64,000 nt of DNA. Source: Tenacibaculum sp. 190524A05c (lineage in GTDB: Bacteria > Bacteroidota > Bacteroidia > Flavobacteriales > Flavobacteriaceae). The position numbers were made by a program, and so were the translations under genes. Below, piece after piece: positions 1-64,000 of this stretch (position 1 is the first letter of the stretch; each line of letters starts with the position of its first letter). The stretch spans positions 1,866,501-1,930,500 of the forward strand of contig NZ_OZ038523.1 in NCBI RefSeq assembly GCF_964036595.1, written 5' to 3'. The notes under the pieces are model-generated. The model made no database searches. It was not told the DNA's origin and saw only the letters and a program-made list of their open reading frames with translations.

Positions 1-39
1 TCTACTTTTTTTACATCTTAAAATAAAAAACTTAGAACA

Positions 40-474
40 ATGATTAAAGTATTCAAAACACTAATAGCGTTAACATTTTTATTCTCAACAATCTCTTTCA
101 TGTCTTGCAATGACAATAACGATACTAATGTCAATTGTGAACAATCAGTTTGTACCGAAGAGTTTCGAACTATCCTAATCTTAGTTAAGGACCAAAATCA
201 AAATGCTGTTGCATTAGATAGCTTTCAAACTATAAATACAGCTAATGGAGAAGATGTAACAGTTTCAGTTTCTAATTCCGGACTCGAAATGGCGCGCCAA
301 TTTGGTCAATACCCACTATTAAATGATTCCAGTCTAGATACAAATGAAGAAATAGAAGTTCGGTTTAAAGGTTTTATAGATAATCAGGAAGTAATTAATG
401 GTCTATATAAAGTTAGTTCGGATTGTTGCCATATCAATCTAGTTTCAGGAAATGTAGAATTTATACTTCAATAG
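40..474 (+). CDS. Small lipoprotein, unknown function
   Basis: This 144-aa protein has a signal sequence ending in a lipobox (FMSC, Cys at about residue 23), so it is probably a lipid-anchored envelope protein. The mature part has five more Cys (NCEQSVC near the N-terminus, DCC near the C-terminus) that could form disulfides. I recognise no family. The ATG at 40 is preceded by an A-rich leader. A hairpin terminator follows at 551-582. It is the first gene in the window, so its upstream context is not visible. Confidence 0.75.
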   Translation: MIKVFKTLIALTFLFSTISFMSCNDNNDTNVNCEQSVCTEEFRTILILVKDQNQNAVALDSFQTINTANGEDVTVSVSNSGLEMARQFGQYPLLNDSSLDTNEEIEVRFKGFIDNQEVINGLYKVSSDCCHINLVSGNVEFILQ

Positions 475-550
475 TATTAAATTCTGTAATTAATTCTTTA
501 CTCATAACTTCAATTTTTAGTTATGATAAAACATCACATTAATACCTATT

Positions 551-582
551 AAATAAACGCAACTAAGTAGCGTTTATTTTTT
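551..582 (+). terminator. Intrinsic terminator after the first lipoprotein gene
   Basis: A perfect 10-bp stem (AAATAAACGC / GCGTTTATTT) with a 9-nt loop is followed by a T run. It lies about 80 bp after the lipoprotein stop and upstream of the DUF1826 gene. Confidence 0.7.
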
Positions 583-588
583 ATTACG

Positions 589-596
589 TATTTTTG
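589..596 (+). promoter_or_regulatory. Possible promoter -7 element for the DUF1826 gene
   Basis: TATTTTTG matches the Bacteroidota -7 consensus TAnnTTTG and lies about 55 bp before the start codon. No clear TTG is found at the -33 distance, so this is only half a promoter match. Confidence 0.3.
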
Positions 597-649
597 ATTT
601 GCGATTTCATGGAAATCTAGGTTGAATTCAAGTATTAAAAACACTACAA

Positions 650-1273
650 ATGAAAACAGCAGACCTGATTAAAAATTCGATAGAAGGTGGAACTATAGAT
701 ATTTTGGATAACATTCATAATAATGAGGTGAATATTGCAATTTATAATAGAAACATACATCACCTCAACTTTGAAATTTATCAATTACTTAAAAGAAAAA
801 TTTCACTAAAAGTAAACGGAACCACAGAAAATATTCTGAGCGAAATTGCTCAAACAATTTCAACAGAAGATTACAATTCGTTATACAATGACATTAAAAG
901 CTTATTAATTACTTTTAGCAATATTACAGGCTGCACTAATTTCAAATTATTACTAGCAACTGTAAATACAAATATGTGTAAACGATTTCATATGGATTTT
1001 AATTCTTTAAGACTTTTATGCACTTATAGTGGACCTGGAACATTATGGCTTACAGAAGATAATATTAACAGAGAAGCTCTAAACGCTAATGCAGATAATA
1101 ATTCAATTGTACTCAATTCGAATAATATTCAACAAGCAAATACAGGTGATGTAATTATATTAAAAGGTGCAAACTATGGAAACCAAGAATCTTTAGGTGT
1201 TGTTCATCGAAGTCCATCTATTGAAGAAACTAAATTTCAAAGACTTATACTTAGAATCGATGTAGTTCAATAA
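650..1273 (+). CDS. DUF1826 family protein
   Basis: The 207-aa protein carries the core I associate with DUF1826: CKRFHMD (residues 110-116), then RLLCTYSGPGTLWL, and near the C-terminus GVVHRSP (H186). There is no signal peptide, so it is probably cytoplasmic. The spacing of H114-x-D116 and H186 within predicted beta strands resembles the metal triad of cupin or Fe(II)/2-oxoglutarate enzymes, but that is my inference and no reaction is assigned. It has its own upstream terminator and a possible promoter element, so it is probably monocistronic. Confidence 0.75.
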   Translation: MKTADLIKNSIEGGTIDILDNIHNNEVNIAIYNRNIHHLNFEIYQLLKRKISLKVNGTTENILSEIAQTISTEDYNSLYNDIKSLLITFSNITGCTNFKLLLATVNTNMCKRFHMDFNSLRLLCTYSGPGTLWLTEDNINREALNANADNNSIVLNSNNIQQANTGDVIILKGANYGNQESLGVVHRSPSIEETKFQRLILRIDVVQ

Positions 1274-1346
1274 ATTCATTTTTCATATTCATTATGGAAT
1301 TAAACATAAGTTTTCTTTAATTTTATTGACACCAAAACAAAGATCA

Positions 1347-1745
1347 ATGAAAGTTACTATTATCAGCATTCCAGTAAGAGATCAAGAAAAAGCTTTTCAA
1401 TTTTACACCGAGAAATTAGGTTTTCTAAAAAACAAAGATATTCCCTTGGGAAATGGAAACAGATGGCTAACTTTAGTCTCTAAAGAAGATCCTAACGGAC
1501 CTGAAATACTTTTAGAACCTGCACCTCTACATTTTGAACCATCTAAGATTTATCAAGATGCTTTAATGGAAGCTGGAATTCCTTATACTCAATTCGATGT
1601 TAAAGATGTTGATGAAGAATATAATCGATTACAAAAACTTGGTGTAGTATTTAGTTTAGCTCCTAAAGAAATGGGAACTGTAAAAGTCGCTGTTTTTAAT
1701 GATACTTGCGGCAATAATATCCAACTGATTGAGACACTTTCTTAA
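1347..1745 (+). CDS. VOC (glyoxalase/bleomycin-resistance fold) protein
   Basis: This is a 132-aa single-module vicinal-oxygen-chelate protein. It opens with the family signature VRDQEKAFQFYTEKLGF and ends with NNIQLIE. The frame is open from a TTG at 1326, but the ATG at 1347 starts directly at the first beta strand and is the better start. VOC proteins include dioxygenases, glyoxalases, isomerases and resistance proteins; nothing in the sequence or the neighbours narrows this one. It is probably cytoplasmic. Confidence 0.8.
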   Translation: MKVTIISIPVRDQEKAFQFYTEKLGFLKNKDIPLGNGNRWLTLVSKEDPNGPEILLEPAPLHFEPSKIYQDALMEAGIPYTQFDVKDVDEEYNRLQKLGVVFSLAPKEMGTVKVAVFNDTCGNNIQLIETLS

Positions 1746-1840
1746 TGTAATTCACACTATTACTAAAATTTATTCGTTCGTAACTTTATGTAAAATTCCT
1801 CTAAAATTGTTAATTTTAGAACCTAAATCACCTTAAAGCT

Positions 1841-2569
1841 ATGAAAAAGATATTTGCTATTTTCTTTACACTGTGTTCTTTTACAGCATTCTCACAAAGT
1901 CCTAATTATGATCAATTCGAGAAAGAATATGCAAAAGGAAATATAGAAGTAGCTATAAATTACTTGAAAAAAGCTTTAAAAAACGATGAAAAACATAAAG
2001 GACTTCTTTATGCTTGGCTTGGTGATGCCTATTTAAAACAAAAGAAATTTAAAGCTTCTGCAGATTGTTACGTAAAGGTTGTTGAACACACCGATGAACT
2101 TCAAAATAATGGTTTAATTTATTTTTCAATTGGTACCAATTATTATTTCGCTCAAGAATATAAAAAAGCGATTACTTATCTTGAGAAATCACTTGAAGCT
2201 GGTCATAAAGATTCTGGTATTGCAAATAATTTAGGTTGGTGCTATGCCGAAACAAAAAAATATTCAAAAGCTATTGAATACTTTGAAATGGCATATAATG
2301 AAGATCCTAAATTAATTAATAACATAAACAATTTAGGATATGCATATTACTTAAATGGTGAACTTAATAAAGCAGAAGAGCTAATTTTAAAAGCACAAAA
2401 AATTGATACTAATAATTCTTTTGTTTACCGAAACCTCGGACTGATTGCCCTAAAAAGAAAACAAAAAAATAAAGCTTGTACCTACCTTGATAAAGCAATA
2501 GAAAAAGGAATAATTAATGAATGGGGAGAACATTATATTAAAGAATTAGTACTGTATTGTAAAAAATAA
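1841..2569 (+). CDS. Exported TPR-repeat protein
   Basis: This 242-aa protein begins with a signal peptide (hydrophobic residues 4-16, cleavage near AFSQ). About five tetratricopeptide repeats follow, recognisable by LGWCYAETKKYSKAIEYF, LGYAYYLNGELNKAEEL and LGLIALKRKQKNKAC spaced about 34 residues apart. TPR arrays are protein-protein scaffolds; the partner cannot be told. It should act in the periplasm. The ATG is preceded by an A-rich leader and the gene stands alone. Confidence 0.8.
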   Translation: MKKIFAIFFTLCSFTAFSQSPNYDQFEKEYAKGNIEVAINYLKKALKNDEKHKGLLYAWLGDAYLKQKKFKASADCYVKVVEHTDELQNNGLIYFSIGTNYYFAQEYKKAITYLEKSLEAGHKDSGIANNLGWCYAETKKYSKAIEYFEMAYNEDPKLINNINNLGYAYYLNGELNKAEELILKAQKIDTNNSFVYRNLGLIALKRKQKNKACTYLDKAIEKGIINEWGEHYIKELVLYCKK

Positions 2570-2707
2570 ATCTTCATTTTTAACAATTCATTTATACTAA
2601 GATTTATCCATTCATAATCTTTTCATAAAAACTTTCATTTTAATAGTAACCTATATTCCTTTTTAGGAACATAACTATATATTTACTCAATATAAACTGA
2701 AAAATCT

Positions 2708-3442
2708 ATGGAATTAAAAACTACTCTTACAATCTTATTATGCTCTCTTTTTTTATTCATTTCATGTACTGATGAATCCAATGAAGGAAATAATTCAGAC
2801 GAACCAGTATTAACAAGTCATTATTATTTTGAGGGAAAATTAGGAGGTGAACCATTTACAATTGAACAGAAAGTTTATGATGGCTACAACTTTGTTACAG
2901 AATATTCCTTTGATTATGGAGGTACAACCATTTTTTGTGCAAATCAACCTGATAATGAAGTCCATTCTGAGTGTTATTCTGTTTATGCTAGTGGTTTATT
3001 AACCTATAATACTCCTAAAGATATTATTTCGGCTAAAATGTATTTTGGACCGATTAAGGCTGAAGAAAAGACTTTAGAAAGTGAAATAAATGGAATTCAC
3101 GATTTCTTTAATCAAAATAAAGAAGTTAAATTTAGAAGAGATTTCGGCAATACAAATAACTTTCAGGGTAATATAGCTTTCGATTTCTTTCCACCAGAAG
3201 GAGACAATCCAAATTACTATTATTCAACTAGATTTAATGACAATAGTGAATATATAGCAAAAATTAGTTCTGTAAATCAAATAGAAGATAATTTCATAAT
3301 AATTGAAGGTACAATTGACAATTGTAAGCTATTTGATTCTCGAGATGACAAAGATGAAAATCAAGGCTTTAAAATGTTGACCGATTTTAAATTTAAAGTA
3401 AAAATTCAAGCTGATTTCAACTTTAATATTTATAATGATTAA
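2708..3442 (+). CDS. Lipoprotein, unknown function
   Basis: This 244-aa lipoprotein has a clear lipobox (LFISC, Cys at residue 20) followed by an acidic Ser/Asn-rich linker. The mature part contains YYFEGKLGGEPFTIEQ, reminiscent of other Bacteroidota lipoproteins of unknown role, and many aromatic residues consistent with a beta-rich fold. I do not recognise a named family. Its stop overlaps the ATG of the next gene by one base (TAATG), so the two are probably translated together. Confidence 0.7.
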   Translation: MELKTTLTILLCSLFLFISCTDESNEGNNSDEPVLTSHYYFEGKLGGEPFTIEQKVYDGYNFVTEYSFDYGGTTIFCANQPDNEVHSECYSVYASGLLTYNTPKDIISAKMYFGPIKAEEKTLESEINGIHDFFNQNKEVKFRRDFGNTNNFQGNIAFDFFPPEGDNPNYYYSTRFNDNSEYIAKISSVNQIEDNFIIIEGTIDNCKLFDSRDDKDENQGFKMLTDFKFKVKIQADFNFNIYND

Positions 3443-3861
3443 TGCAATATCAAGAAATTGAAAATTTAAAATCTGATTTTAATAATCACGATATACATAT
3501 ATCAGAGCCTTTTGATTATGTTCGAAAAGATTTGTTTTATATAACTCTTTCTATCGACAATTCTTCCTATAAACTTTTGATTGATGATGAATATGGTGAT
3601 TTTTCACGAACCAATAAATTGATCAATTGGTATTTAATATTAGCTGCTTTAGAATCATACAGAGAAACTGAGGATATTTTAGAATGGTCTAAAGAATTGT
3701 GTATTGAACCAAGCAATTACCTCGACTACTATAAAAATTTAGATAACGTATATAGAGAAATTGAGCATCTATTAGGAAAAATAGATGCTCAAATTAGTTC
3801 TTATGATTATAGTTTAAGAACTGGTGTTATGAAAGCTTTATTGAAAGAAAAGCTCGACTGA
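3442..3861 (+). CDS. Hypothetical acidic cytoplasmic protein coupled to the lipoprotein
   Basis: The 139-aa protein has no signal peptide or membrane segment and is rich in acidic and aromatic residues. I recognise no domain. Its start overlaps the stop of the upstream lipoprotein gene by one base, indicating translational coupling. It converges with the penicillin-acylase-like gene, leaving only two bases between stops and no visible terminator. Small acidic proteins placed after an exported protein are sometimes immunity or chaperone partners, but nothing here proves that. Confidence 0.6.
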   Translation: MQYQEIENLKSDFNNHDIHISEPFDYVRKDLFYITLSIDNSSYKLLIDDEYGDFSRTNKLINWYLILAALESYRETEDILEWSKELCIEPSNYLDYYKNLDNVYREIEHLLGKIDAQISSYDYSLRTGVMKALLKEKLD

Positions 3862-3863
3862 TT

Positions 3864-6245
3864 TTATTTTGGTTGTAACACCAATTTTTGCTCAGACTTC
3901 TCAATTTCTTCCTGATTTAATTTCATTTTAACAAACTCTCCGTTTACATATTGTAAAGCTTGATTTTTATAATACGGACTAAATACATTTCCAGACTGTC
4001 CTGTTGGAATAACAGCCACACTATTCTCAATATCAGAAAAATCAATAACTCTTCTTGTTGAAGGTCCAGATTTCACCTTATAATAACCAGTACTATCTAA
4101 ATGAAATATTTGATTATTCAACACTTCATTTCCTCCTACCGTAGTAAATGGACCTACATTAAATAATTTTCTAAGTATACCTCCTGCTTTACCAATAGCA
4201 TGTTCATGTTCAACAGACAAAACTCTATCCCATCTCCAATCATCAACATTTTCTCCTAATTGCTTTTCTAAAAACGAAATTGCATTATTAAAAACGCCAT
4301 TTACTACATCTACTCTTTTCTCAACAGTTTTAGTATTAACGTTATCCCACCAAACTGATTCCTGTCGTTTCACTTGTTCAGCTAAAACTCTTTTTGCCGT
4401 TTGAGTATTTAAGAAAATATCAAACCCACTTCTCATTTCATCTTGGTAAGTAGCCTTATAAAATTCGAATAACAGTCTGTTATAAATGGTAGCAGCAACA
4501 CTGTTTTTAGTGTAACTTCCATCCCAATTACTGACAATTTCATAAGCTTTCTTTCCTGAAGGAGATAAAGAATTCACATCAACTCCAACCAGCATATCTT
4601 TTATTATTGTTGAAGCTGTTGAAGAAGTAATATCAAAAATCATATCTTTCATTTCTTCTTTATTGAACTTCTTCTTACTTTCTAAAATATCAACAATTCT
4701 TTTAGACCTATCTTGTGGTTGATAATATCCCGGATACAATTTACCTCTAACCGTATCTATTTGATGATTTGCAGAATATACATAATTCCAATCCGGATTT
4801 GTTGCTTGCGGATTTTCTTCAAAATCAACATAATCAATAATCTCATCTTTTCCAGAAGCTCCGTCTAAATAAGCTTGTCTAAATAAGCTATCTCTGACTT
4901 GATATAATTTTGCTGAAGAAAACCATCCTACATTTCCTTTAGCATCACCATACATAATATTTAAACCTGGCGCATGAACCTTTGCTGCTCCTTTCTTAAA
5001 ACTATCCATTGAATTTGCATGCGCCATATCGTAAGAAACATCTAACAATAATTGATTCGGAAGTTTCGTATAAATCCATTGCATAGCAATAGGTCTTTCA
5101 TCATTTAAATGCTCAATAATATCATTCATTATTGGTCCATGACGACTAACTTTTATTTGATAGGTAGTATCTTGCTCTCCTTTAATTTTAATAGTTTTAT
5201 CAACTATTTCGTACTTCTCAAATCCTTTTTCTGTTTTGTATTCTAAATGATTTTCTGGATTATTTTGTTCTATATAAAAATCAATATCATCATTTGCTAA
5301 CATAGTTAAACCATAAGCATATTCTCTATTATGACCTAATAACGGAAATGGTGTTAACGCTAAATTGAAACCATAAATTTCATAAGTTGGTGTTTTTATG
5401 TGAGATTGATACCAAACAGAGGGTTGCGAAAATCCTATATGCGGATCATTAGCTAAAATAACTTTTCCATTAGCTGTTTTCTCTGGACCTAAAACCCAAG
5501 AATTACTTCCTATAAATGGAGAAACAGGTAACTTATCGTAAATCAAATTTAAAGCTTGAGCCATTGTAGCTTTAATCTCAGGATTCTTCTGAGTTTTATT
5601 TACCGTTAAATTTTCCGAGAATGACGAAACCAATTCTTGCATATGCTTACTTCCATATTTCTCTTTTATTTCATTCAATATTGGATCAGTTTTATGAGCA
5701 GCAGCAAAGCTAAATGCCATATATCCAAAAACATTGTAAATATCTTTAATGGTATATTTCTCTTTTTCTACACCTACTAAATAAAACTCTAATGGAGTTG
5801 CTCCTTCCTCTATAAACTGATTAATTCCATCTAAATAAGCCATTGTTAACTTATACGCTTCACTAGACTTATCAATTCCTTCAATACTATTTACTGCAGC
5901 TTCCTCAATTCCTAAACCAGAAAAAAGTTTATCAACCCTAACTAAATCTTTCCCAAATATTTCGGCTAATCTTCCAGCAGCTAATCGTCGAATCAACTCC
6001 ATCTGCCATAATCTATCTTGTGCGTGAACATATCCAAATGCTCTTAAAGCATCTTCGTTATTTTCTGCATTAATATGAGGAACTCCATTATCGTCATAAA
6101 ACACGGTAACTTTATCTTTTAATCCTGAAATTTCTATTTCTCCATTATAATTCGGAGAAAGAGATTTACTGATAATCCAATAAGAAACGGTTAATAAAAT
6201 TGCGACGATGAATAAAAAAATTAGGAGTTTTTTTAGTAGTTTCAT
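3864..6245 (-). CDS. Penicillin acylase family (Ntn-hydrolase) protein
   Basis: The 793-aa protein has an N-terminal membrane or signal segment and the two-chain layout of penicillin acylases. The alpha-chain part carries YVHAQDRLWQMELIRR. The autocleavage site is G|SNSW, with the nucleophile Ser at about residue 247 of this start. The beta chain continues with ILANDPHIG and Asn/Arg motifs typical of the fold. Such enzymes hydrolyse amide bonds of penicillins, acyl-homoserine lactones or other N-acyl compounds; the substrate here is unknown. The ATG at 6245 is chosen over an upstream in-frame start because it places the signal segment at the N-terminus. Confidence 0.88.
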   Translation of the reverse strand: MKLLKKLLIFLFIVAILLTVSYWIISKSLSPNYNGEIEISGLKDKVTVFYDDNGVPHINAENNEDALRAFGYVHAQDRLWQMELIRRLAAGRLAEIFGKDLVRVDKLFSGLGIEEAAVNSIEGIDKSSEAYKLTMAYLDGINQFIEEGATPLEFYLVGVEKEKYTIKDIYNVFGYMAFSFAAAHKTDPILNEIKEKYGSKHMQELVSSFSENLTVNKTQKNPEIKATMAQALNLIYDKLPVSPFIGSNSWVLGPEKTANGKVILANDPHIGFSQPSVWYQSHIKTPTYEIYGFNLALTPFPLLGHNREYAYGLTMLANDDIDFYIEQNNPENHLEYKTEKGFEKYEIVDKTIKIKGEQDTTYQIKVSRHGPIMNDIIEHLNDERPIAMQWIYTKLPNQLLLDVSYDMAHANSMDSFKKGAAKVHAPGLNIMYGDAKGNVGWFSSAKLYQVRDSLFRQAYLDGASGKDEIIDYVDFEENPQATNPDWNYVYSANHQIDTVRGKLYPGYYQPQDRSKRIVDILESKKKFNKEEMKDMIFDITSSTASTIIKDMLVGVDVNSLSPSGKKAYEIVSNWDGSYTKNSVAATIYNRLLFEFYKATYQDEMRSGFDIFLNTQTAKRVLAEQVKRQESVWWDNVNTKTVEKRVDVVNGVFNNAISFLEKQLGENVDDWRWDRVLSVEHEHAIGKAGGILRKLFNVGPFTTVGGNEVLNNQIFHLDSTGYYKVKSGPSTRRVIDFSDIENSVAVIPTGQSGNVFSPYYKNQALQYVNGEFVKMKLNQEEIEKSEQKLVLQPK

Positions 6246-6262
6246 TCTTAAATATGTTTTAT

Positions 6263-6270
6263 CAAATATA
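6263..6270 (-). promoter_or_regulatory. Possible -7 element for the acylase gene
   Basis: On the minus strand this reads TATATTTG, a match to TAnnTTTG about 20 bp upstream of the start. I do not see a correctly spaced TTG. Confidence 0.3.
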
Positions 6271-6285
6271 AAGGTTTTAAATTTG

Positions 6286-6293
6286 TACTTTTG
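6286..6293 (+). promoter_or_regulatory. Possible -7 element for the sugar-aminotransferase operon
   Basis: TACTTTTG matches TAnnTTTG and lies about 20 bp before the ATG at 6314. The -33 element is not clear, so the call rests on the -7 box and position. Confidence 0.35.
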
Positions 6294-6313
6294 AGTAAAC
6301 AAACAGCGGATAG

Positions 6314-7462
6314 ATGAAAAAAATTCATATGGTTGACTTACAAAGTCAATACCAAAAAATTAAGGATACCGTAGATGCATCAATACAAGAAGTTTTGAAT
6401 TCTTCAGCATATATTAACGGTCCTTACGTAAAAGAATTTCAAGCAGATTTAGAAAAATATTTGGATGTTAAACATGTAATTCCTTGTGCAAATGGAACAG
6501 ACGCGTTGCAAATTGCAATGATGGGATTAGGTTTACAACCTGGAGATGAAGTTATAACTGCTGATTTTACTTTTGCTGCTACAGTAGAAGTAATTGGACT
6601 ATTGAATTTAACTCCTGTTTTAGTTGATGTTGAACCTGATACTTTTAACATTGATATTGACGCATTAAAAAAAGCAATAACACCTAAAACCAAAGCAATT
6701 GTTCCTGTACATTTATTCGGACAAGTGGCTAATATGGAGGCTATCTTAGAAATTGCAAAAGAGCATAATTTATTCGTTATTGAAGATAACGCTCAGGCAA
6801 TTGGAGCGAATTATACCTTCAAGGATGGATCTAAGCAAAAAGCTGGTACAATAGGAGATGTTGGAACCACATCGTTCTTCCCTTCGAAAAATTTAGGTTG
6901 CTATGGTGATGGTGGAGCAATCTTTACTAATGATGATGATTTAGCTCATATCATTAGAGGAATTGTTAACCACGGAATGTATAAAAGATACTATCATGAT
7001 GTTGTAGGTGTAAATTCGAGGTTAGATAGTATTCAAGCAGCAGTATTAAAGGCTAAACTTCCATTACTAGATGGATATTGTAATGCACGCAGAAAAGCTG
7101 CTAAATTTTATAACAACGCCTTTGCTTCTAATCCAAATATTGTAACACCAACTACTTCAAGTTGCGGTCAAATTTGTGAAACTTGCGATTGTCATGTTTT
7201 CCATCAGTATACATTACAAATTACAAATGGAAAAAGAGACGAGCTTCACAAACATTTACTAGATAATGGAATTGCCAATGCAATCTACTATCCAGTTCCT
7301 TTACACAAGCAAAAAGCATATGCAGATGAACGTTATAATGAGGACGACTTTAAAATTACGAATCAGTTAGTAGAAACAGTAATCTCTTTACCAATGCATA
7401 CAGAATTGGATGACGAGCAATTGACTTTTATTACGAAAACTATAAATGATTTTTTAAGCTAG
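6314..7462 (+). CDS. DegT/DnrJ/EryC1/StrS family PLP aminotransferase
   Basis: The 382-aa enzyme belongs to the sugar aminotransferases that make amino sugars from nucleotide-linked keto-sugars. ANGTDAL (59-65) binds the PLP phosphate, EDNAQAIG holds the ring-binding Asp, and SKNLGCYGDGG carries the Schiff-base Lys (about K192). It ends in the usual QYT and YPVPLHKQ motifs. An unusual Cys cluster (C284, C288, C291, C293) lies just before HVFHQYT. A small membrane protein gene and galE follow closely, so a role in polysaccharide or glycan precursor synthesis is likely. Confidence 0.9.
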   Translation: MKKIHMVDLQSQYQKIKDTVDASIQEVLNSSAYINGPYVKEFQADLEKYLDVKHVIPCANGTDALQIAMMGLGLQPGDEVITADFTFAATVEVIGLLNLTPVLVDVEPDTFNIDIDALKKAITPKTKAIVPVHLFGQVANMEAILEIAKEHNLFVIEDNAQAIGANYTFKDGSKQKAGTIGDVGTTSFFPSKNLGCYGDGGAIFTNDDDLAHIIRGIVNHGMYKRYYHDVVGVNSRLDSIQAAVLKAKLPLLDGYCNARRKAAKFYNNAFASNPNIVTPTTSSCGQICETCDCHVFHQYTLQITNGKRDELHKHLLDNGIANAIYYPVPLHKQKAYADERYNEDDFKITNQLVETVISLPMHTELDDEQLTFITKTINDFLS

Positions 7463-7463
7463 A

Positions 7464-7880
7464 ATGAATCAGAAAATTAGAACCGCTCAACTTATTCATG
7501 TAACTCAGATTATTGGGTTTTGTATTTTTAATTATGTCTTAGGCGATTTTAAAAATCTTGACAAATTTAAAATTGAGGGTTCTGATTTTATTTATGTTTT
7601 AATTCCAATTGTAGCATACTTTTTAGGTCTCTTTATATCGAAGAAAAAGTTAGATAGTATTGCTAGAGAACAATCGACTTCTGATAAACTTACTGCTTAT
7701 ATCAGTTCCTTCATAATGCGCTGGGCTCCGTTAGAAGCGGCAGGCTTTTTTATTTTACTGGTAAAACCGGAATTAATAAATTTAAATATTGGAGTACTTA
7801 TATTACTCATTCTAATTAGACCATCGAAAGAAAACGCCAAAACTGTTCTGCACTTAAGAGACTCTGATTTCAATTCTTAA
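7464..7880 (+). CDS. Small membrane protein between degT-like gene and galE
   Basis: The 138-aa protein has about four hydrophobic segments (residues 12-30, 41-60, 88-102 and 106-120) and no recognised domain. It begins one base after the aminotransferase stop and ends three bases before galE, so it is inside the same operon. It is probably an inner-membrane protein. Function unknown. Confidence 0.7.
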   Translation: MNQKIRTAQLIHVTQIIGFCIFNYVLGDFKNLDKFKIEGSDFIYVLIPIVAYFLGLFISKKKLDSIAREQSTSDKLTAYISSFIMRWAPLEAAGFFILLVKPELINLNIGVLILLILIRPSKENAKTVLHLRDSDFNS

Positions 7881-7883
7881 ATA

Positions 7884-8891
7884 ATGAAAAAAATACTTGT
7901 CACTGGAGGGTTAGGATTTATAGGTTCACATACAGTTGTAGAATTGCAAAATGCTGGTTTCGATGTGACGATTATAGATGATCTTTCAAATTCTAAAATT
8001 GAAGTTTTAGAAAGTATAAAAGAAATTACCGGTAAGCTTCCTGAATTCCACGAAATAGACCTCAAAGTAAAGAAAGATGTAACTGATTTTTTTAACAACA
8101 ACAATATTGATGGAATTATTCATTTTGCAGCCTTTAAAGCTGTAGGAGAAAGTGTGCAAAAACCATTAGAGTATTATGAAAATAATATTGGGAGTTTAGT
8201 TTATCTTCTTCAAGAAATGCGAGATCGTTCTATTGATAATTTTATTTTTAGTTCTTCTTGTACGGTTTATGGACAGGCGGATGAATTACCAATAACCGAA
8301 GAAGCTCCTATCAAAAAAGCCGAATCTCCTTACGGAAACACAAAACAAATTGGTGAAGAAATCATTCGAGATACATGCAAAGCGAATGGATTAAATGCCA
8401 TTTCTCTACGTTACTTCAACCCAATTGGAGCACACGAATCAGCTAAAATTGGAGAATTACCTCTTGGAGTTCCACAAAATTTAATTCCTTACGTTACACA
8501 AACAGCTGCAGGAATTAGAGAACAACTTTCTGTATTTGGAGATGATTATAACACACCAGATGGGACGGCCATTCGTGATTATATCCACGTAGTTGATTTA
8601 GCAAAAGCACATATCGCTGCACTCCAAAGATTACTTCAAAAAGAAAATAAAAATAACTTTGAGTTTTTCAATGTAGGTACAGGTAAAGGTAGTTCTGTTT
8701 TGGAAATTGTAACTGCTTTTGAAAAAGCTACAAATCAAAAGTTGAATTATAAAATAGCACCACGTCGAGAAGGAGATATTACAGCTGCATATGCTGACAC
8801 CAATTTGGCTAACAGTGAACTCAAGTGGAAGACTGAAAAATCAATTGAAGAAGCTTTACAATCTGCTTGGGAATGGCAGAAAAAACAATAA
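7884..8891 (+). CDS. galE: UDP-glucose 4-epimerase
   Basis: This 335-aa protein is an extended short-chain dehydrogenase of normal GalE length. It starts with the NAD-binding GGLGFIGSH motif (residues 8-16), has the SSSCTVYG segment (about 123-130) and the catalytic YxxxK at Y150-K154 (SPYGNTK). Family enzymes interconvert UDP-glucose and UDP-galactose (or the N-acetyl forms) in the cytoplasm. It is the last gene of the operon with the aminotransferase and is followed by a strong terminator. Confidence 0.93.
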   Translation: MKKILVTGGLGFIGSHTVVELQNAGFDVTIIDDLSNSKIEVLESIKEITGKLPEFHEIDLKVKKDVTDFFNNNNIDGIIHFAAFKAVGESVQKPLEYYENNIGSLVYLLQEMRDRSIDNFIFSSSCTVYGQADELPITEEAPIKKAESPYGNTKQIGEEIIRDTCKANGLNAISLRYFNPIGAHESAKIGELPLGVPQNLIPYVTQTAAGIREQLSVFGDDYNTPDGTAIRDYIHVVDLAKAHIAALQRLLQKENKNNFEFFNVGTGKGSSVLEIVTAFEKATNQKLNYKIAPRREGDITAAYADTNLANSELKWKTEKSIEEALQSAWEWQKKQ

Positions 8892-8930
8892 ATATTCTGA
8901 GCAACTTGCTTGACTTCAATAACATTTAAC

Positions 8931-8963
8931 AAAAACTAGTAAAGGCTTCTTTACTAGTTTTTG
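8931..8963 (+). terminator. Intrinsic terminator after galE
   Basis: A 13-14 bp stem (AAAAACTAGTAAAG and its complement) with a short loop ends in a T run. It closes the aminotransferase-galE operon. Confidence 0.8.
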
Positions 8964-8991
8964 TAATTTCATCCCATAAATAAAATCCAAA

Positions 8992-11829
8992 ATGACTAAA
9001 AATATACTATTGGTATGCCTTTCAGTTTTTATACTGAGTTGTACCTCTACTTCTAAAGACAAAAAAGAAGTAGCTTTAAAAATTGATTATGAGAAAATAA
9101 CATTAGATAATGGACTTGATGTTATTTTTCATGTAGATAAATCTGATCCAGTTGTAGCTGTGGAACTTATGGTTCATGTTGGTTCTGCTAGAGAAATAGA
9201 AGGTAGAACAGGATTTGCTCACTTATTTGAACATCTATTATTCCTTGAATCTGAAAACCTTGGAAAAGGTGGATTAGATAAGATGAGTGCACGTATAGGA
9301 GGATCTGGAGCAAATGGTTCAACTTCGAGAGATAGAACTAATTATTTACAAACTGTTCCTAGTGATGCATTAGAAAAAATGATTTGGGCAGAAGCTGATA
9401 AATTAGGTTGGTTTATCAATACTGTTACTGATCCAGTTTTAGCAAAAGAAAAACAAGTTGTCAAAAACGAAAAAAGACAAAGTGTTGATAACAGACCTTA
9501 TGGACACAGACAATATGTTATTGGTAAAAACTTATATCCAAAAGATCATCCATATAATTGGCAAGTAATTGGTTCTTTAGAAGATTTACAGAATGCGACT
9601 TTAGATGATGTAAAAAATTTCTTTAAAAAATGGTACGTTCCAAATAACGCTACTTTAGTTTTATCTGGAGATATTGATGTTGCTAAAGCAAAAGAATGGG
9701 TTCACAAATATTTTGATGAAATTCCTAGAGGAGGAGAAATCACTCCAGTTCAAAAACGCCCAGGAATTGTTAATGAAACTAAGTACTTATTTTATGAAGA
9801 TAACTTCGCAAGATTACCTGAATTAACATTAACATGGCCTACTGTTGAACAATATCATAAAGATTCTTATGCTCTTGACATTCTAACAGAATATTTAACT
9901 GTTGGTAAAAAAGCGCCATTAAATAAAGTTTTAGTTGATGATTTAAAACTAACTTCTGGAACAACAATGTTTAACTTTACATCAGAAATTGCGGGACAGG
10001 TTCAATTAGTAGTTAGAGCTTTTAATAATACCAAACTCGATGAAGTGAAAACTGGAATTGACAAAGCTTTTACTGACTTTGAACAAAATGGAATTCCTCA
10101 AAAAGATTTAGATCGTATTAAAGCAGGATTAGAAACTGATTTTTACAGTAGCTTATCTAGTGTTCTTGGAAAAGGATCTCGTTTAGCTTCATATAATACA
10201 TACACTGGAGACCCAGGTTATGTAACGAAAGAATTAAATGAAACTTTAGCAGTTACAACTGAAGATGTAATGAACGTTTTCAACAAATACATCAAAGGAA
10301 AAAACTTTATAGCTACTAGTTTTGTTCCTCGTGGTGATCAAGCTTTAGCTTTAACAAATTCAGAAGAAGCAAAAATTGCAGAAGAGAAAATCGTAATGGG
10401 TGCAGAAGAATCTTTTGATGCTTCAATTGCAGCAGAATACGAAAAAACACCTTCATCTTTTGATCGTTCTGTTGAGCCTGAATATGGAAAATCACCTGAA
10501 ATCAAAACTCCAAATGTTTGGCAAGATAAATTGGATAACGGAATCAAAATCTTTGGTATCCAAAATAGTGAAGTTCCTTTAGTTGAATTCAACTTTGTAA
10601 TTGAAGGAGGACAACTTTTAGAAGACATGAATAAATTAGGTGTTGCTAACTTAACCGCTGGTTTATTAGAAAAAGGGACTAAAAATAAAACGGTTAGTGA
10701 ATTAGAAGATGCATTAGCGCAATTAGGTGCTTCTGTATTTGTTTTCGCTACTAAAAATAACATCAGAATTTCAGGAACTACTTTAACTAGAAATTACGAA
10801 GCAACTTTGGCTTTAGTAAAAGAAATGTTGTTAGAGCCAAGATGGGATGAAACAGAGTTTGATTTATTAAAGAAACGCGCTATTACGAACTTAAGACAAC
10901 AAGAAGCTAGTCCGAGGTCAATTGCCGCAAATCAGTATAATACTTTATTATATGGTAAAGATAATATCCGATCTAAAAATATTTTAGGAACAATTGCCTC
11001 TGTAGAAACAATTACCATTGATGATATTAAAAACTACTATAATAATTATATTTCTCCTTCTGTTACTACAATGCATGTTGTTGGAGATATTGATCAAAGT
11101 AGTATTGTATCTTCTTTAAAAGAAATTAACGACGGATGGAAAGCCAAGGAAGTTAACATTCCTAGTTTCCCGACTCCAGAACCACCCAAAAAATCGACGG
11201 TATATTTTTACGACGTTCCTAATGCGAAACAATCTCAATTACGTTTTGGAACTCCGGCATTGGCATTTAATGATAAAGACTTCTATCCAGCTACTGTTAT
11301 GAATTATATTTTAGGTGGCGGTGGTTTTGCTTCTCAGTTAACACAACAACTTAGAGAAGGTAAAGGTTATACTTACGGAGTGCGTTCTCGTTTTTCTGGA
11401 AACAAAGAAAAGGGAGCATTTACTATTTCTAGTGGAGTAAGAAGTAACGTAACTTTAGAAGCATCTCAATTAGTAAAACAAATTTTAGAAAACTACGCTA
11501 AAAACTATAACGAGAAAGATTTAGCAACGACTAAAGGATTCTTAATCAAATCAAATGCTCGTGCTTTTGAAACGATGAATGCTAAATTAAGAATGTTAGA
11601 AAACATTAGTACTTATAATTTATCTCCTGACTATGTAAAGGGTAGAGAAAAAATTGTTTCTGAAATGACTATTCCTCGCATTCAAGAATTAGCAAATCAA
11701 TATGTTGATCCTAACAAAATGATTTGGTTAGTTGTTGGAGATGCAGAAACACAATTAAAAAGAATGAAAGACTTAGGATTTGGAGAGCCAGTCCTACTTA
11801 ATAAACTTCAAGAAAAAGTGAAGCAATAA
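8992..11829 (+). CDS. M16 family metallopeptidase, lipoprotein
   Basis: This 945-aa protein contains both halves of a pitrilysin/insulinase-type peptidase in one chain. The N-terminal half has the inverted zinc motif HxxEH (HLFEH, H77-E80-H81) and a downstream Glu region (KNEKRQ). The C-terminal half, from about residue 510 (DNGIKIFGI...), lacks the motif, as is usual for the structural half. A lipobox (LSC, Cys about 17) predicts lipid anchoring in the envelope. It degrades peptides or signal peptides in related organisms; the substrate is unknown here. Confidence 0.92.
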   Translation: MTKNILLVCLSVFILSCTSTSKDKKEVALKIDYEKITLDNGLDVIFHVDKSDPVVAVELMVHVGSAREIEGRTGFAHLFEHLLFLESENLGKGGLDKMSARIGGSGANGSTSRDRTNYLQTVPSDALEKMIWAEADKLGWFINTVTDPVLAKEKQVVKNEKRQSVDNRPYGHRQYVIGKNLYPKDHPYNWQVIGSLEDLQNATLDDVKNFFKKWYVPNNATLVLSGDIDVAKAKEWVHKYFDEIPRGGEITPVQKRPGIVNETKYLFYEDNFARLPELTLTWPTVEQYHKDSYALDILTEYLTVGKKAPLNKVLVDDLKLTSGTTMFNFTSEIAGQVQLVVRAFNNTKLDEVKTGIDKAFTDFEQNGIPQKDLDRIKAGLETDFYSSLSSVLGKGSRLASYNTYTGDPGYVTKELNETLAVTTEDVMNVFNKYIKGKNFIATSFVPRGDQALALTNSEEAKIAEEKIVMGAEESFDASIAAEYEKTPSSFDRSVEPEYGKSPEIKTPNVWQDKLDNGIKIFGIQNSEVPLVEFNFVIEGGQLLEDMNKLGVANLTAGLLEKGTKNKTVSELEDALAQLGASVFVFATKNNIRISGTTLTRNYEATLALVKEMLLEPRWDETEFDLLKKRAITNLRQQEASPRSIAANQYNTLLYGKDNIRSKNILGTIASVETITIDDIKNYYNNYISPSVTTMHVVGDIDQSSIVSSLKEINDGWKAKEVNIPSFPTPEPPKKSTVYFYDVPNAKQSQLRFGTPALAFNDKDFYPATVMNYILGGGGFASQLTQQLREGKGYTYGVRSRFSGNKEKGAFTISSGVRSNVTLEASQLVKQILENYAKNYNEKDLATTKGFLIKSNARAFETMNAKLRMLENISTYNLSPDYVKGREKIVSEMTIPRIQELANQYVDPNKMIWLVVGDAETQLKRMKDLGFGEPVLLNKLQEKVKQ

Positions 11830-11834
11830 AAAAT

Positions 11835-11864
11835 AAAAACGCCCTAGCAATTAGGGCGTTTTTT
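11835..11864. terminator. Bidirectional terminator between M16 peptidase and fabD
   Basis: The stem ACGCCCTA / TAGGGCGT with a 5-nt loop is flanked by A and T runs on opposite sides. It can therefore serve both convergent genes. Confidence 0.85.
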
Positions 11865-11886
11865 ATTTTATAATAAATTGTTTTTT

Positions 11887-12771
11887 TTATTCAAAGCTTG
11901 CTCCAATAGCAGCAACGCTTCTATCAATTTTTCTCATTAAACCTTGTAAAACTTTACCTGGTCCAACTTCTACAAACTCTGCTCCACCATCTGCGATCAT
12001 TTGCTGAACCGATTGAGTCCACTTAACAGCGCCTGTTAATTGTGCCACTAAATTTTCTTTTATTTCAGCAGGATCTGTAACTGCCTTAGCAACTACATTT
12101 TGATATACTGGGCAAATTGGAGTGTTAAAAGTAGTTTCCTCAATTGCTTTTGCTAACTCTTCACGGGCAGGCTCCATTAAAGGTGAATGAAATGCTCCTC
12201 CAACTGGTAATACTAAAGCTCTTTTCGCTCCTTTTTCTTTCAGAATATCACAAGCTTTGTTAATTGCTTCAACCTCTCCAGAAATAACAATCTGTCCTGG
12301 ACAGTTATAGTTTGCTGCAACCACTGTTCCTTCAATTGAATTACAAACTTCTTCAACTACTTCATTTTCTAAACCTAAAACAGCTGCCATTGTAGAGGCT
12401 TGTTGCTCACATGCCTTTTGCATTGCCATCGCTCTTGTAGCAACTAATTTTAAACCGTCTTCGAATGATAATGCATTACTTGCAACTAAAGCAGAAAACT
12501 CTCCTAAAGAATGTCCTGCAACCATATCTGGTTTAAAATCTTCACCAAGTACTTTAGCCATAATTACTGAGTGTAAGAAAATAGCTGGCTGAGTTACTTT
12601 AGTTTGCTTTAACTCCTCCGCCGTTCCTTCAAACATTGCATCTGTAATACTAAATCCTAAAATTGAATTTGCTTGTTCAAATAACTGTTGAGCCAACGGT
12701 GATTTCTCGTATAAGTCTAAACCCATACCTGTAAACTGAGCACCTTGACCAGGAAAAATATATGCTTTCAT
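11887..12771 (-). CDS. fabD: Malonyl-CoA:ACP transacylase
   Basis: The 294-aa protein starts with the family motif FPGQGAQ, has the nucleophile in GHSLGE (S88) and the catalytic His in GAFHSPLM. It moves malonyl groups from CoA to acyl carrier protein for fatty-acid elongation in the cytoplasm. Length is normal. No other fatty-acid genes are next to it. It is divergent from the queuosine-precursor transporter gene with a 66-bp spacer. Confidence 0.95.
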   Translation of the reverse strand: MKAYIFPGQGAQFTGMGLDLYEKSPLAQQLFEQANSILGFSITDAMFEGTAEELKQTKVTQPAIFLHSVIMAKVLGEDFKPDMVAGHSLGEFSALVASNALSFEDGLKLVATRAMAMQKACEQQASTMAAVLGLENEVVEEVCNSIEGTVVAANYNCPGQIVISGEVEAINKACDILKEKGAKRALVLPVGGAFHSPLMEPAREELAKAIEETTFNTPICPVYQNVVAKAVTDPAEIKENLVAQLTGAVKWTQSVQQMIADGGAEFVEVGPGKVLQGLMRKIDRSVAAIGASFE

Positions 12772-12837
12772 ATGTTTCTTTAATCATTTGTTTAATTATG
12801 CAAACATAATCAATTTTAATTTTGCTATTTTCGTTAT

Positions 12838-13545
12838 ATGACCGAGAAAAACAAACTACTTGCGCATAATATTTATCTCATTCTTGCCGCATTATTTATT
12901 GCCTCACTAGTTGCTTCCAACCTTATTTTTCAGAAATTTTTTTATTGGTATCCTTTTGATATTGAAATCTATGGCGTAAAATTATTTGAGGTTTCTGTTG
13001 GTTTATTACCTTATCCAATTACCTTTTTAATTACGGATATATTGTCAGAAATATACGGTAAGAAAAAAGCGAATCAAGTTGTAATTACAGGAATTTTTGC
13101 CTCATTGTTCTCATTAGGAATAATTTACTTAGGAAAATATTCACCTGCAACAACGTGGTCTCCAGTAAATGACGATACCTTTAATTTAGTTTTTGGAGCA
13201 GCACCATTAGCTGTTCTTGCATCTATGTTAGCTTATCTATTCGCTCAATTTGTTGATATTAGAGTATACCACTTCTGGAAAAACTTTACAAACGGTAAGC
13301 ATTTATGGTTACGTAATAATTTTTCAACCTTCTCTTCACAAATTATTGATACACTAACGGTATTAGTGCTGTTATGTTCATTTGGAATAATTGCTTGGGA
13401 ACAATTTTTAGGGTTATTGATAAGTGGAGTTATTTTTAAAATAATGATTGCTTTAATTGATACGCCACTATTATACATCGTAGTATATTGGTTCAGAAAA
13501 AGATTTAATTTAAAAGAAGGAGAAGAGTTTACGAATCTTCTATAA
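12838..13545 (+). CDS. yhhQ: Queuosine precursor transporter (YhhQ/VUT family)
   Basis: The 235-aa protein has about six hydrophobic segments and the family signature PYPITFLITDILSEIYGKKKA near residues 59-79. YhhQ-type proteins import queuosine precursors (preQ0/preQ1) used in tRNA modification. The protein sits in the inner membrane. The next gene, an MscS-like channel, starts three bases after its stop, so they are probably co-transcribed, though no functional link is known. Confidence 0.88.
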   Translation: MTEKNKLLAHNIYLILAALFIASLVASNLIFQKFFYWYPFDIEIYGVKLFEVSVGLLPYPITFLITDILSEIYGKKKANQVVITGIFASLFSLGIIYLGKYSPATTWSPVNDDTFNLVFGAAPLAVLASMLAYLFAQFVDIRVYHFWKNFTNGKHLWLRNNFSTFSSQIIDTLTVLVLLCSFGIIAWEQFLGLLISGVIFKIMIALIDTPLLYIVVYWFRKRFNLKEGEEFTNLL

Positions 13546-13548
13546 ACT

Positions 13549-14802
13549 ATGAATTCAAGAAAGATATTCTATAATCTATATACAAATACTTTTGATATTG
13601 ATGCTGGTATAGCAATGTATCTTAATGTAATTACCAATCTTTTGATTGTTGCCATTTTTGGTTATATGATTTATCGATTAGTAAAACTTTTCGGTAGTAA
13701 AATGATTCGAAAAATTGCTTCAAAAACTAAAACCGAATTTGACGATATACTAATAAAGAATAAATTCTTTTTAAATTTATCTAGAGTCTTAATATTCATT
13801 GTTGTTTACTCTTTTCTAGATTACATTTTTATTGATTTTAATCGGTTATTAAATTATGCACAAAAGATAACCAACGTCTGTATTGTCATTAGTTTCATTC
13901 TATTGGTTAAAAGTGTATTGTCTAGTATTAAAGATTATTTAAGAACACTTACAATTTTCAGAGATAAACCTTTAGAAAGTTACGTTCAAATCTTTATGGT
14001 TTTTCTTTGGCTAATTGGTTTGATTATTAGTATTTCCATACTTTCTGACAGACCGTTAGCTCGTTTTTTTACAACATTAGGAGCATTTTCCGCAGTTCTA
14101 CTTTTAATTTTTAAAGATGCAATTCTTGGTTTTGTTGCCAGTATTCAAATCTCAGTTTACGATACAGTTCGACTCCAAGATTGGATAACAATGGAAAAAT
14201 ATGGAGCTGATGGAACTGTAGTTGAAATAAACTTAACCTCTGTAATTGTTCAGAATTTTGACAATACGATTACCAGTATTCCAACATACTCATTAATATC
14301 CGATTCTTTTAAAAACTGGCGTGCTATGAGTAATTCAGGTGGAAGAAGAATTAAGCGTGCAGTTTCTATTAAAATGAGCAGTATAAAATTTCTTTCTGAT
14401 GAAGAAATTGAAAAGTTCAAAAAAATTGAAATAATTAGCCCATACATAACTGCTATAAGCACTGAAATAAGAGATTTTAATACAGTTAATGAGATTAATA
14501 AAGAAGTTTTAATAAACGGCAGAAACCTGACTAATTTTGGGTTGTTTCGTAAATATCTGGATGTATACCTAGAACAGCATCCTCAAATCAACAAAAACCT
14601 TACGTTTATGACTCGACAATTAACTCCAACTTCTAAGGGAATTCCTTTAGAGATTTATGCCTTTAGCACAATGAAAGAATGGGTGTTTTATGAACGTATT
14701 ATTGCAGACATTTTTGATCATGTTTGTGCCGCTGTTTCTTTCTTTGATTTAGAAATTTTTGAATCTCCTACGGGAAAAGATATATCTAAACTTAATCGTT
14801 AG
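13549..14802 (+). CDS. MscS-family mechanosensitive channel, YbdG-like
   Basis: The 417-aa protein has about five transmembrane segments followed by the MscS pore and beta domain (AFSAVLLLIFKDAILGFVAS, then VRLQDWITM and GTVVEINLTSVIVQNFDN). The length and the soluble C-terminal domain fit the YbdG/miniconductance branch. It should release solutes on hypo-osmotic shock. It is close behind the queuosine-precursor transporter and its end lies 10 bases before the ABC permease start. Confidence 0.87.
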   Translation: MNSRKIFYNLYTNTFDIDAGIAMYLNVITNLLIVAIFGYMIYRLVKLFGSKMIRKIASKTKTEFDDILIKNKFFLNLSRVLIFIVVYSFLDYIFIDFNRLLNYAQKITNVCIVISFILLVKSVLSSIKDYLRTLTIFRDKPLESYVQIFMVFLWLIGLIISISILSDRPLARFFTTLGAFSAVLLLIFKDAILGFVASIQISVYDTVRLQDWITMEKYGADGTVVEINLTSVIVQNFDNTITSIPTYSLISDSFKNWRAMSNSGGRRIKRAVSIKMSSIKFLSDEEIEKFKKIEIISPYITAISTEIRDFNTVNEINKEVLINGRNLTNFGLFRKYLDVYLEQHPQINKNLTFMTRQLTPTSKGIPLEIYAFSTMKEWVFYERIIADIFDHVCAAVSFFDLEIFESPTGKDISKLNR

Positions 14803-14812
14803 TATAAAGAGG

Positions 14813-15889
14813 ATGAAATCAACAAATTCGCTTTGGTATTTAACATTACAAAAATTCAAAAAGAATAAAACTGGATTAATCAGTTTAGTTTATATAATTC
14901 TTTGTGGATTTGTTGCGCTTTTCTGTTATGTATTGGCTCCAGACAATAGTAGTTCTGCAAACCAAATGAACATAGAAATTCATTCAAAATCACCAGGATT
15001 CTCTTCAGAATTCATTCAGGTTCCAAATCAAAATACTTCAAACGAATCATCATGGATTTCAACTTTATTATACGGCAAAAAAATCAATTACACTGAAATT
15101 CCAATTTTATCATACGAAATACAAAAGGAGCATATTGAAGTAAAAAAATATGATGGCACATTCAAATCGTTTGACTTAAAACAGTTTGGATCGTCTCCAG
15201 AAAATTATATAAAGAAAAAAAACTTCTTTCTAGGAACGGATAAATTTGGTAGAGACTTATGGAGTCGAATTCTTGTTGGAACTAGAATTTCATTTTCTAT
15301 AGGATTTATAGCTGTTTTTATTTCCTTATTAATAGGAATTCCAATTGGTGCTTTAGCTGGTTATTTTGGTGGTAAAATAGATGCATTCATCATGTGGATG
15401 ATTAACATAACATGGTCTATTCCTACTCTACTTTTAGTTATTGCAATTACACTTACTTTAGGAAAAGGATTTTGGCAAGTTTTTATCGCAGTTGGATTAA
15501 CGATGTGGGTTGAAGTAGCTAGAATTGTGAGAGGACAAGTTATAACTGTAAAACAGCAACAATATATTGAAGCCGCAAAAGCTTTAGGATATTCTAACCT
15601 TAGAATTATTTTCAAACATATTTTACCGAATATTTTAGCACCAGTAATTGTAATTTCTGCGGCTAACTTTGCAGCAGCGATTCTAATAGAAAGTGGACTT
15701 AGTTTTCTTGGAATCGGAGCTCAACCTCCTACTCCATCTTGGGGAGCAATTATAAAGAATCATTACAATTATATTATTCTAGGAAAACCATTTTTAGCAT
15801 TAGCTCCAGGAATTGCTATCATGAGTTTAGTCATGGCATTTATGCTTTTAGGAAATTCTTTAAGAGATGCTTTAGATGTAAAAAGTTAA
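14813..15889 (+). CDS. ABC transporter permease, peptide type (DppC/OppC-like)
   Basis: The 358-aa protein has an N-terminal membrane segment, a periplasmic insert of about 120 residues, then the BPD permease domain with GTDKFGRDLWSR and the EAA loop (EAAKALGYSNLRIIFKHILPN). The C-terminal SGLSFLGIGAQPPTPSWG motif is typical of DppC. The frame is open from 14759 inside the previous gene, but the ATG at 14813 is the natural start. No binding protein, second permease or ATPase lies nearby, so its partners must be elsewhere. Confidence 0.88.
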   Translation: MKSTNSLWYLTLQKFKKNKTGLISLVYIILCGFVALFCYVLAPDNSSSANQMNIEIHSKSPGFSSEFIQVPNQNTSNESSWISTLLYGKKINYTEIPILSYEIQKEHIEVKKYDGTFKSFDLKQFGSSPENYIKKKNFFLGTDKFGRDLWSRILVGTRISFSIGFIAVFISLLIGIPIGALAGYFGGKIDAFIMWMINITWSIPTLLLVIAITLTLGKGFWQVFIAVGLTMWVEVARIVRGQVITVKQQQYIEAAKALGYSNLRIIFKHILPNILAPVIVISAANFAAAILIESGLSFLGIGAQPPTPSWGAIIKNHYNYIILGKPFLALAPGIAIMSLVMAFMLLGNSLRDALDVKS

Positions 15890-15920
15890 AAACAATACTG
15901 CTTTAATTCAAGCAGTATTG
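15888..15920 (-). terminator. Terminator of the small peptide gene
   Basis: Read on the minus strand, a perfect 9-bp stem (CAATACTGC / GCAGTATTG, 10-nt loop) is followed by five T. It is 17 bp after the peptide stop. On the plus strand no T run follows, so it belongs to the minus-strand gene. Confidence 0.7.
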
Positions 15921-15937
15921 CATAGTATCTAAAATTC

Positions 15938-16093
15938 TTAGTGCAATTGAGTTCCGCAACGTCCTGCAATACAAACTTGAAATGCTCCTTGACATTCAAA
16001 ATGTGAACTGCAGTAATCCATACTTCCTCCATTTACTGATTTCTGAGCTTCTTTACTTAATGTCTTTCCTAAATTTAAAATTGATTTTTTCAT
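15938..16093 (-). CDS. Double-glycine-leader, Cys-rich small peptide precursor
   Basis: A 51-aa minus-strand gene. Its first 23 residues (MKKSILNLGKTLSKEAQKSV then NGG) look like the double-Gly leaders of Bacteroidota bacteriocin or natural-product precursors, which are cut by a C39-peptidase ABC exporter. The 28-residue core after GG has four Cys (C28, C34, C41, C46) and ends in Gly-Thr-Gln-Leu-His. A terminator follows immediately. No exporter, modification enzyme or immunity gene is adjacent. Product role (bacteriocin, signal, other) is unknown. Confidence 0.7.
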   Translation of the reverse strand: MKKSILNLGKTLSKEAQKSVNGGSMDYCSSHFECQGAFQVCIAGRCGTQLH

Positions 16094-16383
16094 TACAAAT
16101 AATATTTAAAATTGATTTGCCTTGTTCTTTTATGGACATACAAGGTTTATGTCTTTTTCGCGAAAATGTTAAACTATAGATCTACAACTATTCTAACACT
16201 TCCAAAACTATCTAGAAATCAAACAAATAAAAAGCAGTGTGTCTTTCAATTTATAAATTAGAAGATAGTCAAGAGTACAATTACAGTAAAATCAAGGTAT
16301 TTAGAACATTGTTAACTATGCTCTTTAAGATTGTATCAACCGAGTTAAGTTCGTAATTTCGCAACTTCATTAAAAAGAACCCA
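16094..16383. other. Intergenic region between divergent peptide and thioesterase genes
   Basis: This 290-bp AT-rich spacer holds the promoters of two divergent genes. A 6-bp inverted repeat (CCTTGT / ACAAGG) lies about 30-60 bp upstream of the peptide start. Apart from the candidate promoter at 16331-16361 I see no gene or RNA in it. Confidence 0.5.
16331..16361 (+). promoter_or_regulatory. Candidate promoter of the thioesterase-nuclease operon
   Basis: TTG at 16331-16333 and TAATTTCG at 16354-16361, spaced by 20 nt, match TTG-N(17-23)-TAnnTTTG with one mismatch. They lie about 22 bp before the ATG. Confidence 0.45.
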
Positions 16384-16830
16384 ATGAATTTCACAGTACA
16401 ATTTACAACTAGATGGGCAGATTTTGACGCCAATATACATATGCGTCATACTGCTTATAATGATTATGCAGCAGAATCACGATTACGTTATTTCAATAAA
16501 TTCGGTATTACAATTCATGACTTTACAAAAGAAAAAGTAGGTCCAATATTATTTGAAGAAAACACTAAATTTTTAAAAGAAATACACTTAGGTGAAGATA
16601 TTTCCGTTAACCTTAAAATAACAGGTTTGTCCGAAAAAGGTGAACGTTGGAAAATTCAGCACGAAGTATTCAACAGCCAAGGAAAACTATCAGCAATTAT
16701 TAATGTTTATGGAGCTTGGTTAGATCTAGCTAAACGTAAATTAACAGTACCTCCATTAAAGTTTCAAGAAATTTTTAAGGATGCTGAGAAAACAGAAGAC
16801 TTTAAAGAAATACTATTAAAACGTGAATAA
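16384..16830 (+). CDS. Acyl-CoA thioesterase, hotdog fold (4HBT-like)
   Basis: This 148-aa cytoplasmic protein has the start pattern of 4-hydroxybenzoyl-CoA thioesterase-like proteins: RWADFDANIHMRHTAYNDYAAESRLRYF, with Asp in the catalytic-loop position. The length is normal for a single hotdog domain. It probably hydrolyses an acyl-CoA, substrate unknown. The downstream nuclease gene begins at a GTG inside its last codons. Confidence 0.83.
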   Translation: MNFTVQFTTRWADFDANIHMRHTAYNDYAAESRLRYFNKFGITIHDFTKEKVGPILFEENTKFLKEIHLGEDISVNLKITGLSEKGERWKIQHEVFNSQGKLSAIINVYGAWLDLAKRKLTVPPLKFQEIFKDAEKTEDFKEILLKRE

Positions 16831-17641
16831 AAAAAGAATCATTGCTGCGCTAATTTTAAGCGCAGTTTTATTTTATAAATATTACTTAGAAGACAAGGAA
16901 GATTTACAGAATAAGGAAAACAAAACCTCGAAGGATATCGAAGAACCAACCTCTCATTCTTCCTTTAATTTTTTACCTACCTCTACTACGAAACAAATTG
17001 TAAAACACAATTATTACACTTTGTCTTATAGTGAGGAACATGAACAAGCAGAATGGGTGGCGTATTCTTTAGATAAAAAAGATATTGTGTACACCAACTT
17101 TAAAAGACCCTTTTTCATTGAGGATCCTAAAGTAAAAACAAAATCTGCGCATTGGAGAAATTATAAAAAATCTGGATATGATAGAGGCCATTTATGTCCT
17201 GCCGGAGATAGAAAGTTTTCAAAAGATGCATTTGACGAAACTTTTTACACCTCAAATATTTCTCCTCAAAAACACGATTTTAACGCAGGTATCTGGAACA
17301 AGCTAGAACAAAAAGTAAGGTATTGGACAAAAAAATATAATCATCTATATGTAATTACAGGCGGTATTTTAACAGACAGTAATTATAAAACTATTGGAAA
17401 AGAGAAAGTAGTTGTACCTAAAGCATTTTATAAGATCTTGCTTGATTATACTCAACCAGAAATAAAAGCCATTGCTTTTCTTTTACCTCATAAGGAATCT
17501 AATAAACCATTATATGAATTCGTTGTTTCTATTGACGAACTAGAAAAAATTACTAAAATTGATTTCTTTAAAGACTTACCAGATGATCTTGAAGAGAAAC
17601 TTGAATCTTCTACTGATTATAAAAAATGGTCGTTTAGATAA
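16823..17641 (+). CDS. Membrane-anchored DNA/RNA non-specific endonuclease (NUC1 family)
   Basis: The 272-aa protein has an N-terminal hydrophobic segment (residues 5-18) and then a charged linker, so it is probably exported or membrane-tethered. The beta-beta-alpha-metal core carries DRGH (120-123, H123 general base) and the Mg-binding Asn in the FNAGIWNKLE helix (about N154). The start is GTG and overlaps the thioesterase stop by 8 bases; no ATG is available nearby. Likely role is scavenging extracellular nucleic acid, which is inference. Confidence 0.88.
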   Translation: MNKKRIIAALILSAVLFYKYYLEDKEDLQNKENKTSKDIEEPTSHSSFNFLPTSTTKQIVKHNYYTLSYSEEHEQAEWVAYSLDKKDIVYTNFKRPFFIEDPKVKTKSAHWRNYKKSGYDRGHLCPAGDRKFSKDAFDETFYTSNISPQKHDFNAGIWNKLEQKVRYWTKKYNHLYVITGGILTDSNYKTIGKEKVVVPKAFYKILLDYTQPEIKAIAFLLPHKESNKPLYEFVVSIDELEKITKIDFFKDLPDDLEEKLESSTDYKKWSFR

Positions 17642-17663
17642 TCAAAAAAGTAAAGTATAAAAC

Positions 17664-17697
17664 AAAAAAAGATCACTTATTAAAGTGATCTTTTTCT
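17664..17697. terminator. Bidirectional terminator between nuclease and dsbD-like gene
   Basis: An 8-bp stem (GATCACTT / AAGTGATC) with a 4-nt loop is flanked by A7 and T5. It fits both convergent transcripts. Confidence 0.85.
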
Positions 17698-17717
17698 TTA
17701 TATAATAATTCTAATGA

Positions 17718-19685
17718 TTATTCTTTGTAACGCTTAACTCCTTCTTTTAACCAGTTGTAATAAGTTAACTTATCAGTATACTGTTGTGGAGTATTTAAAA
17801 CTTCCATATCTGGACTTAACTGCACGTAATATGGCTGAGATGCATTCTTGAAGTTTACTGTTTGTAAAGTAGCCCACTTCTCACCGTAAGTTCTAATTTT
17901 CTTGATTTTACCACTAGGCTTTACATAATCGAACTGTTCGTCAGCTGGTAATGGATTTTCGTTATCATCTACATAAAGAGAAATTAATACGTAATCATCT
18001 TTTAATGTATTATAGATTCTACTTTCACTCCATACATTTTCCTCCATCTTTCTACAGTTAACACAAGCCCATCCAGTGAAGTCAACTAACACAGGTTTTC
18101 CAACTTCTTTAGCATAAGCCATTCCTTCGTCAAAATCTTTGAAACAGTTTAATGCTAAAGGACACTTGTTGTTTTCTTGATCGTAAATACTATAGAATTG
18201 AGGTGGTGCAAAACCACTTAATATTGTTTGAGGCCACATTGGGTTTTTAGTAACACCAGGAGCTAAATAAACTGCAAATCCTAATACTGCTAAACCTAAT
18301 ATAATTCTTAATCCTGAAATTCTCTTCACTTTTGGTCCTCCAGGGAATCTGATTACACCAAACAAGAATAACGCAGCTAAAACAGTAATGAATATCCAAA
18401 TTCCGATGAAGATTTCTCTTTTAAGGAAATCCCAGTTACCAACTAAGTCTGCGTTTGATAAGAATTTGAAAGCTAAAGCTAATTCAACAAATCCTAATAA
18501 TACAGTCACAGCCTTCATCCAGAAACCTGATTTTGGTAATGATTTCAATAAATTTGGGAATAATGCGAAGAACGCGAATGGTAATGCTAAAGCAACTCCA
18601 AATCCTCCCATACCAGCAGTTAACTGCATTGGATCACCATCAGAAGTTAACGATCCTGCTAATAAAGATCCTAAAATTGGACCAGTACATGAGAACGATA
18701 CGATTGCTAATGTAATCGCCATAAAGAAAATTCCAAAAATCCCTCCAATACCTGATGCATTATCAGCTTTACTACTCCATGAACTTGGAAGTGTAATTGT
18801 ATAGAATCCGAAGAAAGAACCAGCAAAGAATATTAAAACTATAAAGAAGAAAATGTTTAACCACATGTTCGTCGAAATAGTATTTAAAATTTCTGGATCT
18901 AAACTCTCTGCAAAATGGAAAGGTAAACTTAATAAAACGTAGATCGCAGCAATAAAGAATCCATATAATAATGAGTTCGTAATACCTCTAGATCTTTTCT
19001 CAGATTGCTTCGTAAAGAAAGATACCGTTAATGGAATTAATGGGAATACACAAGGAGTTAAAAATGCAATTAAACCTCCTAAGAATCCTAACATAAAAAT
19101 GTTAAATAAATTCCCTTTATTTTCATCTTTATCTGTACTTGCTTCAAGTAATTCTCTATTTTTTAAATCTAATTTTAATGAGTTTGTAATCTCTTCACTC
19201 TTTTTGTCAACTGTAGCCACAGTTTCAACAACTTCTCCTCCTGTTAATGAAAATGTGAAATCATCATCATAAGGTAAACAAAACTCTTTACAAACTTGAG
19301 CTTCAATATTAAGAGAAACTTGAGTTAATGAAGGATCTTCAACAGTAATACGTTGCACTAACGTTGCTTCTTCTACAAAGAATATTTCATCCATTCCCCA
19401 TATCTCACTGTATTCTGTAACAGTTTCACTCTCTTCTGCTTTTCCTACAACTGTAAATCCAGTTTCACCTTCAGAAGGTTTGATAGACATCGGTAAAGAC
19501 GCATCTTTTGGATTGTATTGAGAATACAAGTGCCAATCATCATCTATGTATACATTAAAAATTAAATCGTACTCAGTGTCTGAAATTTTCTTCACTGAAG
19601 TCTCTACTTCTACTGGATCATCTTGCGCAAATCCCGTAAAAGCAAATCCAAAAATTAATAAAAGTAAGGTAATAACTCTTTTCAT
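17718..19685 (-). CDS. dsbD: DsbD-like thiol:disulfide interchange protein
   Basis: The 655-aa protein has the full three-part DsbD order. First comes a signal peptide and a periplasmic domain with a Cys pair (VCKEFC, C132/C136). Next is a membrane domain of about eight helices with the two redox Cys (LTPCVFPL at C212 and SCTGPILGSLLAG at C333). Last is a thioredoxin domain with WACVNC (C541/C544). It carries electrons from cytoplasmic thioredoxin to periplasmic proteins. It is the last gene of a five-gene minus-strand run. Confidence 0.92.
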   Translation of the reverse strand: MKRVITLLLLIFGFAFTGFAQDDPVEVETSVKKISDTEYDLIFNVYIDDDWHLYSQYNPKDASLPMSIKPSEGETGFTVVGKAEESETVTEYSEIWGMDEIFFVEEATLVQRITVEDPSLTQVSLNIEAQVCKEFCLPYDDDFTFSLTGGEVVETVATVDKKSEEITNSLKLDLKNRELLEASTDKDENKGNLFNIFMLGFLGGLIAFLTPCVFPLIPLTVSFFTKQSEKRSRGITNSLLYGFFIAAIYVLLSLPFHFAESLDPEILNTISTNMWLNIFFFIVLIFFAGSFFGFYTITLPSSWSSKADNASGIGGIFGIFFMAITLAIVSFSCTGPILGSLLAGSLTSDGDPMQLTAGMGGFGVALALPFAFFALFPNLLKSLPKSGFWMKAVTVLLGFVELALAFKFLSNADLVGNWDFLKREIFIGIWIFITVLAALFLFGVIRFPGGPKVKRISGLRIILGLAVLGFAVYLAPGVTKNPMWPQTILSGFAPPQFYSIYDQENNKCPLALNCFKDFDEGMAYAKEVGKPVLVDFTGWACVNCRKMEENVWSESRIYNTLKDDYVLISLYVDDNENPLPADEQFDYVKPSGKIKKIRTYGEKWATLQTVNFKNASQPYYVQLSPDMEVLNTPQQYTDKLTYYNWLKEGVKRYKE

Positions 19686-19709
19686 TGTTTGTATTGTATT
19701 GGGGTTATT

Positions 19710-21020
19710 TTATATACTAATTTGTAAAACATCTGTGGTAGAGGAATCAATAGAATATCTTCTATCTTGTCTCATCCCAACTATCCATATAATCTCATTA
19801 TCGGCATTACACAGTAACCATGTTTGGTCTTTTTTGAATCTTGAAAGTTTTTCGTCCTTAAAAAACTTGCTGACCTTTTTTTTGCCAGTCATGCCAATTG
19901 GATAGAAGAAATCTCCCTCCTCCCATTTTCTTAAAATTATGGGGAAAGTTACTAAATTTTTGTTAACTAAAACATAATTTTTAGTGACCGTCTCTTTTTT
20001 ATCTGTATTTTTAAAAGCTAATTTAATAGGTTCCTCTATTTCCTCTATACCTTTTTCAATATAAAACTTGTGATTATCTACTGATAATTGCTCTCTTTCT
20101 TTTAAAAGCAAAAAGCCTCTATCCTTAAGTAACACATGACTTTTAGAGTAAATAGTCTTACCTGTTTGCCCTTCTAGCAAATCGGAAATATTACTCCACT
20201 CAGTGAAATTATAATTCTTTAGCACTTCATATAAATATGCTTTCCTATTGGTCAATTTTAACATTTTTTCGATGTTAATTTTTATAACATCACCATCTTT
20301 CGATTGAATTTCTACTAAAACTTCACTCACTTTTTCGTCAACTATTGCTCTACTTTCAGATAAGTGATCAATCGTCTTAGAAAAACTACTAAGAACATTA
20401 GGGTTTAGTTCCTTTAAAGTTGGAATTATGTTATGTCTTATTTTATTTCTAACATACTTCGTTTCTGAGTTAGATTGATCCTCTCTCCAATTGATATGGT
20501 TTAACTCAGCGTAGGAGATAATTTGCTCTTTAGAAAAAGGTAATAATGGACGAATTATATTACCATTCTGTTTAGGAATTCCTGTTAATCCGTCTAATCC
20601 TGTTCCTCTGGACAAATTGATTAAAAATGTTTCTAAATTATCGTCTGCATGATGTGCAGTTGCAATGTAGTCGGCATTAATTGAATCAGCTAATTCAGTA
20701 AACCAAGCATAACGTAATTCTCTTGCAGCGATTTGAATTGAAGTCTTATGTTCTTCAGAATAACTCGCTGTATCAAACTTTTTAATATGACATTTGAAAT
20801 TCAATTGCTTACCTAAATCTTCAACCAACTTCGAATCAAGTTCGCTTTCCAATCCTCTTAACTGAAAATTACAATGCGCCAATTCGATATCAAACTCTAA
20901 TTGATTTAACAAATGTACCAGAACAACACTATCTACACCTCCTGATGTAGCTACTATAATCTTCTTGTTTTCTAAATTAGGGAAATTAGAAAAAATGTGT
21001 TGTTTAAAGTCTTTTAACAT
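19710..21020 (-). CDS. tilS: tRNA(Ile)-lysidine synthase
   Basis: The 436-aa protein has the ATP-pyrophosphatase P-loop SGGVDS (residues 26-31), the family segments AHCNFQLRG and ATAHHADDNLET, and a C-terminal TilS domain ending in FKKDQTWLL...IIWIVGMRQDRR. It converts C34 of the tRNA-Ile CAU anticodon to lysidine, an essential step. It lies four bases from the lipase-like gene upstream in the same run. Confidence 0.94.
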   Translation of the reverse strand: MLKDFKQHIFSNFPNLENKKIIVATSGGVDSVVLVHLLNQLEFDIELAHCNFQLRGLESELDSKLVEDLGKQLNFKCHIKKFDTASYSEEHKTSIQIAARELRYAWFTELADSINADYIATAHHADDNLETFLINLSRGTGLDGLTGIPKQNGNIIRPLLPFSKEQIISYAELNHINWREDQSNSETKYVRNKIRHNIIPTLKELNPNVLSSFSKTIDHLSESRAIVDEKVSEVLVEIQSKDGDVIKINIEKMLKLTNRKAYLYEVLKNYNFTEWSNISDLLEGQTGKTIYSKSHVLLKDRGFLLLKEREQLSVDNHKFYIEKGIEEIEEPIKLAFKNTDKKETVTKNYVLVNKNLVTFPIILRKWEEGDFFYPIGMTGKKKVSKFFKDEKLSRFKKDQTWLLCNADNEIIWIVGMRQDRRYSIDSSTTDVLQISI

Positions 21021-21024
21021 TGGT

Positions 21025-21849
21025 TTAGCTATGCCTATTTAACCAGGAAATAATATCACTTACAGCTTCTTCCTTGCAAAAATCGTTGTGCAGTTCGTGA
21101 TATCCTCCTTCGTATAATTTTAGGGTTACAAATTCTGAATTATTAGCCGCAAAATCTTTTGATCCCTCACAACTAATTAATTTATCATCTGTACCGTGTA
21201 AAAGTAAAATAGGTTTTTCTAATTGCTTGGCTTTTTCGATGGCCCACGCTCCTCTTTCGATGAATGACAATGAGAAGTTCGGACTAACCTTACCATGAAT
21301 CAATGGATCTTCATCGTATTTTTTAACTTCATTTTTATCTCTAGATATTGAAGATGAGTCTATTTCGTTATCTAAAGTAACGGAAGGAGCAATTTTCTGA
21401 ATGATTTTTCCAAAAAACATTTTCCATCCTGGTGGCTGAAAAGCAAGTTTTAAAAAAGCACTTGTAGCGATAACGCCTTTCATACTATTATCTCTAGATA
21501 ACATGTAATTCAACACAGCATTTCCTCCCATTGAATGACCGTATAAAAAAGTTGTTACGTCTCCAAAAAGTTCTTTAGTCTTAACTATAAATTGATCAAT
21601 ACTATCTAAAACAACTTCATATCCCGGATTGTGTCCTCTTTTTCCAGAAGTTTTACCGTGACCAAAATGATCAAATGCAGCAACACCATATCCATTGTCA
21701 ACCAGTTTATTTGCTACTTCTGCAAATCTACCTGAATGCTCTCCCAATCCATGTAAAATAATAACTACCGCTTTAACCTGTTCTGGTTTCCAATACTGTC
21801 CAAAAAAATCGGTATTATGAAAATTGAAATTTAATGTTTGATGCGTCAT
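21025..21849 (-). CDS. Alpha/beta hydrolase, monoacylglycerol-lipase type
   Basis: This 274-aa protein has the oxyanion region HGLGEHSGR, the nucleophile elbow GHSMGG (S106), the acid in HGTDDKLI, and the His in GGYHELHND. These fit the serine aminopeptidase S33/monoglyceride-lipase group. It lacks a signal peptide, so it is cytoplasmic or membrane-associated. It probably hydrolyses lysolipids or monoacylglycerol. It sits between pabB and tilS in one transcript. Confidence 0.85.
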   Translation of the reverse strand: MTHQTLNFNFHNTDFFGQYWKPEQVKAVVIILHGLGEHSGRFAEVANKLVDNGYGVAAFDHFGHGKTSGKRGHNPGYEVVLDSIDQFIVKTKELFGDVTTFLYGHSMGGNAVLNYMLSRDNSMKGVIATSAFLKLAFQPPGWKMFFGKIIQKIAPSVTLDNEIDSSSISRDKNEVKKYDEDPLIHGKVSPNFSLSFIERGAWAIEKAKQLEKPILLLHGTDDKLISCEGSKDFAANNSEFVTLKLYEGGYHELHNDFCKEEAVSDIISWLNRHS

Positions 21850-21861
21850 TGCTTATTTATT

Positions 21862-23166
21862 TTAAGAATTAGTTAGTACATATTTCATGGCTTTTGCTTT
21901 CAAAAGACATTCTTCGTATTCCTTTTCAGGCGTCGATTTTGCAGTAATTGCTCCTCCTACAGAATATGAAATATACTTTTTTTCTTGATTATACAAAATA
22001 CTTCTGATGACAACATTAAAATCAAAATCTCCATTTGGAGTAAAATATCCAACAGTACCAGAATACAATCCTCTTTTCGTTTCTTCTAATTCCTCAATAA
22101 TTTTCATTGCTGAAATTTTCGGCGCTCCAGTCATACTTCCCATTGGAAAAGTATCGCGAATAACATCTACAGGATGAATATCATCTTCTATTTCAGAAAC
22201 TACTGTTGAAATCAATTGATGTACTTGTTTAAACGCATAAACTTTACACAATTCTTCCACTTTTACTGATCCCTTTTTTGCTGTTCTTGATAAATCATTC
22301 CTTACCAAGTCGACGATCATAATATTCTCTGAACGTTCTTTCTCATCACGAGCTAAATCAAACGCATTTTTTTCATCTTCTACAGGATCAACAAATCTTT
22401 TTGCAGTTCCTTTTATCGGTTGAGATATAATCTTACTACCTTCTTTTCTAATATACCTTTCTGGTGTAGCCGATAATAAATACAACTCATCATTTTTAAA
22501 ATATGTTGCAAATGGAGGTTGAGAGATTTTGTTTAAATGGTTATATGTTTCTAAAGGATTTATTTGAGCGTTTTCTACAAAAAACTCTTGACAGAAATTA
22601 GCTTCGTATATATCTCCTCTCTTTATATGATCGATTACTTTAGAAACCTTTTTATGATATTCATCTTTATGGATTCTTAATTTCACTTTTAAGGCCTCTT
22701 CTTGACGAACAATTTCAGGATGACTTTCTCCATTTACAATTTGCTCGAAATCCTCGTCAATTTCATCGTCAACCATTCTTAAATAAGCAAAAGAGACTTC
22801 GTTTCCTTTTATAAAGATGATTTTTTGTGGTTGAAAGAAATACATATCTGGAAAATTCAAACCATCAAAATTGTTTGAAGTTAATTCTTCAGTATCATTC
22901 TTCAAGTCATAAGATAAATAACCAAAAAGATAATCACGTGTATACGACTGATATTCTTTTAACTGTTCAAATGCTTGATAATAATCTGTTTTTACAGAAG
23001 TAAACTCATCAACTGCTAGAATTGCATCATAGCTTGAATATTGTTGTTCATAGTTATTACTATCTAAAAACACCACAGTTTCGTATTGTTGTCCCCAAGT
23101 CAATAATTGCTTTTTGAACATGGCTACATCATCAAGAAAAAAAGTTTGTTCCGTACGTAAAGACAT
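21862..23166 (-). CDS. pabB: Aminodeoxychorismate synthase component I
   Basis: The 434-aa protein is a chorismate-binding enzyme. The segment PIKGT (residues 250-254) has the Lys typical of PabB where anthranilate synthases have PIAGT. The C-terminal motifs PMGSMTGAPKISAM and YSGTVGYF are intact. It makes aminodeoxychorismate for folate, using ammonia from a glutaminase partner not seen here. It is between yifB and the lipase-like gene. Confidence 0.9.
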   Translation of the reverse strand: MSLRTEQTFFLDDVAMFKKQLLTWGQQYETVVFLDSNNYEQQYSSYDAILAVDEFTSVKTDYYQAFEQLKEYQSYTRDYLFGYLSYDLKNDTEELTSNNFDGLNFPDMYFFQPQKIIFIKGNEVSFAYLRMVDDEIDEDFEQIVNGESHPEIVRQEEALKVKLRIHKDEYHKKVSKVIDHIKRGDIYEANFCQEFFVENAQINPLETYNHLNKISQPPFATYFKNDELYLLSATPERYIRKEGSKIISQPIKGTAKRFVDPVEDEKNAFDLARDEKERSENIMIVDLVRNDLSRTAKKGSVKVEELCKVYAFKQVHQLISTVVSEIEDDIHPVDVIRDTFPMGSMTGAPKISAMKIIEELEETKRGLYSGTVGYFTPNGDFDFNVVIRSILYNQEKKYISYSVGGAITAKSTPEKEYEECLLKAKAMKYVLTNS

Positions 23167-23208
23167 CGAGCAAAAATAAAAAATGATTAGTACATCACAT
23201 CATTTTTT

Positions 23209-24744
23209 TTAACCCAACCAACCTTCTCTATCAAGACTTCTGTATTGAATTGCTTCTGCTATATGATTACCAGTAACTTCAGTTGAATTTTCCAAATCTG
23301 CAATAGTTCTGCTTACCTTTAAAATACGGTCATAAGCTCTTGCGGATAAATTCAATTTCTCCATAGCATTTTTGAGTAAGGTCTTACTTTCATCAGAAAG
23401 CACGCAAAACTCACGAATTTGCTTTACAGACATTTGAGCGTTGTAGTGCACATTATTAAATTCTTTAAATCGTAAAGATTGAATTTTCCTAGCTTTAATC
23501 ACTCTTTTCCTAATTTCAACACTACTTTCTCCTTTTTTAACTTCCGTTAATTTCTCAAAAGGAACTGGAGTTACTTCGATGTGAATATCAATTCTATCTA
23601 ATAAAGGACCTGAAATCTTACTCATATACCTTTGCATTTCAGCCGGAGAAGAAGACATGATATTATTTTCATCATTAAAAAAACCTGACGGGCTAGGGTT
23701 CATACTTGCTACCAACATAAAACTACTAGGATAAGTGATAGTAAATTTAGCTCTAGAAATGGTAACTTCTCTATCCTCCAAAGGTTGTCTCATCACCTCA
23801 AGTACGGAACGTTTAAACTCTGGAAGTTCATCTAAAAACAGCACTCCATTATGTGCTAATGATATTTCTCCTGGTTGTGGATATTGACCTCCTCCTACTA
23901 ATGCTACATCTGAAGTTGTATGGTGAGGCGCTCTAAATGGTCGTTGACGTAGTACTCCAGAATTTTTCACCTTACCAATTACTGAATGAATTTTTGTTGT
24001 TTCTAAAGCCTCATCTAATGTCATCGGAGGTAAAATAGACGGTAATCGTTTTGCTAACATTGTTTTCCCTGCTCCTGGAGGACCAATCAAGACAATATTA
24101 TGACCACCAGCGGCAGCAATCTCCATGCATCTTTTTATAGATTCTTGTCCTTTTACATCAGAAAAATCAAATTCTAAAGATTCTTCTCCTTGGTTAAAAG
24201 CTTCTTCAGCATCAATAATTGTCGGTTCCAAATTTTCTTCCTCATTAAAATGTTGAATAACTTGTAAAATATTATCTACTCCATAAACGGTTAATCCAGA
24301 AACTATAGCTGCTTCCTTTGCATTCTCTTTAGGTAAAACTAAATACTTAAATCCTTCCTCTTTCGCCTTTATCGCTATTGGCAATGCTCCTTTTATAGGT
24401 TGTAACTTTCCATCCAAAGAAAGTTCTCCCATAATTACATATTCGGAAATATTATCCGTTTGAATTTGACCCGAGGCTCCGAGTATTCCAATAGCAATAG
24501 GCAAATCATAAGCAGCACCTTCTTTACGAATATCAGCAGGAGCCATATTTATGATAATTTTCTTTCCAGGGAGTTTATAGTTCACATTGGTAAGTGCCGC
24601 TGAAATCCGATAAGAACTTTCACGCACAGCATTATCTGGTAAACCTACCAAATGATACCCAATTCCTTTATCAATATTAACTTCAACAATAATGGTGATA
24701 GCTTCCACCCCGAAAACGGCAGAGCCATGAATTTTAACTAGCAT
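23209..24744 (-). CDS. YifB/ComM-family Mg-chelatase-like AAA+ ATPase
   Basis: The 511-aa protein has an N-terminal Lon-protease-like domain (1-170), then a Mg-chelatase-type AAA+ domain with Walker A GPPGAGKT (221-228) and Walker [11 protein letters not shown], and the conserved RAPHHT segment. ComM proteins promote branch migration during natural transformation; the exact role in this organism is unknown. It is the first gene of the five-gene run. Confidence 0.92.
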
Positions 24745-24879
24745 ATTTTTTTCTTTAGCAATTTGAAACGAAATAAAAACTTTTTAATGAAATACACAAT
24801 TATCAGTTAAATATTTTCGATAATCGAACTAATTCACATCATTAATTCCCGATTCGCTAGTCAATCAAAAGAAAATAAA

Positions 24880-24887
24880 TATATTTG
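24880..24887 (+). promoter_or_regulatory. Possible -7 element for the TonB receptor/kinase operon
   Basis: TATATTTG matches TAnnTTTG about 60 bp before the TTG start codon. No TTG is found at the usual -33 distance. This lies in the 203-bp spacer between yifB and the receptor gene; nothing else is seen there. Confidence 0.35.
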
Positions 24888-24947
24888 TGGTCTAGTCTCT
24901 ATACCCAACATTAACGCTAACTAATAACATTCAATTAAATTAATTAT

Positions 24948-27686
24948 TTGAAAGTGTTTTCTATTTTATATACGTTAAGGTTAAAGTTTACTCTTACTAG
25001 TTTACTTTTAGTGTTTTTGTTTAGTTTAAATAGTTACTCACAATCAAGAGCTACTATTTCTGGAACTGTTTCAGACGAATTTGGCGGTACACTACCTGGA
25101 GCAAAAGTAAGTATTGAAGGAACTACAATATTTACATCTACAAATGCAGATGGATTTTACCAATTTGATATTGAAGAAGGCGAATATGTAATAAACGTCA
25201 GTTTTATTATGTATAACAATATTTCTAAATCCGTGGAAGTGAAAGTGGGAGAAAATGCTACTCTGGACTTTGTACTTTCTGCTGGATTTTCTATTGACGA
25301 ACCTATATCATTAGGATCGAGAGCACAGCCAAAATCACTTTTAAAAACTACGGTTCCTGTAGATATTATTTTTCCTGAGGAAATTACAAATTCATCTCAT
25401 TTAGAAATCGGACAAATTCTACATTTCTTAGTACCTTCTTTTCATTCAACTCATCAAACTATTTCAGATGGAACAGACCATGTTGATCCTGCTAGTTTAA
25501 GAGGATTAGGACCTGACCAGGTGTTAGTTTTAATTAATGGAAAAAGAAGACACTCGAGTTCTTTGCTAAATGTGAATGGAACTGTTGGAAGAGGAAGTGT
25601 TGGAACGGATTTCAATGCCATTCCCAAAGCTGCTGTGGATCGAATTGAAATTTTAAGAGATGGTGCTACCTCACAGTATGGTTCTGATGCTATTGCTGGA
25701 GTAATTAATATTATTTTAAAACAACAGACTGAGTTTATAGATATTGATGGTCAATTTGGAACAAATACTGAAGGTGATGGAGAAACCAGGTACTTCGGAG
25801 CAAATTTGGGATTAGAATTGGGTAAACAAGGATTTTTAAATCTTACTGCTGAATATCGACAAAGAGAACCTACAAATAGAGCAGGTAATTATACTGGAAG
25901 CGTTTATACTTCTGATCCTACTGTTGATACACAACTTATCAATCAAAATAACTTTTTTGGTCAAACTGGATTTAGTGATCAAAGAGTTATGGAAATAGGA
26001 AATGCTGGAACGCAAAATCTTAGTTTTTTCTTTAATGGAGAATTACCGATTAACGAAAAGACTACATTCTATTTTCATGGAGGAAGGAACAACAGACAAG
26101 GAAATTCGAGAGGTTTTTATCGATTCCCTAAAGATGAGGATAGAGTTGTGTTAGAATTAAATCCGGATGGTTTTTCTCCTGAAATATTAACTGATATAAG
26201 AGATGATGCTATTTTAGCCGGAATTACTGGGATAAAAAATGGATGGAATTTAGATTTCAGCCAATCTCTTGGTATAAACACAATCGGGTTTAATGTTGAA
26301 AGTTCTAACAATGCTTCCATGGGAATTTCATCACCTAGAGGATTTAATTCTGGTGGTTTTAGATACCAGCAAAGTACTACAAATTTCGATTTAACTAAAA
26401 ACTTCGATTACTTAAAAGGATTGAATCTGGCTTTTGGAGGAGAACTTCGATTGGAGAATTATCAAATTATTGCCGGAGAGGAAGCATCTTATATAGATGG
26501 TGGAAGCACATATATTGACGGTAACGGTGTTGAACAACCTAGAATTCCTGGAGCACAAGTTTTTCCTGGTATTCGACCAGAAAATGAACTGAGTAGATTT
26601 AGAACAAATGCTGCTGCATATATTGATGTGGAATTAAATCCAAATGACAATTGGTTATTGAAAGGAGCTATGAGATATGAGTTTTATAATGATTTCTCTG
26701 GTCAAACCATTTGGAAATTAGCCTCTAGGTATAGTTTTTCAGATAATTTAAGTATTCGTTCTAGTTTCTCCACTGGTTTTAGAGCTCCTTCGTTACATCA
26801 GGTGTATTTTCAAAATGTGAGTAATCAATTTATTGATGGTGATATTAAAGAAGTAGGAACTTTTAATAGCGAAAGTGCTATTGTTAATGACGCTTTTGAA
26901 TTAGAAAGTTTAAAACCTGAATTATCAAATCATTTTAGTTTAGGTGTAAGTGGAAAAGTAAATAACACATTTACATTCTCCTTCGATTTGTATCAAATAA
27001 ATATTGAAGACAGAATTGTATTATCGGCTCGTCTTGAAGATGGATTTGAAACTATTTTACAACCGTTTAATGTAAGTGCAGCACAATTTTTAACCAATGC
27101 GATTGATTCTCGTACAAGAGGTTTAGATGCCGTAATAAATTATCGTGATAAATTAGGAGAAGGAGAAGTTTATGCTTCTTTAGCAGCGAACTTCAACAAT
27201 ACTAAAGTTGATCGTATCAATATAGAAAGTGGACAAATTGGAGGAATGGATAATTCTGCAATTTTTAATCGTGAAGAAGTTGCCAGAATTGAATCTTCAC
27301 AACCTAACTTCAAAATTAACTCATTAGTTTCATATGATTGGAATAAATTTATTTTCCAATTACGAAATACATATTTTGGAGAAGTAACATATATGCATCC
27401 GAGTGATGGCGATTCTAACAACTGGGCTTTAAATGAGTTTAATGGATTAATAGAATCGAGAGATCAAACGTTTGCCCCTAAAATACTTACTGATTTATCC
27501 TTAAGTTATAAATTCGAGAACTGGATTAGATTTAGTTTAGGCGCGAACAATATTTTCAACGTTTATCCAGATAAACATAAACACTCTGCCAACACAAGTC
27601 AAGGTAATTTCACGTACAGTAGACGTGTACAACAATTTGGTGTTCAAGGTGCAAATTACTTTTTACGATTAGATTTAAAATTATGA
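24948..27686 (+). CDS. TonB-dependent outer-membrane receptor
   Basis: The 912-aa protein has a signal segment (cleavage near NSYSQ), an N-terminal carboxypeptidase-regulatory-like domain (about residues 35-110, ISGTVSDEFGGTLPGAKV), a plug domain (about 130-250, LRGLGPDQVLVLINGKRR and RIEILRDGATSQYGSDAIAGVIN), and a beta-barrel to the end. The start is a TTG (a GTG two codons later is an alternative). There is no SusD partner. It overlaps the YfiR-type kinase gene by 4 bases, so ligand uptake and sensing may be coupled (inference). Confidence 0.9.
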   Translation: MKVFSILYTLRLKFTLTSLLLVFLFSLNSYSQSRATISGTVSDEFGGTLPGAKVSIEGTTIFTSTNADGFYQFDIEEGEYVINVSFIMYNNISKSVEVKVGENATLDFVLSAGFSIDEPISLGSRAQPKSLLKTTVPVDIIFPEEITNSSHLEIGQILHFLVPSFHSTHQTISDGTDHVDPASLRGLGPDQVLVLINGKRRHSSSLLNVNGTVGRGSVGTDFNAIPKAAVDRIEILRDGATSQYGSDAIAGVINIILKQQTEFIDIDGQFGTNTEGDGETRYFGANLGLELGKQGFLNLTAEYRQREPTNRAGNYTGSVYTSDPTVDTQLINQNNFFGQTGFSDQRVMEIGNAGTQNLSFFFNGELPINEKTTFYFHGGRNNRQGNSRGFYRFPKDEDRVVLELNPDGFSPEILTDIRDDAILAGITGIKNGWNLDFSQSLGINTIGFNVESSNNASMGISSPRGFNSGGFRYQQSTTNFDLTKNFDYLKGLNLAFGGELRLENYQIIAGEEASYIDGGSTYIDGNGVEQPRIPGAQVFPGIRPENELSRFRTNAAAYIDVELNPNDNWLLKGAMRYEFYNDFSGQTIWKLASRYSFSDNLSIRSSFSTGFRAPSLHQVYFQNVSNQFIDGDIKEVGTFNSESAIVNDAFELESLKPELSNHFSLGVSGKVNNTFTFSFDLYQINIEDRIVLSARLEDGFETILQPFNVSAAQFLTNAIDSRTRGLDAVINYRDKLGEGEVYASLAANFNNTKVDRINIESGQIGGMDNSAIFNREEVARIESSQPNFKINSLVSYDWNKFIFQLRNTYFGEVTYMHPSDGDSNNWALNEFNGLIESRDQTFAPKILTDLSLSYKFENWIRFSLGANNIFNVYPDKHKHSANTSQGNFTYSRRVQQFGVQGANYFLRLDLKL

Positions 27687-29473
27687 TTCGATTAAAAACA
27701 ACTCGATTATTCATTGTTTTTACAATCATATGTAGTGCGATTCAAATGAATGCCCAATCTAATGATGTAAAACGTCTTCAACGTGCTATTTTCATTTTTA
27801 ATTTCGCTGAACAGGTTAGTTGGAAAAATGCTCCTGAAGATCAATTTACCATTGGTGTTTTAGGAAATGATAATACCATAACAGATCTTAAAAATTTAGC
27901 AAAAAAGAGAAAAATCAAGAACAAACCAGTTCATATCAAACATTTTTCTGCCATTCGAGACGTGAAAAATGTTCAACTAGTTTTTGTAAAACAGCGCTAC
28001 AATTTTGACATTAATTATTTACTAAAAAAGATAGCAAACCATAATACACTAGTAGTCACCGAAGGATATAGTTACAATTCTTCTATGATTAATATTATAA
28101 ATGTGAATAACTCTTTTGCTTACGAGTTAAATGAAAAACTATTATCAAGAGAAAATTTCAGAATTGCCTCTTCTTTAAAAAAATTCGCCATTACCTCTTC
28201 TGATAAATGGAAACAATTATATCAAACTACAGAGAAGGAATTAATAAAAGCCGAAGAGAAAAAAACCGAACAAAGAGAACTAATTGAAAACAAAGAAGAG
28301 CAGATACAATCTCAGCAAAAGACAATTACAGTTCAAGAAAAAGAACTTACGGTAAAAAATGATTCAATTTATGTACAAACTCAAGCTATAGAAAAGCTGT
28401 TTGATGAAAATGAATTTCAAAAAAAGAAATACGAGGAAAAACTTTTAATTGAAAAAGAACTTGAAAAAAGAATCCAACATCAGTTTGAATCGATTAAAAA
28501 GCAAAAAGAGAATATAAAATCTATAAACTCTGAAATTGAAACACAACAGAAAAAGTTAAATCAACAAGCGGAGGAAATCATTGTAAAAGAAAATATTTTA
28601 AAAGAAAAAGACCACAAATTAAATACTCAAAAAACAATTAATTATCTCCTTATTGCTGTAATAGCATTTGCGCTTTTAGTAACCTTTTTGATATACAGAA
28701 GTTATGCAGCTGTTAAAAGATATAACAAGGAATTAGCCCTAAAGAATGATAAAATTTACAAACAATCCATTCAATTAGAGTCCAAGAATAAAGAATTGGA
28801 GCAATTCGCTCATATTACGAGTCATGATTTAAAAGAGCCGTTAGCTTCTATTTTTAGTTTTGCTAATGAACTTGAAGAAAATCATAAAACCCAATTAGAT
28901 GATGATGGCGCTCATTATGTGAGCTTTATTACCAGAGCAAGTAAAAGAGGATTGCAATTCATAGATGCACTTCTAGCTTATTTTAAACTGGGAACCTCTG
29001 ACATTCTTAATACAGAAATTAATTGTAGTGATTTAGTAACCGATATTACAACGGATTTATCCGGTCTGATTTCTAGAAATAATGCAACTGTTAACTATAG
29101 TAATTTACCAATTGTAAATGCTTCAGCTATTGAACTTAGGTTATTATTTCAAAACTTAATAAACAATGCCATTAAGTTTAAAAAATCAGATACAAATCCA
29201 ATTGTTAGTATAACTGCACAAAAAATCAGAGAGAACAATAATCAGTCAAAATATTGGCAATTTTCTGTTTCTGATAATGGTATTGGAATAGCAGATCATA
29301 ACAAAGAAAAGATATTCGTAATCTTTAAACGATTGCACTCAAAAGAACAATATGAAGGTACCGGAATTGGATTAGCCTACTGCAAAAAGATTGTCGAATC
29401 TTTAGGAGGTAAAATATGGTTTGATTCAAAAGAAGGTGAAGGAACTACTTTCCATTTTACATTACCCGCGTAA
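27683..29473 (+). CDS. YfiR-domain sensor histidine kinase
   Basis: This 596-aa protein has a signal peptide (cleavage near NAQS, residue 25), a YfiR-like domain (about 30-165), a long charged coiled coil (about 178-315), one transmembrane helix (about 319-339), and a HisKA-HATPase kinase. H381 in ITSHDLKEPL is intact. The N box (NLINNAIKFK), G1 (DNGIGIA) and G2 (GTGIGLAYC) are intact. It has no receiver domain, so it needs a separate one. The ATGA overlap with the receptor gene predicts coupled translation. YfiR family members act in periplasmic redox-sensitive signalling; the ligand is unknown. Confidence 0.88.
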   Translation: MIRLKTTRLFIVFTIICSAIQMNAQSNDVKRLQRAIFIFNFAEQVSWKNAPEDQFTIGVLGNDNTITDLKNLAKKRKIKNKPVHIKHFSAIRDVKNVQLVFVKQRYNFDINYLLKKIANHNTLVVTEGYSYNSSMINIINVNNSFAYELNEKLLSRENFRIASSLKKFAITSSDKWKQLYQTTEKELIKAEEKKTEQRELIENKEEQIQSQQKTITVQEKELTVKNDSIYVQTQAIEKLFDENEFQKKKYEEKLLIEKELEKRIQHQFESIKKQKENIKSINSEIETQQKKLNQQAEEIIVKENILKEKDHKLNTQKTINYLLIAVIAFALLVTFLIYRSYAAVKRYNKELALKNDKIYKQSIQLESKNKELEQFAHITSHDLKEPLASIFSFANELEENHKTQLDDDGAHYVSFITRASKRGLQFIDALLAYFKLGTSDILNTEINCSDLVTDITTDLSGLISRNNATVNYSNLPIVNASAIELRLLFQNLINNAIKFKKSDTNPIVSITAQKIRENNNQSKYWQFSVSDNGIGIADHNKEKIFVIFKRLHSKEQYEGTGIGLAYCKKIVESLGGKIWFDSKEGEGTTFHFTLPA

Positions 29474-29688
29474 ATTCGTTGTAAAAATGTAACATTTTTA
29501 AAGAACCACTTCTTAAAAAACAAGTTTTCAAAAAGTTACTTTAAACACAATTATGAAACATCATTGAACTTTAATCTTTTCTAATCATTATAATTTAGTA
29601 TCAGTAAAAGAAGTTAATCTTTAAGTATAAATAAATATAAACTTAATTGGGGGATGAAGTTTATACTTTTACTTAAGACTAAAAACAT

Positions 29689-29720
29689 AAAACAACAAGG
29701 CTCTAAGTTTTGTTGTTTTT
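29689..29720 (+). terminator. Possible terminator downstream of the kinase gene
   Basis: AAAACAACAA pairs with TTGTTGTTTT around a 9-nt loop and is followed by a run of T. It is more than 200 bp after the kinase stop, so a separate short transcript in this region is also possible. Confidence 0.6.
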
Positions 29721-29743
29721 TTTATTAATAAAATTCGAAGCAT

Positions 29744-29770
29744 AAAAAAAGTGCGAAAGAATCGCACTTT
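29744..29770 (-). terminator. Terminator of the AraC-type hybrid regulator transcript
   Basis: On the minus strand a 9-bp stem (AAAGTGCGA / TCGCACTTT, 5-nt loop) is followed by T7. It lies about 225 bp after the stop of the regulator gene, leaving a long 3' untranslated region. Confidence 0.65.
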
Positions 29771-29994
29771 AATAATCTCTTGTAAAATATAATGAAGTCT
29801 TAAATAATCCCCCTAAAAATTCTTCATTAAATTAATTTTTTAACTAAACCCCAAAAGATTACCCTTCAAATTTAGCCAATACTATCTTACAGTACCTTCA
29901 ATAATGTTACCTGAAAAAATCACACTTTAGAACAAAAAACCACAGTAAAACAAAGGGTTTGACATGAAAATTACACTGATGTTACCTCTAGAAA

Positions 29995-31623
29995 CTAGTG
30001 TTTATGAGCATGTTTATACTCGTTTGGAGTTTGATCATATTTATTCCTAAATGCCGTTGAGAAGTAATTTGGTGATGAAAAACCAACTGAATACGCTATA
30101 TCAGCAATTGACAAATTGTTATCTCCAATTAATAACTCCTTACTTTTTTCTAATCTAATATTCTGGATATAATCGCTAATTGTTATTCCTAAAACAGCTT
30201 TAGTTTTACGATATAACTGTACTCTAGAAATATGTAATTCCTCCGCTAGAATTTCAACAGTAAACGACGAGTCATCTAAATGTTTTTGGATAAGTTCATT
30301 CAACTTCCCTATAAATGCAACTTCTTTATCTTTATTCTTTCCCTCAGCTTTATTAGGACGTTCTATTGAAGTATTTAAGTATAGCTGTTTTAAATATTTT
30401 TGAATCTGTTTTCTATTGTATAGTAAAGACTCTATAGACTCAGATAACACAGAAAGATTGAATGGTTTCGTTAAAAACATATCAACACCAGATTTCAATC
30501 CTTTAATATGAGCTTCATCAGTATCTAAAGAAGTTAACATGATTACAGGGATATGTGAAGTTCTTTCATCGTTCTTTACAAACTCACAAAGTTCGAATCC
30601 GTTCTTCTGAGGTAGATTAACATCGCTTACAATAACGTCCGGTATGGTTTCCAATATTTTTGACTCAACATTAATTCCATCCGATTCATGAACCTCATAT
30701 GACTTTTTCAACTTGCTTTTCAAAAAGAACCTTAAATCGTCATTATCTTCGATAATTAGAACAATTTCCTCATTAGAATTTAAATCTTCTTTAATGTGTT
30801 CTCTAGAATCAGTTAGACTATCGCTATGCCCAACCTGAATATCTTCTTCAACGATCAATTGATTCTCAGAAAAATGATCTTCTCCCTTTGGAAGCGAAAT
30901 AATAAATTCCGATCCAATATTTTCTTTGGAAATGACTTCAATTGTTCCCTTATGAAGTTCAGCATACGCCTTAGCTAAATACAACCCAATTCCAGAACTT
31001 GATTGTTGATTGTTATTACCTTGATAAAACTGATTGAATATTTTTTCTTTATCTGTTACTGAGATTCCTATACCTGAGTCTTTTACAGCAATACATACCG
31101 AATTCTCTTTTTCAAAAATATCAACACTTATTTTTCCTTGAATCGGTGTAAACTTGAAGGCATTAGACAATAGATTAAAAATCATGTTTCGAACTAACTC
31201 TCTATCTACAAATAATTCAAGACTGTTTGCATTAGAATTAAACGAAAACTCAATTCCCTTTTTTTGTGCTTCTTTTTGAAAATTTGAATAGACTGAAGAA
31301 ACTAAAGCAGAAATACTTGTTCTCGATACTTTTAAATCAAACTCATTATTTTCAAGTTTTCTAAACTCTAAAAGTTGATTGACCATCTTCAACAACAAGT
31401 TTGCATTATCATGAATTAAATTCAATTCTTTTGAATCATGATTGGAATTCGAATTCATTAGTGATTCCGTTGAAGACAATATTAGAGAAACCACAGTTTT
31501 AAAATCGTAAGAAATTCCTTTAAAGAAATTACTTGCCGTTGTACTAGAATCATCTAACCTTTGCACAGAATCATCATTATTTACATCTCCAGACAATTGA
31601 TTTTCTTCCATTTTTATTTGCAT
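29995..31623 (-). CDS. Soluble hybrid regulator: degenerate kinase, receiver, AraC DNA-binding domain
   Basis: The 542-aa protein has no membrane segment or sensor. Order: kinase-dimerisation-like region (about 33-95), ATPase domain (N box FNLLSNAFKF, G1 DSGIGIS, G2 SGIGL), receiver (about 285-390, IIEDNDD, phospho-acceptor in SDVNLP at D334, LTKP Lys) and AraC HTH (about 440-542). In hybrid two-component regulators the first box reads ISHEFRTPL; here it is ISYDFKTVV, so the phospho-accepting His is Tyr39. ATG 31623 is chosen; 31611 is equally possible. Confidence 0.88.
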   Translation of the reverse strand: MQIKMEENQLSGDVNNDDSVQRLDDSSTTASNFFKGISYDFKTVVSLILSSTESLMNSNSNHDSKELNLIHDNANLLLKMVNQLLEFRKLENNEFDLKVSRTSISALVSSVYSNFQKEAQKKGIEFSFNSNANSLELFVDRELVRNMIFNLLSNAFKFTPIQGKISVDIFEKENSVCIAVKDSGIGISVTDKEKIFNQFYQGNNNQQSSSGIGLYLAKAYAELHKGTIEVISKENIGSEFIISLPKGEDHFSENQLIVEEDIQVGHSDSLTDSREHIKEDLNSNEEIVLIIEDNDDLRFFLKSKLKKSYEVHESDGINVESKILETIPDVIVSDVNLPQKNGFELCEFVKNDERTSHIPVIMLTSLDTDEAHIKGLKSGVDMFLTKPFNLSVLSESIESLLYNRKQIQKYLKQLYLNTSIERPNKAEGKNKDKEVAFIGKLNELIQKHLDDSSFTVEILAEELHISRVQLYRKTKAVLGITISDYIQNIRLEKSKELLIGDNNLSIADIAYSVGFSSPNYFSTAFRNKYDQTPNEYKHAHKH

Positions 31624-31892
31624 TGATTGGAATGAGAACTTGTAATAACTTATAACCAAGTAGATACTCCAGCTCGAAACATCAGCTCAATTAACTGATA
31701 TTTAAAAACTAAGCTACATTCCTCTTATTTAAATCACCGACTACTTACAATCAGTTTTCACTGCGATTTACAAAGCTTATTATACTAAAAATTAGGTTAG
31801 AATAGCGAAAGTAACAATAATATTTAAATTAAAATTCATTAAAAGTATTTCGAGATGACTTTATATTATCCATATTGAAAATATAAAAGAAT
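31624..31892. other. Upstream region of the hybrid regulator
   Basis: About 270 bp of AT-rich DNA between the regulator start and the tRNA-Leu terminator. I see no gene, and no promoter with both elements. TACTTTCG on the minus strand (one mismatch to TAnnTTTG) is the best -7 candidate. Confidence 0.4.
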
Positions 31893-31922
31893 AAAAAAAA
31901 GCATCTTAGAAATCTAAGATGC
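31893..31922 (-). terminator. Terminator of tRNA-Leu
   Basis: On the minus strand a stem GCATCTTAG / CTAAGATGC is followed by a T8 run, 10-20 bp after the tRNA 3' end. Confidence 0.8.
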
Positions 31923-31933
31923 TTTTCAGCTTG

Positions 31934-32015
31934 TACGGGTGAAGGGAGTCGAACCCCCACGCCTTGCGGCACTAGATCCTAAGTCTAGCGTGTCTACCAA
32001 TTCCACCACACCCGC
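31934..32015 (-). tRNA. tRNA-Leu(UAG)
   Basis: An 82-nt class II tRNA. The acceptor arm GCGGGTG pairs with CACCCGT (one G-T pair), with discriminator A. The anticodon loop reads CTTAGGA, giving anticodon UAG for Leu CUN codons. A short variable arm (GCCGCAAGGC) and the T-loop GGTTCGACTCC are present. CCA is not encoded, as is common in this phylum. A promoter lies at 32035-32063 and a terminator follows. Confidence 0.95.
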
Positions 32016-32034
32016 GTGTTTTGAATTGTGGGTG

Positions 32035-32063
32035 CAAATATACATAAAGTATTCAAAACACAA
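32035..32063 (-). promoter_or_regulatory. Promoter of tRNA-Leu
   Basis: On the minus strand TTG (32061-32063) and TATATTTG (32035-32042) are spaced by 18 nt, a full match to the Bacteroidota promoter, about 20 bp upstream of the mature tRNA. Confidence 0.65.
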
Positions 32064-32163
32064 ACTTAAATATGATTTTTGTCTCATTTTTTTCTTTCTA
32101 TTTGCATTTAGTGATTCGTATTTCTTTAAAAATGAATTAACTTAGCCTTAAATAAATTTTATA

Positions 32164-33552
32164 ATGCAAACCATTCAAGAATATATATCTACTCACAAAA
32201 ACAGATTTATTGAAGAACTTATCGAATTATTAAAAATCCCATCTGTTAGTGCAGATACGGCTTACTCGCAAGATGTTTTAAACACTGCAGATGCCATTAT
32301 GGATTCTTTAAAAAAAGCTGGATGTGATCATGTTGAATTATGTGAAACACCTGGTTATCCTATTGTATATGGAGAGAAAATAATTGACAAAAACTTACCT
32401 ACAGTATTAGTTTACGGACATTACGATGTTCAACCTGCTGATCCTATTGATTTATGGGATTCTCCTCCATTTAATCCTGTTATTAAAAAAACAGATATTC
32501 ATCCAGAAGGAGCAATTTTTGCTCGTGGCGCATGTGATGATAAAGGTCAAATGTACATGCATGTAAAAGCTTTAGAGTACATGACTTCTCAAGGAAACCT
32601 TCCGTGTAATGTAAAGTTTATGATTGAAGGTGAAGAAGAAGTTGGTTCAGAAAGTTTAGCTTGGTTTGTACCTAGAAATACTGAAAAATTAGCCAATGAT
32701 GTAATCTTAATTTCAGATACTGGAATGATTGCTAACGATATTCCATCAATTACAACAGGTCTAAGAGGTTTAAGTTATGTTGAAGTTGAAGTTACTGGAC
32801 CGAACAGAGATTTACATTCTGGATTGTATGGTGGTGCTGTGGCAAATCCAATAAATATTTTATCTAAAATGATTGCTTCTCTTCATGATGAGAACAATCA
32901 TATTACTATTCCTGGTTTTTATGATAAAGTAGAAGAATTATCTCGTGAAGAACGTGATGAAATGGCTAAAGCTCCATTCTCTTTAGAAGAATACAAAAAA
33001 GCCTTAGACATTGATGCCGTTTATGGTGAGAAAGATTATACAACAAACGAAAGAAACTCTATCCGTCCAACATTAGATGTTAATGGAATTTGGGGAGGAT
33101 ATATTGGTGAAGGTGCAAAAACTGTAATTGCTTCTAAAGCCTATGCTAAAATTTCAATGCGTTTAGTTCCAAATCAAGATTGGGAAGAAATCACTCAATT
33201 ATTTAAAACTCATTTTGAAAATATTGCTCCCGCAGGAGTAAAAGTTAAAGTAACTCCACATCATGGAGGACAAGGTTATGTTACTCCAATTAACAACATT
33301 GGATATCAGGCAGCGAGTAAAGCATATCAAGAAACTTTTGGAGTTACTCCTATTCCGCAAAGAAGTGGAGGAAGTATTCCTATTGTAGCATTATTCGAAC
33401 AAGAATTGAAAAGCAAAACCATATTAATGGGATTCGGATTAAACTCAGATGCAATCCACTCTCCTAATGAACATTTTGGTGTTTGGAATTATTTAAAAGG
33501 AATAGAAACTATTCCGTATTTCTATAAGCACTTTGCAGAATTGAGCAAATAA
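32164..33552 (+). CDS. M20 family dipeptidase (CNDP-like)
   Basis: The 462-aa protein has the zinc-binding VYGHYDVQPAD, the bridging Asp in RGACDDKGQ, the catalytic Glu pair in GEEEVGSE and the distal His in SDAIHSPNEHF. It belongs to the cytosolic non-specific dipeptidase branch of M20. No signal peptide is present, so it is cytoplasmic and probably finishes peptide degradation. It is monocistronic, with a terminator right after it. Confidence 0.92.
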   Translation: MQTIQEYISTHKNRFIEELIELLKIPSVSADTAYSQDVLNTADAIMDSLKKAGCDHVELCETPGYPIVYGEKIIDKNLPTVLVYGHYDVQPADPIDLWDSPPFNPVIKKTDIHPEGAIFARGACDDKGQMYMHVKALEYMTSQGNLPCNVKFMIEGEEEVGSESLAWFVPRNTEKLANDVILISDTGMIANDIPSITTGLRGLSYVEVEVTGPNRDLHSGLYGGAVANPINILSKMIASLHDENNHITIPGFYDKVEELSREERDEMAKAPFSLEEYKKALDIDAVYGEKDYTTNERNSIRPTLDVNGIWGGYIGEGAKTVIASKAYAKISMRLVPNQDWEEITQLFKTHFENIAPAGVKVKVTPHHGGQGYVTPINNIGYQAASKAYQETFGVTPIPQRSGGSIPIVALFEQELKSKTILMGFGLNSDAIHSPNEHFGVWNYLKGIETIPYFYKHFAELSK

Positions 33553-33563
33553 GAACATATTAG

Positions 33564-33593
33564 AGTAGCATGTTTAGGCATGCTACTTTTTTT
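33564..33593 (+). terminator. Terminator of the dipeptidase gene
   Basis: The 9-bp stem AGTAGCATG / CATGCTACT with a 6-nt loop is followed by T6. It abuts the stop of the convergent DUF2490 gene. Confidence 0.82.
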
Positions 33594-34248
33594 ATAAAGA
33601 AATGTACCAAGTTGTTCGAAACCATAAATTATTTTTATGCTCAGTTTCTAATACTCTGCCCAATCGGTAATCCAATCCAAATTCAATCTTATCTTTTTTA
33701 CTCAATTTATATCCTAAATATGGAGATAAACGAATTTCCAAATCCTTTTCATTAAACTGATATAAATACTCATTGGATATTTTCAAATACCATTCGTTAA
33801 TATCAACTTTCTCTCCATTTAATGCTTTTTGAATTGTAGCTCTGTATCGCGTTCGAAATTGCGTTTTGATATCAGACTGAAAAAACTGTTCCAACCCAAA
33901 ACGATGAGCTAGTTTAAATGCTTCTAAATTTTGAATACGATTGTAATGCTGTAATAATCTATGAATAGTTTCTCCTTCTCTAAATCGTAAAATATATCCA
34001 AAATTAAAAGACTCATTAATATCGGATCTGTAAGATAAAATTGTGGAAAGGTCAACTAAATTATGAGAAAATTGAAAAGCCTCTTTATAAATATCCTCTC
34101 TAGCTTCAATACTATTTACCCACTTCAAATTTTCATTTAACTTTTTCGAGATATTAACTTTTGGCAACCAACCAAAACTTAATTTCGATTGGGCTAAAAG
34201 ATTTGTTCCGAAGAACATAATGATTAAACATAAAAACCTCTTCATCAT
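33592..34248 (-). CDS. DUF2490 family outer-membrane protein
   Basis: The 218-aa protein has a signal peptide (cleavage near LLAQS) and a repeated alternating-aromatic pattern ending in WFRTTWYISL, typical of small beta-barrels. This layout is familiar from DUF2490 proteins of Bacteroidota, whose function is unknown. It starts one base after the stop of the upstream periplasmic protein gene, so they form a two-gene operon. Confidence 0.82.
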   Translation of the reverse strand: MMKRFLCLIIMFFGTNLLAQSKLSFGWLPKVNISKKLNENLKWVNSIEAREDIYKEAFQFSHNLVDLSTILSYRSDINESFNFGYILRFREGETIHRLLQHYNRIQNLEAFKLAHRFGLEQFFQSDIKTQFRTRYRATIQKALNGEKVDINEWYLKISNEYLYQFNEKDLEIRLSPYLGYKLSKKDKIEFGLDYRLGRVLETEHKNNLWFRTTWYISL

Positions 34249-34249
34249 C

Positions 34250-34822
34250 CTAAAACTCTAGATTATCATAGTTATCTGGAAGAAATTTTAGCTCCTTAAG
34301 CACTTTATTCCCTTCTTCATTGAATAAAAACTCAAATTTTTGATATCCTTTTTTCTCCTTTCCTTTTACAATCAGTTCAAATTTTGGTTGCAAATAACAG
34401 GTTCTTTGCAAACATTTTATTAGCTCCTCACCTCTTCCTGTATATTGAAGTTGAACTTTTTTAATGCGGTACTTTCTAAATCTCTTTTTCAATATAGAAC
34501 TTACATTTCCCATGACAGTCTTGCTTAAACTTGTAAACTTAACTTTTACTTCAATATCTAACACCTCTCCCTTTTCATTAAATTCTAAACTATGTTTATT
34601 TCCGTTATGATTAACTTTTGCTTCGAATGTTTTCCCTTCTTGACTTTCCTCAACAAACCACTTTACCTTTTTCTGGAATTTTGCTCTCTTAACAAAATCA
34701 ATAGCCTGAACTGGAACTTCCTTTAATGAAACTCGATACTCTCTTTCAAATTTGAATTGAGAGTACGAAGTTTGATAAATCAAAATAAGTAGTAATGTTA
34801 GTAGTTTGTTTTTATTCATCAC
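34250..34822 (-). CDS. Periplasmic protein with PepSY-like repeats
   Basis: The 190-aa protein has a signal peptide (cleavage near TSYSQ). Its middle (EAKVNHNGNKHSLEFNEKGEVLDIEVKV) resembles the PepSY-like fold found in small Bacteroidota periplasmic proteins, and a second weaker copy may follow near the C-terminus (KFEFLFNEEGNKVLKELKF). Two Cys (about C153 and C158) could bond. It precedes the DUF2490 gene by one base; the pair may act together in the envelope. Function unknown. Confidence 0.65.
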   Translation of the reverse strand: MMNKNKLLTLLLILIYQTSYSQFKFEREYRVSLKEVPVQAIDFVKRAKFQKKVKWFVEESQEGKTFEAKVNHNGNKHSLEFNEKGEVLDIEVKVKFTSLSKTVMGNVSSILKKRFRKYRIKKVQLQYTGRGEELIKCLQRTCYLQPKFELIVKGKEKKGYQKFEFLFNEEGNKVLKELKFLPDNYDNLEF

Positions 34823-34896
34823 AAATCAAGTATATACACAAAACTAATAGAAACTTAATTATTCATTAGCAGGAAACAACGTTTTATTTTTTTTTA

Positions 34897-34904
34897 TAAA
34901 TTTG
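34897..34904 (+). promoter_or_regulatory. Possible -7 element for the DUF3857 operon
   Basis: TAAATTTG matches TAnnTTTG 15 bp before the ATG at 34920. The -33 element is not obvious. Confidence 0.35.
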
Positions 34905-34919
34905 CTGAAAATTAAGACT

Positions 34920-36824
34920 ATGAGAAATAAAATTGCGTATTTATCTCTATTATTATGTTGCTCTTTATTTACCTATGCTCAAGATTTGAGTTTAACTGCT
35001 ATAACAATACCTGCAGAATTAACTAAAGATGCAAATGCTGTAGTTAAAGAAAGCTATACAGAGATAAATTTAAATGCCATAGATGAAATGACCGTTAAAC
35101 TTAGAAAGGTTACTACGGTTCTTAATAAATTAGGTGATAGACATATTGATGCTGCCATTCACTATGACAGTGATAGGAAAATTACAAAGTTATCTGCAAA
35201 AATCTATAACGCTCTTGGAAAAGAAATTAAAAAGTTTTCTAAAAGCAAATTTATTGATGTTAGTGCTGTTAATGGGTTTACTCTTTATTCTGACGACAGA
35301 TTAAAATATATTGATTACACGCCTACGGAATATCCATATACTGTTGTATTTGAATGTGAATTTAAATCATCTTCTACTGGCTTTATTCCTGAATGGAACC
35401 CTCAAGATTCTTATTACATTTCTGTTCAAAGAAGTGAATATAAAATTAACAATCCCAATAACTTTAAAACTAGAATTAGAAAACTAAATTTTGAAAACTA
35501 TCCAATCAAAAAAGTATCTGATGAAAGTATTCATTATTTAGCGGAAAACGTACCTGCAATAGAGTATGAAAGAAATAGCATTAATTATACAGAAATTTTT
35601 CCCAGATTATTAGTTGCTTTAAATCAGTTCAGTCTAAATAAAGTATCAGGAACTGGAACTGACTGGAAAGAATTTGGGAAATGGATGAATGCTAAACTTC
35701 TTAATGGAAGGGCAGAGTTATCACCTGCAACAATTGAACAAGCAAAAAACTTGGTTTCTGGCTTAGATAATGATATTGAGAAAGCAAAAAAAATATATGA
35801 ATTTGTTCAAAACAAAACTAGATATATTAATGTAAGTATTGGTATTGGAGGCTGGCAACCTGCGGCTGCGAATGAAGTTGACAAAATGGGATATGGTGAT
35901 TGTAAAGGTTTAACGAATTATACAAAAGCTTTACTTGATGTTGTTGGAGTAGAATCTTACCATACTTTAGTTTATGCAAAGGAAAGAAGAGATATTGATA
36001 AAAATTTTTCTTCTTTGCAAGGCAATCATATGATTTTGAATATTCCTAATAATGGAAATGACGTGTGGTTAGAATGTACTAGTCAAACTATTCCTTTTGG
36101 GTTTTTAGGTGATTTTACCGATAATAGAGATGTTTTAGTAATCACTCCAGAAGGAGGAATCATCAAAAGAACTCCGTCTTATCAAAATGAAACTAATCTT
36201 CAAACCTGTAAAGCCAATATTAAATTAGATGCTAATGGAAATATTGAGGCTGATGTAGAAATTACCTCAAAAGGAGTTCAGTACGATGATAAATACCATA
36301 TAGAAAGTTACTCGAAAAACGATTTAGAAAAATACTACAAGTCTTCAAGATGGTCTTACAATAACAATCTAGAGATAAAATCAACAAAACTGACAAACGA
36401 TAAAAAGAATGTGATTTTCACAGAAAATATTACTACTACAGTTGCGGATTATGGAAGTATAACGGGAAATGAATTATTGTTAAGAGTGAACATTTTTAAT
36501 AGAGACACTTACGTTCCTAAACGTTATAGAACAAGAAATTACCCATTACAGATTAGCCGAGGTTATAAAGATGTTGATGATTTTACCATTACTATTCCCG
36601 AAGGATACAACATAACAACCTTACCTCCTAAGTACGAAATCACTACTAAATTTGGTACGTACTCAATGGAAGTTAAAAAAGTAGATGAAAAAACTCTTAC
36701 CTATCATAAATCTATATTAATCAAAGAAGGAACATTTCCTAAAGAAGATTACAAACTATATCGAAAATTCAGAAAACGTATTGCTAAACAAGAAAATTTA
36801 AGAATTGCTCTACAAAAACTATAA
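34920..36824 (+). CDS. DUF3857/transglutaminase-like protein, catalytic residues present
   Basis: The 634-aa protein has a signal peptide (cleavage near TYAQD), an N-terminal DUF3857 domain (about 60-220), and a transglutaminase-like core with GYGDCKG (C328) and NHMI (H370), followed by a C-terminal beta domain. The Cys-His pair is intact, so it may be an active peptidase or transferase. It is the first of three paralogues in tandem. The ATG at 34920 is preferred over an upstream TTG. Function of the family is unknown. Confidence 0.85.
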   Translation: MRNKIAYLSLLLCCSLFTYAQDLSLTAITIPAELTKDANAVVKESYTEINLNAIDEMTVKLRKVTTVLNKLGDRHIDAAIHYDSDRKITKLSAKIYNALGKEIKKFSKSKFIDVSAVNGFTLYSDDRLKYIDYTPTEYPYTVVFECEFKSSSTGFIPEWNPQDSYYISVQRSEYKINNPNNFKTRIRKLNFENYPIKKVSDESIHYLAENVPAIEYERNSINYTEIFPRLLVALNQFSLNKVSGTGTDWKEFGKWMNAKLLNGRAELSPATIEQAKNLVSGLDNDIEKAKKIYEFVQNKTRYINVSIGIGGWQPAAANEVDKMGYGDCKGLTNYTKALLDVVGVESYHTLVYAKERRDIDKNFSSLQGNHMILNIPNNGNDVWLECTSQTIPFGFLGDFTDNRDVLVITPEGGIIKRTPSYQNETNLQTCKANIKLDANGNIEADVEITSKGVQYDDKYHIESYSKNDLEKYYKSSRWSYNNNLEIKSTKLTNDKKNVIFTENITTTVADYGSITGNELLLRVNIFNRDTYVPKRYRTRNYPLQISRGYKDVDDFTITIPEGYNITTLPPKYEITTKFGTYSMEVKKVDEKTLTYHKSILIKEGTFPKEDYKLYRKFRKRIAKQENLRIALQKL

Positions 36825-36843
36825 AATCAAACTTTAAAAGACT

Positions 36844-38781
36844 ATGAGGAAATTATTTATCATGCTAACCTTGTTAGTGTCAATCTCAGTTGCTTCACAA
36901 GAAATTAAATTCGGAAAGGTATCCAAACAAGCATTAGAAGAAGAGTATTACCCATTAGATTCAACAGCTAATGCTGCTTACTTACTAAAACAAAGAAAAA
37001 CATTCTACGAATACAATAGAAATGCAGGGTTTCGAATTGTAAGTTACTTTCATTACCGCTTAAAAGTATACAACAAACAAGGTCTTGACAGAGCTACATT
37101 CAAAATTTACTATGCTTCCAAATCTGGTAGTACAGAAAAAATTTCTAGCGTTAAAGGGTATACTTTCAATCTAAATGAAAATGGTGAAATTACTAAGGAT
37201 AAATTGAGTGATAAAAGTATTTTCAAGGAAAGACAATCTGAATACAGAAGTGTAAAAAAAGTAACAATGCCAAATGTAAAGGAAGGTTCTATAATTGATT
37301 TAAAATACAAACTTACTTCCCCTTACATCTACATTGTTGATGATTTATCTTTTCAAACCAATATTCCAATAAAAAAATTACATATAGAGATTGAAACTCC
37401 AGAATGGTTTGTGTTTAATAAAATAGGTAAAGGTTTTTATACTATACCTCCAAAGAGTTCGAAAAAAACAAGGGATCTTAATTTTAATGTTGATATTTAT
37501 GATGGAGAAAATATACCAGCATTGAGAGATAATGAGCCATTTGTTTCTAACATTAATAACTACTATGGTGGATTAAAATATGAATTATCTTATACTCAAT
37601 TTCCAAATTCCACAATCAAAACTTATTCGGATTCTTGGGAAAATGTAAGTAAGCAAATTTATAAATCTTCTAAGTTTGGAGGAGAACTTGAAAGAACGAG
37701 TTACTTTAAAGAAGATCTACAAAATATACTTGCTCAAGCCAAAGGAGATGTTCAGAAAGCTCTTGCTATTTTCGAACATGTTAAAAACAAAGTTCAATGG
37801 AATTCAGAATATGGAAAATTCACAAGAGATGGAACGAAAGAAGCATATAAAAAAGGAACTGGTAATGTTGCTGAAATTAATCTAATCCTTACTGCTATGC
37901 TAAGAGAAGCAGGACTCGGAGCGAATCCCGTTTTAGTAAGCACTCGTAATCATAACATCCCTATTTTCCCTACTCTAGATGGATTTAATTATGTAGTTAG
38001 CTTAGTTGAGTTTACTGACGGGACTTCAATGTTACTTGACGCTACGGAAAAATATGCGATGCCAAATGTATTACCATATAGAGCTTTAAATTGGAATGGA
38101 AGAAAAGTTACTAAAGAAGGGTATTCTACTTGGGTTAATTTAAACGCTCCAAAACATTCATCTGAAACTAATACCTTAAAAGTAAAACTTGATGAAGAAG
38201 GAACGGTAGAAGGGTTATTAAGAACTAAAGATGAAATGCTTAGCGCAATGTTAGGTAGAAAACGATATAATCAATATGAAGATGATGAAGTTATTTCTAA
38301 ACTTGAAGAGAAATATGATATTGAAATAGAAAACTTTAGAGCTAGTAATAAAGAAAATGTTTACAAGTCGTATAACAAAATGCTTAAGTTTAGCTCAGAG
38401 GATTTAGTTGAAAACATTAATGGTAAATTATTAATTAACCCATTATTGTTCTTAACAGATAAAACAAACCCTTTCAAGTCTGAAGAAAGAACTTTTCCTG
38501 TTGATTTTGCCTCTGCTTGGAAAGAAACAAATAATGTTTCAATTCAATTACCAGAAGGCTATAAAGCTGAATCCATTCCAGAACAATTTGCTATCGGATT
38601 ACCTGATAACCTTGGATTCTTTAAATTCAAAGTAACAAATACAGGTAAAACTGTTAATATTAATTCTATTATTCAAATTAACAGTCCGATTATCGCTCCA
38701 AATTACTACAGTAGTTTAAAAGAGTTTTACACAAAAGTTATTGCGAAACAAAAAGAACAAATTGTATTAGTCAAAGGATAA
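36844..38781 (+). CDS. DUF3857 paralogue lacking the transglutaminase Cys
   Basis: The 645-aa protein has a signal peptide (SVASQ) and the same domain order as its upstream neighbour. At the site equivalent to GYGDCKG it reads GTGNVAE, so the catalytic Cys is Val (V342), and the His region reads FNYVV. The Asp-containing LLDATEK is kept. It is therefore probably a non-catalytic, binding or scaffolding protein (inference). It follows the first paralogue after 19 bases and precedes the third by 6, so the three are one operon. Confidence 0.85.
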   Translation: MRKLFIMLTLLVSISVASQEIKFGKVSKQALEEEYYPLDSTANAAYLLKQRKTFYEYNRNAGFRIVSYFHYRLKVYNKQGLDRATFKIYYASKSGSTEKISSVKGYTFNLNENGEITKDKLSDKSIFKERQSEYRSVKKVTMPNVKEGSIIDLKYKLTSPYIYIVDDLSFQTNIPIKKLHIEIETPEWFVFNKIGKGFYTIPPKSSKKTRDLNFNVDIYDGENIPALRDNEPFVSNINNYYGGLKYELSYTQFPNSTIKTYSDSWENVSKQIYKSSKFGGELERTSYFKEDLQNILAQAKGDVQKALAIFEHVKNKVQWNSEYGKFTRDGTKEAYKKGTGNVAEINLILTAMLREAGLGANPVLVSTRNHNIPIFPTLDGFNYVVSLVEFTDGTSMLLDATEKYAMPNVLPYRALNWNGRKVTKEGYSTWVNLNAPKHSSETNTLKVKLDEEGTVEGLLRTKDEMLSAMLGRKRYNQYEDDEVISKLEEKYDIEIENFRASNKENVYKSYNKMLKFSSEDLVENINGKLLINPLLFLTDKTNPFKSEERTFPVDFASAWKETNNVSIQLPEGYKAESIPEQFAIGLPDNLGFFKFKVTNTGKTVNINSIIQINSPIIAPNYYSSLKEFYTKVIAKQKEQIVLVKG

Positions 38782-38787
38782 CAGCAG

Positions 38788-40731
38788 ATGAAAAATTTAC
38801 TTGTAATACTACTTATTTTTATAAGTAGTATTTCTGTTTACGGACAAAAAAACAGAAAAACTCCAAAGCTTGGACAAACATCTAGAGCCGAGTTAGAGCT
38901 GACAGTATATGAGAAAGATTCTACTGCTGGAGCTTTAATACTTGAAGAGAAAGGATATTCTTATGTTGATGAAGAAAATAATTACGATTTCAGAAGAGAT
39001 ATATACAGAAGAGTGAAAATTTTTAACAAATCTGAATTCGATCGAACAACAATAGAATTAAATTTATATAAGGAAGAGGAAGTAAAATATATAAAAGCTG
39101 TAACGTATAACATTGAAGACGGCAGAGAAACCAAGATTTACTTATTATCAAATCAAATATTTAAAAAGAAACTTTCTGAAAATTGGTCTCAAACAACGTT
39201 TACCCTTCCTAATGTTAAAGAAGGATCTGTAATTGAATATACGTACAGTTTATTTTCTCCTTATAGTCAAATTGATGAATGGAAATTTCAAACTGACATT
39301 CCTAAAGTTAAAAGTGATTTTATATCATCTTTCCCTGGAAATTGGAAATATAACATAAGAATTAGATCAACAAAAAAATTAGATAGAAACAAGTCTTACA
39401 TTAAAAAATCTTGTTTGCAAGTGGGTGGTTTAGGTGCTGCAGATTGCTCTGTAATGGAATATGGAATGGACGATATTCCTGCTTTTAAGAGTGAAGATTT
39501 TATGCTTTCCGAAGAAAATTTTAAAGGGAAACTTATTTTTGAACCCATTTCATTTACCAATACTAATGGTGTAATAAAAAAATACACCCAAACTTGGAAA
39601 GATGCAGATCGAACAATAAGAAAAATATTTTTAGATGCTCAAACAACTAAAAAAGGATTCTTTAGAAAAAAATTACCTCAGCAATTATTCTCAGCAAATT
39701 CGGAAACTGAAAAAGCAGAAGGCATTTATAAGCACATACAAAATAAACTAACTTGGAATAAAGACTTTAGAACAAAATCAATTCGAGTAAAAGATATTTA
39801 TAAGAGCAATTCAGGTGGTGTAGATGGAATTAATCTAGTTTTATACAACTGTTTACAAGCTGCCAATATTGAGAGTTATATCGTCGGATTGTCTACCAGA
39901 AAAAACGGAATTATTACAAAACTTCATCCATCAATTTCACTATTCAACTATTTTTTAGTTAAGGTTATCGTAGATGGTCAAACTTACTTTTTGGATGCAA
40001 CTGACAAAAATTTAATATTTGGTGAAGTTCCATATAGATGTTTAAATGGTGAAGTAAGAGTTTTTGACTTTAAAAAAGGAAGTTACTGGGAGCTTTTAAA
40101 ACCAAAATTCAGATCAAGTGTTCGACATAATATCTCTCTAAAATTTGACGAAACAGGAGAAATGACAGGAGATATTATCTCTTCTGAAAAAGGATATTAT
40201 GCACTTCGTAAGAGAAGAGAACTACAATCACAATCAGAAGAAGATTATTTAGAAGAATTTGAAACGGATAATTCAATACTTGAAGTAGATGAGTTTACGA
40301 TAATTTCCGACAAAAAGGACCTCATAAAAACATCCTATCAAGTTAGTATTCCTGATTTTACGTTGGAAGCCGATGTTATCAAACTAAATCCTTTTGTAAT
40401 TGATAAAAATGGGGAAAACCCATTTAAACTTAAAGAGCGAAATTATCCAGTAGATTTTGGTTATGCTTGGTCTAAATCATATTCAATAAGAGTTTCAATT
40501 CCTGATGGATATACTGTATCTAAACTCCCGGAAAACAAAGCAGTTTCTCTTCCCGAAAAAGGAGGAAAGTTAATTTACAGAGTAAACAAAACAGATACCG
40601 AAGTAATTATTTACATGAAGTTCAACTTTAGTAAAGCAATTTACTCCAATGTAGAGTATTATTACTTAAAAGAATTTTTCAAACAATTAATTAAACTTCA
40701 GGAAGGTTATATAGAGCTTAAAAAATCATAA
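38788..40731 (+). CDS. DUF3857 paralogue lacking the transglutaminase Cys
   Basis: The 647-aa protein has a signal peptide (SVYGQ) and DUF3857 plus transglutaminase-like regions. The active-site segment reads SGGVDGIN, so the Cys position is Val (about V345) and the His region is FNYFLV. FLDATDKN retains the Asp. It shares with the second paralogue the ending ERNYPVDFGYAW / ERTFPVDFASAW, showing recent duplication relative to the first. It is likely an envelope protein without the original enzyme activity. Confidence 0.85.
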   Translation: MKNLLVILLIFISSISVYGQKNRKTPKLGQTSRAELELTVYEKDSTAGALILEEKGYSYVDEENNYDFRRDIYRRVKIFNKSEFDRTTIELNLYKEEEVKYIKAVTYNIEDGRETKIYLLSNQIFKKKLSENWSQTTFTLPNVKEGSVIEYTYSLFSPYSQIDEWKFQTDIPKVKSDFISSFPGNWKYNIRIRSTKKLDRNKSYIKKSCLQVGGLGAADCSVMEYGMDDIPAFKSEDFMLSEENFKGKLIFEPISFTNTNGVIKKYTQTWKDADRTIRKIFLDAQTTKKGFFRKKLPQQLFSANSETEKAEGIYKHIQNKLTWNKDFRTKSIRVKDIYKSNSGGVDGINLVLYNCLQAANIESYIVGLSTRKNGIITKLHPSISLFNYFLVKVIVDGQTYFLDATDKNLIFGEVPYRCLNGEVRVFDFKKGSYWELLKPKFRSSVRHNISLKFDETGEMTGDIISSEKGYYALRKRRELQSQSEEDYLEEFETDNSILEVDEFTIISDKKDLIKTSYQVSIPDFTLEADVIKLNPFVIDKNGENPFKLKERNYPVDFGYAWSKSYSIRVSIPDGYTVSKLPENKAVSLPEKGGKLIYRVNKTDTEVIIYMKFNFSKAIYSNVEYYYLKEFFKQLIKLQEGYIELKKS

Positions 40732-40752
40732 CCAAACACATAAAATTATTTA

Positions 40753-40821
40753 AAAGTAACATTAGTTGATATCATTCGTCGACAAAAGTAAACCAATTAA
40801 AATATCAACTAATGTTACTTT
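40753..40821. repeat. 20-bp perfect inverted repeat over the DoxX-like start codon
   Basis: AAAGTAACATTAGTTGATAT (40753-40772) and its exact reverse complement (40802-40821) flank a 29-nt loop. The right arm contains the ATG at 40812. No T run follows, so it is not a simple terminator. In RNA it would pair the start codon and upstream region. Confidence 0.85.
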
Positions 40822-42056
40822 CACAAGAGTATAGGGAAAACTGGTCTGTTTTCTCTAAAATTACCTTTCGATTTGTTTTTCTGTATTTCGGCCTATATAT
40901 CTTTTTTCTCTTTACAGGACGGATGTTCTTTGAAGATTTTTTCGCTTGGGTCGGAAAAAACATTTTAAAATCTGAGGGACGATTGGAATATTTTCCAACT
41001 GGTAGTGGTGACACTACTATGGCATACATCAGTATTTTCGTTCAGGTTATTTTTACAATTATTGGAACCTTTTTATGGTCTATTCTAGATCGAAAAAGAA
41101 AATCCTACAACACATCGTTCTATTGGTTATTAGTATTAATCAGAATTGCCTTAGTTGTTTTTATGCTTGCCTATGGATTTGCTAAGGTTTATAAGACTCA
41201 ATTTCCATCACCTAATCTTTCTCAACTCTTAGAACCTTTAGGAAAGCATTCTCCTATGGCTTTAGCTTGGATATATATGGGACATAGTGAAGGGTTTAAT
41301 TTCTTCACTGGCTTATTAGAGGTATTATGTGGATTATTACTTATTCCAAGAAGAACTCAAACCTTAGGTAGTATCCTTACGATGATGGTAATGTTTCAAA
41401 TCGTACTTCTTAACTTATTTTATGACATTCCAGTAAAACAATTTGCAATTCATTTATTCTTAATGGCATCGCTTATTTTCTTCACAGATATTAAAAGAGT
41501 TTGGACTGTATTTGTAAAAAACAAATCAGTAGAAGATTATAATTTTTTTCATCCTGTAAAATCAAGAGGCTATCACAAGTTCATTTTTTGGTTTAAACTA
41601 ATTGTAACTATACTTTTTGTGTCTACTATGGCTTATCAAGGATCGCAAACGGAAAAAACATTTGGAGATGATAGAGAAAAATCCGAATTATATGGAATTT
41701 GGGAAGTACATAAATTCACTAAAAATTCAATTGAACGACCAGCAATTGTTACTGATACTTTAAGATGGCGCTACTTAATTTTTGATCAAAAAGGTGTAGC
41801 CTGTATTCGAACAATGGATAATAAAGCAACTTGGTATAATGCAGAATATGATGAATTAAAAAAGGAGTTAGCCATTTTCAGAAGATCTGATAGTATAGAT
41901 CACAAACCATTTCAAATTTCGAAAACAGCAAATGAATTATCACTCAAAGGAGTTTTCAAAAACGATACACTTTCTTTAGAATTAAAAACTGTGGATTTAA
42001 AAAAATTCCCGTTAATCAATCGCCCCTTCAGGTGGATACAAGAAACTCCTAACTAA
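40812..42056 (+). CDS. DoxX-like membrane protein with C-terminal extension
   Basis: The 414-aa protein has about seven hydrophobic segments; the middle segments with RIALVVFMLAYGFAKVY, FTGLLEVLCGLLLIPRRTQTLG and FYDIPVKQFAIHLFLMA fit the DoxX family. After the membrane part a soluble domain (about 290-410) has a lipocalin-like beta pattern (LYGIWEVHKFTKNS). Its role may be in thiol or redox control as for other DoxX proteins, but this is not shown. The start lies inside a 20-bp inverted repeat. Confidence 0.75.
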   Translation: MLLSQEYRENWSVFSKITFRFVFLYFGLYIFFLFTGRMFFEDFFAWVGKNILKSEGRLEYFPTGSGDTTMAYISIFVQVIFTIIGTFLWSILDRKRKSYNTSFYWLLVLIRIALVVFMLAYGFAKVYKTQFPSPNLSQLLEPLGKHSPMALAWIYMGHSEGFNFFTGLLEVLCGLLLIPRRTQTLGSILTMMVMFQIVLLNLFYDIPVKQFAIHLFLMASLIFFTDIKRVWTVFVKNKSVEDYNFFHPVKSRGYHKFIFWFKLIVTILFVSTMAYQGSQTEKTFGDDREKSELYGIWEVHKFTKNSIERPAIVTDTLRWRYLIFDQKGVACIRTMDNKATWYNAEYDELKKELAIFRRSDSIDHKPFQISKTANELSLKGVFKNDTLSLELKTVDLKKFPLINRPFRWIQETPN

Positions 42057-42107
42057 ATTAAGTACTGATTTCTCTTAGAGTTTACTGAATTTCAGACAAA
42101 AAACAAC

Positions 42108-42121
42108 TCTACACTTGTAGA
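42108..42121. promoter_or_regulatory. BlaI-type operator 1
   Basis: TCTACACTTGTAGA contains the BlaI/MecI core TACAnnTGTA as a near-perfect palindrome. It covers the -33 TTG (42115-42117) of the promoter of the regulator gene. Confidence 0.75.
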
Positions 42122-42145
42122 ATTAAATTTTAATTTCTACATTTG
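42115..42145 (+). promoter_or_regulatory. Promoter of the BlaI/BlaR1-like operon
   Basis: TTG at 42115-42117 and TACATTTG at 42138-42145, spaced by exactly 20 nt, match the Bacteroidota promoter. Both elements lie inside operator palindromes. Confidence 0.7.
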
Positions 42146-42149
42146 TAGA
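42136..42149. promoter_or_regulatory. BlaI-type operator 2
   Basis: TCTACATTTGTAGA is a palindrome with the core TACAnnTGTA. It overlaps the -7 element of the promoter, so a bound repressor would block polymerase. Its centre is 28 bp from operator 1. Confidence 0.75.
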
Positions 42150-42155
42150 GTTAAT

Positions 42156-42169
42156 TCTAATTTTGTAGA
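42156..42169. promoter_or_regulatory. Degenerate third operator before the start codon
   Basis: TCTAATTTTGTAGA matches the operator except at two positions of the left half. It ends one base before the ATG at 42171. Its centre is 20 bp from operator 2. Confidence 0.5.
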
Positions 42170-42170
42170 A

Positions 42171-42542
42171 ATGCAGTTAAGCAAAACCGAGGAACAATTA
42201 ATGCAATTATTATGGAAGTTAAAGAAAGGATTCATGAAAGACATCCTATCCGAATTTCCAGAACCTAAACCAGCTACTACAACAGTTGCTACGCTTTTAA
42301 AAAGAATGCGTGATAAAGGATTTATCGATTATAAATTATACGGTAAATCAAGAGAGTATTATCCTCTTGTTAAAAAGACAGACTATTTCTCAAAACACGT
42401 TAACGGTTTAATTAAAAACTTCTTTAACGATTCCGCTAGCCAATTTGCATCGTTCTTTACCAAAGAAACAGACTTATCTGTAACCGAATTAGAAGAACTA
42501 CGTAAAATCATAGACAATCAAATAAAAGAGCAGAAAAAATGA
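42171..42542 (+). CDS. BlaI/MecI/CopY family repressor
   Basis: The 123-aa protein has the family winged helix (TKTEEQLMQLLWKLKKGFMKDILSEF, then ATTTVATLLKRMRDKGFI) and a C-terminal dimerisation part. Such repressors bind TACAnnTGTA operators and are destroyed after signalling by a BlaR1-type metallopeptidase, which is the next gene here with a 4-base overlap. The operators sit on its own promoter, so it is autoregulated. The target may be only this operon, as no beta-lactamase is near. Confidence 0.92.
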   Translation: MQLSKTEEQLMQLLWKLKKGFMKDILSEFPEPKPATTTVATLLKRMRDKGFIDYKLYGKSREYYPLVKKTDYFSKHVNGLIKNFFNDSASQFASFFTKETDLSVTELEELRKIIDNQIKEQKK

Positions 42543-45328
42543 TTATGTATTTAATTAAATCATCTATTTGCTTAACGATACTGATGCTATTTTATCAGTT
42601 TGTCTTGGAACGCGAAAAGATGCACCAATTCAATCGTTTCTACCTTTTAGGTAGTGTACTATTTTCATTCTTAGCTCCACTCTATAACATTATCGTTTAT
42701 ATACCGATAGAAACAATAGTAGAACCAATGCTAATGGATGAAGCCTTTATTGAAACAGACCTGGTGGTTCAAGAAGAGCCAATAAATTACTTAGTTATTT
42801 TATTACTTATTTCAGCAACTATTTCATTTATATTTTTCATTCGCTTCGGAATTAATCTCTTTAAGATTTTTAATAAAATCCGAAGTAATGACAGTATTAA
42901 AATCGATAAAGCCGTTTTAGTTCTAGTAGATGATGAAATTAATCCACATACCTTTTGGAATTATATCTTTATTAATAAAAACGACTATACTTCTCAAAAT
43001 ATAGAAAAGGAATTATTAACTCATGAGTTAACGCATGTTACTCAAAAACATACTATAGACGTACTTTTTATAGAGCTATTGAAAATAATTTTTTGGTTCA
43101 ACCCTCTATTCTATGTACTTAAGAAATTCATTCAGCTTAACCACGAATTTATAGCAGATAACAAGGTGATTCACCTTCATAAAAATATTTCCGAGTATCA
43201 GCACTTACTTTTAAACAGAGCTGCTTGGAACAACGATTATTACCTGGCCAGTAATTTGAATTATTCATTAACAAAAAAACGATTAGTTATGATGAGCACA
43301 AGAACATCAAAAGTCAACCATTGGCTGAAAAAAATTGCGGTAATTCCATTACTAACTGGAAGCATTTACGTTTTTGCCGAGCGTGTTGAAAAGTTTCAAG
43401 AAATAGAAACTATTAACGAACATAGAAACAACGAAAGCGATTCTTATTTAGAAGTTGTTGAAGGAGAAAACACAAAAGAAACGAGTACTCCTGAATACCA
43501 TTACACCAAACAAACATTTTGGGTTAAAGGTAACAACGGTAAACAAGTTGCTAAAAAGTATTACGAATTATCAGAAAGATTACGCAAAAAATGGTTGCTA
43601 TTTCCAAAAAACAAAAAGGAAAATTTAACTCAAAGTGAATTAAACACACTTAAAGATGCACAAAATTACGTTGTAAGAATAAACGGTGTTGTAATTAATA
43701 ACTCTGATCTTTCTAACTACAAAAACACCGATTTTGTTGCTTACTCTTATGATAAGATTCATAAACTAGCAAAGTTAAATCAACAATTTCATTATAATCT
43801 ATTAACAGGAGATGGTTTTGAGACGTTAAAAAACCTAAAAACGATTATTAAAAAAGAGAAAGCTCAAAACAATTCAAAGCAAAGTATTCCTGATGAAGAA
43901 TTAACTTCAACTAGTGTAAATCCTGCCAAAAAAGAACAGTTCTTAGCATCGGTAGAAAGAACTAATAATAATGTTGTTTTAAAATGCTATAACTGCAAAC
44001 GTTGGGCAAAATTAAAAATCCCATTACATAAAGAATTTACAATTACAGACTGGGGTTTCACAAATAACAGCAATATCTCAACAGGTGAATATGCATTTAC
44101 GATCAAGGTGACAGAAAAGGATGTACACTTTAAAGGATTAAAAAACACTGCATGGCAAACCTTAGGTTTTACATTATTTGAAAATAAAAAGCAGTATATC
44201 AATCAGAATGGGATGATTGCCTATGAAGAAAATTTAAAAAAGGACATTGATTTAAAATTAAAGGGAGTTGACAATTTAGAATTATCATTTCCAGAAAACC
44301 CTAAATTTACAGTTTCTCAGGAAAGTTATAGCGATGATTTAATTTTTTACAATGAACAAAAATCAGACTATGATCAAATTAGAAAAATTAGCCCTAATTA
44401 CATCAACAGTAGTCCTGAACGTAAAAATGAGTTAGACGAATTATACTCGCAATTAGGTCTGCTATATTGGGAACTTTCAATTGAGGATAGAAATAAAGCT
44501 AAACGCGCTGCTCGCCCTTATGCTCCGTACATAAAAATCAAAAAAATAAACGATTTTTATTACAAGTTACCGAGTGAACTTACAGATGAAGATAAATTGT
44601 TTATCCAACCAACACCTCCAAATCCTGATGCAACAGAAGAGGAAAAGGAAAAATATAAACCAATCTTTGCTAAATGGGTTAGAAAGGTAAATAAATACCT
44701 GAAAGAGAAAGAGGCACGTCAATCAAATAATGAGTCGCAAGACAAACCCAAAAAAGGAATGGTTAAAATAAATGGTCAAGACCTATATTATGTTACAAAT
44801 AATAAAGGAACCACATATTATAACCGTTGGGGACAACAAGTTGACAAAACTGGGAAAATTATAAATCCTGAAAAGAAATTTCCTGTAGTAAGAAAAGGAG
44901 ACGATTCAAATATTCCTCCTCCACCTCAAAAAGCTTCAAAGAAATACAAGGATGTTAAGGTAATTGAGGATAAAAAAGGAGAATTATACATGGTTTTAAC
45001 GGAAAGTAATGGTAAAAAAGTGGTTAAAAAAATGGCTGACTTAACTCCAGAAGAGAAAAAACAGCTACCACCTCCGCCACCACCAGCTGACCCAAGTACA
45101 ATTAAAAAGCAAAATTCAAAAATTACTATTGACAAAATAGATAAGTTATCTAATAAAGAAATCCTGTCGATTTCAAATAATGGAAGTCAAAAAGACCCAA
45201 TTATATACTTAAACGGTAAAGAAATCAATAAACAGGAATACTTAAAAATAGATAAGCAAACTATTAAAAAAGTACACGTAAATAAAAAAGAGGGAAAACA
45301 CGGAGCAGTATATATTACTACAAAATAA
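42539..45328 (+). CDS. BlaR1-like M56 metallopeptidase with very long C-terminal region
   Basis: The 929-aa protein has four membrane helices (about 5-22, 34-55, 84-104, 268-283). A zinc motif HELTH (162-166) and NHEFIAD (Glu about 203) mark the M56 protease. After the last helix about 640 residues follow, with Lys/Glu-rich stretches, poly-Pro runs (PPPPPP near 840) and a final TonB-plug-like segment ending GKHGAVYITTK. No penicillin-binding sensor domain is seen. It should cleave or trigger loss of the adjacent repressor. Ligand unknown. Confidence 0.88.
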   Translation: MIMYLIKSSICLTILMLFYQFVLEREKMHQFNRFYLLGSVLFSFLAPLYNIIVYIPIETIVEPMLMDEAFIETDLVVQEEPINYLVILLLISATISFIFFIRFGINLFKIFNKIRSNDSIKIDKAVLVLVDDEINPHTFWNYIFINKNDYTSQNIEKELLTHELTHVTQKHTIDVLFIELLKIIFWFNPLFYVLKKFIQLNHEFIADNKVIHLHKNISEYQHLLLNRAAWNNDYYLASNLNYSLTKKRLVMMSTRTSKVNHWLKKIAVIPLLTGSIYVFAERVEKFQEIETINEHRNNESDSYLEVVEGENTKETSTPEYHYTKQTFWVKGNNGKQVAKKYYELSERLRKKWLLFPKNKKENLTQSELNTLKDAQNYVVRINGVVINNSDLSNYKNTDFVAYSYDKIHKLAKLNQQFHYNLLTGDGFETLKNLKTIIKKEKAQNNSKQSIPDEELTSTSVNPAKKEQFLASVERTNNNVVLKCYNCKRWAKLKIPLHKEFTITDWGFTNNSNISTGEYAFTIKVTEKDVHFKGLKNTAWQTLGFTLFENKKQYINQNGMIAYEENLKKDIDLKLKGVDNLELSFPENPKFTVSQESYSDDLIFYNEQKSDYDQIRKISPNYINSSPERKNELDELYSQLGLLYWELSIEDRNKAKRAARPYAPYIKIKKINDFYYKLPSELTDEDKLFIQPTPPNPDATEEEKEKYKPIFAKWVRKVNKYLKEKEARQSNNESQDKPKKGMVKINGQDLYYVTNNKGTTYYNRWGQQVDKTGKIINPEKKFPVVRKGDDSNIPPPPQKASKKYKDVKVIEDKKGELYMVLTESNGKKVVKKMADLTPEEKKQLPPPPPPADPSTIKKQNSKITIDKIDKLSNKEILSISNNGSQKDPIIYLNGKEINKQEYLKIDKQTIKKVHVNKKEGKHGAVYITTK

Positions 45329-45348
45329 CAACCTCATTTAAATATGTT

Positions 45349-45375
45349 AAAAGCCTCATAAAAGAGGCTTTTTTT
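45349..45375 (+). terminator. Terminator of the BlaI/BlaR1-like operon
   Basis: The stem AAAAGCCTC / GAGGCTTTT with a 6-nt loop is followed by a T run. Confidence 0.85.
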
Positions 45376-45422
45376 GTAACATTATTTTTCTCTCATCGTT
45401 CTTATTGTATAAGCTTATAACT

Positions 45423-46523
45423 ATGATCAAACAATTTTTCCTCCTTTGCTCGGGTGTTGATCAAGATTTAATTAAAGATTGTTCCAACGGTGAGCAAAAT
45501 AAATACGCTGGTATTGGTGCCACTGTATTTTTCACTGCACTTATGGCTGCCATTGCAGCGAGTTATGCTCTTTACACAGTATTTGATAATCCTTATACTT
45601 CAATTTTCTTTGGGTTCTTATGGGGTTTATTAATCTTTAATCTCGATCGATTTATTGTTTCTACCATAAAGAAAAGAGAAAAAAAAAGCCAAGAACTCAT
45701 ACAGGTTTTGCCAAGACTATTTTTAGCAATGATTATTGCTGTAGTAATTTCTAAACCTTTGGAACTAAAAATATTTGAAAAAGAAATCAATCAAGTGCTA
45801 CTGACCAAGAAAAATCAAATGACCTTGGAAAACAAAAATCAAATTGCACAACAGTACATTCCTGAGATTGATAAATTACAATCTGAAATAAAAGGTTTAA
45901 AAGATGAAATAACCGCCAAAGAAATTGAAACCAATAAACTTTACGAAACTTACATTGCAGAAGCAGAAGGGAGAAAAGGAACGAAACTTATCGGAAAAGG
46001 TCCTGTGTATAAAGAAAAAAGACAAAAACATGATGCTGCACTTAAAGAACTCACTGAATTAAAACAATCGAATTCTGAGAAAATTGACACTAAAGAATCA
46101 AAAATAGCGACTTTAATAGAACAGCAAAAAAACTCAGAGACAAAAACCCAACCGATTATTTCAAATTTCGACGGTTTAATGGCTCGAATTGACGCTTTGA
46201 ATCAACTTCCTTGGCTTCCATCATTATTTATATTTTTATTGTTTTTAGCAATTGAAACTGCTCCTATTTTCACCAAACTAATCAGTCATAAAGGTGAATA
46301 CGATTATAAGTTAGAAAATCATGAATCGAAGGTAAAATCATGGATTCAACAACAAGTTGATCAACGTAACAAAATAGCTGATACTGATATAGATATCAAC
46401 ACTAAAGTGTACGAAGATTTAAAATCAGAAGAAGAGCTATATAACTACAAACAGAAAATAGCAACCGATTTAATGAAGCTTCAAGCTGATACATTTTTCG
46501 AAAACCAAAAGAATATATTATAA
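45423..46523 (+). CDS. DUF4407 membrane protein with central coiled coil
   Basis: The 366-aa protein has membrane segments near residues 30-48, 54-68, 90-110 and 265-282, with a long charged helical domain (about 125-255) between the third and fourth. CSGVDQDLIKDCSNGEQNKYAGIGA near the start is the DUF4407 opening. It is an inner-membrane protein of unknown function. The ATG at 45423 is preferred to an upstream TTG. Confidence 0.85.
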   Translation: MIKQFFLLCSGVDQDLIKDCSNGEQNKYAGIGATVFFTALMAAIAASYALYTVFDNPYTSIFFGFLWGLLIFNLDRFIVSTIKKREKKSQELIQVLPRLFLAMIIAVVISKPLELKIFEKEINQVLLTKKNQMTLENKNQIAQQYIPEIDKLQSEIKGLKDEITAKEIETNKLYETYIAEAEGRKGTKLIGKGPVYKEKRQKHDAALKELTELKQSNSEKIDTKESKIATLIEQQKNSETKTQPIISNFDGLMARIDALNQLPWLPSLFIFLLFLAIETAPIFTKLISHKGEYDYKLENHESKVKSWIQQQVDQRNKIADTDIDINTKVYEDLKSEEELYNYKQKIATDLMKLQADTFFENQKNIL

Positions 46524-46606
46524 ATTGAAATAAAATTTAAAAAAAGCTTCTTTTCTCAAAAAATTATGCCTTACCTTTAACCATAATATTTTTAATACAT
46601 TTTATA

Positions 46607-46798
46607 ATGAAAGAAGGAACGGTAAAGTTCTTCAATGAATCTAAAGGTTTTGGATTCATCACAGAAACAGGTTCAGGAACAGAATACTTTGTACACATCT
46701 CTGGTTTAGTAGATGAAGTAAAACAAGGTGATACTGTTGAATTCGAGCTAAAAGAAGGTAGAAAAGGATTAAACGCTGTAAGTGTTAGAGTAATTTAA
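46607..46798 (+). CDS. CspA-family cold-shock protein
   Basis: The 63-aa protein is a single OB-fold cold-shock domain with both RNA-binding motifs: KGFGFI (RNP1) and YFVHIS (RNP2). It is an RNA chaperone in the cytoplasm. The 80-bp region before the ATG has no second gene and could be a regulatory 5' leader. A terminator follows at 46823-46855. Confidence 0.95.
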   Translation: MKEGTVKFFNESKGFGFITETGSGTEYFVHISGLVDEVKQGDTVEFELKEGRKGLNAVSVRVI

Positions 46799-46822
46799 TA
46801 TAGAACAACATTTAATTTTTTG

Positions 46823-46855
46823 AAAGCATCTGATTTACAGGTGCTTTTCCTTTTA
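46823..46855 (+). terminator. Terminator of the cold-shock gene
   Basis: An imperfect stem (AAAGCATCTG / CAGGTGCTTT, one G-T pair) is followed by TTCCTTTT. Confidence 0.6.
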
Positions 46856-46896
46856 AATAAAGAATCGAAAACTACTCTTATATTAAAAAGATTTAA

Positions 46897-46904
46897 TACA
46901 TTTG
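46897..46904 (+). promoter_or_regulatory. -7 element of the rpsP-rimM operon
   Basis: TACATTTG is an exact TAnnTTTG match 83 bp upstream of rpsP. The -33 region reads TTA rather than TTG. Confidence 0.5.
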
Positions 46905-46911
46905 CACACTC

Positions 46912-46973
46912 AAAATTCCGAGCTAATTCGGATTTTAAAAATTAATAGATTAATAACCAAGGTCGCGTACCTT
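46912..46973 (+). promoter_or_regulatory. Structured 5' leader of rpsP
   Basis: Two hairpins are visible: AAAATTCCGA / TCGGATTTT at 46912-46935 with one bulged base, and AAGGT / ACCTT at 46959-46973 just before the ribosome-binding region. It may be an autoregulatory leader of the ribosomal protein operon, but no known class was recognised. Confidence 0.35.
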
Positions 46974-46987
46974 AAAAATTAACAAGT

Positions 46988-47488
46988 ATGCCTGTAAAAA
47001 TTCGTTTACAAAGACACGGTAAAAAAGGAAAACCATTTTACTGGGTGGTTGCTGCAGATTCTAGAGCTAAAAGAGACGGTCGTTTCTTAGAGAAAATCGG
47101 AACGTACAACCCAAACACTAACCCTGCAACTATTAACTTAGACGTTGATTCTGCTGTAAAGTGGTTAGAAAATGGTGCTCAACCTACTGACACTGCAAGA
47201 GCTTTATTATCTTATAAAGGTGCTTTATTAAAGCATCACTTAGCTGGAGGTGTTAGAAAAGGTGCTTTAACAGAAGAGCAAGCTGAAGCTAAGTTTAACG
47301 CTTGGTTAGAAGAAAAAGCTGCTAAAGTTGCTGGTAAAGTAGATAGTTTAGCTAAAGCTCAAGAAGATGCTAAAGCTAAAGCTTTAGAAGCTGAAAAAGC
47401 TGTTAATGAAGCTCGTATTGCTGCAAAAGCTCCTGTAGTAGATAGCGAAGATGCTGCTACTGAAGAAGGTGGAGATAGCGAAGAGTAA
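46988..47488 (+). CDS. rpsP: 30S ribosomal protein S16
   Basis: The 166-aa protein begins with the S16 core ([25 protein letters not shown], then [12 protein letters not shown]). The core ends at about residue 85. A C-terminal Ala/Glu/Lys-rich extension of about 80 residues follows, as is usual for S16 in Bacteroidota. It is in the small ribosomal subunit. rimM follows after 14 bases in the same transcript, the classical order. Confidence 0.97.
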
Positions 47489-47502
47489 AAAACAAGACGA
47501 TA

Positions 47503-48030
47503 ATGCAAACTAAAGATTGTTTTTATTTAGGCAAAATCGTCAAAAAACACAGTTTTAAAGGCGAAGTAGTTATCAAATTAGATACTGACGAGCCTCATCT
47601 GTACAAAAATTTGGAATCAGTATTTGTCGAACTCGGCAATAATCTGATTCCTTTTTTTATTGAAAAATCTTCATTGAGCAAAAGCACAATGTTCCGTGTA
47701 AAATTCGAAGGTGTTGATACAGAAGCTGACGCCGAAGCGATTTTACGTTCTGGTATTTACTTACCTCTTACCCTACTACCAAAACTTTCTGGAAATAAAT
47801 TCTATTATCATGAAGTAATTGGTTTTACCGTAAAGGATGTAAATTTTGGTGAAGTTGGAACTATTTCGAGTATTAATGACTCTGCTGCTCAACCATTATT
47901 TGAAATAGATAGAGATGGAATTGAATTATTTATTCCAATGATTGATGATTTCATTAAAAAAGTAGATAGGGAACATAAAACTATCGAAGTAGAAACTCCA
48001 GAAGGATTGATTGATTTATACATCAATTAA
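47503..48030 (+). CDS. rimM: 16S rRNA processing protein RimM
   Basis: The 175-aa protein has the N-terminal RimM beta-barrel (FYLGKIVKKHSFKGEVVI) and the PRC-barrel-like half (FYYHEVIGFTVKD... EIDRDGIELFIPMIDDFI). It assists 30S head assembly with S19. It follows rpsP and converges with a cytochrome gene, with a 4-base overlap of ends. Confidence 0.95.
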   Translation: MQTKDCFYLGKIVKKHSFKGEVVIKLDTDEPHLYKNLESVFVELGNNLIPFFIEKSSLSKSTMFRVKFEGVDTEADAEAILRSGIYLPLTLLPKLSGNKFYYHEVIGFTVKDVNFGEVGTISSINDSAAQPLFEIDRDGIELFIPMIDDFIKKVDREHKTIEVETPEGLIDLYIN

Positions 48031-48464
48031 TAACCATCAACATAATTTAAAATATCCTTAACATCACTTTCTGAAAGGTTAGGATTATAATGCTCTGATG
48101 TATTTGAATTCCATTCAGCATTCAAAGCGATTACATCAATATCCTTCTGATTTATTAGAATCTGCTCATCCTTAATGTATTGAATTAGCCATTTCATTTC
48201 TCTTCTTTCTTTTATATTAGTAAGTATTGAATGTCGAGAATGTACTCTATGGCAACTTGAACAGCTGTTATTTAAAAATAATTCCTTACCTCTTTTTACC
48301 GACAAAGCTAACGTCGGATCAATCTGTTTAACTTTTTCATTATCTAGAGTATGTTTTGTTTGATCATAATCAGTTGTTGTTTGAATACTTACCATCCAGA
48401 AAATCATAAATAACAGAATAATAGCTACAATACTTCCGAAAATTACATTTGCAGAGATTTTCAT
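48027..48464 (-). CDS. Membrane-anchored c-type cytochrome (copy 1)
   Basis: The 145-aa protein has an N-terminal membrane helix (residues 8-27) and one heme site CSSCH (C68, C71, H72). The C-terminal helix (LSESDVKDILNYV) fits a small cytochrome c. The only Met after the heme site is in REMKWL, and no Met is shared with its paralogue, so the sixth iron ligand is uncertain. It is the last gene of a minus-strand run with its paralogue 20 bases upstream. It should carry electrons in the periplasm. Confidence 0.82.
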   Translation of the reverse strand: MKISANVIFGSIVAIILLFMIFWMVSIQTTTDYDQTKHTLDNEKVKQIDPTLALSVKRGKELFLNNSCSSCHRVHSRHSILTNIKERREMKWLIQYIKDEQILINQKDIDVIALNAEWNSNTSEHYNPNLSESDVKDILNYVDGY

Positions 48465-48484
48465 TTTAATCTTTATTGTTAATG

Positions 48485-48907
48485 CTAATTAAAACTAGCC
48501 AAATAATTCAAAATATCAGTTAATTCTTGATCATTCAAATGCTTCTTATCGTGTTTTCCATTAGACCAATTGTACATTTCTTTTAAAACCAATACTATCG
48601 AATCTTTACTCTTAAGTAAGGAAGCTTCATCTCTGATAAATTGGAATAACCATTCTCGTGATACTTTACCAGTTACTAAAGGTCTAAATCCATCTAGCTT
48701 ATCCGGTTTATGACAGCTATAACAACCTTCTTTGTTAAATAAATCTCTTCCCCTTTTAACTGACAGTTCCATATTTCTCGCTTCCACAACTTTATCAGTG
48801 ACATCTGGATATTCATATTTCGTTTGAATGCTTACCATCCAGAAAATCATGAATAATAAAATTACAGAGATAATACTTACAAATATGGTATTCGCAGATA
48901 TTTTCAT
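48485..48907 (-). CDS. Membrane-anchored c-type cytochrome (copy 2)
   Basis: The 140-aa protein resembles copy 1 closely in its anchor (ILLFMIFWMVSIQT is shared) and has the heme motif CYSCH (C62, C65, H66). Downstream it has EWLFQFIRDE where copy 1 has KWLIQYIKDE. The only Met after the heme site (KEMYNW) is not at the position of the Met in copy 1. The pair is a tandem duplication. A VOC gene and an acetyltransferase gene are upstream in the same run. Confidence 0.82.
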   Translation of the reverse strand: MKISANTIFVSIISVILLFMIFWMVSIQTKYEYPDVTDKVVEARNMELSVKRGRDLFNKEGCYSCHKPDKLDGFRPLVTGKVSREWLFQFIRDEASLLKSKDSIVLVLKEMYNWSNGKHDKKHLNDQELTDILNYLASFN

Positions 48908-48923
48908 AACACTATTCTAATTT

Positions 48924-49310
48924 TTAAATTTCATATAGCTCAATTGGTAAATTATCCGGATCATTAAAAAAGAAAAATTGTTTTCCCGTAAATTCATCAA
49001 TTCTAATTTCTTGGCAAATTACATTATTAGATTCTAAATAATCTTTCCATGCTTTTAAATCTCTAACTCCGAAAGCAATATGACGTAAACCTGTTGCCTC
49101 AGGAAAAGAAGCTCTTTTTGGTGGATTTGGAAAAGAAAATAATTCTATCAAATACGTTCCATTTAAAGACAAATCCAACTTATAGGATGCTCTTTCTTTT
49201 CGATAAACTTCTTGTTCTACTTTAAATCCTAAAATCTGCGTATAGAACCACTTTGAAACATCATAATCAGAACAAATAATTGCGATATGATGAATAGTAT
49301 CAATTTTCAT
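48924..49310 (-). CDS. VOC family protein, YaeR-like
   Basis: This 128-aa protein is a single glyoxalase-fold module. It starts IDTIHHIAIICSDYDVSKWFYT, contains GLRHIAFGVRDL and ends PDNLPIELYE. His in the first motif, His in LRHIAF and Glu in the last are in metal-ligand positions, which fits the YaeR/GloA2 branch. It is cytoplasmic; the substrate is unknown. It begins three bases after the acetyltransferase stop. Confidence 0.83.
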   Translation of the reverse strand: MKIDTIHHIAIICSDYDVSKWFYTQILGFKVEQEVYRKERASYKLDLSLNGTYLIELFSFPNPPKRASFPEATGLRHIAFGVRDLKAWKDYLESNNVICQEIRIDEFTGKQFFFFNDPDNLPIELYEI

Positions 49311-49313
49311 TTA

Positions 49314-49817
49314 TTAAAATTTGAATTCATAAACACAATCTTTTTCCCCTTCGAATACACTTTGCTTTCCTATATAGGCAAAACCTAGATTCTCCAATAA
49401 TCGCTTAGATCTTTCATTTTCCGGCAATGTAAAAGCATAAACTTTCTCTTGTTCGAATGTATCCTTAATATACTCCATCATCAACACTGTAGCTTCACTT
49501 GCATAGCCTTTACCTCTTCCTTTGGGTAATAAAGCATAACCAACATCAATAAAATCTAGTTTATCTCTTTGCAATGCTGAAGTCATACCAATGGGCTCAT
49601 TTGTTTCTTTAGAAATAACCGTAAAAAAACCCAAACCATTTAATAATGCGTTTTTAGGTAATGTATTTTCTAGATATGTTTTTGTTTGTTCTACCGATCT
49701 TAATCCTTTATCATTTATATAGGTAATCCAATCCGGATCATTAAATAATTCGAAATAAAATGAAGCTTCTTCAACGGCAGCGTCTTTAATAATTAGTCGG
49801 TCACTTTCAAGTCTCAT
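49314..49817 (-). CDS. GNAT N-acetyltransferase
   Basis: The 167-aa protein has the acetyl-CoA loop in LLPKGRGKGYASEA and the RimJ-type C-terminus NERSKRLLENLGFAYIG. It resembles ribosomal-protein and small-molecule acetyltransferases; the acceptor is not known. It is the first gene of the minus-strand run with the VOC and cytochrome genes. Confidence 0.87.
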   Translation of the reverse strand: MRLESDRLIIKDAAVEEASFYFELFNDPDWITYINDKGLRSVEQTKTYLENTLPKNALLNGLGFFTVISKETNEPIGMTSALQRDKLDFIDVGYALLPKGRGKGYASEATVLMMEYIKDTFEQEKVYAFTLPENERSKRLLENLGFAYIGKQSVFEGEKDCVYEFKF

Positions 49818-49885
49818 TTGGCTATTTTTTTATCAATAATACGATTTTTAAAAAAGGTTATATCTTTCAGAACAAATATTTTAAC

Positions 49886-50311
49886 ATGAAAAAACTAATA
49901 TTATCCCTACTCGTAGTTATCTGTTCATGCGCATCCTCTAACGAAGAACAAGATAAAAAAGAAATCCTAGCATTAATGAAACACCAGGAATCCGACTGGT
50001 CTAGACATGATTTAGATTGTTTTATGTTAGGATATTGGAAATCAGACTCATTAAAGTTCCAAGGCAAAAAAGGTATTACTTATGGATGGAAACAAACTTT
50101 AGAAAAGTATAAAAAGAGTTATCCTTATGCAGAAGATACTGGAAAGTTAAAATTTAAAATTAGATCAATCTCGAGAATTGAAAGTAATAGTTATTATGTA
50201 ATGGGCGAATATCATTTGACTCGTGAAGTTGGTAATGCCGATGGAATTTTTATGATTATTTTCAAAAAGATTAAAGGTGAGTGGAAAATTATTGCAGATA
50301 CTTCGTGCTAA
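49886..50311 (+). CDS. Lipoprotein with NTF2/DUF4440-like domain
   Basis: The 141-aa protein has a lipobox (VICSC, Cys about 15). The mature part EILALMKHQESDWSRHDLDCFMLGYW and the ending IIFKKIKGEWKIIADTSC fit an NTF2-like, DUF4440-type fold. A pocket binding a small molecule is possible, but no function is assigned. It stands alone on the plus strand, divergent from the GNAT gene. Confidence 0.78.
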   Translation: MKKLILSLLVVICSCASSNEEQDKKEILALMKHQESDWSRHDLDCFMLGYWKSDSLKFQGKKGITYGWKQTLEKYKKSYPYAEDTGKLKFKIRSISRIESNSYYVMGEYHLTREVGNADGIFMIIFKKIKGEWKIIADTSC

Positions 50312-50354
50312 TTTTTCAATTTAAAGATTACTTTCGCAAGCACAAATACAAGCA

Positions 50355-50933
50355 ATGAGTTTATTACAAGAATTACAAGATAGAAGTGGAAATCAATGTG
50401 AGTTATGTGCTTCAACACAAAATTTAAGTATTTATGAAGTTCCTCCTATTTCTACTGGCGGTGTTGACGGAAGTATTTTAGCTTGCGAACACTGTATCGA
50501 ACAAATTAATAATCCAGAAACTGTAGATTCGAATCATTGGAGATGTTTGAATGATAGTATGTGGAGTGAATTTTCTGCGGTAAAAGTTGTTGCTTGGCGA
50601 ATGCTTCATCGATTAAAAAAAGATGGATGGTCTCAAGATCTTTTAGATATGATGTATTTAGAACCAGAAGAATTATCATTTGCTCAAGCCACAGGAGATC
50701 ATCTAGATGAAAGTGAAAAAATAATTCATAGAGATAGCAACGGAGCTATATTACAAGCCGGTGACAATGTAGTATTGATAAAAGATTTAAAAGTAAAAGG
50801 ATCAAGTATGGTTTGTAAACAAGGAACAGCTGTAAGAAGAATTTCTTTGGATCCAGAAAATGCTGAATACATAGAAGGAAAAGTAGATGGACAAAATATT
50901 GTTATTGTAACTAAATATGTAAAAAAACTGTAA
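50355..50933 (+). CDS. PhnA/YjdM family protein
   Basis: The 192-aa protein has an N-terminal zinc ribbon (CELC and CEHC) and a C-terminal PhnA domain (DSNGAILQAGDNVVLIKDLKVKGSSMVCKQGTAVRRI). PhnA proteins were named for phosphonate use, but their role is uncertain. No phosphonate genes are near. It is cytoplasmic. The frameshifted membrane gene follows after 6 bases. Confidence 0.88.
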   Translation: MSLLQELQDRSGNQCELCASTQNLSIYEVPPISTGGVDGSILACEHCIEQINNPETVDSNHWRCLNDSMWSEFSAVKVVAWRMLHRLKKDGWSQDLLDMMYLEPEELSFAQATGDHLDESEKIIHRDSNGAILQAGDNVVLIKDLKVKGSSMVCKQGTAVRRISLDPENAEYIEGKVDGQNIVIVTKYVKKL

Positions 50934-50939
50934 TAACAG

Positions 50940-51297
50940 ATGTCAATAACTCATAAAGAAAAACATTTACAGGCAACAATATTCAAAATTGAAAATGTAA
51001 AAAGAGAGCAAAATTTTCTTTTGAGACATCTTTGGAAAGTTATCGGTTTAGGCATACTCTTTTCGTTCTGGGCACCAACAAGAAGATCAAAAAGAGAGTT
51101 TTTACAACATGGAGAATCAATGTTAGATTTAGGAGAATATTCTTATACCAATTTAGTTTTAATATGCGCTGGTGTTTATACTTCTCTTTGTTTTTATTTA
51201 TCATCTAGTTTCTAAATATCAGGATCAACGAAAATTAAAAAACCTGGAAGAGTTAAAACGCAACTTAGAAAGGGAAATCAAAGAATACAACCAATAA
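50940..51297 (+). pseudogene. Small membrane protein gene, apparently interrupted by a one-base frameshift
   Basis: The open frame from ATG 50940 ends at 51215 (91 aa) after a membrane-like segment. Immediately afterwards another frame, without its own good start, reads on as YHLVSKYQDQRKLKNLEE and then a charged coiled coil to a stop at 51295-51297, directly before the terminator. Removing one T from the T5 run at 51191-51195 joins the two into a 118-aa protein with two membrane helices. This is a mutation, sequencing error or slippery site. Confidence 0.65.
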
Positions 51298-51324
51298 AAA
51301 AGCAGCTTTTCAGCTGCTTTTTTT
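51297..51324. terminator. Bidirectional terminator
   Basis: The stem AAAAGCAGC / GCTGCTTTT with loop TTTTCA is flanked by A6 and T7. It serves the frameshifted gene and the convergent nucleoid protein gene. Confidence 0.85.
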
Positions 51325-52372
51325 ATTTCTCTGCGTTATAATATACTTTGTAATATTTCATCTTCTTGTCCTCATCATATCCTCTTTCTAAATAGTCTGA
51401 AGCTGCGTCTGGAGCATCAATATCAATCTTTATCTGAATATTCGTATCTAACTTAATTTCTGTTTTCAACTTCCCTTTCTCCTTCTTTAAAACAATATCT
51501 GAAACCTCGAAGTTATTTCTCACCAATACATCATTCAATTTTTCGAAGTGCTTCTTATAGTCTTCAAACATATCTTTATGCTTGTCATCTTCAAAAACCT
51601 CATCCTTGAAAGCATGATAATCTACACTTTCATGTTCTTTAAAATAATCAACAGTATTAGCTAAAAAGTTTCCTTGTTCGTGTTTTCCGTATTCTGGTTT
51701 AATAATTTCCTCAGAAAAATCTCTACATAATTCTAAATAATGCTGAGTATGTAAGTTTCGATCATCAGCAAACTTTACATTTAAGAAGTTCTTAATCCAA
51801 TATTGCGCATCATAATTGTTATTATCAACCGATAACACAACTGTTCCTTCTGTATCAGATGAATTTAAAATCAAACATCCCTTATCTAGTCTTTTTGTTG
51901 AAATTCCTTTTTGAACCACAACATCAAAACTATCTTCATCCAAGTAAGTTTGAAAGAAGTCTACTTTACTCTCAATTTTAAAAATTCCAACCGCTTCAGT
52001 TAACACATCTTTGTACTCAATTCCTTCAAAAAGAACTACTAAAACATCACCTGTTTTTATTTGAGCTGAGTTTGATTGTTCATACAAATGATTAACAACA
52101 TTCTTTGAATTTTCAATAAACGTTTCTTCATCATCAAAAATTTGAGAAGCATAATTATTGATCTCGTTTAAACGAACATCAGCATGATGATTAAAACGAT
52201 AACTCTGTGTAACTCCACCAAAAGGCTTTAGTAAAAAAGGAAGCAATAAATCGTAACTTTCTTCATCAAAACGAACTAAGCTTTCAGAAAATGCATTCTG
52301 TCCGCTATTGTATTTGTTTGCTACTTTGTGAATTATACATTTTGTTATTTCTACACGAGTTCTTTTAATCAT
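51323..52372 (-). CDS. Nucleoid-associated protein (NdpA/YejK family)
   Basis: The 349-aa protein has the family layout, with N-terminal CIIHKVANKY, middle FFQTYLDEDSFDVVVQKG and DAQYWIKNFLNVKFADD, and a C-terminal helical and beta part. Members bind the nucleoid; their exact role is not settled. It is cytoplasmic. It converges with the frameshifted gene through a shared terminator. Confidence 0.83.
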   Translation of the reverse strand: MIKRTRVEITKCIIHKVANKYNSGQNAFSESLVRFDEESYDLLLPFLLKPFGGVTQSYRFNHHADVRLNEINNYASQIFDDEETFIENSKNVVNHLYEQSNSAQIKTGDVLVVLFEGIEYKDVLTEAVGIFKIESKVDFFQTYLDEDSFDVVVQKGISTKRLDKGCLILNSSDTEGTVVLSVDNNNYDAQYWIKNFLNVKFADDRNLHTQHYLELCRDFSEEIIKPEYGKHEQGNFLANTVDYFKEHESVDYHAFKDEVFEDDKHKDMFEDYKKHFEKLNDVLVRNNFEVSDIVLKKEKGKLKTEIKLDTNIQIKIDIDAPDAASDYLERGYDEDKKMKYYKVYYNAEK

Positions 52373-52431
52373 CTTTCTAAAAATTAGGCAACAAAAATAC
52401 GTATTTTAGTATCGTAAAAAACAGTTGATTT

Positions 52432-52959
52432 ATGAAATTATTAGGTATTGGATCTAGAATTAATCATCCTGAATATGGATTTGGTGTAGTAACAAATGTA
52501 GATAACAAACATTATTGGGTTACGTTTCAAGAAAATGGTTTAGAAACTATTACTCTCGAGGACGAATTTGAAACTATCGAAGCTGTAGAGGATGAAGTAG
52601 ATACTATCAGTTTTTATGAAGTTGAATCTTCATTACGTAAAATTTTAAAGCAATGGAGCGATGTCTCTGAAATCGTTCCTATTTCAGATAAATTTAAAGG
52701 AGGTAAATTGATTATAGAACCTGCTGATACTAATTTAGCTTCAAAAGAAATTCCGATTGACACATTTTTCCATAAAATTGTTATGGTTAGAGATCGAATT
52801 AGAGTCATGGAGCAAAAAATAAACTCTAGTAAAACTCTAGACGATCAGGATAAAATAGACCTACAACAATACATTACAAGGATTTACGGTAGCTTAACTA
52901 CTTTCAATGTTTTGTTCAAGTTAAAATCCGATCATTTTGTTGGAGTGAAGTCTAAATAA
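52432..52959 (+). CDS. Conserved hypothetical with N-terminal KOW/Tudor-like motif
   Basis: The 175-aa protein begins IGSRINHPEYGFGVVTNVDNKHYWVTFQENG, a small SH3-like barrel like that at the C-terminus of UvrD-type helicases. An acidic linker and a helical domain with VRDRIRVMEQKIN follow. That would fit nucleic-acid or polymerase contact (inference). It is divergent from the nucleoid protein gene and converges with a candidate small RNA gene. Confidence 0.65.
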   Translation: MKLLGIGSRINHPEYGFGVVTNVDNKHYWVTFQENGLETITLEDEFETIEAVEDEVDTISFYEVESSLRKILKQWSDVSEIVPISDKFKGGKLIIEPADTNLASKEIPIDTFFHKIVMVRDRIRVMEQKINSSKTLDDQDKIDLQQYITRIYGSLTTFNVLFKLKSDHFVGVKSK

Positions 52960-53046
52960 AAAAAATGCGGCAACTAATAACCAGTAAATTATTATGCTTG
53001 CCGCACATATTTATAATAGGGATTATTATAAAAAGGTTCTCCGTCC
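52958..53046 (-). ncRNA. Candidate small RNA between the KOW-like gene and rnhB
   Basis: On the minus strand a full promoter match (53053-53080) is followed, at about 53046, by a possible transcript starting GGACGGAGAACC. It contains a 9-bp stem (53010-53018 with 53024-53032) and a strong two-part terminator stem (TGCGGCAA, TAATAA and their complements, 52966-53005) ending in eight T. About 89 nt. No open frame of interest. I recognise no known RNA family. Confidence 0.5.
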
Positions 53047-53052
53047 GAGCGG

Positions 53053-53080
53053 CAAATGTAACTAATCCGTTAAATATCAA
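53053..53080 (-). promoter_or_regulatory. Promoter of the candidate small RNA
   Basis: On the minus strand TTG (53078-53080) and TACATTTG (53053-53060) are spaced by 17 nt, matching both promoter elements. It lies just after the rnhB stop. Confidence 0.55.
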
Positions 53081-53107
53081 ATGTTAAAACACTGATTTTA
53101 ACATAAT

Positions 53108-53710
53108 TTAACTAAAATCTAGTGTTAATTGATCTGGTAAAAGTTTAAAAGATTTCCTGTGATATTTAGTTGCTCCATGGGATTTAATCCCTGCTCTATG
53201 TTCTTTCGTTGGGTATCCTTTGTTTTTCTTCCAATTGTAAACGGGAAATTCTTCATGAATTTTCGCCATAAACTCATCTCTGTAGGTTTTTGCTAAAATT
53301 GATGCTGCTGCAATACTCATAAACTTTGCATCTCCTTTCACGATAGTTTCAAAAGGAGTTTCTCCGTAAGGTTTAAATTTATTACCATCTACGATTATAA
53401 ATTCTGGTTGAACGTTTAACTGAGCAATTGAACGATGCATTCCCTCTAGTGAAGCTTGAAGTACATTTAGTTCATCAACTTCTTCATTATGTATAAAAGA
53501 CACTCCATAAGACAGAGCGTTTTCTTCAATGTACGTTCGAAGTTCATTTCTTTTCTTTTCTGATAATTGCTTAGAATCATTCAAAAAAGGATGTTTAAAA
53601 TCTTCAGGTAAAATTACTGCCGCAGCTACAACAGGGCCCGATAAACAGCCTCTCCCCGCTTCATCTGTTCCTGCCTCTAAAGTAAATCCACTATAATTTA
53701 ATTTTAGCAT
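53108..53710 (-). CDS. rnhB: Ribonuclease HII
   Basis: The 200-aa protein has the RNase HII signature [20 protein letters not shown] (catalytic Asp and Glu) and FIVDGN, followed by [17 protein letters not shown] with the third acidic site. It removes ribonucleotides from DNA in the cytoplasm. Length is normal. It is divergent from the porin gene. Confidence 0.96.
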
Positions 53711-53767
53711 AACACAAATTAACAGTTTTCGAAGATAACATTCACAAATATTTTCGTTTTATTATTT

Positions 53768-53775
53768 TACATTTG
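53768..53775 (+). promoter_or_regulatory. -7 element of the porin gene
   Basis: TACATTTG is an exact TAnnTTTG match ending 5 bp before the ATG at 53781, implying a very short leader. The -33 element is not exact. Confidence 0.4.
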
Positions 53776-53780
53776 CCTTT

Positions 53781-55742
53781 ATGAAACAATTGTTCATACT
53801 TGTATTTTTTTTAGGATGTTTAGGAACTTTCGCTCAATTTAGAACTGTAAATGGAGGATTTGGAGGTTCTGGAGTAAATAGAGTTAATGATTCTATTTCT
53901 AGTGATGAAATTAGCGTAAAATTAAGTGGAAAGACAAAGTATACGGATTACAAAGTCATCAATCTAAAAAAACGAGATACAATTTATATTGATACTACTT
54001 TAAATATTCAAAAAGAATACACTCATAACTTTAGAAGAAAAGATAATTTTGAATTATTGTCTTTTCACAACCAAGGACAAACCTTTAACTCATTAGGATA
54101 TAACTTTAGAAATATTTCTGAATTTCCAGATATCGGTTTTAATGCGAAACAGTTTAATTATTTAAACATTGATGATATCGATTATTATCGTGTTCCGACA
54201 CCAACTACTGAAATAATGTACAAAACTGGTCAAGAACAAGGTCAAGTGCTGGATGCTTTATTTACTTTCAATTTATCAAAGCGATTAAACCTGAGTTTTG
54301 CCTACAGAGGTTTAAGATCATTAGGACAATATCGCCGTTCATTATCAAGTACAGGGAATTTTAGAGCAACTATGACATATAGTACTCCTAAGGATCAATA
54401 CAATGTTCGAACACATTTAACCACTCAAGATTTTACTAATGAAGAAAATGGTGGACTAACAACTGAATCTTTAAATAATTTTCTATCTAATGACCCTAAC
54501 TTTACTGACAGAGGAAGATTAGATGTGAACTTAACAGATTCGGAAAGCTTATTCGATGGAACTCGTTTTTATTTAGATCATAATTTTAAACTTTTTAATA
54601 GTAAAGACACGACAAATACAAAGAACTTTACCAATTTAAAAGTTGGACATAAACTTCATTATGAGAAAAAGTTCTTCACTTTTGAACAGGGAAATGTTAC
54701 TACCACAGCATTTGGAGAAGCCAGTAAAACTTCAGGTGAAGTAAGAGAATCATCAGATTATAGATTAATTAATAATCAAGGATACTTAGAATTCAATTCT
54801 AAATATGTTTTAGGTAGATTTAGAGTAAAAGCAAATTACACTACCGTAAATTATGGCTATGATACTATTTACAATAGTAACATATTAATAAATAAAAAAC
54901 GTTTAACTGGTGACGCCATTGCTTTAGGTGCAGACTGGAACGGAAGAGTCGGAAATTTTAAAGTTAATGCAAATGCTCTTGTAACTCCGGGTAGCGGATA
55001 TTTAGCAGGAAATCACTTTAGTGGTGAAGCTATTTATGAAAAAGATAGTGTATTTAAAGTAAAAGGAACAGTATTACTTACATCAAAAGCTCCTAGTTTT
55101 AATACTCAATTTTTCCAAAGTGTTTATAACAAGTATAACTGGGAAAATAATTTCACAAATATCGACACAAGAAATCTCGGATTTTCTTTTAAATCGAAAT
55201 GGGGAAATGCGAGTGTTGATTTTACGAACATTGAAGATTACGTATACTTTGATACAGACAGTTTACCAAAGCAATTTAATGGCTCTATAACTTACTTAAA
55301 AGTGAAAGCAAATAAAGAGTTTAAGTTTTTCAAGAAGTTTGCGTTAAACAACACTATAATGTATCAAAATGTATCTAGTGGTAGCGAAGTATTCCGAGTT
55401 CCTGAATTTGTAACTAGAAATACATTATACTACACAGATCATTGGTTTAAAGGCAATCCTTTAGAAGTACAAATTGGAGCTACGTTTAAATATTTCATGA
55501 AGTTTAGAGCAAATGCTCATAATCCATTATTAGGTGAATTTATTCTACAAAATGATACCGAAATAGGATTCCCAGCGGTAGATGTATTTTTTAATGCGAA
55601 AGTGAGAAGAACTCGAATCTTCTTTAAAATTGATAATATAAGTTCCAACTTTTTACAAGACAAAAACTATTTTTCTGCACCTAGTCATCCATACAGAGAT
55701 ATGTCAATTCGTTTTGGTTTAGTGTGGAACTGGTTCATCTAA
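53781..55742 (+). CDS. Putative porin (beta-barrel outer-membrane protein)
   Basis: The 653-aa protein has a signal peptide (cleavage near GTFAQ) and the pattern of the Bacteroidota putative porin family: DTTLNIQKEYTHNFRRKDNFELL, then FNARYFGRD-like turns, dense aromatic beta strands and a C-terminus RDMSIRFGLVWNWFI. It should form an outer-membrane pore; the substrate is unknown. A small membrane protein gene follows after three bases. Confidence 0.83.
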   Translation: MKQLFILVFFLGCLGTFAQFRTVNGGFGGSGVNRVNDSISSDEISVKLSGKTKYTDYKVINLKKRDTIYIDTTLNIQKEYTHNFRRKDNFELLSFHNQGQTFNSLGYNFRNISEFPDIGFNAKQFNYLNIDDIDYYRVPTPTTEIMYKTGQEQGQVLDALFTFNLSKRLNLSFAYRGLRSLGQYRRSLSSTGNFRATMTYSTPKDQYNVRTHLTTQDFTNEENGGLTTESLNNFLSNDPNFTDRGRLDVNLTDSESLFDGTRFYLDHNFKLFNSKDTTNTKNFTNLKVGHKLHYEKKFFTFEQGNVTTTAFGEASKTSGEVRESSDYRLINNQGYLEFNSKYVLGRFRVKANYTTVNYGYDTIYNSNILINKKRLTGDAIALGADWNGRVGNFKVNANALVTPGSGYLAGNHFSGEAIYEKDSVFKVKGTVLLTSKAPSFNTQFFQSVYNKYNWENNFTNIDTRNLGFSFKSKWGNASVDFTNIEDYVYFDTDSLPKQFNGSITYLKVKANKEFKFFKKFALNNTIMYQNVSSGSEVFRVPEFVTRNTLYYTDHWFKGNPLEVQIGATFKYFMKFRANAHNPLLGEFILQNDTEIGFPAVDVFFNAKVRRTRIFFKIDNISSNFLQDKNYFSAPSHPYRDMSIRFGLVWNWFI

Positions 55743-55745
55743 CTC

Positions 55746-55985
55746 ATGAAAGAATCCATAAAAAAATCATGGCTTTTATTCTTAATTGCTAGTCTTTCTT
55801 TAGGATTAGCTCCTTTTAAAGAACCTCATATTTTAGGAAAATTGAAATGGATAGCCGGCGGTAATGCTTTTAGCGGTAATGAAGCAATGAAGCTCATGGA
55901 TTGGTTTGACACCTTTTTACACGGAATGCCGTGGATATTATTGCTAACATCCATCACATTAAACATCTTTTCTAAAAGTAAATAA
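55746..55985 (+). CDS. Small two-helix membrane protein
   Basis: The 79-aa protein has hydrophobic segments near residues 9-20 and 61-74 with the motif KEPHILGKLKWIAGG and WFDTFLHGMPWI between them. It is commonly found in this phylum with no role assigned. It is in a two-gene transcript with the porin gene. Confidence 0.65.
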   Translation: MKESIKKSWLLFLIASLSLGLAPFKEPHILGKLKWIAGGNAFSGNEAMKLMDWFDTFLHGMPWILLLTSITLNIFSKSK

Positions 55986-55996
55986 TTCAGATACTT

Positions 55997-56428
55997 TTAA
56001 TACTCAATAAGTGTCCCAAAAAAAGACTTAGGTAAAATCCAAGTATACAATACTCTTACAATCAATTTCCAGTCATTTTTATAAGCGGGCTTCCATTGCA
56101 AATTTTTAGGATAAACAATACAGTCTACTTTTCCATAATGATCTTCATATGAAAACTTGTCAAAATACAAGTCACCAGTTAATCGGGTTCCACAGAGATT
56201 TTCTATTAAATCAATATTGGAAGTATGAAATAATGGTAATACATACTTTTGATACTCTTTATCGATAAAAAGGAGATAGGCCTCTTCATCATCAATCACT
56301 AATCTAGGGGATAAAATAATATACCTAATTTCTGAAATTGATAATTTAAAAGGCTTACAATATAAATACAGTCCTATTTCTTTACTAGTTCCAGTATATT
56401 CAATTATACCTTCCCTAATAGAAATCAT
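55997..56428 (-). CDS. Hypothetical protein downstream of nhaC
   Basis: The 143-aa protein has mostly beta-type sequence and no signal peptide or membrane segment. No family is recognised. The ATG at 56428 lies one base after the NhaC stop (TAG-T-ATG), so the two are co-translated or tightly linked. A TTG at 56443 inside nhaC is a less likely start. Confidence 0.6.
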   Translation of the reverse strand: MISIREGIIEYTGTSKEIGLYLYCKPFKLSISEIRYIILSPRLVIDDEEAYLLFIDKEYQKYVLPLFHTSNIDLIENLCGTRLTGDLYFDKFSYEDHYGKVDCIVYPKNLQWKPAYKNDWKLIVRVLYTWILPKSFFGTLIEY

Positions 56429-56429
56429 A

Positions 56430-57914
56430 CTAAGATTTAGCAAGCTGTCTAATTTTAATCCTGAAAGCAGCGAAGATTAACGTCATAAATGGACTTAACC
56501 AGTTAAACATAGCGTAAAAAGCGTAATCTACAACTGGTACACCTAAAACACCTGAATGATAAGCTCCACAAGTATTCCAAGGAATTAACACAGATGTAAC
56601 TGTTCCTGAATCTTCTAAAGTTCTACTTAAATTTTCTGGAGCTAACCCTTTGTCTTTAAAAGCTTGTGCATACATTTTTCCTGGAACAACTAATGCTAAG
56701 TATTGATCTGATGCAGTTACGTTTAATCCAATACATGTACATACTGTACTTGCGAATAATCCAAATATACTATCGAATAAATTCAACATAAAACTACTAA
56801 TCTTTGCTAAAGCTCCAATGGCGTCCATAATACCTCCAAAAACCATTGCACATAAAATTAACCATATTGTGCCAAGCATTTTCTTCATTCCTCCAGCAGT
56901 AAATAAATCTTTTAGAACTTCATTATCGGTTGCAACAGAAGTATCAACTGTAATTGCTGTCATTACTCCTTTATAAGCTGAATTAAAATCTAATTTTTCT
57001 ACCCCCGCTACTTGAGCAACTACCTGAGGTTGAAAAATAAGCGCAAAAATCCCTCCTAAAATAGTACCTACTAATAAAGCGATTAATGGTGGTGTTTTTT
57101 TAATAATTAAAACAACAACAACAATCGGAACTATAAATAGTAAAGGTGTAATATTAAAAGCCTTATCAATATCAGCAATCATTTGTCCAGTATTCGCTTC
57201 TCCAGAAGCTGACTGTGCAAATCCTAATATCAAAAAGAAAATAAAAGTTACAATAAAAGTTGGTACTGTCGTATACGCCATATATTTAATATGAGTAAAT
57301 AAATCAGTACCTGCCATTGCAGGTGCTAAATTTGTAGTATCTGACATTGGAGACATTTTATCTCCAAAATATGCTCCAGAAAGTACAGCTCCCGCAGTCA
57401 TTCCTAATGAAATATCTAAAGCTCCACCGATTCCAATTAATGCGATACCTACAGTTGCGGCAGTTGTCCATGAACTACCTGTAGCAACAGAAATTACAGC
57501 ACAAATAATTAAACATGCTACCAAGAAAATTGTAGGATTTAAAACTTGTAATCCATAGTAAATCATAGAAGGAATAATCCCACTAATCAACCAAGTCCCT
57601 GCCAAGGCTCCAACCATTAATAAAATCAAAATTGCACTCGCTGTGGATTTCACATTCTCTGCGACCTCATCCATCATGAGTTGAAAACTTACTTTATTTT
57701 TGAAACCAACAATCGCTGCAACAACACCACCTATCAATAAAATGAATTGATTACTTCCACTTAAAGCATCATCTCCAAAAACATAAACGTTGTAAGCTAA
57801 CATTCCAATTAATGCAAAAACTGGTATAATAGCTTCCCAAATTGATAGATTTTTATTCTGCTGTATTTTTTGATCTTGAATTTTTATTTCAGAACCCTTG
57901 TTAGTTTCTCCCAT
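56430..57914 (-). CDS. nhaC: NhaC-family Na+/H+ antiporter
   Basis: The 494-aa protein has about 11 hydrophobic segments and NhaC motifs ATGSSWTTAATVGIAL, GAYFGDKMSPMSDTTNLA and LEDSGTVTSVLIPWNTCGAY. It exchanges Na+ for H+ in the inner membrane, fitting a marine lifestyle. It is divergent from the membrane hydrolase gene. A small protein of unknown function follows. Confidence 0.92.
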   Translation of the reverse strand: MGETNKGSEIKIQDQKIQQNKNLSIWEAIIPVFALIGMLAYNVYVFGDDALSGSNQFILLIGGVVAAIVGFKNKVSFQLMMDEVAENVKSTASAILILLMVGALAGTWLISGIIPSMIYYGLQVLNPTIFLVACLIICAVISVATGSSWTTAATVGIALIGIGGALDISLGMTAGAVLSGAYFGDKMSPMSDTTNLAPAMAGTDLFTHIKYMAYTTVPTFIVTFIFFLILGFAQSASGEANTGQMIADIDKAFNITPLLFIVPIVVVVLIIKKTPPLIALLVGTILGGIFALIFQPQVVAQVAGVEKLDFNSAYKGVMTAITVDTSVATDNEVLKDLFTAGGMKKMLGTIWLILCAMVFGGIMDAIGALAKISSFMLNLFDSIFGLFASTVCTCIGLNVTASDQYLALVVPGKMYAQAFKDKGLAPENLSRTLEDSGTVTSVLIPWNTCGAYHSGVLGVPVVDYAFYAMFNWLSPFMTLIFAAFRIKIRQLAKS

Positions 57915-57995
57915 TGGTTGATTATTTTGGTTTGTAATGTTACGATTTTGTTAAGACTTACGCAAGTGAAAACCGTTTGCTACTTTTGTATACAT

Positions 57996-59024
57996 ATGGA
58001 TTCATTAACGCAAATAGTTTTAGGAGCTGCCTGTGGTGAAATTGCTCTAGGAAAGAAGATTGGAAATAAAGCTTTATTGTTTGGTGCGATAGGAGGAACA
58101 ATTCCCGATTTAGATGTATTTATTGGAAATCTTTTTTACTCTAATACTATCGATCAGTTGATATTTCATAGAGGCTTTATGCATTCCATTCCGTTCGCAA
58201 TACTTGCTGCATTTGGTTTTGGTTATCTGATACATTGGTTATATAATACCGGTAAAAGAAAAGACACAACAACTCGAAAAGATTGGGTTTGGTTATTCTT
58301 ACTTTCTATTTTAACTCATCCTATTCTTGATTGTTTTACACCTTATGGAACACAACTATTTTTACCTTTTTCAGATTATAGAGTTGCATTTAATAATATC
58401 GCTGTAGCCGATCCATTATACACTTTACCTTTTTTAATCAGTTTGATTGTTCTTATGTTTTATAAAAGAGGGAGTGTAAAACGAAATTGGTGGCTTAAAG
58501 CTGGAATTTACGTTAGCTCTGCATACATGATATTAACTATTATGAATAAATTCTATATCGACAGTGTTTTTAAAAAATCATTTAAACAGGCTGGAATTGA
58601 ATATTCAAGATTTACCGTACAACCATCTCTCTTAAATAATATTTTATGGTATGGTGTTGCTGAAACAGATTCAGACTATAAAGTGGGTTACTATTCAATT
58701 TTAGATAAGAATTCCGTTGCTACAGATTTTATTTCTGTTCCTAAGAATCAGGATTTATTGGATATGAACGATATTGATTTGAAAAAACTAACCTGGTTCA
58801 GTAATCAATATTACAACTTAACTTCATTACCTGACGGAGAGTTTCGTTACAACGATTTACGATATCCATTAATTCAGAATGATGCTAATAGTAGTTCTGT
58901 TTTTGGTTTTCGTTTGTATAAGAATGGAAATCGTTGGGAATATAAAAATGATGCTGAACGTTTTAAAAACACTTCTCCTTCAGAATTATTTAGTTCTATT
59001 TGGGAAAGAATGAAAGGAAAATAA
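57996..59024 (+). CDS. Membrane-bound metal-dependent hydrolase (YdjM family)
   Basis: The 342-aa protein begins MDSLTQIVLGAACGEIALGKKIG, the family start, and has GTIPDLDVFIG, FHRGFMHSI and LTHPILDCFTPYGT with the metal-binding Asp and His residues. Several membrane helices follow, then a soluble C-terminal part of about 120 residues. Function is uncertain. The frame is open from 57870 but the ATG at 57996 is the natural start; TACTTTTG 10 bp upstream matches the -7 box. Confidence 0.85.
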   Translation: MDSLTQIVLGAACGEIALGKKIGNKALLFGAIGGTIPDLDVFIGNLFYSNTIDQLIFHRGFMHSIPFAILAAFGFGYLIHWLYNTGKRKDTTTRKDWVWLFLLSILTHPILDCFTPYGTQLFLPFSDYRVAFNNIAVADPLYTLPFLISLIVLMFYKRGSVKRNWWLKAGIYVSSAYMILTIMNKFYIDSVFKKSFKQAGIEYSRFTVQPSLLNNILWYGVAETDSDYKVGYYSILDKNSVATDFISVPKNQDLLDMNDIDLKKLTWFSNQYYNLTSLPDGEFRYNDLRYPLIQNDANSSSVFGFRLYKNGNRWEYKNDAERFKNTSPSELFSSIWERMKGK

Positions 59025-59055
59025 AAAGCCTCAATTCAACATTGAGACTTTTATT
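59025..59055. terminator. Bidirectional terminator between hydrolase and PLP-enzyme genes
   Basis: CTCAAT / ATTGAG with a 5-nt loop and A- and T-rich flanks that extend the stem. It fits both convergent genes. Confidence 0.7.
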
Positions 59056-59063
59056 TTGTATTA

Positions 59064-60281
59064 TTAAACGAAGCTTTCTTCTTTTAAAACTCCTACTTGC
59101 TGCATACAAGATTTCATCATTTCATATGTTCGTTCAATATCATTATCTAATCCTATTGAAAAACGAATAAGTCCATCTGTCAATCCCATATCAGCTTGTT
59201 CTTCTTCTGGTATTTCTGATGAAGTTGACGAACCTGGGGCAGAGAATAATGTTTTGTAAAATCCTAAACTAACTGCTAAATACCCTAAGTTTTTATTCTG
59301 CATAAGCTCCATAAGCTCATTCGCTTTATCTAATGAACCAACATCTATAGTCAACATTCCTCCATAACCGTATTCTTCATTTATCATAGATGAAAATAAC
59401 TCATGAGAAGGATGTGATGCTAAACCTGGATAAACCGTTTTCAATCCATCTGCTTCAAATTTTTGAGCCAAATACATCGCATTTTTACTGTGCTGCTTCA
59501 TACGAATATGTAAAGTTCTCATATTCTTTAAAATTGAAGACGCTCTTAAACTATCCATAGTAGAACCTAATAACATACAAGCTCCATCGTTTACGTTTCT
59601 TAAATCGTCTATAAATTGCTGTGTGCCGCAAACTACTCCACCAACAGTATCTGATGATCCATTGATAAACTTAGTTAAACTATGCACAACAACATCTGCT
59701 CCTAATTGAGCTGGTGCAATAGACAACGGCGAAAACGTGTTATCAACAACTAATTTCAAATTGTATTTTTTCGCTAGTGCTGCTAATCCACGAATATCTG
59801 CAACTTCTAATAATGGGTTACTCACAGACTCACAATACAATACTTTAGTGTTTTCTGTAATGGCATTTTCTACAACATCCAATTTAGTAATGTCAACAAA
59901 AGTTGTATTGATATTTAATTTTGGAGTAAAATTCTTCAAAAAAGCATAGGTTCCTCCATAAATTGTTCTACTTGAAACGATATGATCACCAGCTCCACAT
60001 AATTGCATTAACACTGGAGTGATTGCTCCCATTCCCGATCCTGCCACATTTGCAGTTTCTGTACCTTCCATTTCTGCCAATGCTTCACCTAAGTATAAAT
60101 TTGAAGGAGAAGTATGACGAGAATATAAATAACATCCATCAGCGTTTCCTTCAAAGGTATCGAACATTGTTTTTGCAGAAAGAAAAGTATATGTTGAAGA
60201 ATCTGATATAGATGGATTTACACCTCCAAACTCTCCAAAGTATTGTAAATCTTGAATTTTATTAGCTGGTTTAAATTTCAT
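59064..60281 (-). CDS. Trans-sulfuration (Cys/Met metabolism) PLP enzyme
   Basis: The 405-aa protein has the family fold with the PLP Lys in HSLTKF (K204), the YSRHTSPS phosphate-binding segment and AGSGMGAI. Family reactions are cystathionine gamma-synthase, gamma-lyase or methionine gamma-lyase. The motif YGGTYAF (108-114) has Gly where methionine gamma-lyases have a special Cys, so that name would be unsafe. An Lrp/AsnC regulator is divergent beside it. ATG 60281 is chosen over an upstream TTG. Confidence 0.88.
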   Translation of the reverse strand: MKFKPANKIQDLQYFGEFGGVNPSISDSSTYTFLSAKTMFDTFEGNADGCYLYSRHTSPSNLYLGEALAEMEGTETANVAGSGMGAITPVLMQLCGAGDHIVSSRTIYGGTYAFLKNFTPKLNINTTFVDITKLDVVENAITENTKVLYCESVSNPLLEVADIRGLAALAKKYNLKLVVDNTFSPLSIAPAQLGADVVVHSLTKFINGSSDTVGGVVCGTQQFIDDLRNVNDGACMLLGSTMDSLRASSILKNMRTLHIRMKQHSKNAMYLAQKFEADGLKTVYPGLASHPSHELFSSMINEEYGYGGMLTIDVGSLDKANELMELMQNKNLGYLAVSLGFYKTLFSAPGSSTSSEIPEEEQADMGLTDGLIRFSIGLDNDIERTYEMMKSCMQQVGVLKEESFV

Positions 60282-60305
60282 GAGTATAGGTTTTTGTTTT
60301 CTCAA

Positions 60306-60437
60306 AGCAACGTAAAAACCTAATTAAATTCAATATATTTAAATAAATACAGTTTTTTATTCACAAAAAACAAACTAAACCAGTTTAATATTCATTTTCA
60401 ATTAAAATAAACCTAACTTTATAGAAATATTTTCAAT
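60306..60437. promoter_or_regulatory. Divergent promoter region, PLP enzyme and Lrp/AsnC gene
   Basis: A 156-bp AT-rich spacer separates the two divergent genes (60282-60437). Regulation by the neighbouring Lrp/AsnC protein is expected from gene arrangement. I see no unambiguous palindromic operator or full promoter. Confidence 0.35.
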
Positions 60438-60896
60438 ATGAAACTTGACAACATTGACAAAAAACTTATAAATCTACTTCAGGAAGATAGTAAACGTACT
60501 AATAAACAACTGTCGTTATTACTAAATTTATCTGTTACTGCAGTTTTTGAACGAATCAAAAAATTAGAACGCGCAGAAATAATTACTCGATATATAGCTC
60601 AAGTAAATCCTAAAAAAGTAGATAAGTCTTTTATTGTGTTTTGCCAAGTAAAACTAATTCAACATTCAAGAGAATATTTATCTGTTTTTGAAAGTGAAAT
60701 TTTAAAACTAGATGAAGTCTCAGAATGTTTTCATATTAGTGGAGACTATGATTATGTCTTAAAAATCTATGTAAAGGACATGGAAGAATATAGAGAGTTC
60801 ATGGTAAATAAACTTACCACAATTAAACATATTGGTAGTACACAAAGTTCATTTATGATTGGTGAAGTTAAAAACTCAGCTAAAATCAACGTATAA
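60438..60896 (+). CDS. Lrp/AsnC family transcriptional regulator
   Basis: The 152-aa protein has an N-terminal HTH (DNIDKKLINLLQEDSKRTNKQL and VTAVFERIKKLERAEII) and the RAM ligand domain (ECFHISGDYDYVLKIYVKDMEEYREFM). Such proteins sense amino acids. Divergence from the trans-sulfuration enzyme gene suggests that it controls it. A terminator follows. Confidence 0.92.
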   Translation: MKLDNIDKKLINLLQEDSKRTNKQLSLLLNLSVTAVFERIKKLERAEIITRYIAQVNPKKVDKSFIVFCQVKLIQHSREYLSVFESEILKLDEVSECFHISGDYDYVLKIYVKDMEEYREFMVNKLTTIKHIGSTQSSFMIGEVKNSAKINV

Positions 60897-60922
60897 AAAA
60901 AGCCATTGCTTTCACAATGGCT
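60895..60922. terminator. Terminator between the Lrp/AsnC gene and hppA
   Basis: A perfect 8-bp stem AGCCATTG / CAATGGCT with a 6-nt loop. On the minus strand it is followed by T7, so it best serves hppA, but it may also stop the Lrp transcript. Confidence 0.75.
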
Positions 60923-60943
60923 CTATATATTCAAAAGAAAGTA

Positions 60944-63277
60944 CTATTCATGTTTTTGAATTTCCTTCTTTACTTCTTCATCAGTTCCTGTAACTTCTTT
61001 AACTTCAGTTTTTGTTTCTCCGTTTTCAGTAGTTTTAACAGTGATTTTTGCCTTTACTTGATCTCCACCAGCTTCTTTCATTTCAACTCTAATCTCTTTA
61101 GCAGTTTTTTCAGCATGAGTGTTTGCTGAATGTCCTCCTAAAATTGGAGCAATTACTAAACCTACTAAACAAGTTAACTTAATTAAGATATTCATTGATG
61201 GTCCAGAAGTATCTTTAAATGGATCTCCAACTGTATCTCCAGTAACTGCAGCCTTATGAGCATCAGAACCTTTAAATGTCATCTCTCCATTAATTTCAAC
61301 TCCTGCTTCAAATGATTTTTTAGCATTATCCCAAGCTCCTCCAGCGTTATTCTGGAAAATAGCCCACATTACACCACTAACACAAACACCAGCCATGTAT
61401 CCTCCTAAAGGTTCAGCACCAAATAAAAGACCAATAATAATTGGAGTAATTATGGTAATTAAACCTGGTAAAATCATTTCTTTTAATGCTGCTTTTGTAG
61501 AAATATCAACACACTTTGCATAATCTGGAGTTCCAGTTCCTTCCATAATACCAGGAATTTCTTTGAACTGACGACGAACTTCTTGTACCATTTCCATTGC
61601 CGCTTTACCTACAGACTCCATCGCTAATGCTGAGAAAATTACTGGAATCATACCTCCGACAAATAACATTGCTAAAACATCTGCCTTAAAAATATTAATA
61701 CCGTCAATTCCCGTGAATGTAACATATGCAGCAAATAAAGCTAAAGCCGTTAAAGCAGCTGAAGCAATTGCAAATCCTTTTCCTACAGCCGCAGTAGTAT
61801 TTCCTACAGAATCTAAAATATCTGTTCTTTCACGAACGTGGTCTTCTAATTCACTCATTTCCGCAACTCCACCAGCATTATCTGCAATCGGTCCGAATGC
61901 GTCAATTGCTAATTGCATTGCTGTTGTCGCCATCATTGCAGAAGCTGCTAATGCTACACCATAAAATCCAGCAAGTGCATAAGATCCATAAATTGCCGCT
62001 GCGAATAAAATAACAGATAAAAATGTTGATTTCATTCCCACAGCTAATCCCGCAATAATATTTGTTGCTGCTCCAGTTGAACTATTTTTTACGATATCTA
62101 AAACTGGCTTTTTACCAAGACTAGTATAGTAAGCCGTTACTGTTGAAATTAATGCTCCAACTGCTAAACCTATCATACATGCATAAAACACATGGCGAGA
62201 AGGAACTTCTTGTAATCCTTCACCGAAATAATTCATTTGTAAAGTTTCAGGTAACATCCAACGAATTAAAAACCAACTCGCTACTAATGTAATTACAATT
62301 GATGCCCAGTTTCCTAGGTCTAAAGCTTTCTGAACCTCTGGTTCTTTAGCTGAATTATCTTTAATATTAACTAAGAATGTTCCTATAATAGAAGCTACAA
62401 TTCCAACACCAGCAATTACTAATGGCAATAAAATAGGTCCCATTCCATTGAAAGCATCAGTAAACTGAGCTGTAGTAGACATGTCTCTAATCAAATAGTT
62501 TCCTAAAACCATTGCAGCTAGTACAGTAGCAACATAACTACCAAATAAATCAGCTCCCATTCCTGCAACATCTCCTACATTATCACCCACATTATCAGCA
62601 ATAGTTGCTGGGTTTCTTGGATCATCTTCAGGAATTCCTGCTTCAACTTTCCCAACTAAATCTGCACCAACGTCAGCAGCTTTAGTATAAATACCTCCAC
62701 CAACTCTTGCAAATAAAGCAATACTCTCAGCTCCTAATGAGAAACCTGCTAAAGCTTCTAAGGCAATAGTCATTTCCTCATAAAAGTTTCCTTCACCTGT
62801 AACAAACATTGAAACGAATAATAAAAAGAAAAGACTTAATCCTAATACTGCTAAACCAGCAACACCTAATCCCATAACAGTTCCTCCACCAAAAGAAACT
62901 TGTAAAGCTTTTGGTAAACTTGTTTTTGCTGCTTCTGTAGTTCTTGCATTAGCATCCGTAGCTATTCTCATTCCAATATTACCTGCTAGTGCAGAAAAAA
63001 TCGCACCGATTATAAAAGCAATAACTATAATCCAGTGTGTAGTATCAACATATTGAGATATAAGGAATAGTGCAATTGAGGCGATAATTGAAAATATTAA
63101 AAGAAGTCTGTACTCCGCATTTAAAAATGCTAATGCTCCTTCTTTAATACTTTTAGAAATTGACTGCATTTTTTCATCTCCAGCATCTTGTTTCTTTACC
63201 CAAGACATTTTGATGAACATAAAAACAAGCCCTAAAACAGCCAATATAATTGGCACATACACTATGTTTGATTCCAT
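60944..63277 (-). CDS. hppA: Membrane-bound, K+-dependent ion-pumping pyrophosphatase
   Basis: The 777-aa protein has about 16 membrane segments. The pyrophosphate site is intact ([21 protein letters not shown] and [18 protein letters not shown]). The [10 protein letters not shown] segment (about 492-501) has Ala where K+-independent enzymes have Lys, so it should need K+. Ion pumped (H+ or Na+) was not resolved. A charged tail of about 60 residues (after [11 protein letters not shown]) extends beyond the usual end. ppa lies upstream, so both PPi-hydrolysing enzymes are neighbours. Confidence 0.94.
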
Positions 63278-63334
63278 AATTTTTAATTAATTGATTAGTT
63301 TATTGCCCTAAATATAACAAAATCAAACTCTAAA

Positions 63335-63366
63335 CAAAAAAAGCTCATTACTTAAGTAATGAGCTT
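63335..63366 (-). terminator. Terminator of ppa
   Basis: A 26-bp perfect palindrome (AAGCTCATTACTT and its complement) followed on the minus strand by a T run, about 20 bp after the ppa stop. Confidence 0.8.
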
Positions 63367-63387
63367 GAATATTTCGCAATTGGAATC

Positions 63388-63915
63388 TTAGATTTTAAAG
63401 CTTCCTTTTTCTTGGTGTTCGCTTTCTTGGTAACGAGCGATACACTTATCTAAAATGTCATACGCTTCGTCAGCATCTCCCCAACCTCCTACATCAACTT
63501 TTTTCTCTTCTAAATCTTTATATACTTGGAAAAAGTGAGTGATTTCTTTCTTACGGTGAGGGTTTAAATCAGATAAATCGTTGTACTTATTCCAAATTGG
63601 ATCTGAAACAGGAACACAAACGATTTTTTCATCTGGACCTTTTTCATCTGCCATATGGAATACACCGATTGGTTTTACTTCCATAACACACATTGGGAAA
63701 GTTGGCTCAGCTCCTAATACTAAAACATCTAAAGGATCTCCATCTAAAGCTAAAGTTTCTGGAATGAAACCATAGTCTCCTGGGTACATCATTGAAGAAA
63801 ATAACATCCTATCAAAACGGATTTTCTTTAAATCAAAATCGTACTCGTATTTATTTCTACTTCCTTTAGGTATTTCTATTAATACATCAACAGTTTGTTT
63901 CTCTTTTGCTGTCAT
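63388..63915 (-). CDS. ppa: Soluble inorganic pyrophosphatase, family I
   Basis: The 175-aa protein has the family I signature DGDPLDVLV with catalytic Asp residues, and KYEYD near the N-terminus. It hydrolyses PPi in the cytoplasm to drive biosynthesis. Its length is normal. hppA is downstream on the same strand but separated by a terminator, so the two are probably separate transcripts. Confidence 0.95.
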   Translation of the reverse strand: MTAKEKQTVDVLIEIPKGSRNKYEYDFDLKKIRFDRMLFSSMMYPGDYGFIPETLALDGDPLDVLVLGAEPTFPMCVMEVKPIGVFHMADEKGPDEKIVCVPVSDPIWNKYNDLSDLNPHRKKEITHFFQVYKDLEEKKVDVGGWGDADEAYDILDKCIARYQESEHQEKGSFKI

Positions 63916-63945
63916 AAATTTTACTTCGTTTCAAAAATCGGTTTG

Positions 63946-63978
63946 CAAAACTACGGATAAATTAGAGTTTACACACAA
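63946..63978 (-). promoter_or_regulatory. Promoter of ppa
   Basis: On the minus strand TTG (63976-63978) and TAGTTTTG (63946-63953), spaced by 22 nt, match the Bacteroidota promoter about 30 bp before the ATG. Confidence 0.5.
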
Positions 63979-64000
63979 ACTTTAGCCGTTATTTTTAGGT

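Follow-up and report, generated by a model that had tools for sequence, protein, structure and literature searches.

A disarmed HTCS beside a receptor-coupled YfiR-domain kinase in Tenacibaculum: a putative natural exchange of response regulators

In Tenacibaculum sp. 190524A05c, a receptor-coupled kinase appears to have lost its native receiver and to have captured a disarmed hybrid two-component sensor (HTCS) as response regulator, which is the best reading of the locus from its sequence. The window, i.e., the whole stretch of DNA that was analysed, covers 64,000 nucleotides of contig NZ_OZ038523.1 and includes the following features.

23209..24744, minus strand: ChlI-type ATPase gene (Pfam), synteny marker on the receptor side
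24878..24888, plus strand: promoter-like element AATATATTTGT, 5' of the TonB receptor gene (11-mer comparison and MAFFT)
24948..27686, plus strand: TonB-dependent receptor with an N-terminal CarboxypepD_reg domain (Pfam; orthologues in other genera)
27683..29473, plus strand: YfiR-domain sensor histidine kinase, with N-terminal signal-like helix, DUF4154, long periplasmic helix, transmembrane (TM) helix, HisKA and HATPase
27782..28189, plus strand: YfiR/HmsC-like (DUF4154) periplasmic domain of the kinase, residues 34-169
28208..28636, plus strand: periplasmic helical region of the kinase, residues 176-318 (distal arm 176-239, conserved element 239-267, proximal arm)
28637..28693, plus strand: TM helix of the kinase, residues 319-337 (hydropathy scan)
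28823..28825, plus strand: codon of the kinase phospho-acceptor His381, conserved in the alignment
29995..31623, minus strand: soluble disarmed HTCS (regulator with the domains DHp(Y)-CA-receiver-AraC), in convergent orientation to the kinase gene
30622..30624, minus strand: codon of Asp334, phospho-acceptor of the regulator's receiver
31507..31509, minus strand: codon of Tyr39, which replaces the phospho-accepting His of HTCS in the regulator
31933..32015, minus strand: tRNA-Leu, syntenic marker adjoining the regulator
32164..33552, plus strand: M20 peptidase gene (Pfam, synteny), synteny marker on the regulator side

The order receptor, kinase, regulator is identical in the four genomes that carry the disarmed regulator, whose gene is convergent to the receptor-kinase pair and not co-transcribed with it. 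The 4-base overlap of the receptor and kinase genes, pointed out in the first-pass annotation, is seen in the Tenacibaculum loci. The tRNA-Leu marker is also found at loci L187, L188, L190, and L191 and is absent from L186 and L189, and the ChlI-type ATPase gene directly adjoins an intact HTCS in genome G072. AATATATTTGT is the only 11-mer common to the four receptor upstream regions, and it contains TATATTTG, which fits the Bacteroidota -7 pattern TAnnTTTG. In the MAFFT alignment, ATATTTGT is present in all five receptor upstream regions, including that of G079. No operator-like motif common to the receptor upstream regions was found, the promoter-like element being the only common one.

The protein previously described as an AraC-type regulator is an HTCS that lost its sensor and its His, and it shares common descent with full-length HTCS. 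The composition given for it in the first-pass annotation (soluble, ATPase-like domain, intact receiver with D334, AraC domain, Tyr39, Pro lost) is borne out, and Pfam finds the receiver and AraC output of an HTCS. In a tree built from the output half, it falls among the full-length HTCS of the genus. These full-length relatives carry a PF13407 sensor, HisKA, HATPase, receiver, and AraC domain in one chain, with a TM helix in P0009; over the part in common, the nearest ones reach about 60% identity. In the regulator, neither PF13407 nor another sensor domain was detected by Pfam, and no hydrophobic segment appeared in the hydropathy scan. Sensor, TM helix, His, and Pro are all lost in the four genomes where the pair adjoins; the phospho-site is Tyr in the four disarmed regulators and His in the 12 full-length members recovered by the genus search. 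Chance or error is ruled out as a source of the His-to-Tyr change, which is seen in all seven homologues of 529-556 aa covering the site (121 aligned). The phospho-acceptor Asp334 is kept in all 16 proteins, disarmed and full-length, and the ED pair, D334, T364, and K386 typical of response regulators are retained in the four disarmed ones.

A full-length HTCS with its His occupies the same chromosomal site in G072 and six other genomes, and no receptor or kinase was found beside it in the stretches read from these seven. Loss of the sensor is possible without the kinase, since G126, a metagenome-assembled genome (89% complete, 7% contaminated), encodes a 429-aa relative devoid of sensor and DHp and has no match to the kinase at E<=1e-90. 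A tblastn search with one full-length protein against the 12 kb read from G126 found no sensor remains.

The kinase likewise has the parts first ascribed to it, i.e., a YfiR-like domain, a HisKA domain with its His, and an HATPase domain with N, G1, F, and G2 boxes. H381 is a His in 121/121 aligned homologues. The rows of VIA-align span mostly residues 371-596. The DUF4154 match lies above the Pfam cut-off and the domain qualifies as a YfiR fold; searching solved structures by sequence with this piece did not recover YfiR, whereas fold comparison did. The length of the distal periplasmic helix changes in whole heptads in 118 of the 121 homologues. A predicted model shows two near-equal helices in this region, but an antiparallel hairpin is disfavoured because the distal arm varies from 49 to 77 residues while the proximal arm stays at 52 in 120 of 121 homologues.

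The receptor contains only CarboxypepD_reg domains, Plug, and barrel, with no N-terminal STN signalling domain (Pfam, E<=0.01). Its orthologues, 60-66% identical, lie directly 5' of the kinase in 18/20 loci of other genera, and both genes are adjacent in 5/5 Tenacibaculum loci. It is possible, albeit rather unlikely, that the receptor is merely a transporter, an output or a bystander of a YfiR-domain kinase that senses the state of the envelope in the manner of YfiR and YfiB. In Pseudomonas aeruginosa, YfiR acts as relay for an outer-membrane/peptidoglycan signal (PMC4655355), and the receptor is absent from two of the 20 kinase loci in other genera. Such an account sits poorly with the adjacency in the other 18 and in every Tenacibaculum locus, the latter with 4-base overlaps. 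NCBIfam also gives neighbouring numbers to a YfiR-like model (TOL_0243) and a TonB receptor model (TOL_0244), both matched here far below their cut-off.

In other genera, the usual partner of this kinase is a different protein. A single-domain receiver lies 5' of the kinase in 20/20 loci from 14 other Flavobacteriaceae genera, the usual order being receiver-receptor-kinase; the kinases are 39-51% identical to that of Tenacibaculum, and the receptor, where adjacent, is on the same strand. These 20 canonical receivers were retained out of 23 receiver-like genes upstream, the second receivers of L240, L243, and L251 being excluded. No canonical single-domain receiver is present at the locus or was found elsewhere in the four genomes with the disarmed regulator, the best score per genome on the canonical-receiver HMM being 65-71 bits versus 141-218 bits in leave-one-out scoring. 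One profile (A3) was built from 19 of the 20 receivers, L236 being excluded, and a second one from all 20. Since none of the four genomes yielded this receiver, the kinase now likely drives the disarmed regulator.

Both proteins carry changes specific to this lineage. In the kinase, they concentrate in the partner-docking domain (DHp), where 12 of 72 columns are unique to the four linked kinases versus 14 of 516 examined elsewhere (Fisher, p=1.1e-5), seven near relatives of the linked kinases being excluded from both groups. The regulator's receiver has moved towards the sequence of the lost receiver: on the canonical-receiver HMM, the disarmed proteins score 37.2-39.9 and all 12 full-length ones 26.4-32.0. 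HMMs of OmpR, LytTR, and NarL type shift by -1.6 to +1.7 bits. Scores on two further single-domain families rise too, by +5.1 and +3.9 bits compared with +9.1 for the canonical receiver, and one of these families separates the two groups fully. F299 is found in 19/20 canonical receivers and 4/4 disarmed regulators, versus 0/12 full-length proteins and 0/28 other own-genome receivers tested, parsed from the best 30 of 48 matches. Among six receiver columns, 288, 299, and 307 changed to the commonest residue of the canonical receivers and 295, 365, and 394 did not (post hoc, P=0.012). The beta5-alpha5 loop KPFNLSV shows no shift, being identical in the four disarmed and the eight nearest full-length proteins. 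In the register assumed for RR468, the changes at 295, 299, and 307 adjoin but differ from the RR468 rewiring positions 13, 14, 17, and 21 given in PDB titles.

It is unlikely that the kinase signals through another receiver while the regulator acts independently of it, whether without phosphorylation or with a phosphate received from a different kinase or from acetyl phosphate. The genome does have 48 receiver matches, including three single-domain ones (C1:1439704, 3766189, and 1089877), and the companion in other genera is itself single-domain. However, on the canonical HMM these three score no more than 59-71 bits, each has another HATPase match at most about 2.2 kb away, and such signalling leaves the DHp changes of the kinase and the receiver shift of the regulator unexplained.

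Divergence in the kinase half of the regulator is 2.5-3.2 times that in its receiver and DNA-binding domain. Of the columns invariant in the 12 full-length proteins, one or more disarmed proteins depart at 30/73 in DHp and CA versus 3/85 in receiver and HTH (Fisher p=4e-9), and one orthologue has eroding ATP-binding boxes. The hypothesis that this dead half is an input module reading the kinase itself or a different receiver in its phosphorylated form, with Tyr serving that role rather than mere disarming, draws on DivL, in which Tyr occupies the position of the His and which detects a phosphorylated receiver while having neither kinase nor phosphatase activity (PMC4211667). The DHp and CA folds are retained in a predicted model and dN/dS is below 1 for the kinase half in both disarmed pairs computed, but a binding platform predicts the reverse of the mean identities among the disarmed proteins (DHp 65% and CA 55% versus receiver 85% and HTH 88%), making this quite improbable. 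Least probable is that the pair was inserted by chance beside an already decaying HTCS, now either vestigial or a transcription factor that is constitutively active, as could be suggested by the relaxed kinase half, the eroding boxes, and the sensor loss of G126, since the open frame, D334, receiver, and HTH are kept across four lineages in a constant gene order and a constitutive factor needs no receiver as conserved as its HTH.

The pairing of kinase and regulator proposed in the first-pass annotation is well supported by co-occurrence, the missing usual receiver, and the lineage-specific changes in both proteins, whereas phosphotransfer and contact with the receptor are steps that we infer. 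The expected co-occurrence holds in one direction: among 166 genomes of the genus, the His-less regulator never occurs without the pair (4/4), bar the G126 fragment. It fails in the other, the pair mostly occurring without the regulator, either with a single-domain receiver (20/20 loci, 14 genera) or, in G079, with an intact HTCS located elsewhere. The pair is thus a wider module, of which the His-less regulator would be the replacement partner in one clade. This replacement having one evolutionary origin (clade support 98/96), correlations across the four genomes are not independent.

It is quite probable that the regulator derives from a full-length HTCS minus sensor, helix, and His and is now phosphorylated on Asp334 by the adjoining YfiR kinase. 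The fuller scenario of a natural partner swap is only somewhat favoured: the kinase would have lost its single-domain receiver and taken an HTCS that shed sensor and His, the receiver of which came to resemble the lost partner, old targets passing under a new outer-membrane input and a kinase arm adjustable only in whole heptads placing the YfiR domain towards the receptor. Upon ligand engagement by the receptor in the outer membrane, the YfiR domain at the tip of the long periplasmic helix would read the receptor or the imported substance, and the helix would transmit a rotation or shift across the membrane to the dimerisation domain. H381 would then be phosphorylated and pass its phosphate in trans to D334, as suggested by the loss of the partner, the changes in the docking domain, and synteny. 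The AraC domain would act on target genes, and these are probably the same as in the ancestral HTCS, given how little the DNA-binding domain has changed. The regulator probably retains its dead kinase half as a scaffold for dimerisation; without its His, this half would no longer compete in cis with the new kinase.

Input exchange in natural two-component circuits is mostly inferred from paralogues or engineered rewiring. Here, related genomes show both the earlier state, with an intact HTCS at this position and, in other genera, a kinase accompanied by its own receiver, and the later one, with a disarmed HTCS adjoining a kinase that lacks its receiver, so that the order and specificity of the rewiring are directly testable. 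In addition, the receiver-receptor-YfiR kinase operon of the 14 other sampled genera is a candidate sigma/anti-sigma-free signalling route for an outer-membrane transporter. Literature searches found no description of this operon and no report of a DUF4154 histidine kinase with TonB or of a Bacteroidota hybrid two-component pseudokinase.

Among known systems, TonB-dependent transducers with an anti-sigma partner feature an N-terminal STN domain, which the receptor here lacks (Pfam, E<=0.01). The HTCS BT1754 has a sensor of periplasmic-binding-protein type. It is a fructose system (PMC3404733), and the full-length relatives of the regulator resemble this type in their one-chain architecture, whereas the disarmed regulator lacks sensor, TM helix, His, and Pro and is expected to receive its input in trans. 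The operon of other Flavobacteriaceae and the Tenacibaculum locus have a related, adjacent receptor and kinase in common; in the latter, the single-domain receiver is missing and the disarmed HTCS adjoins instead. In YfiBNR of P. aeruginosa, the YfiR fold stands between outer- and inner-membrane partners as it does here, but there YfiR is a periplasmic protein of its own that acts on the GGDEF protein YfiN (PMC4655355), whereas the present domain forms part of a histidine kinase that is paired with a TonB receptor. DivL and the regulator share the His-to-Tyr replacement and the DHp and CA folds, those of the regulator coming from a model. However, DivL is described as an input sensor combining PAS domains with a histidine kinase module (PMC4211667), whereas the dead kinase of the regulator is fused to a receiver and a DNA-binding output.

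The genome of Tenacibaculum sp. 190524A05c is a single contig of 4.13 Mb, and three genes of the window form the locus considered here:

24948-27686, TonB receptor gene, its end overlapping the kinase gene by ATGA
27683-29473, YfiR-domain kinase gene, starting in that overlap
29995-31623, regulator gene, convergent with the kinase gene

The kinase combines a YfiR-like DUF4154 domain, the sole match to this family in the genome, with one transmembrane (TM) helix, a HisKA domain (H381) and a HATPase domain; no receiver domain was found in it. The regulator carries a HisKA-like region with Tyr39 in place of His, followed by HATPase, receiver (D334) and AraC domains, and a sequence scan found no hydrophobic segment in it, as expected of a soluble protein. 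The first-pass annotation had described the gene overlap, H381, Tyr39, D334 and the main domains of both proteins, and all were seen again.

Elsewhere in the window, a penicillinase-repressor (BlaI-like) gene overlaps by 4 bases a gene for a 929-aa protein with an M56 (BlaR1) peptidase domain (42171-45328). Three consecutive same-strand genes of 640-647 aa occupy 34902-40731, and their homologues in relatives keep the order; for the third, Pfam gives no match at E<=0.001.

By its relatives, the regulator is a disarmed hybrid two-component sensor (HTCS), devoid of sensor, TM helix and His, and probably a captured one. Among the best 120 of 6120 matches, a few sensor-less proteins, 529-556 residues long, come first; next are proteins of some 900 residues that carry a PF13407 sensor and are about 60% identical over the common part. 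When the regulator is aligned with these 120, the His column holds H in 113 sequences and Y in 7 (the regulator included, some being near-copies); one 427-aa fragment is gapped there. At E<=1e-110, relatives occur in 17 of 166 genus genomes: four disarmed regulators (the own genome G000, G149, G128 and G111), forming a single clade (support 98/96), 12 full-length proteins with His, and one fragment in G126.

Seven of the 12 full-length HTCSs (G072, G160, G159, G152, G012, G061 and G078) stand at the same chromosomal site, as called by at least one flanking gene (ChlI, M20 peptidase or tRNA-Leu), those of G012 and G061 being near-copies (507/511 identical). That of G079 lies at a different site, and the other four are in loci that, by eye, hold SusC-like and transporter-like genes. 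In G072 the order is M20, tRNA-Leu, HTCS, ChlI, with neither receptor nor kinase found within this stretch. All four disarmed-clade loci retain the ChlI side (with one additional gene in G128), and three retain the tRNA-Leu/M20 side, G149 being the exception. The simplest history would be insertion of the receptor-kinase pair between ChlI and HTCS, together with loss of sensor, helix and His from the HTCS. In the G012 locus L191, a small gene block lies between HTCS and M20 with two flanking tRNA-Leu genes, which suggests that this tRNA-Leu site is an insertion hotspot.

The two halves of the regulator differ in conservation. The four disarmed proteins have average pairwise identities of 65% in the His-bearing dimerisation domain (DHp), 55% in the ATPase domain (CA), 85% in the receiver and 88% in the AraC DNA-binding domain (HTH), versus 87, 71, 78 and 82.5% among the eight nearest full-length proteins. 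Relative to receiver plus HTH, DHp divergence is 2.52 (1.76-3.71, column bootstrap) in the disarmed versus 0.66 (0.37-1.03) in the full-length proteins, and CA divergence is 3.23 (2.40-4.53) versus 1.46 (1.08-1.93). Among columns invariant in the 12 full-length proteins, at least one disarmed protein is altered at 30/73 in DHp plus CA and at 3/85 in receiver plus HTH. For all domains and pairs with computable dS (5 pairs, dS often near saturation), dN/dS is below 1. Normal constraint acts on the output half and relaxed constraint on the kinase half, which is nonetheless folded in a predicted model of fairly good overall confidence.

The kinase was found in 5 of 166 genus genomes and, counting the own one, in 20 of 397 genomes sampled from the family. 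Neighbours were inspected at 20 further kinase loci from 19 genomes of 14 other genera. All 20 have a single-domain receiver gene upstream in the same orientation, and the order receiver-TonB receptor-YfiR kinase is found in 18 (within L232-L250, other Flavobacteriaceae), two of which, L240 and L243, have a second receiver-like gene interposed; the receptor is absent from 2/20. These canonical receivers score 141-218 bits with leave-one-out HMMs, and the best matches in the four disarmed-regulator genomes reach 65-71 bits, while genome G079 gives three borderline matches (118-136 bits), each adjoining another kinase-like ORF; thus, the HMM search found no receiver within the canonical range in the five kinase-bearing Tenacibaculum genomes. 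In four of these five, the disarmed HTCS adjoins the kinase. The proposed pairing of regulator and kinase is probably right and its evolutionary reason is clear, but receptor and kinase together belong to a wider module whose usual receiver is a different one.

Several points stand against this pairing. The disarmed clade has one origin, 48 receiver matches in the own genome are alternative partners, and a search upstream of the receptor gene found no operator. Moreover, the G126 relative (L207:1825-3114, 429 aa) consists of CA-receiver-AraC alone, having lost sensor and DHp, and no kinase match was found in that genome, a MAG.

In the kinase and its 120 best listed homologues, the YfiR-domain end lies 129, 136, 143, 150 or 157 residues from the TM helix in 118/121 (140 or 144 in the other three), and TM-to-His distance is 62 residues in all 121. 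Length varies almost wholly in the distal arm of the periplasmic helical region (window 28208-28636), by whole heptads in the 118, with at least 17 changes required on a quick tree. The proximal arm has 52 residues in 120/121, and a conserved element (239-267), always 28 residues, is located at and after a break predicted with low confidence at 239-249, in a model of poor overall confidence and uncertain arrangement. This fits a periplasmic coiled-coil rod that is constrained to stay in phase, and which may bring the YfiR domain towards the receptor; YfiR is described in PMC4655355 as contacting an outer-membrane partner, YfiB.

Marks of a new partnership were sought as residues fixed in the four kinases linked to disarmed regulators and carried by no more than 3% of the 110 others compared. 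They occupy 12 of 72 DHp columns, versus 3/142 in DUF4154, 6/143 in the coil, 4/159 in CA, 1/25 in the signal region and 0/47 around the TM helix (Fisher p=1.1e-5 against 516 other columns, this test, like those on the receiver, being post hoc and based on one clade). One mark, E396, lies at His+15, in the register of HK853 T275 (H260+15), a residue that carries a mutation in PDB entry 4jas, a rewired HK853; the remaining marks were not matched to such positions. On the receiver side, six positions are fixed in the disarmed four and missing from the eight nearest full-length proteins. V288, F299 and K307 are each the most frequent residue at that position in canonical receivers (11, 19 and 12 of 20), F299 occurring in 0/28 other own-genome receivers tested; D295, S365 and S394 are not. 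Against the canonical-receiver HMM, the receivers of the 12 full-length proteins reach 26.4-32.0 and those of the disarmed ones 37.2-39.9, a mean gain of +9.1 bits over the eight nearest. The corresponding shifts are +5.1 and +3.9 bits for two further families of single-domain receivers, and lie between -1.6 and +1.7 bits for LytTR, OmpR and NarL types. In EnvZ-OmpR, specificity is attributed in PMC2991266 to kinase DHp residues together with receiver helix 1 and the beta5-alpha5 loop; in the disarmed regulators this loop, a further point against the pairing, is unaltered, whereas helix 1 is altered.
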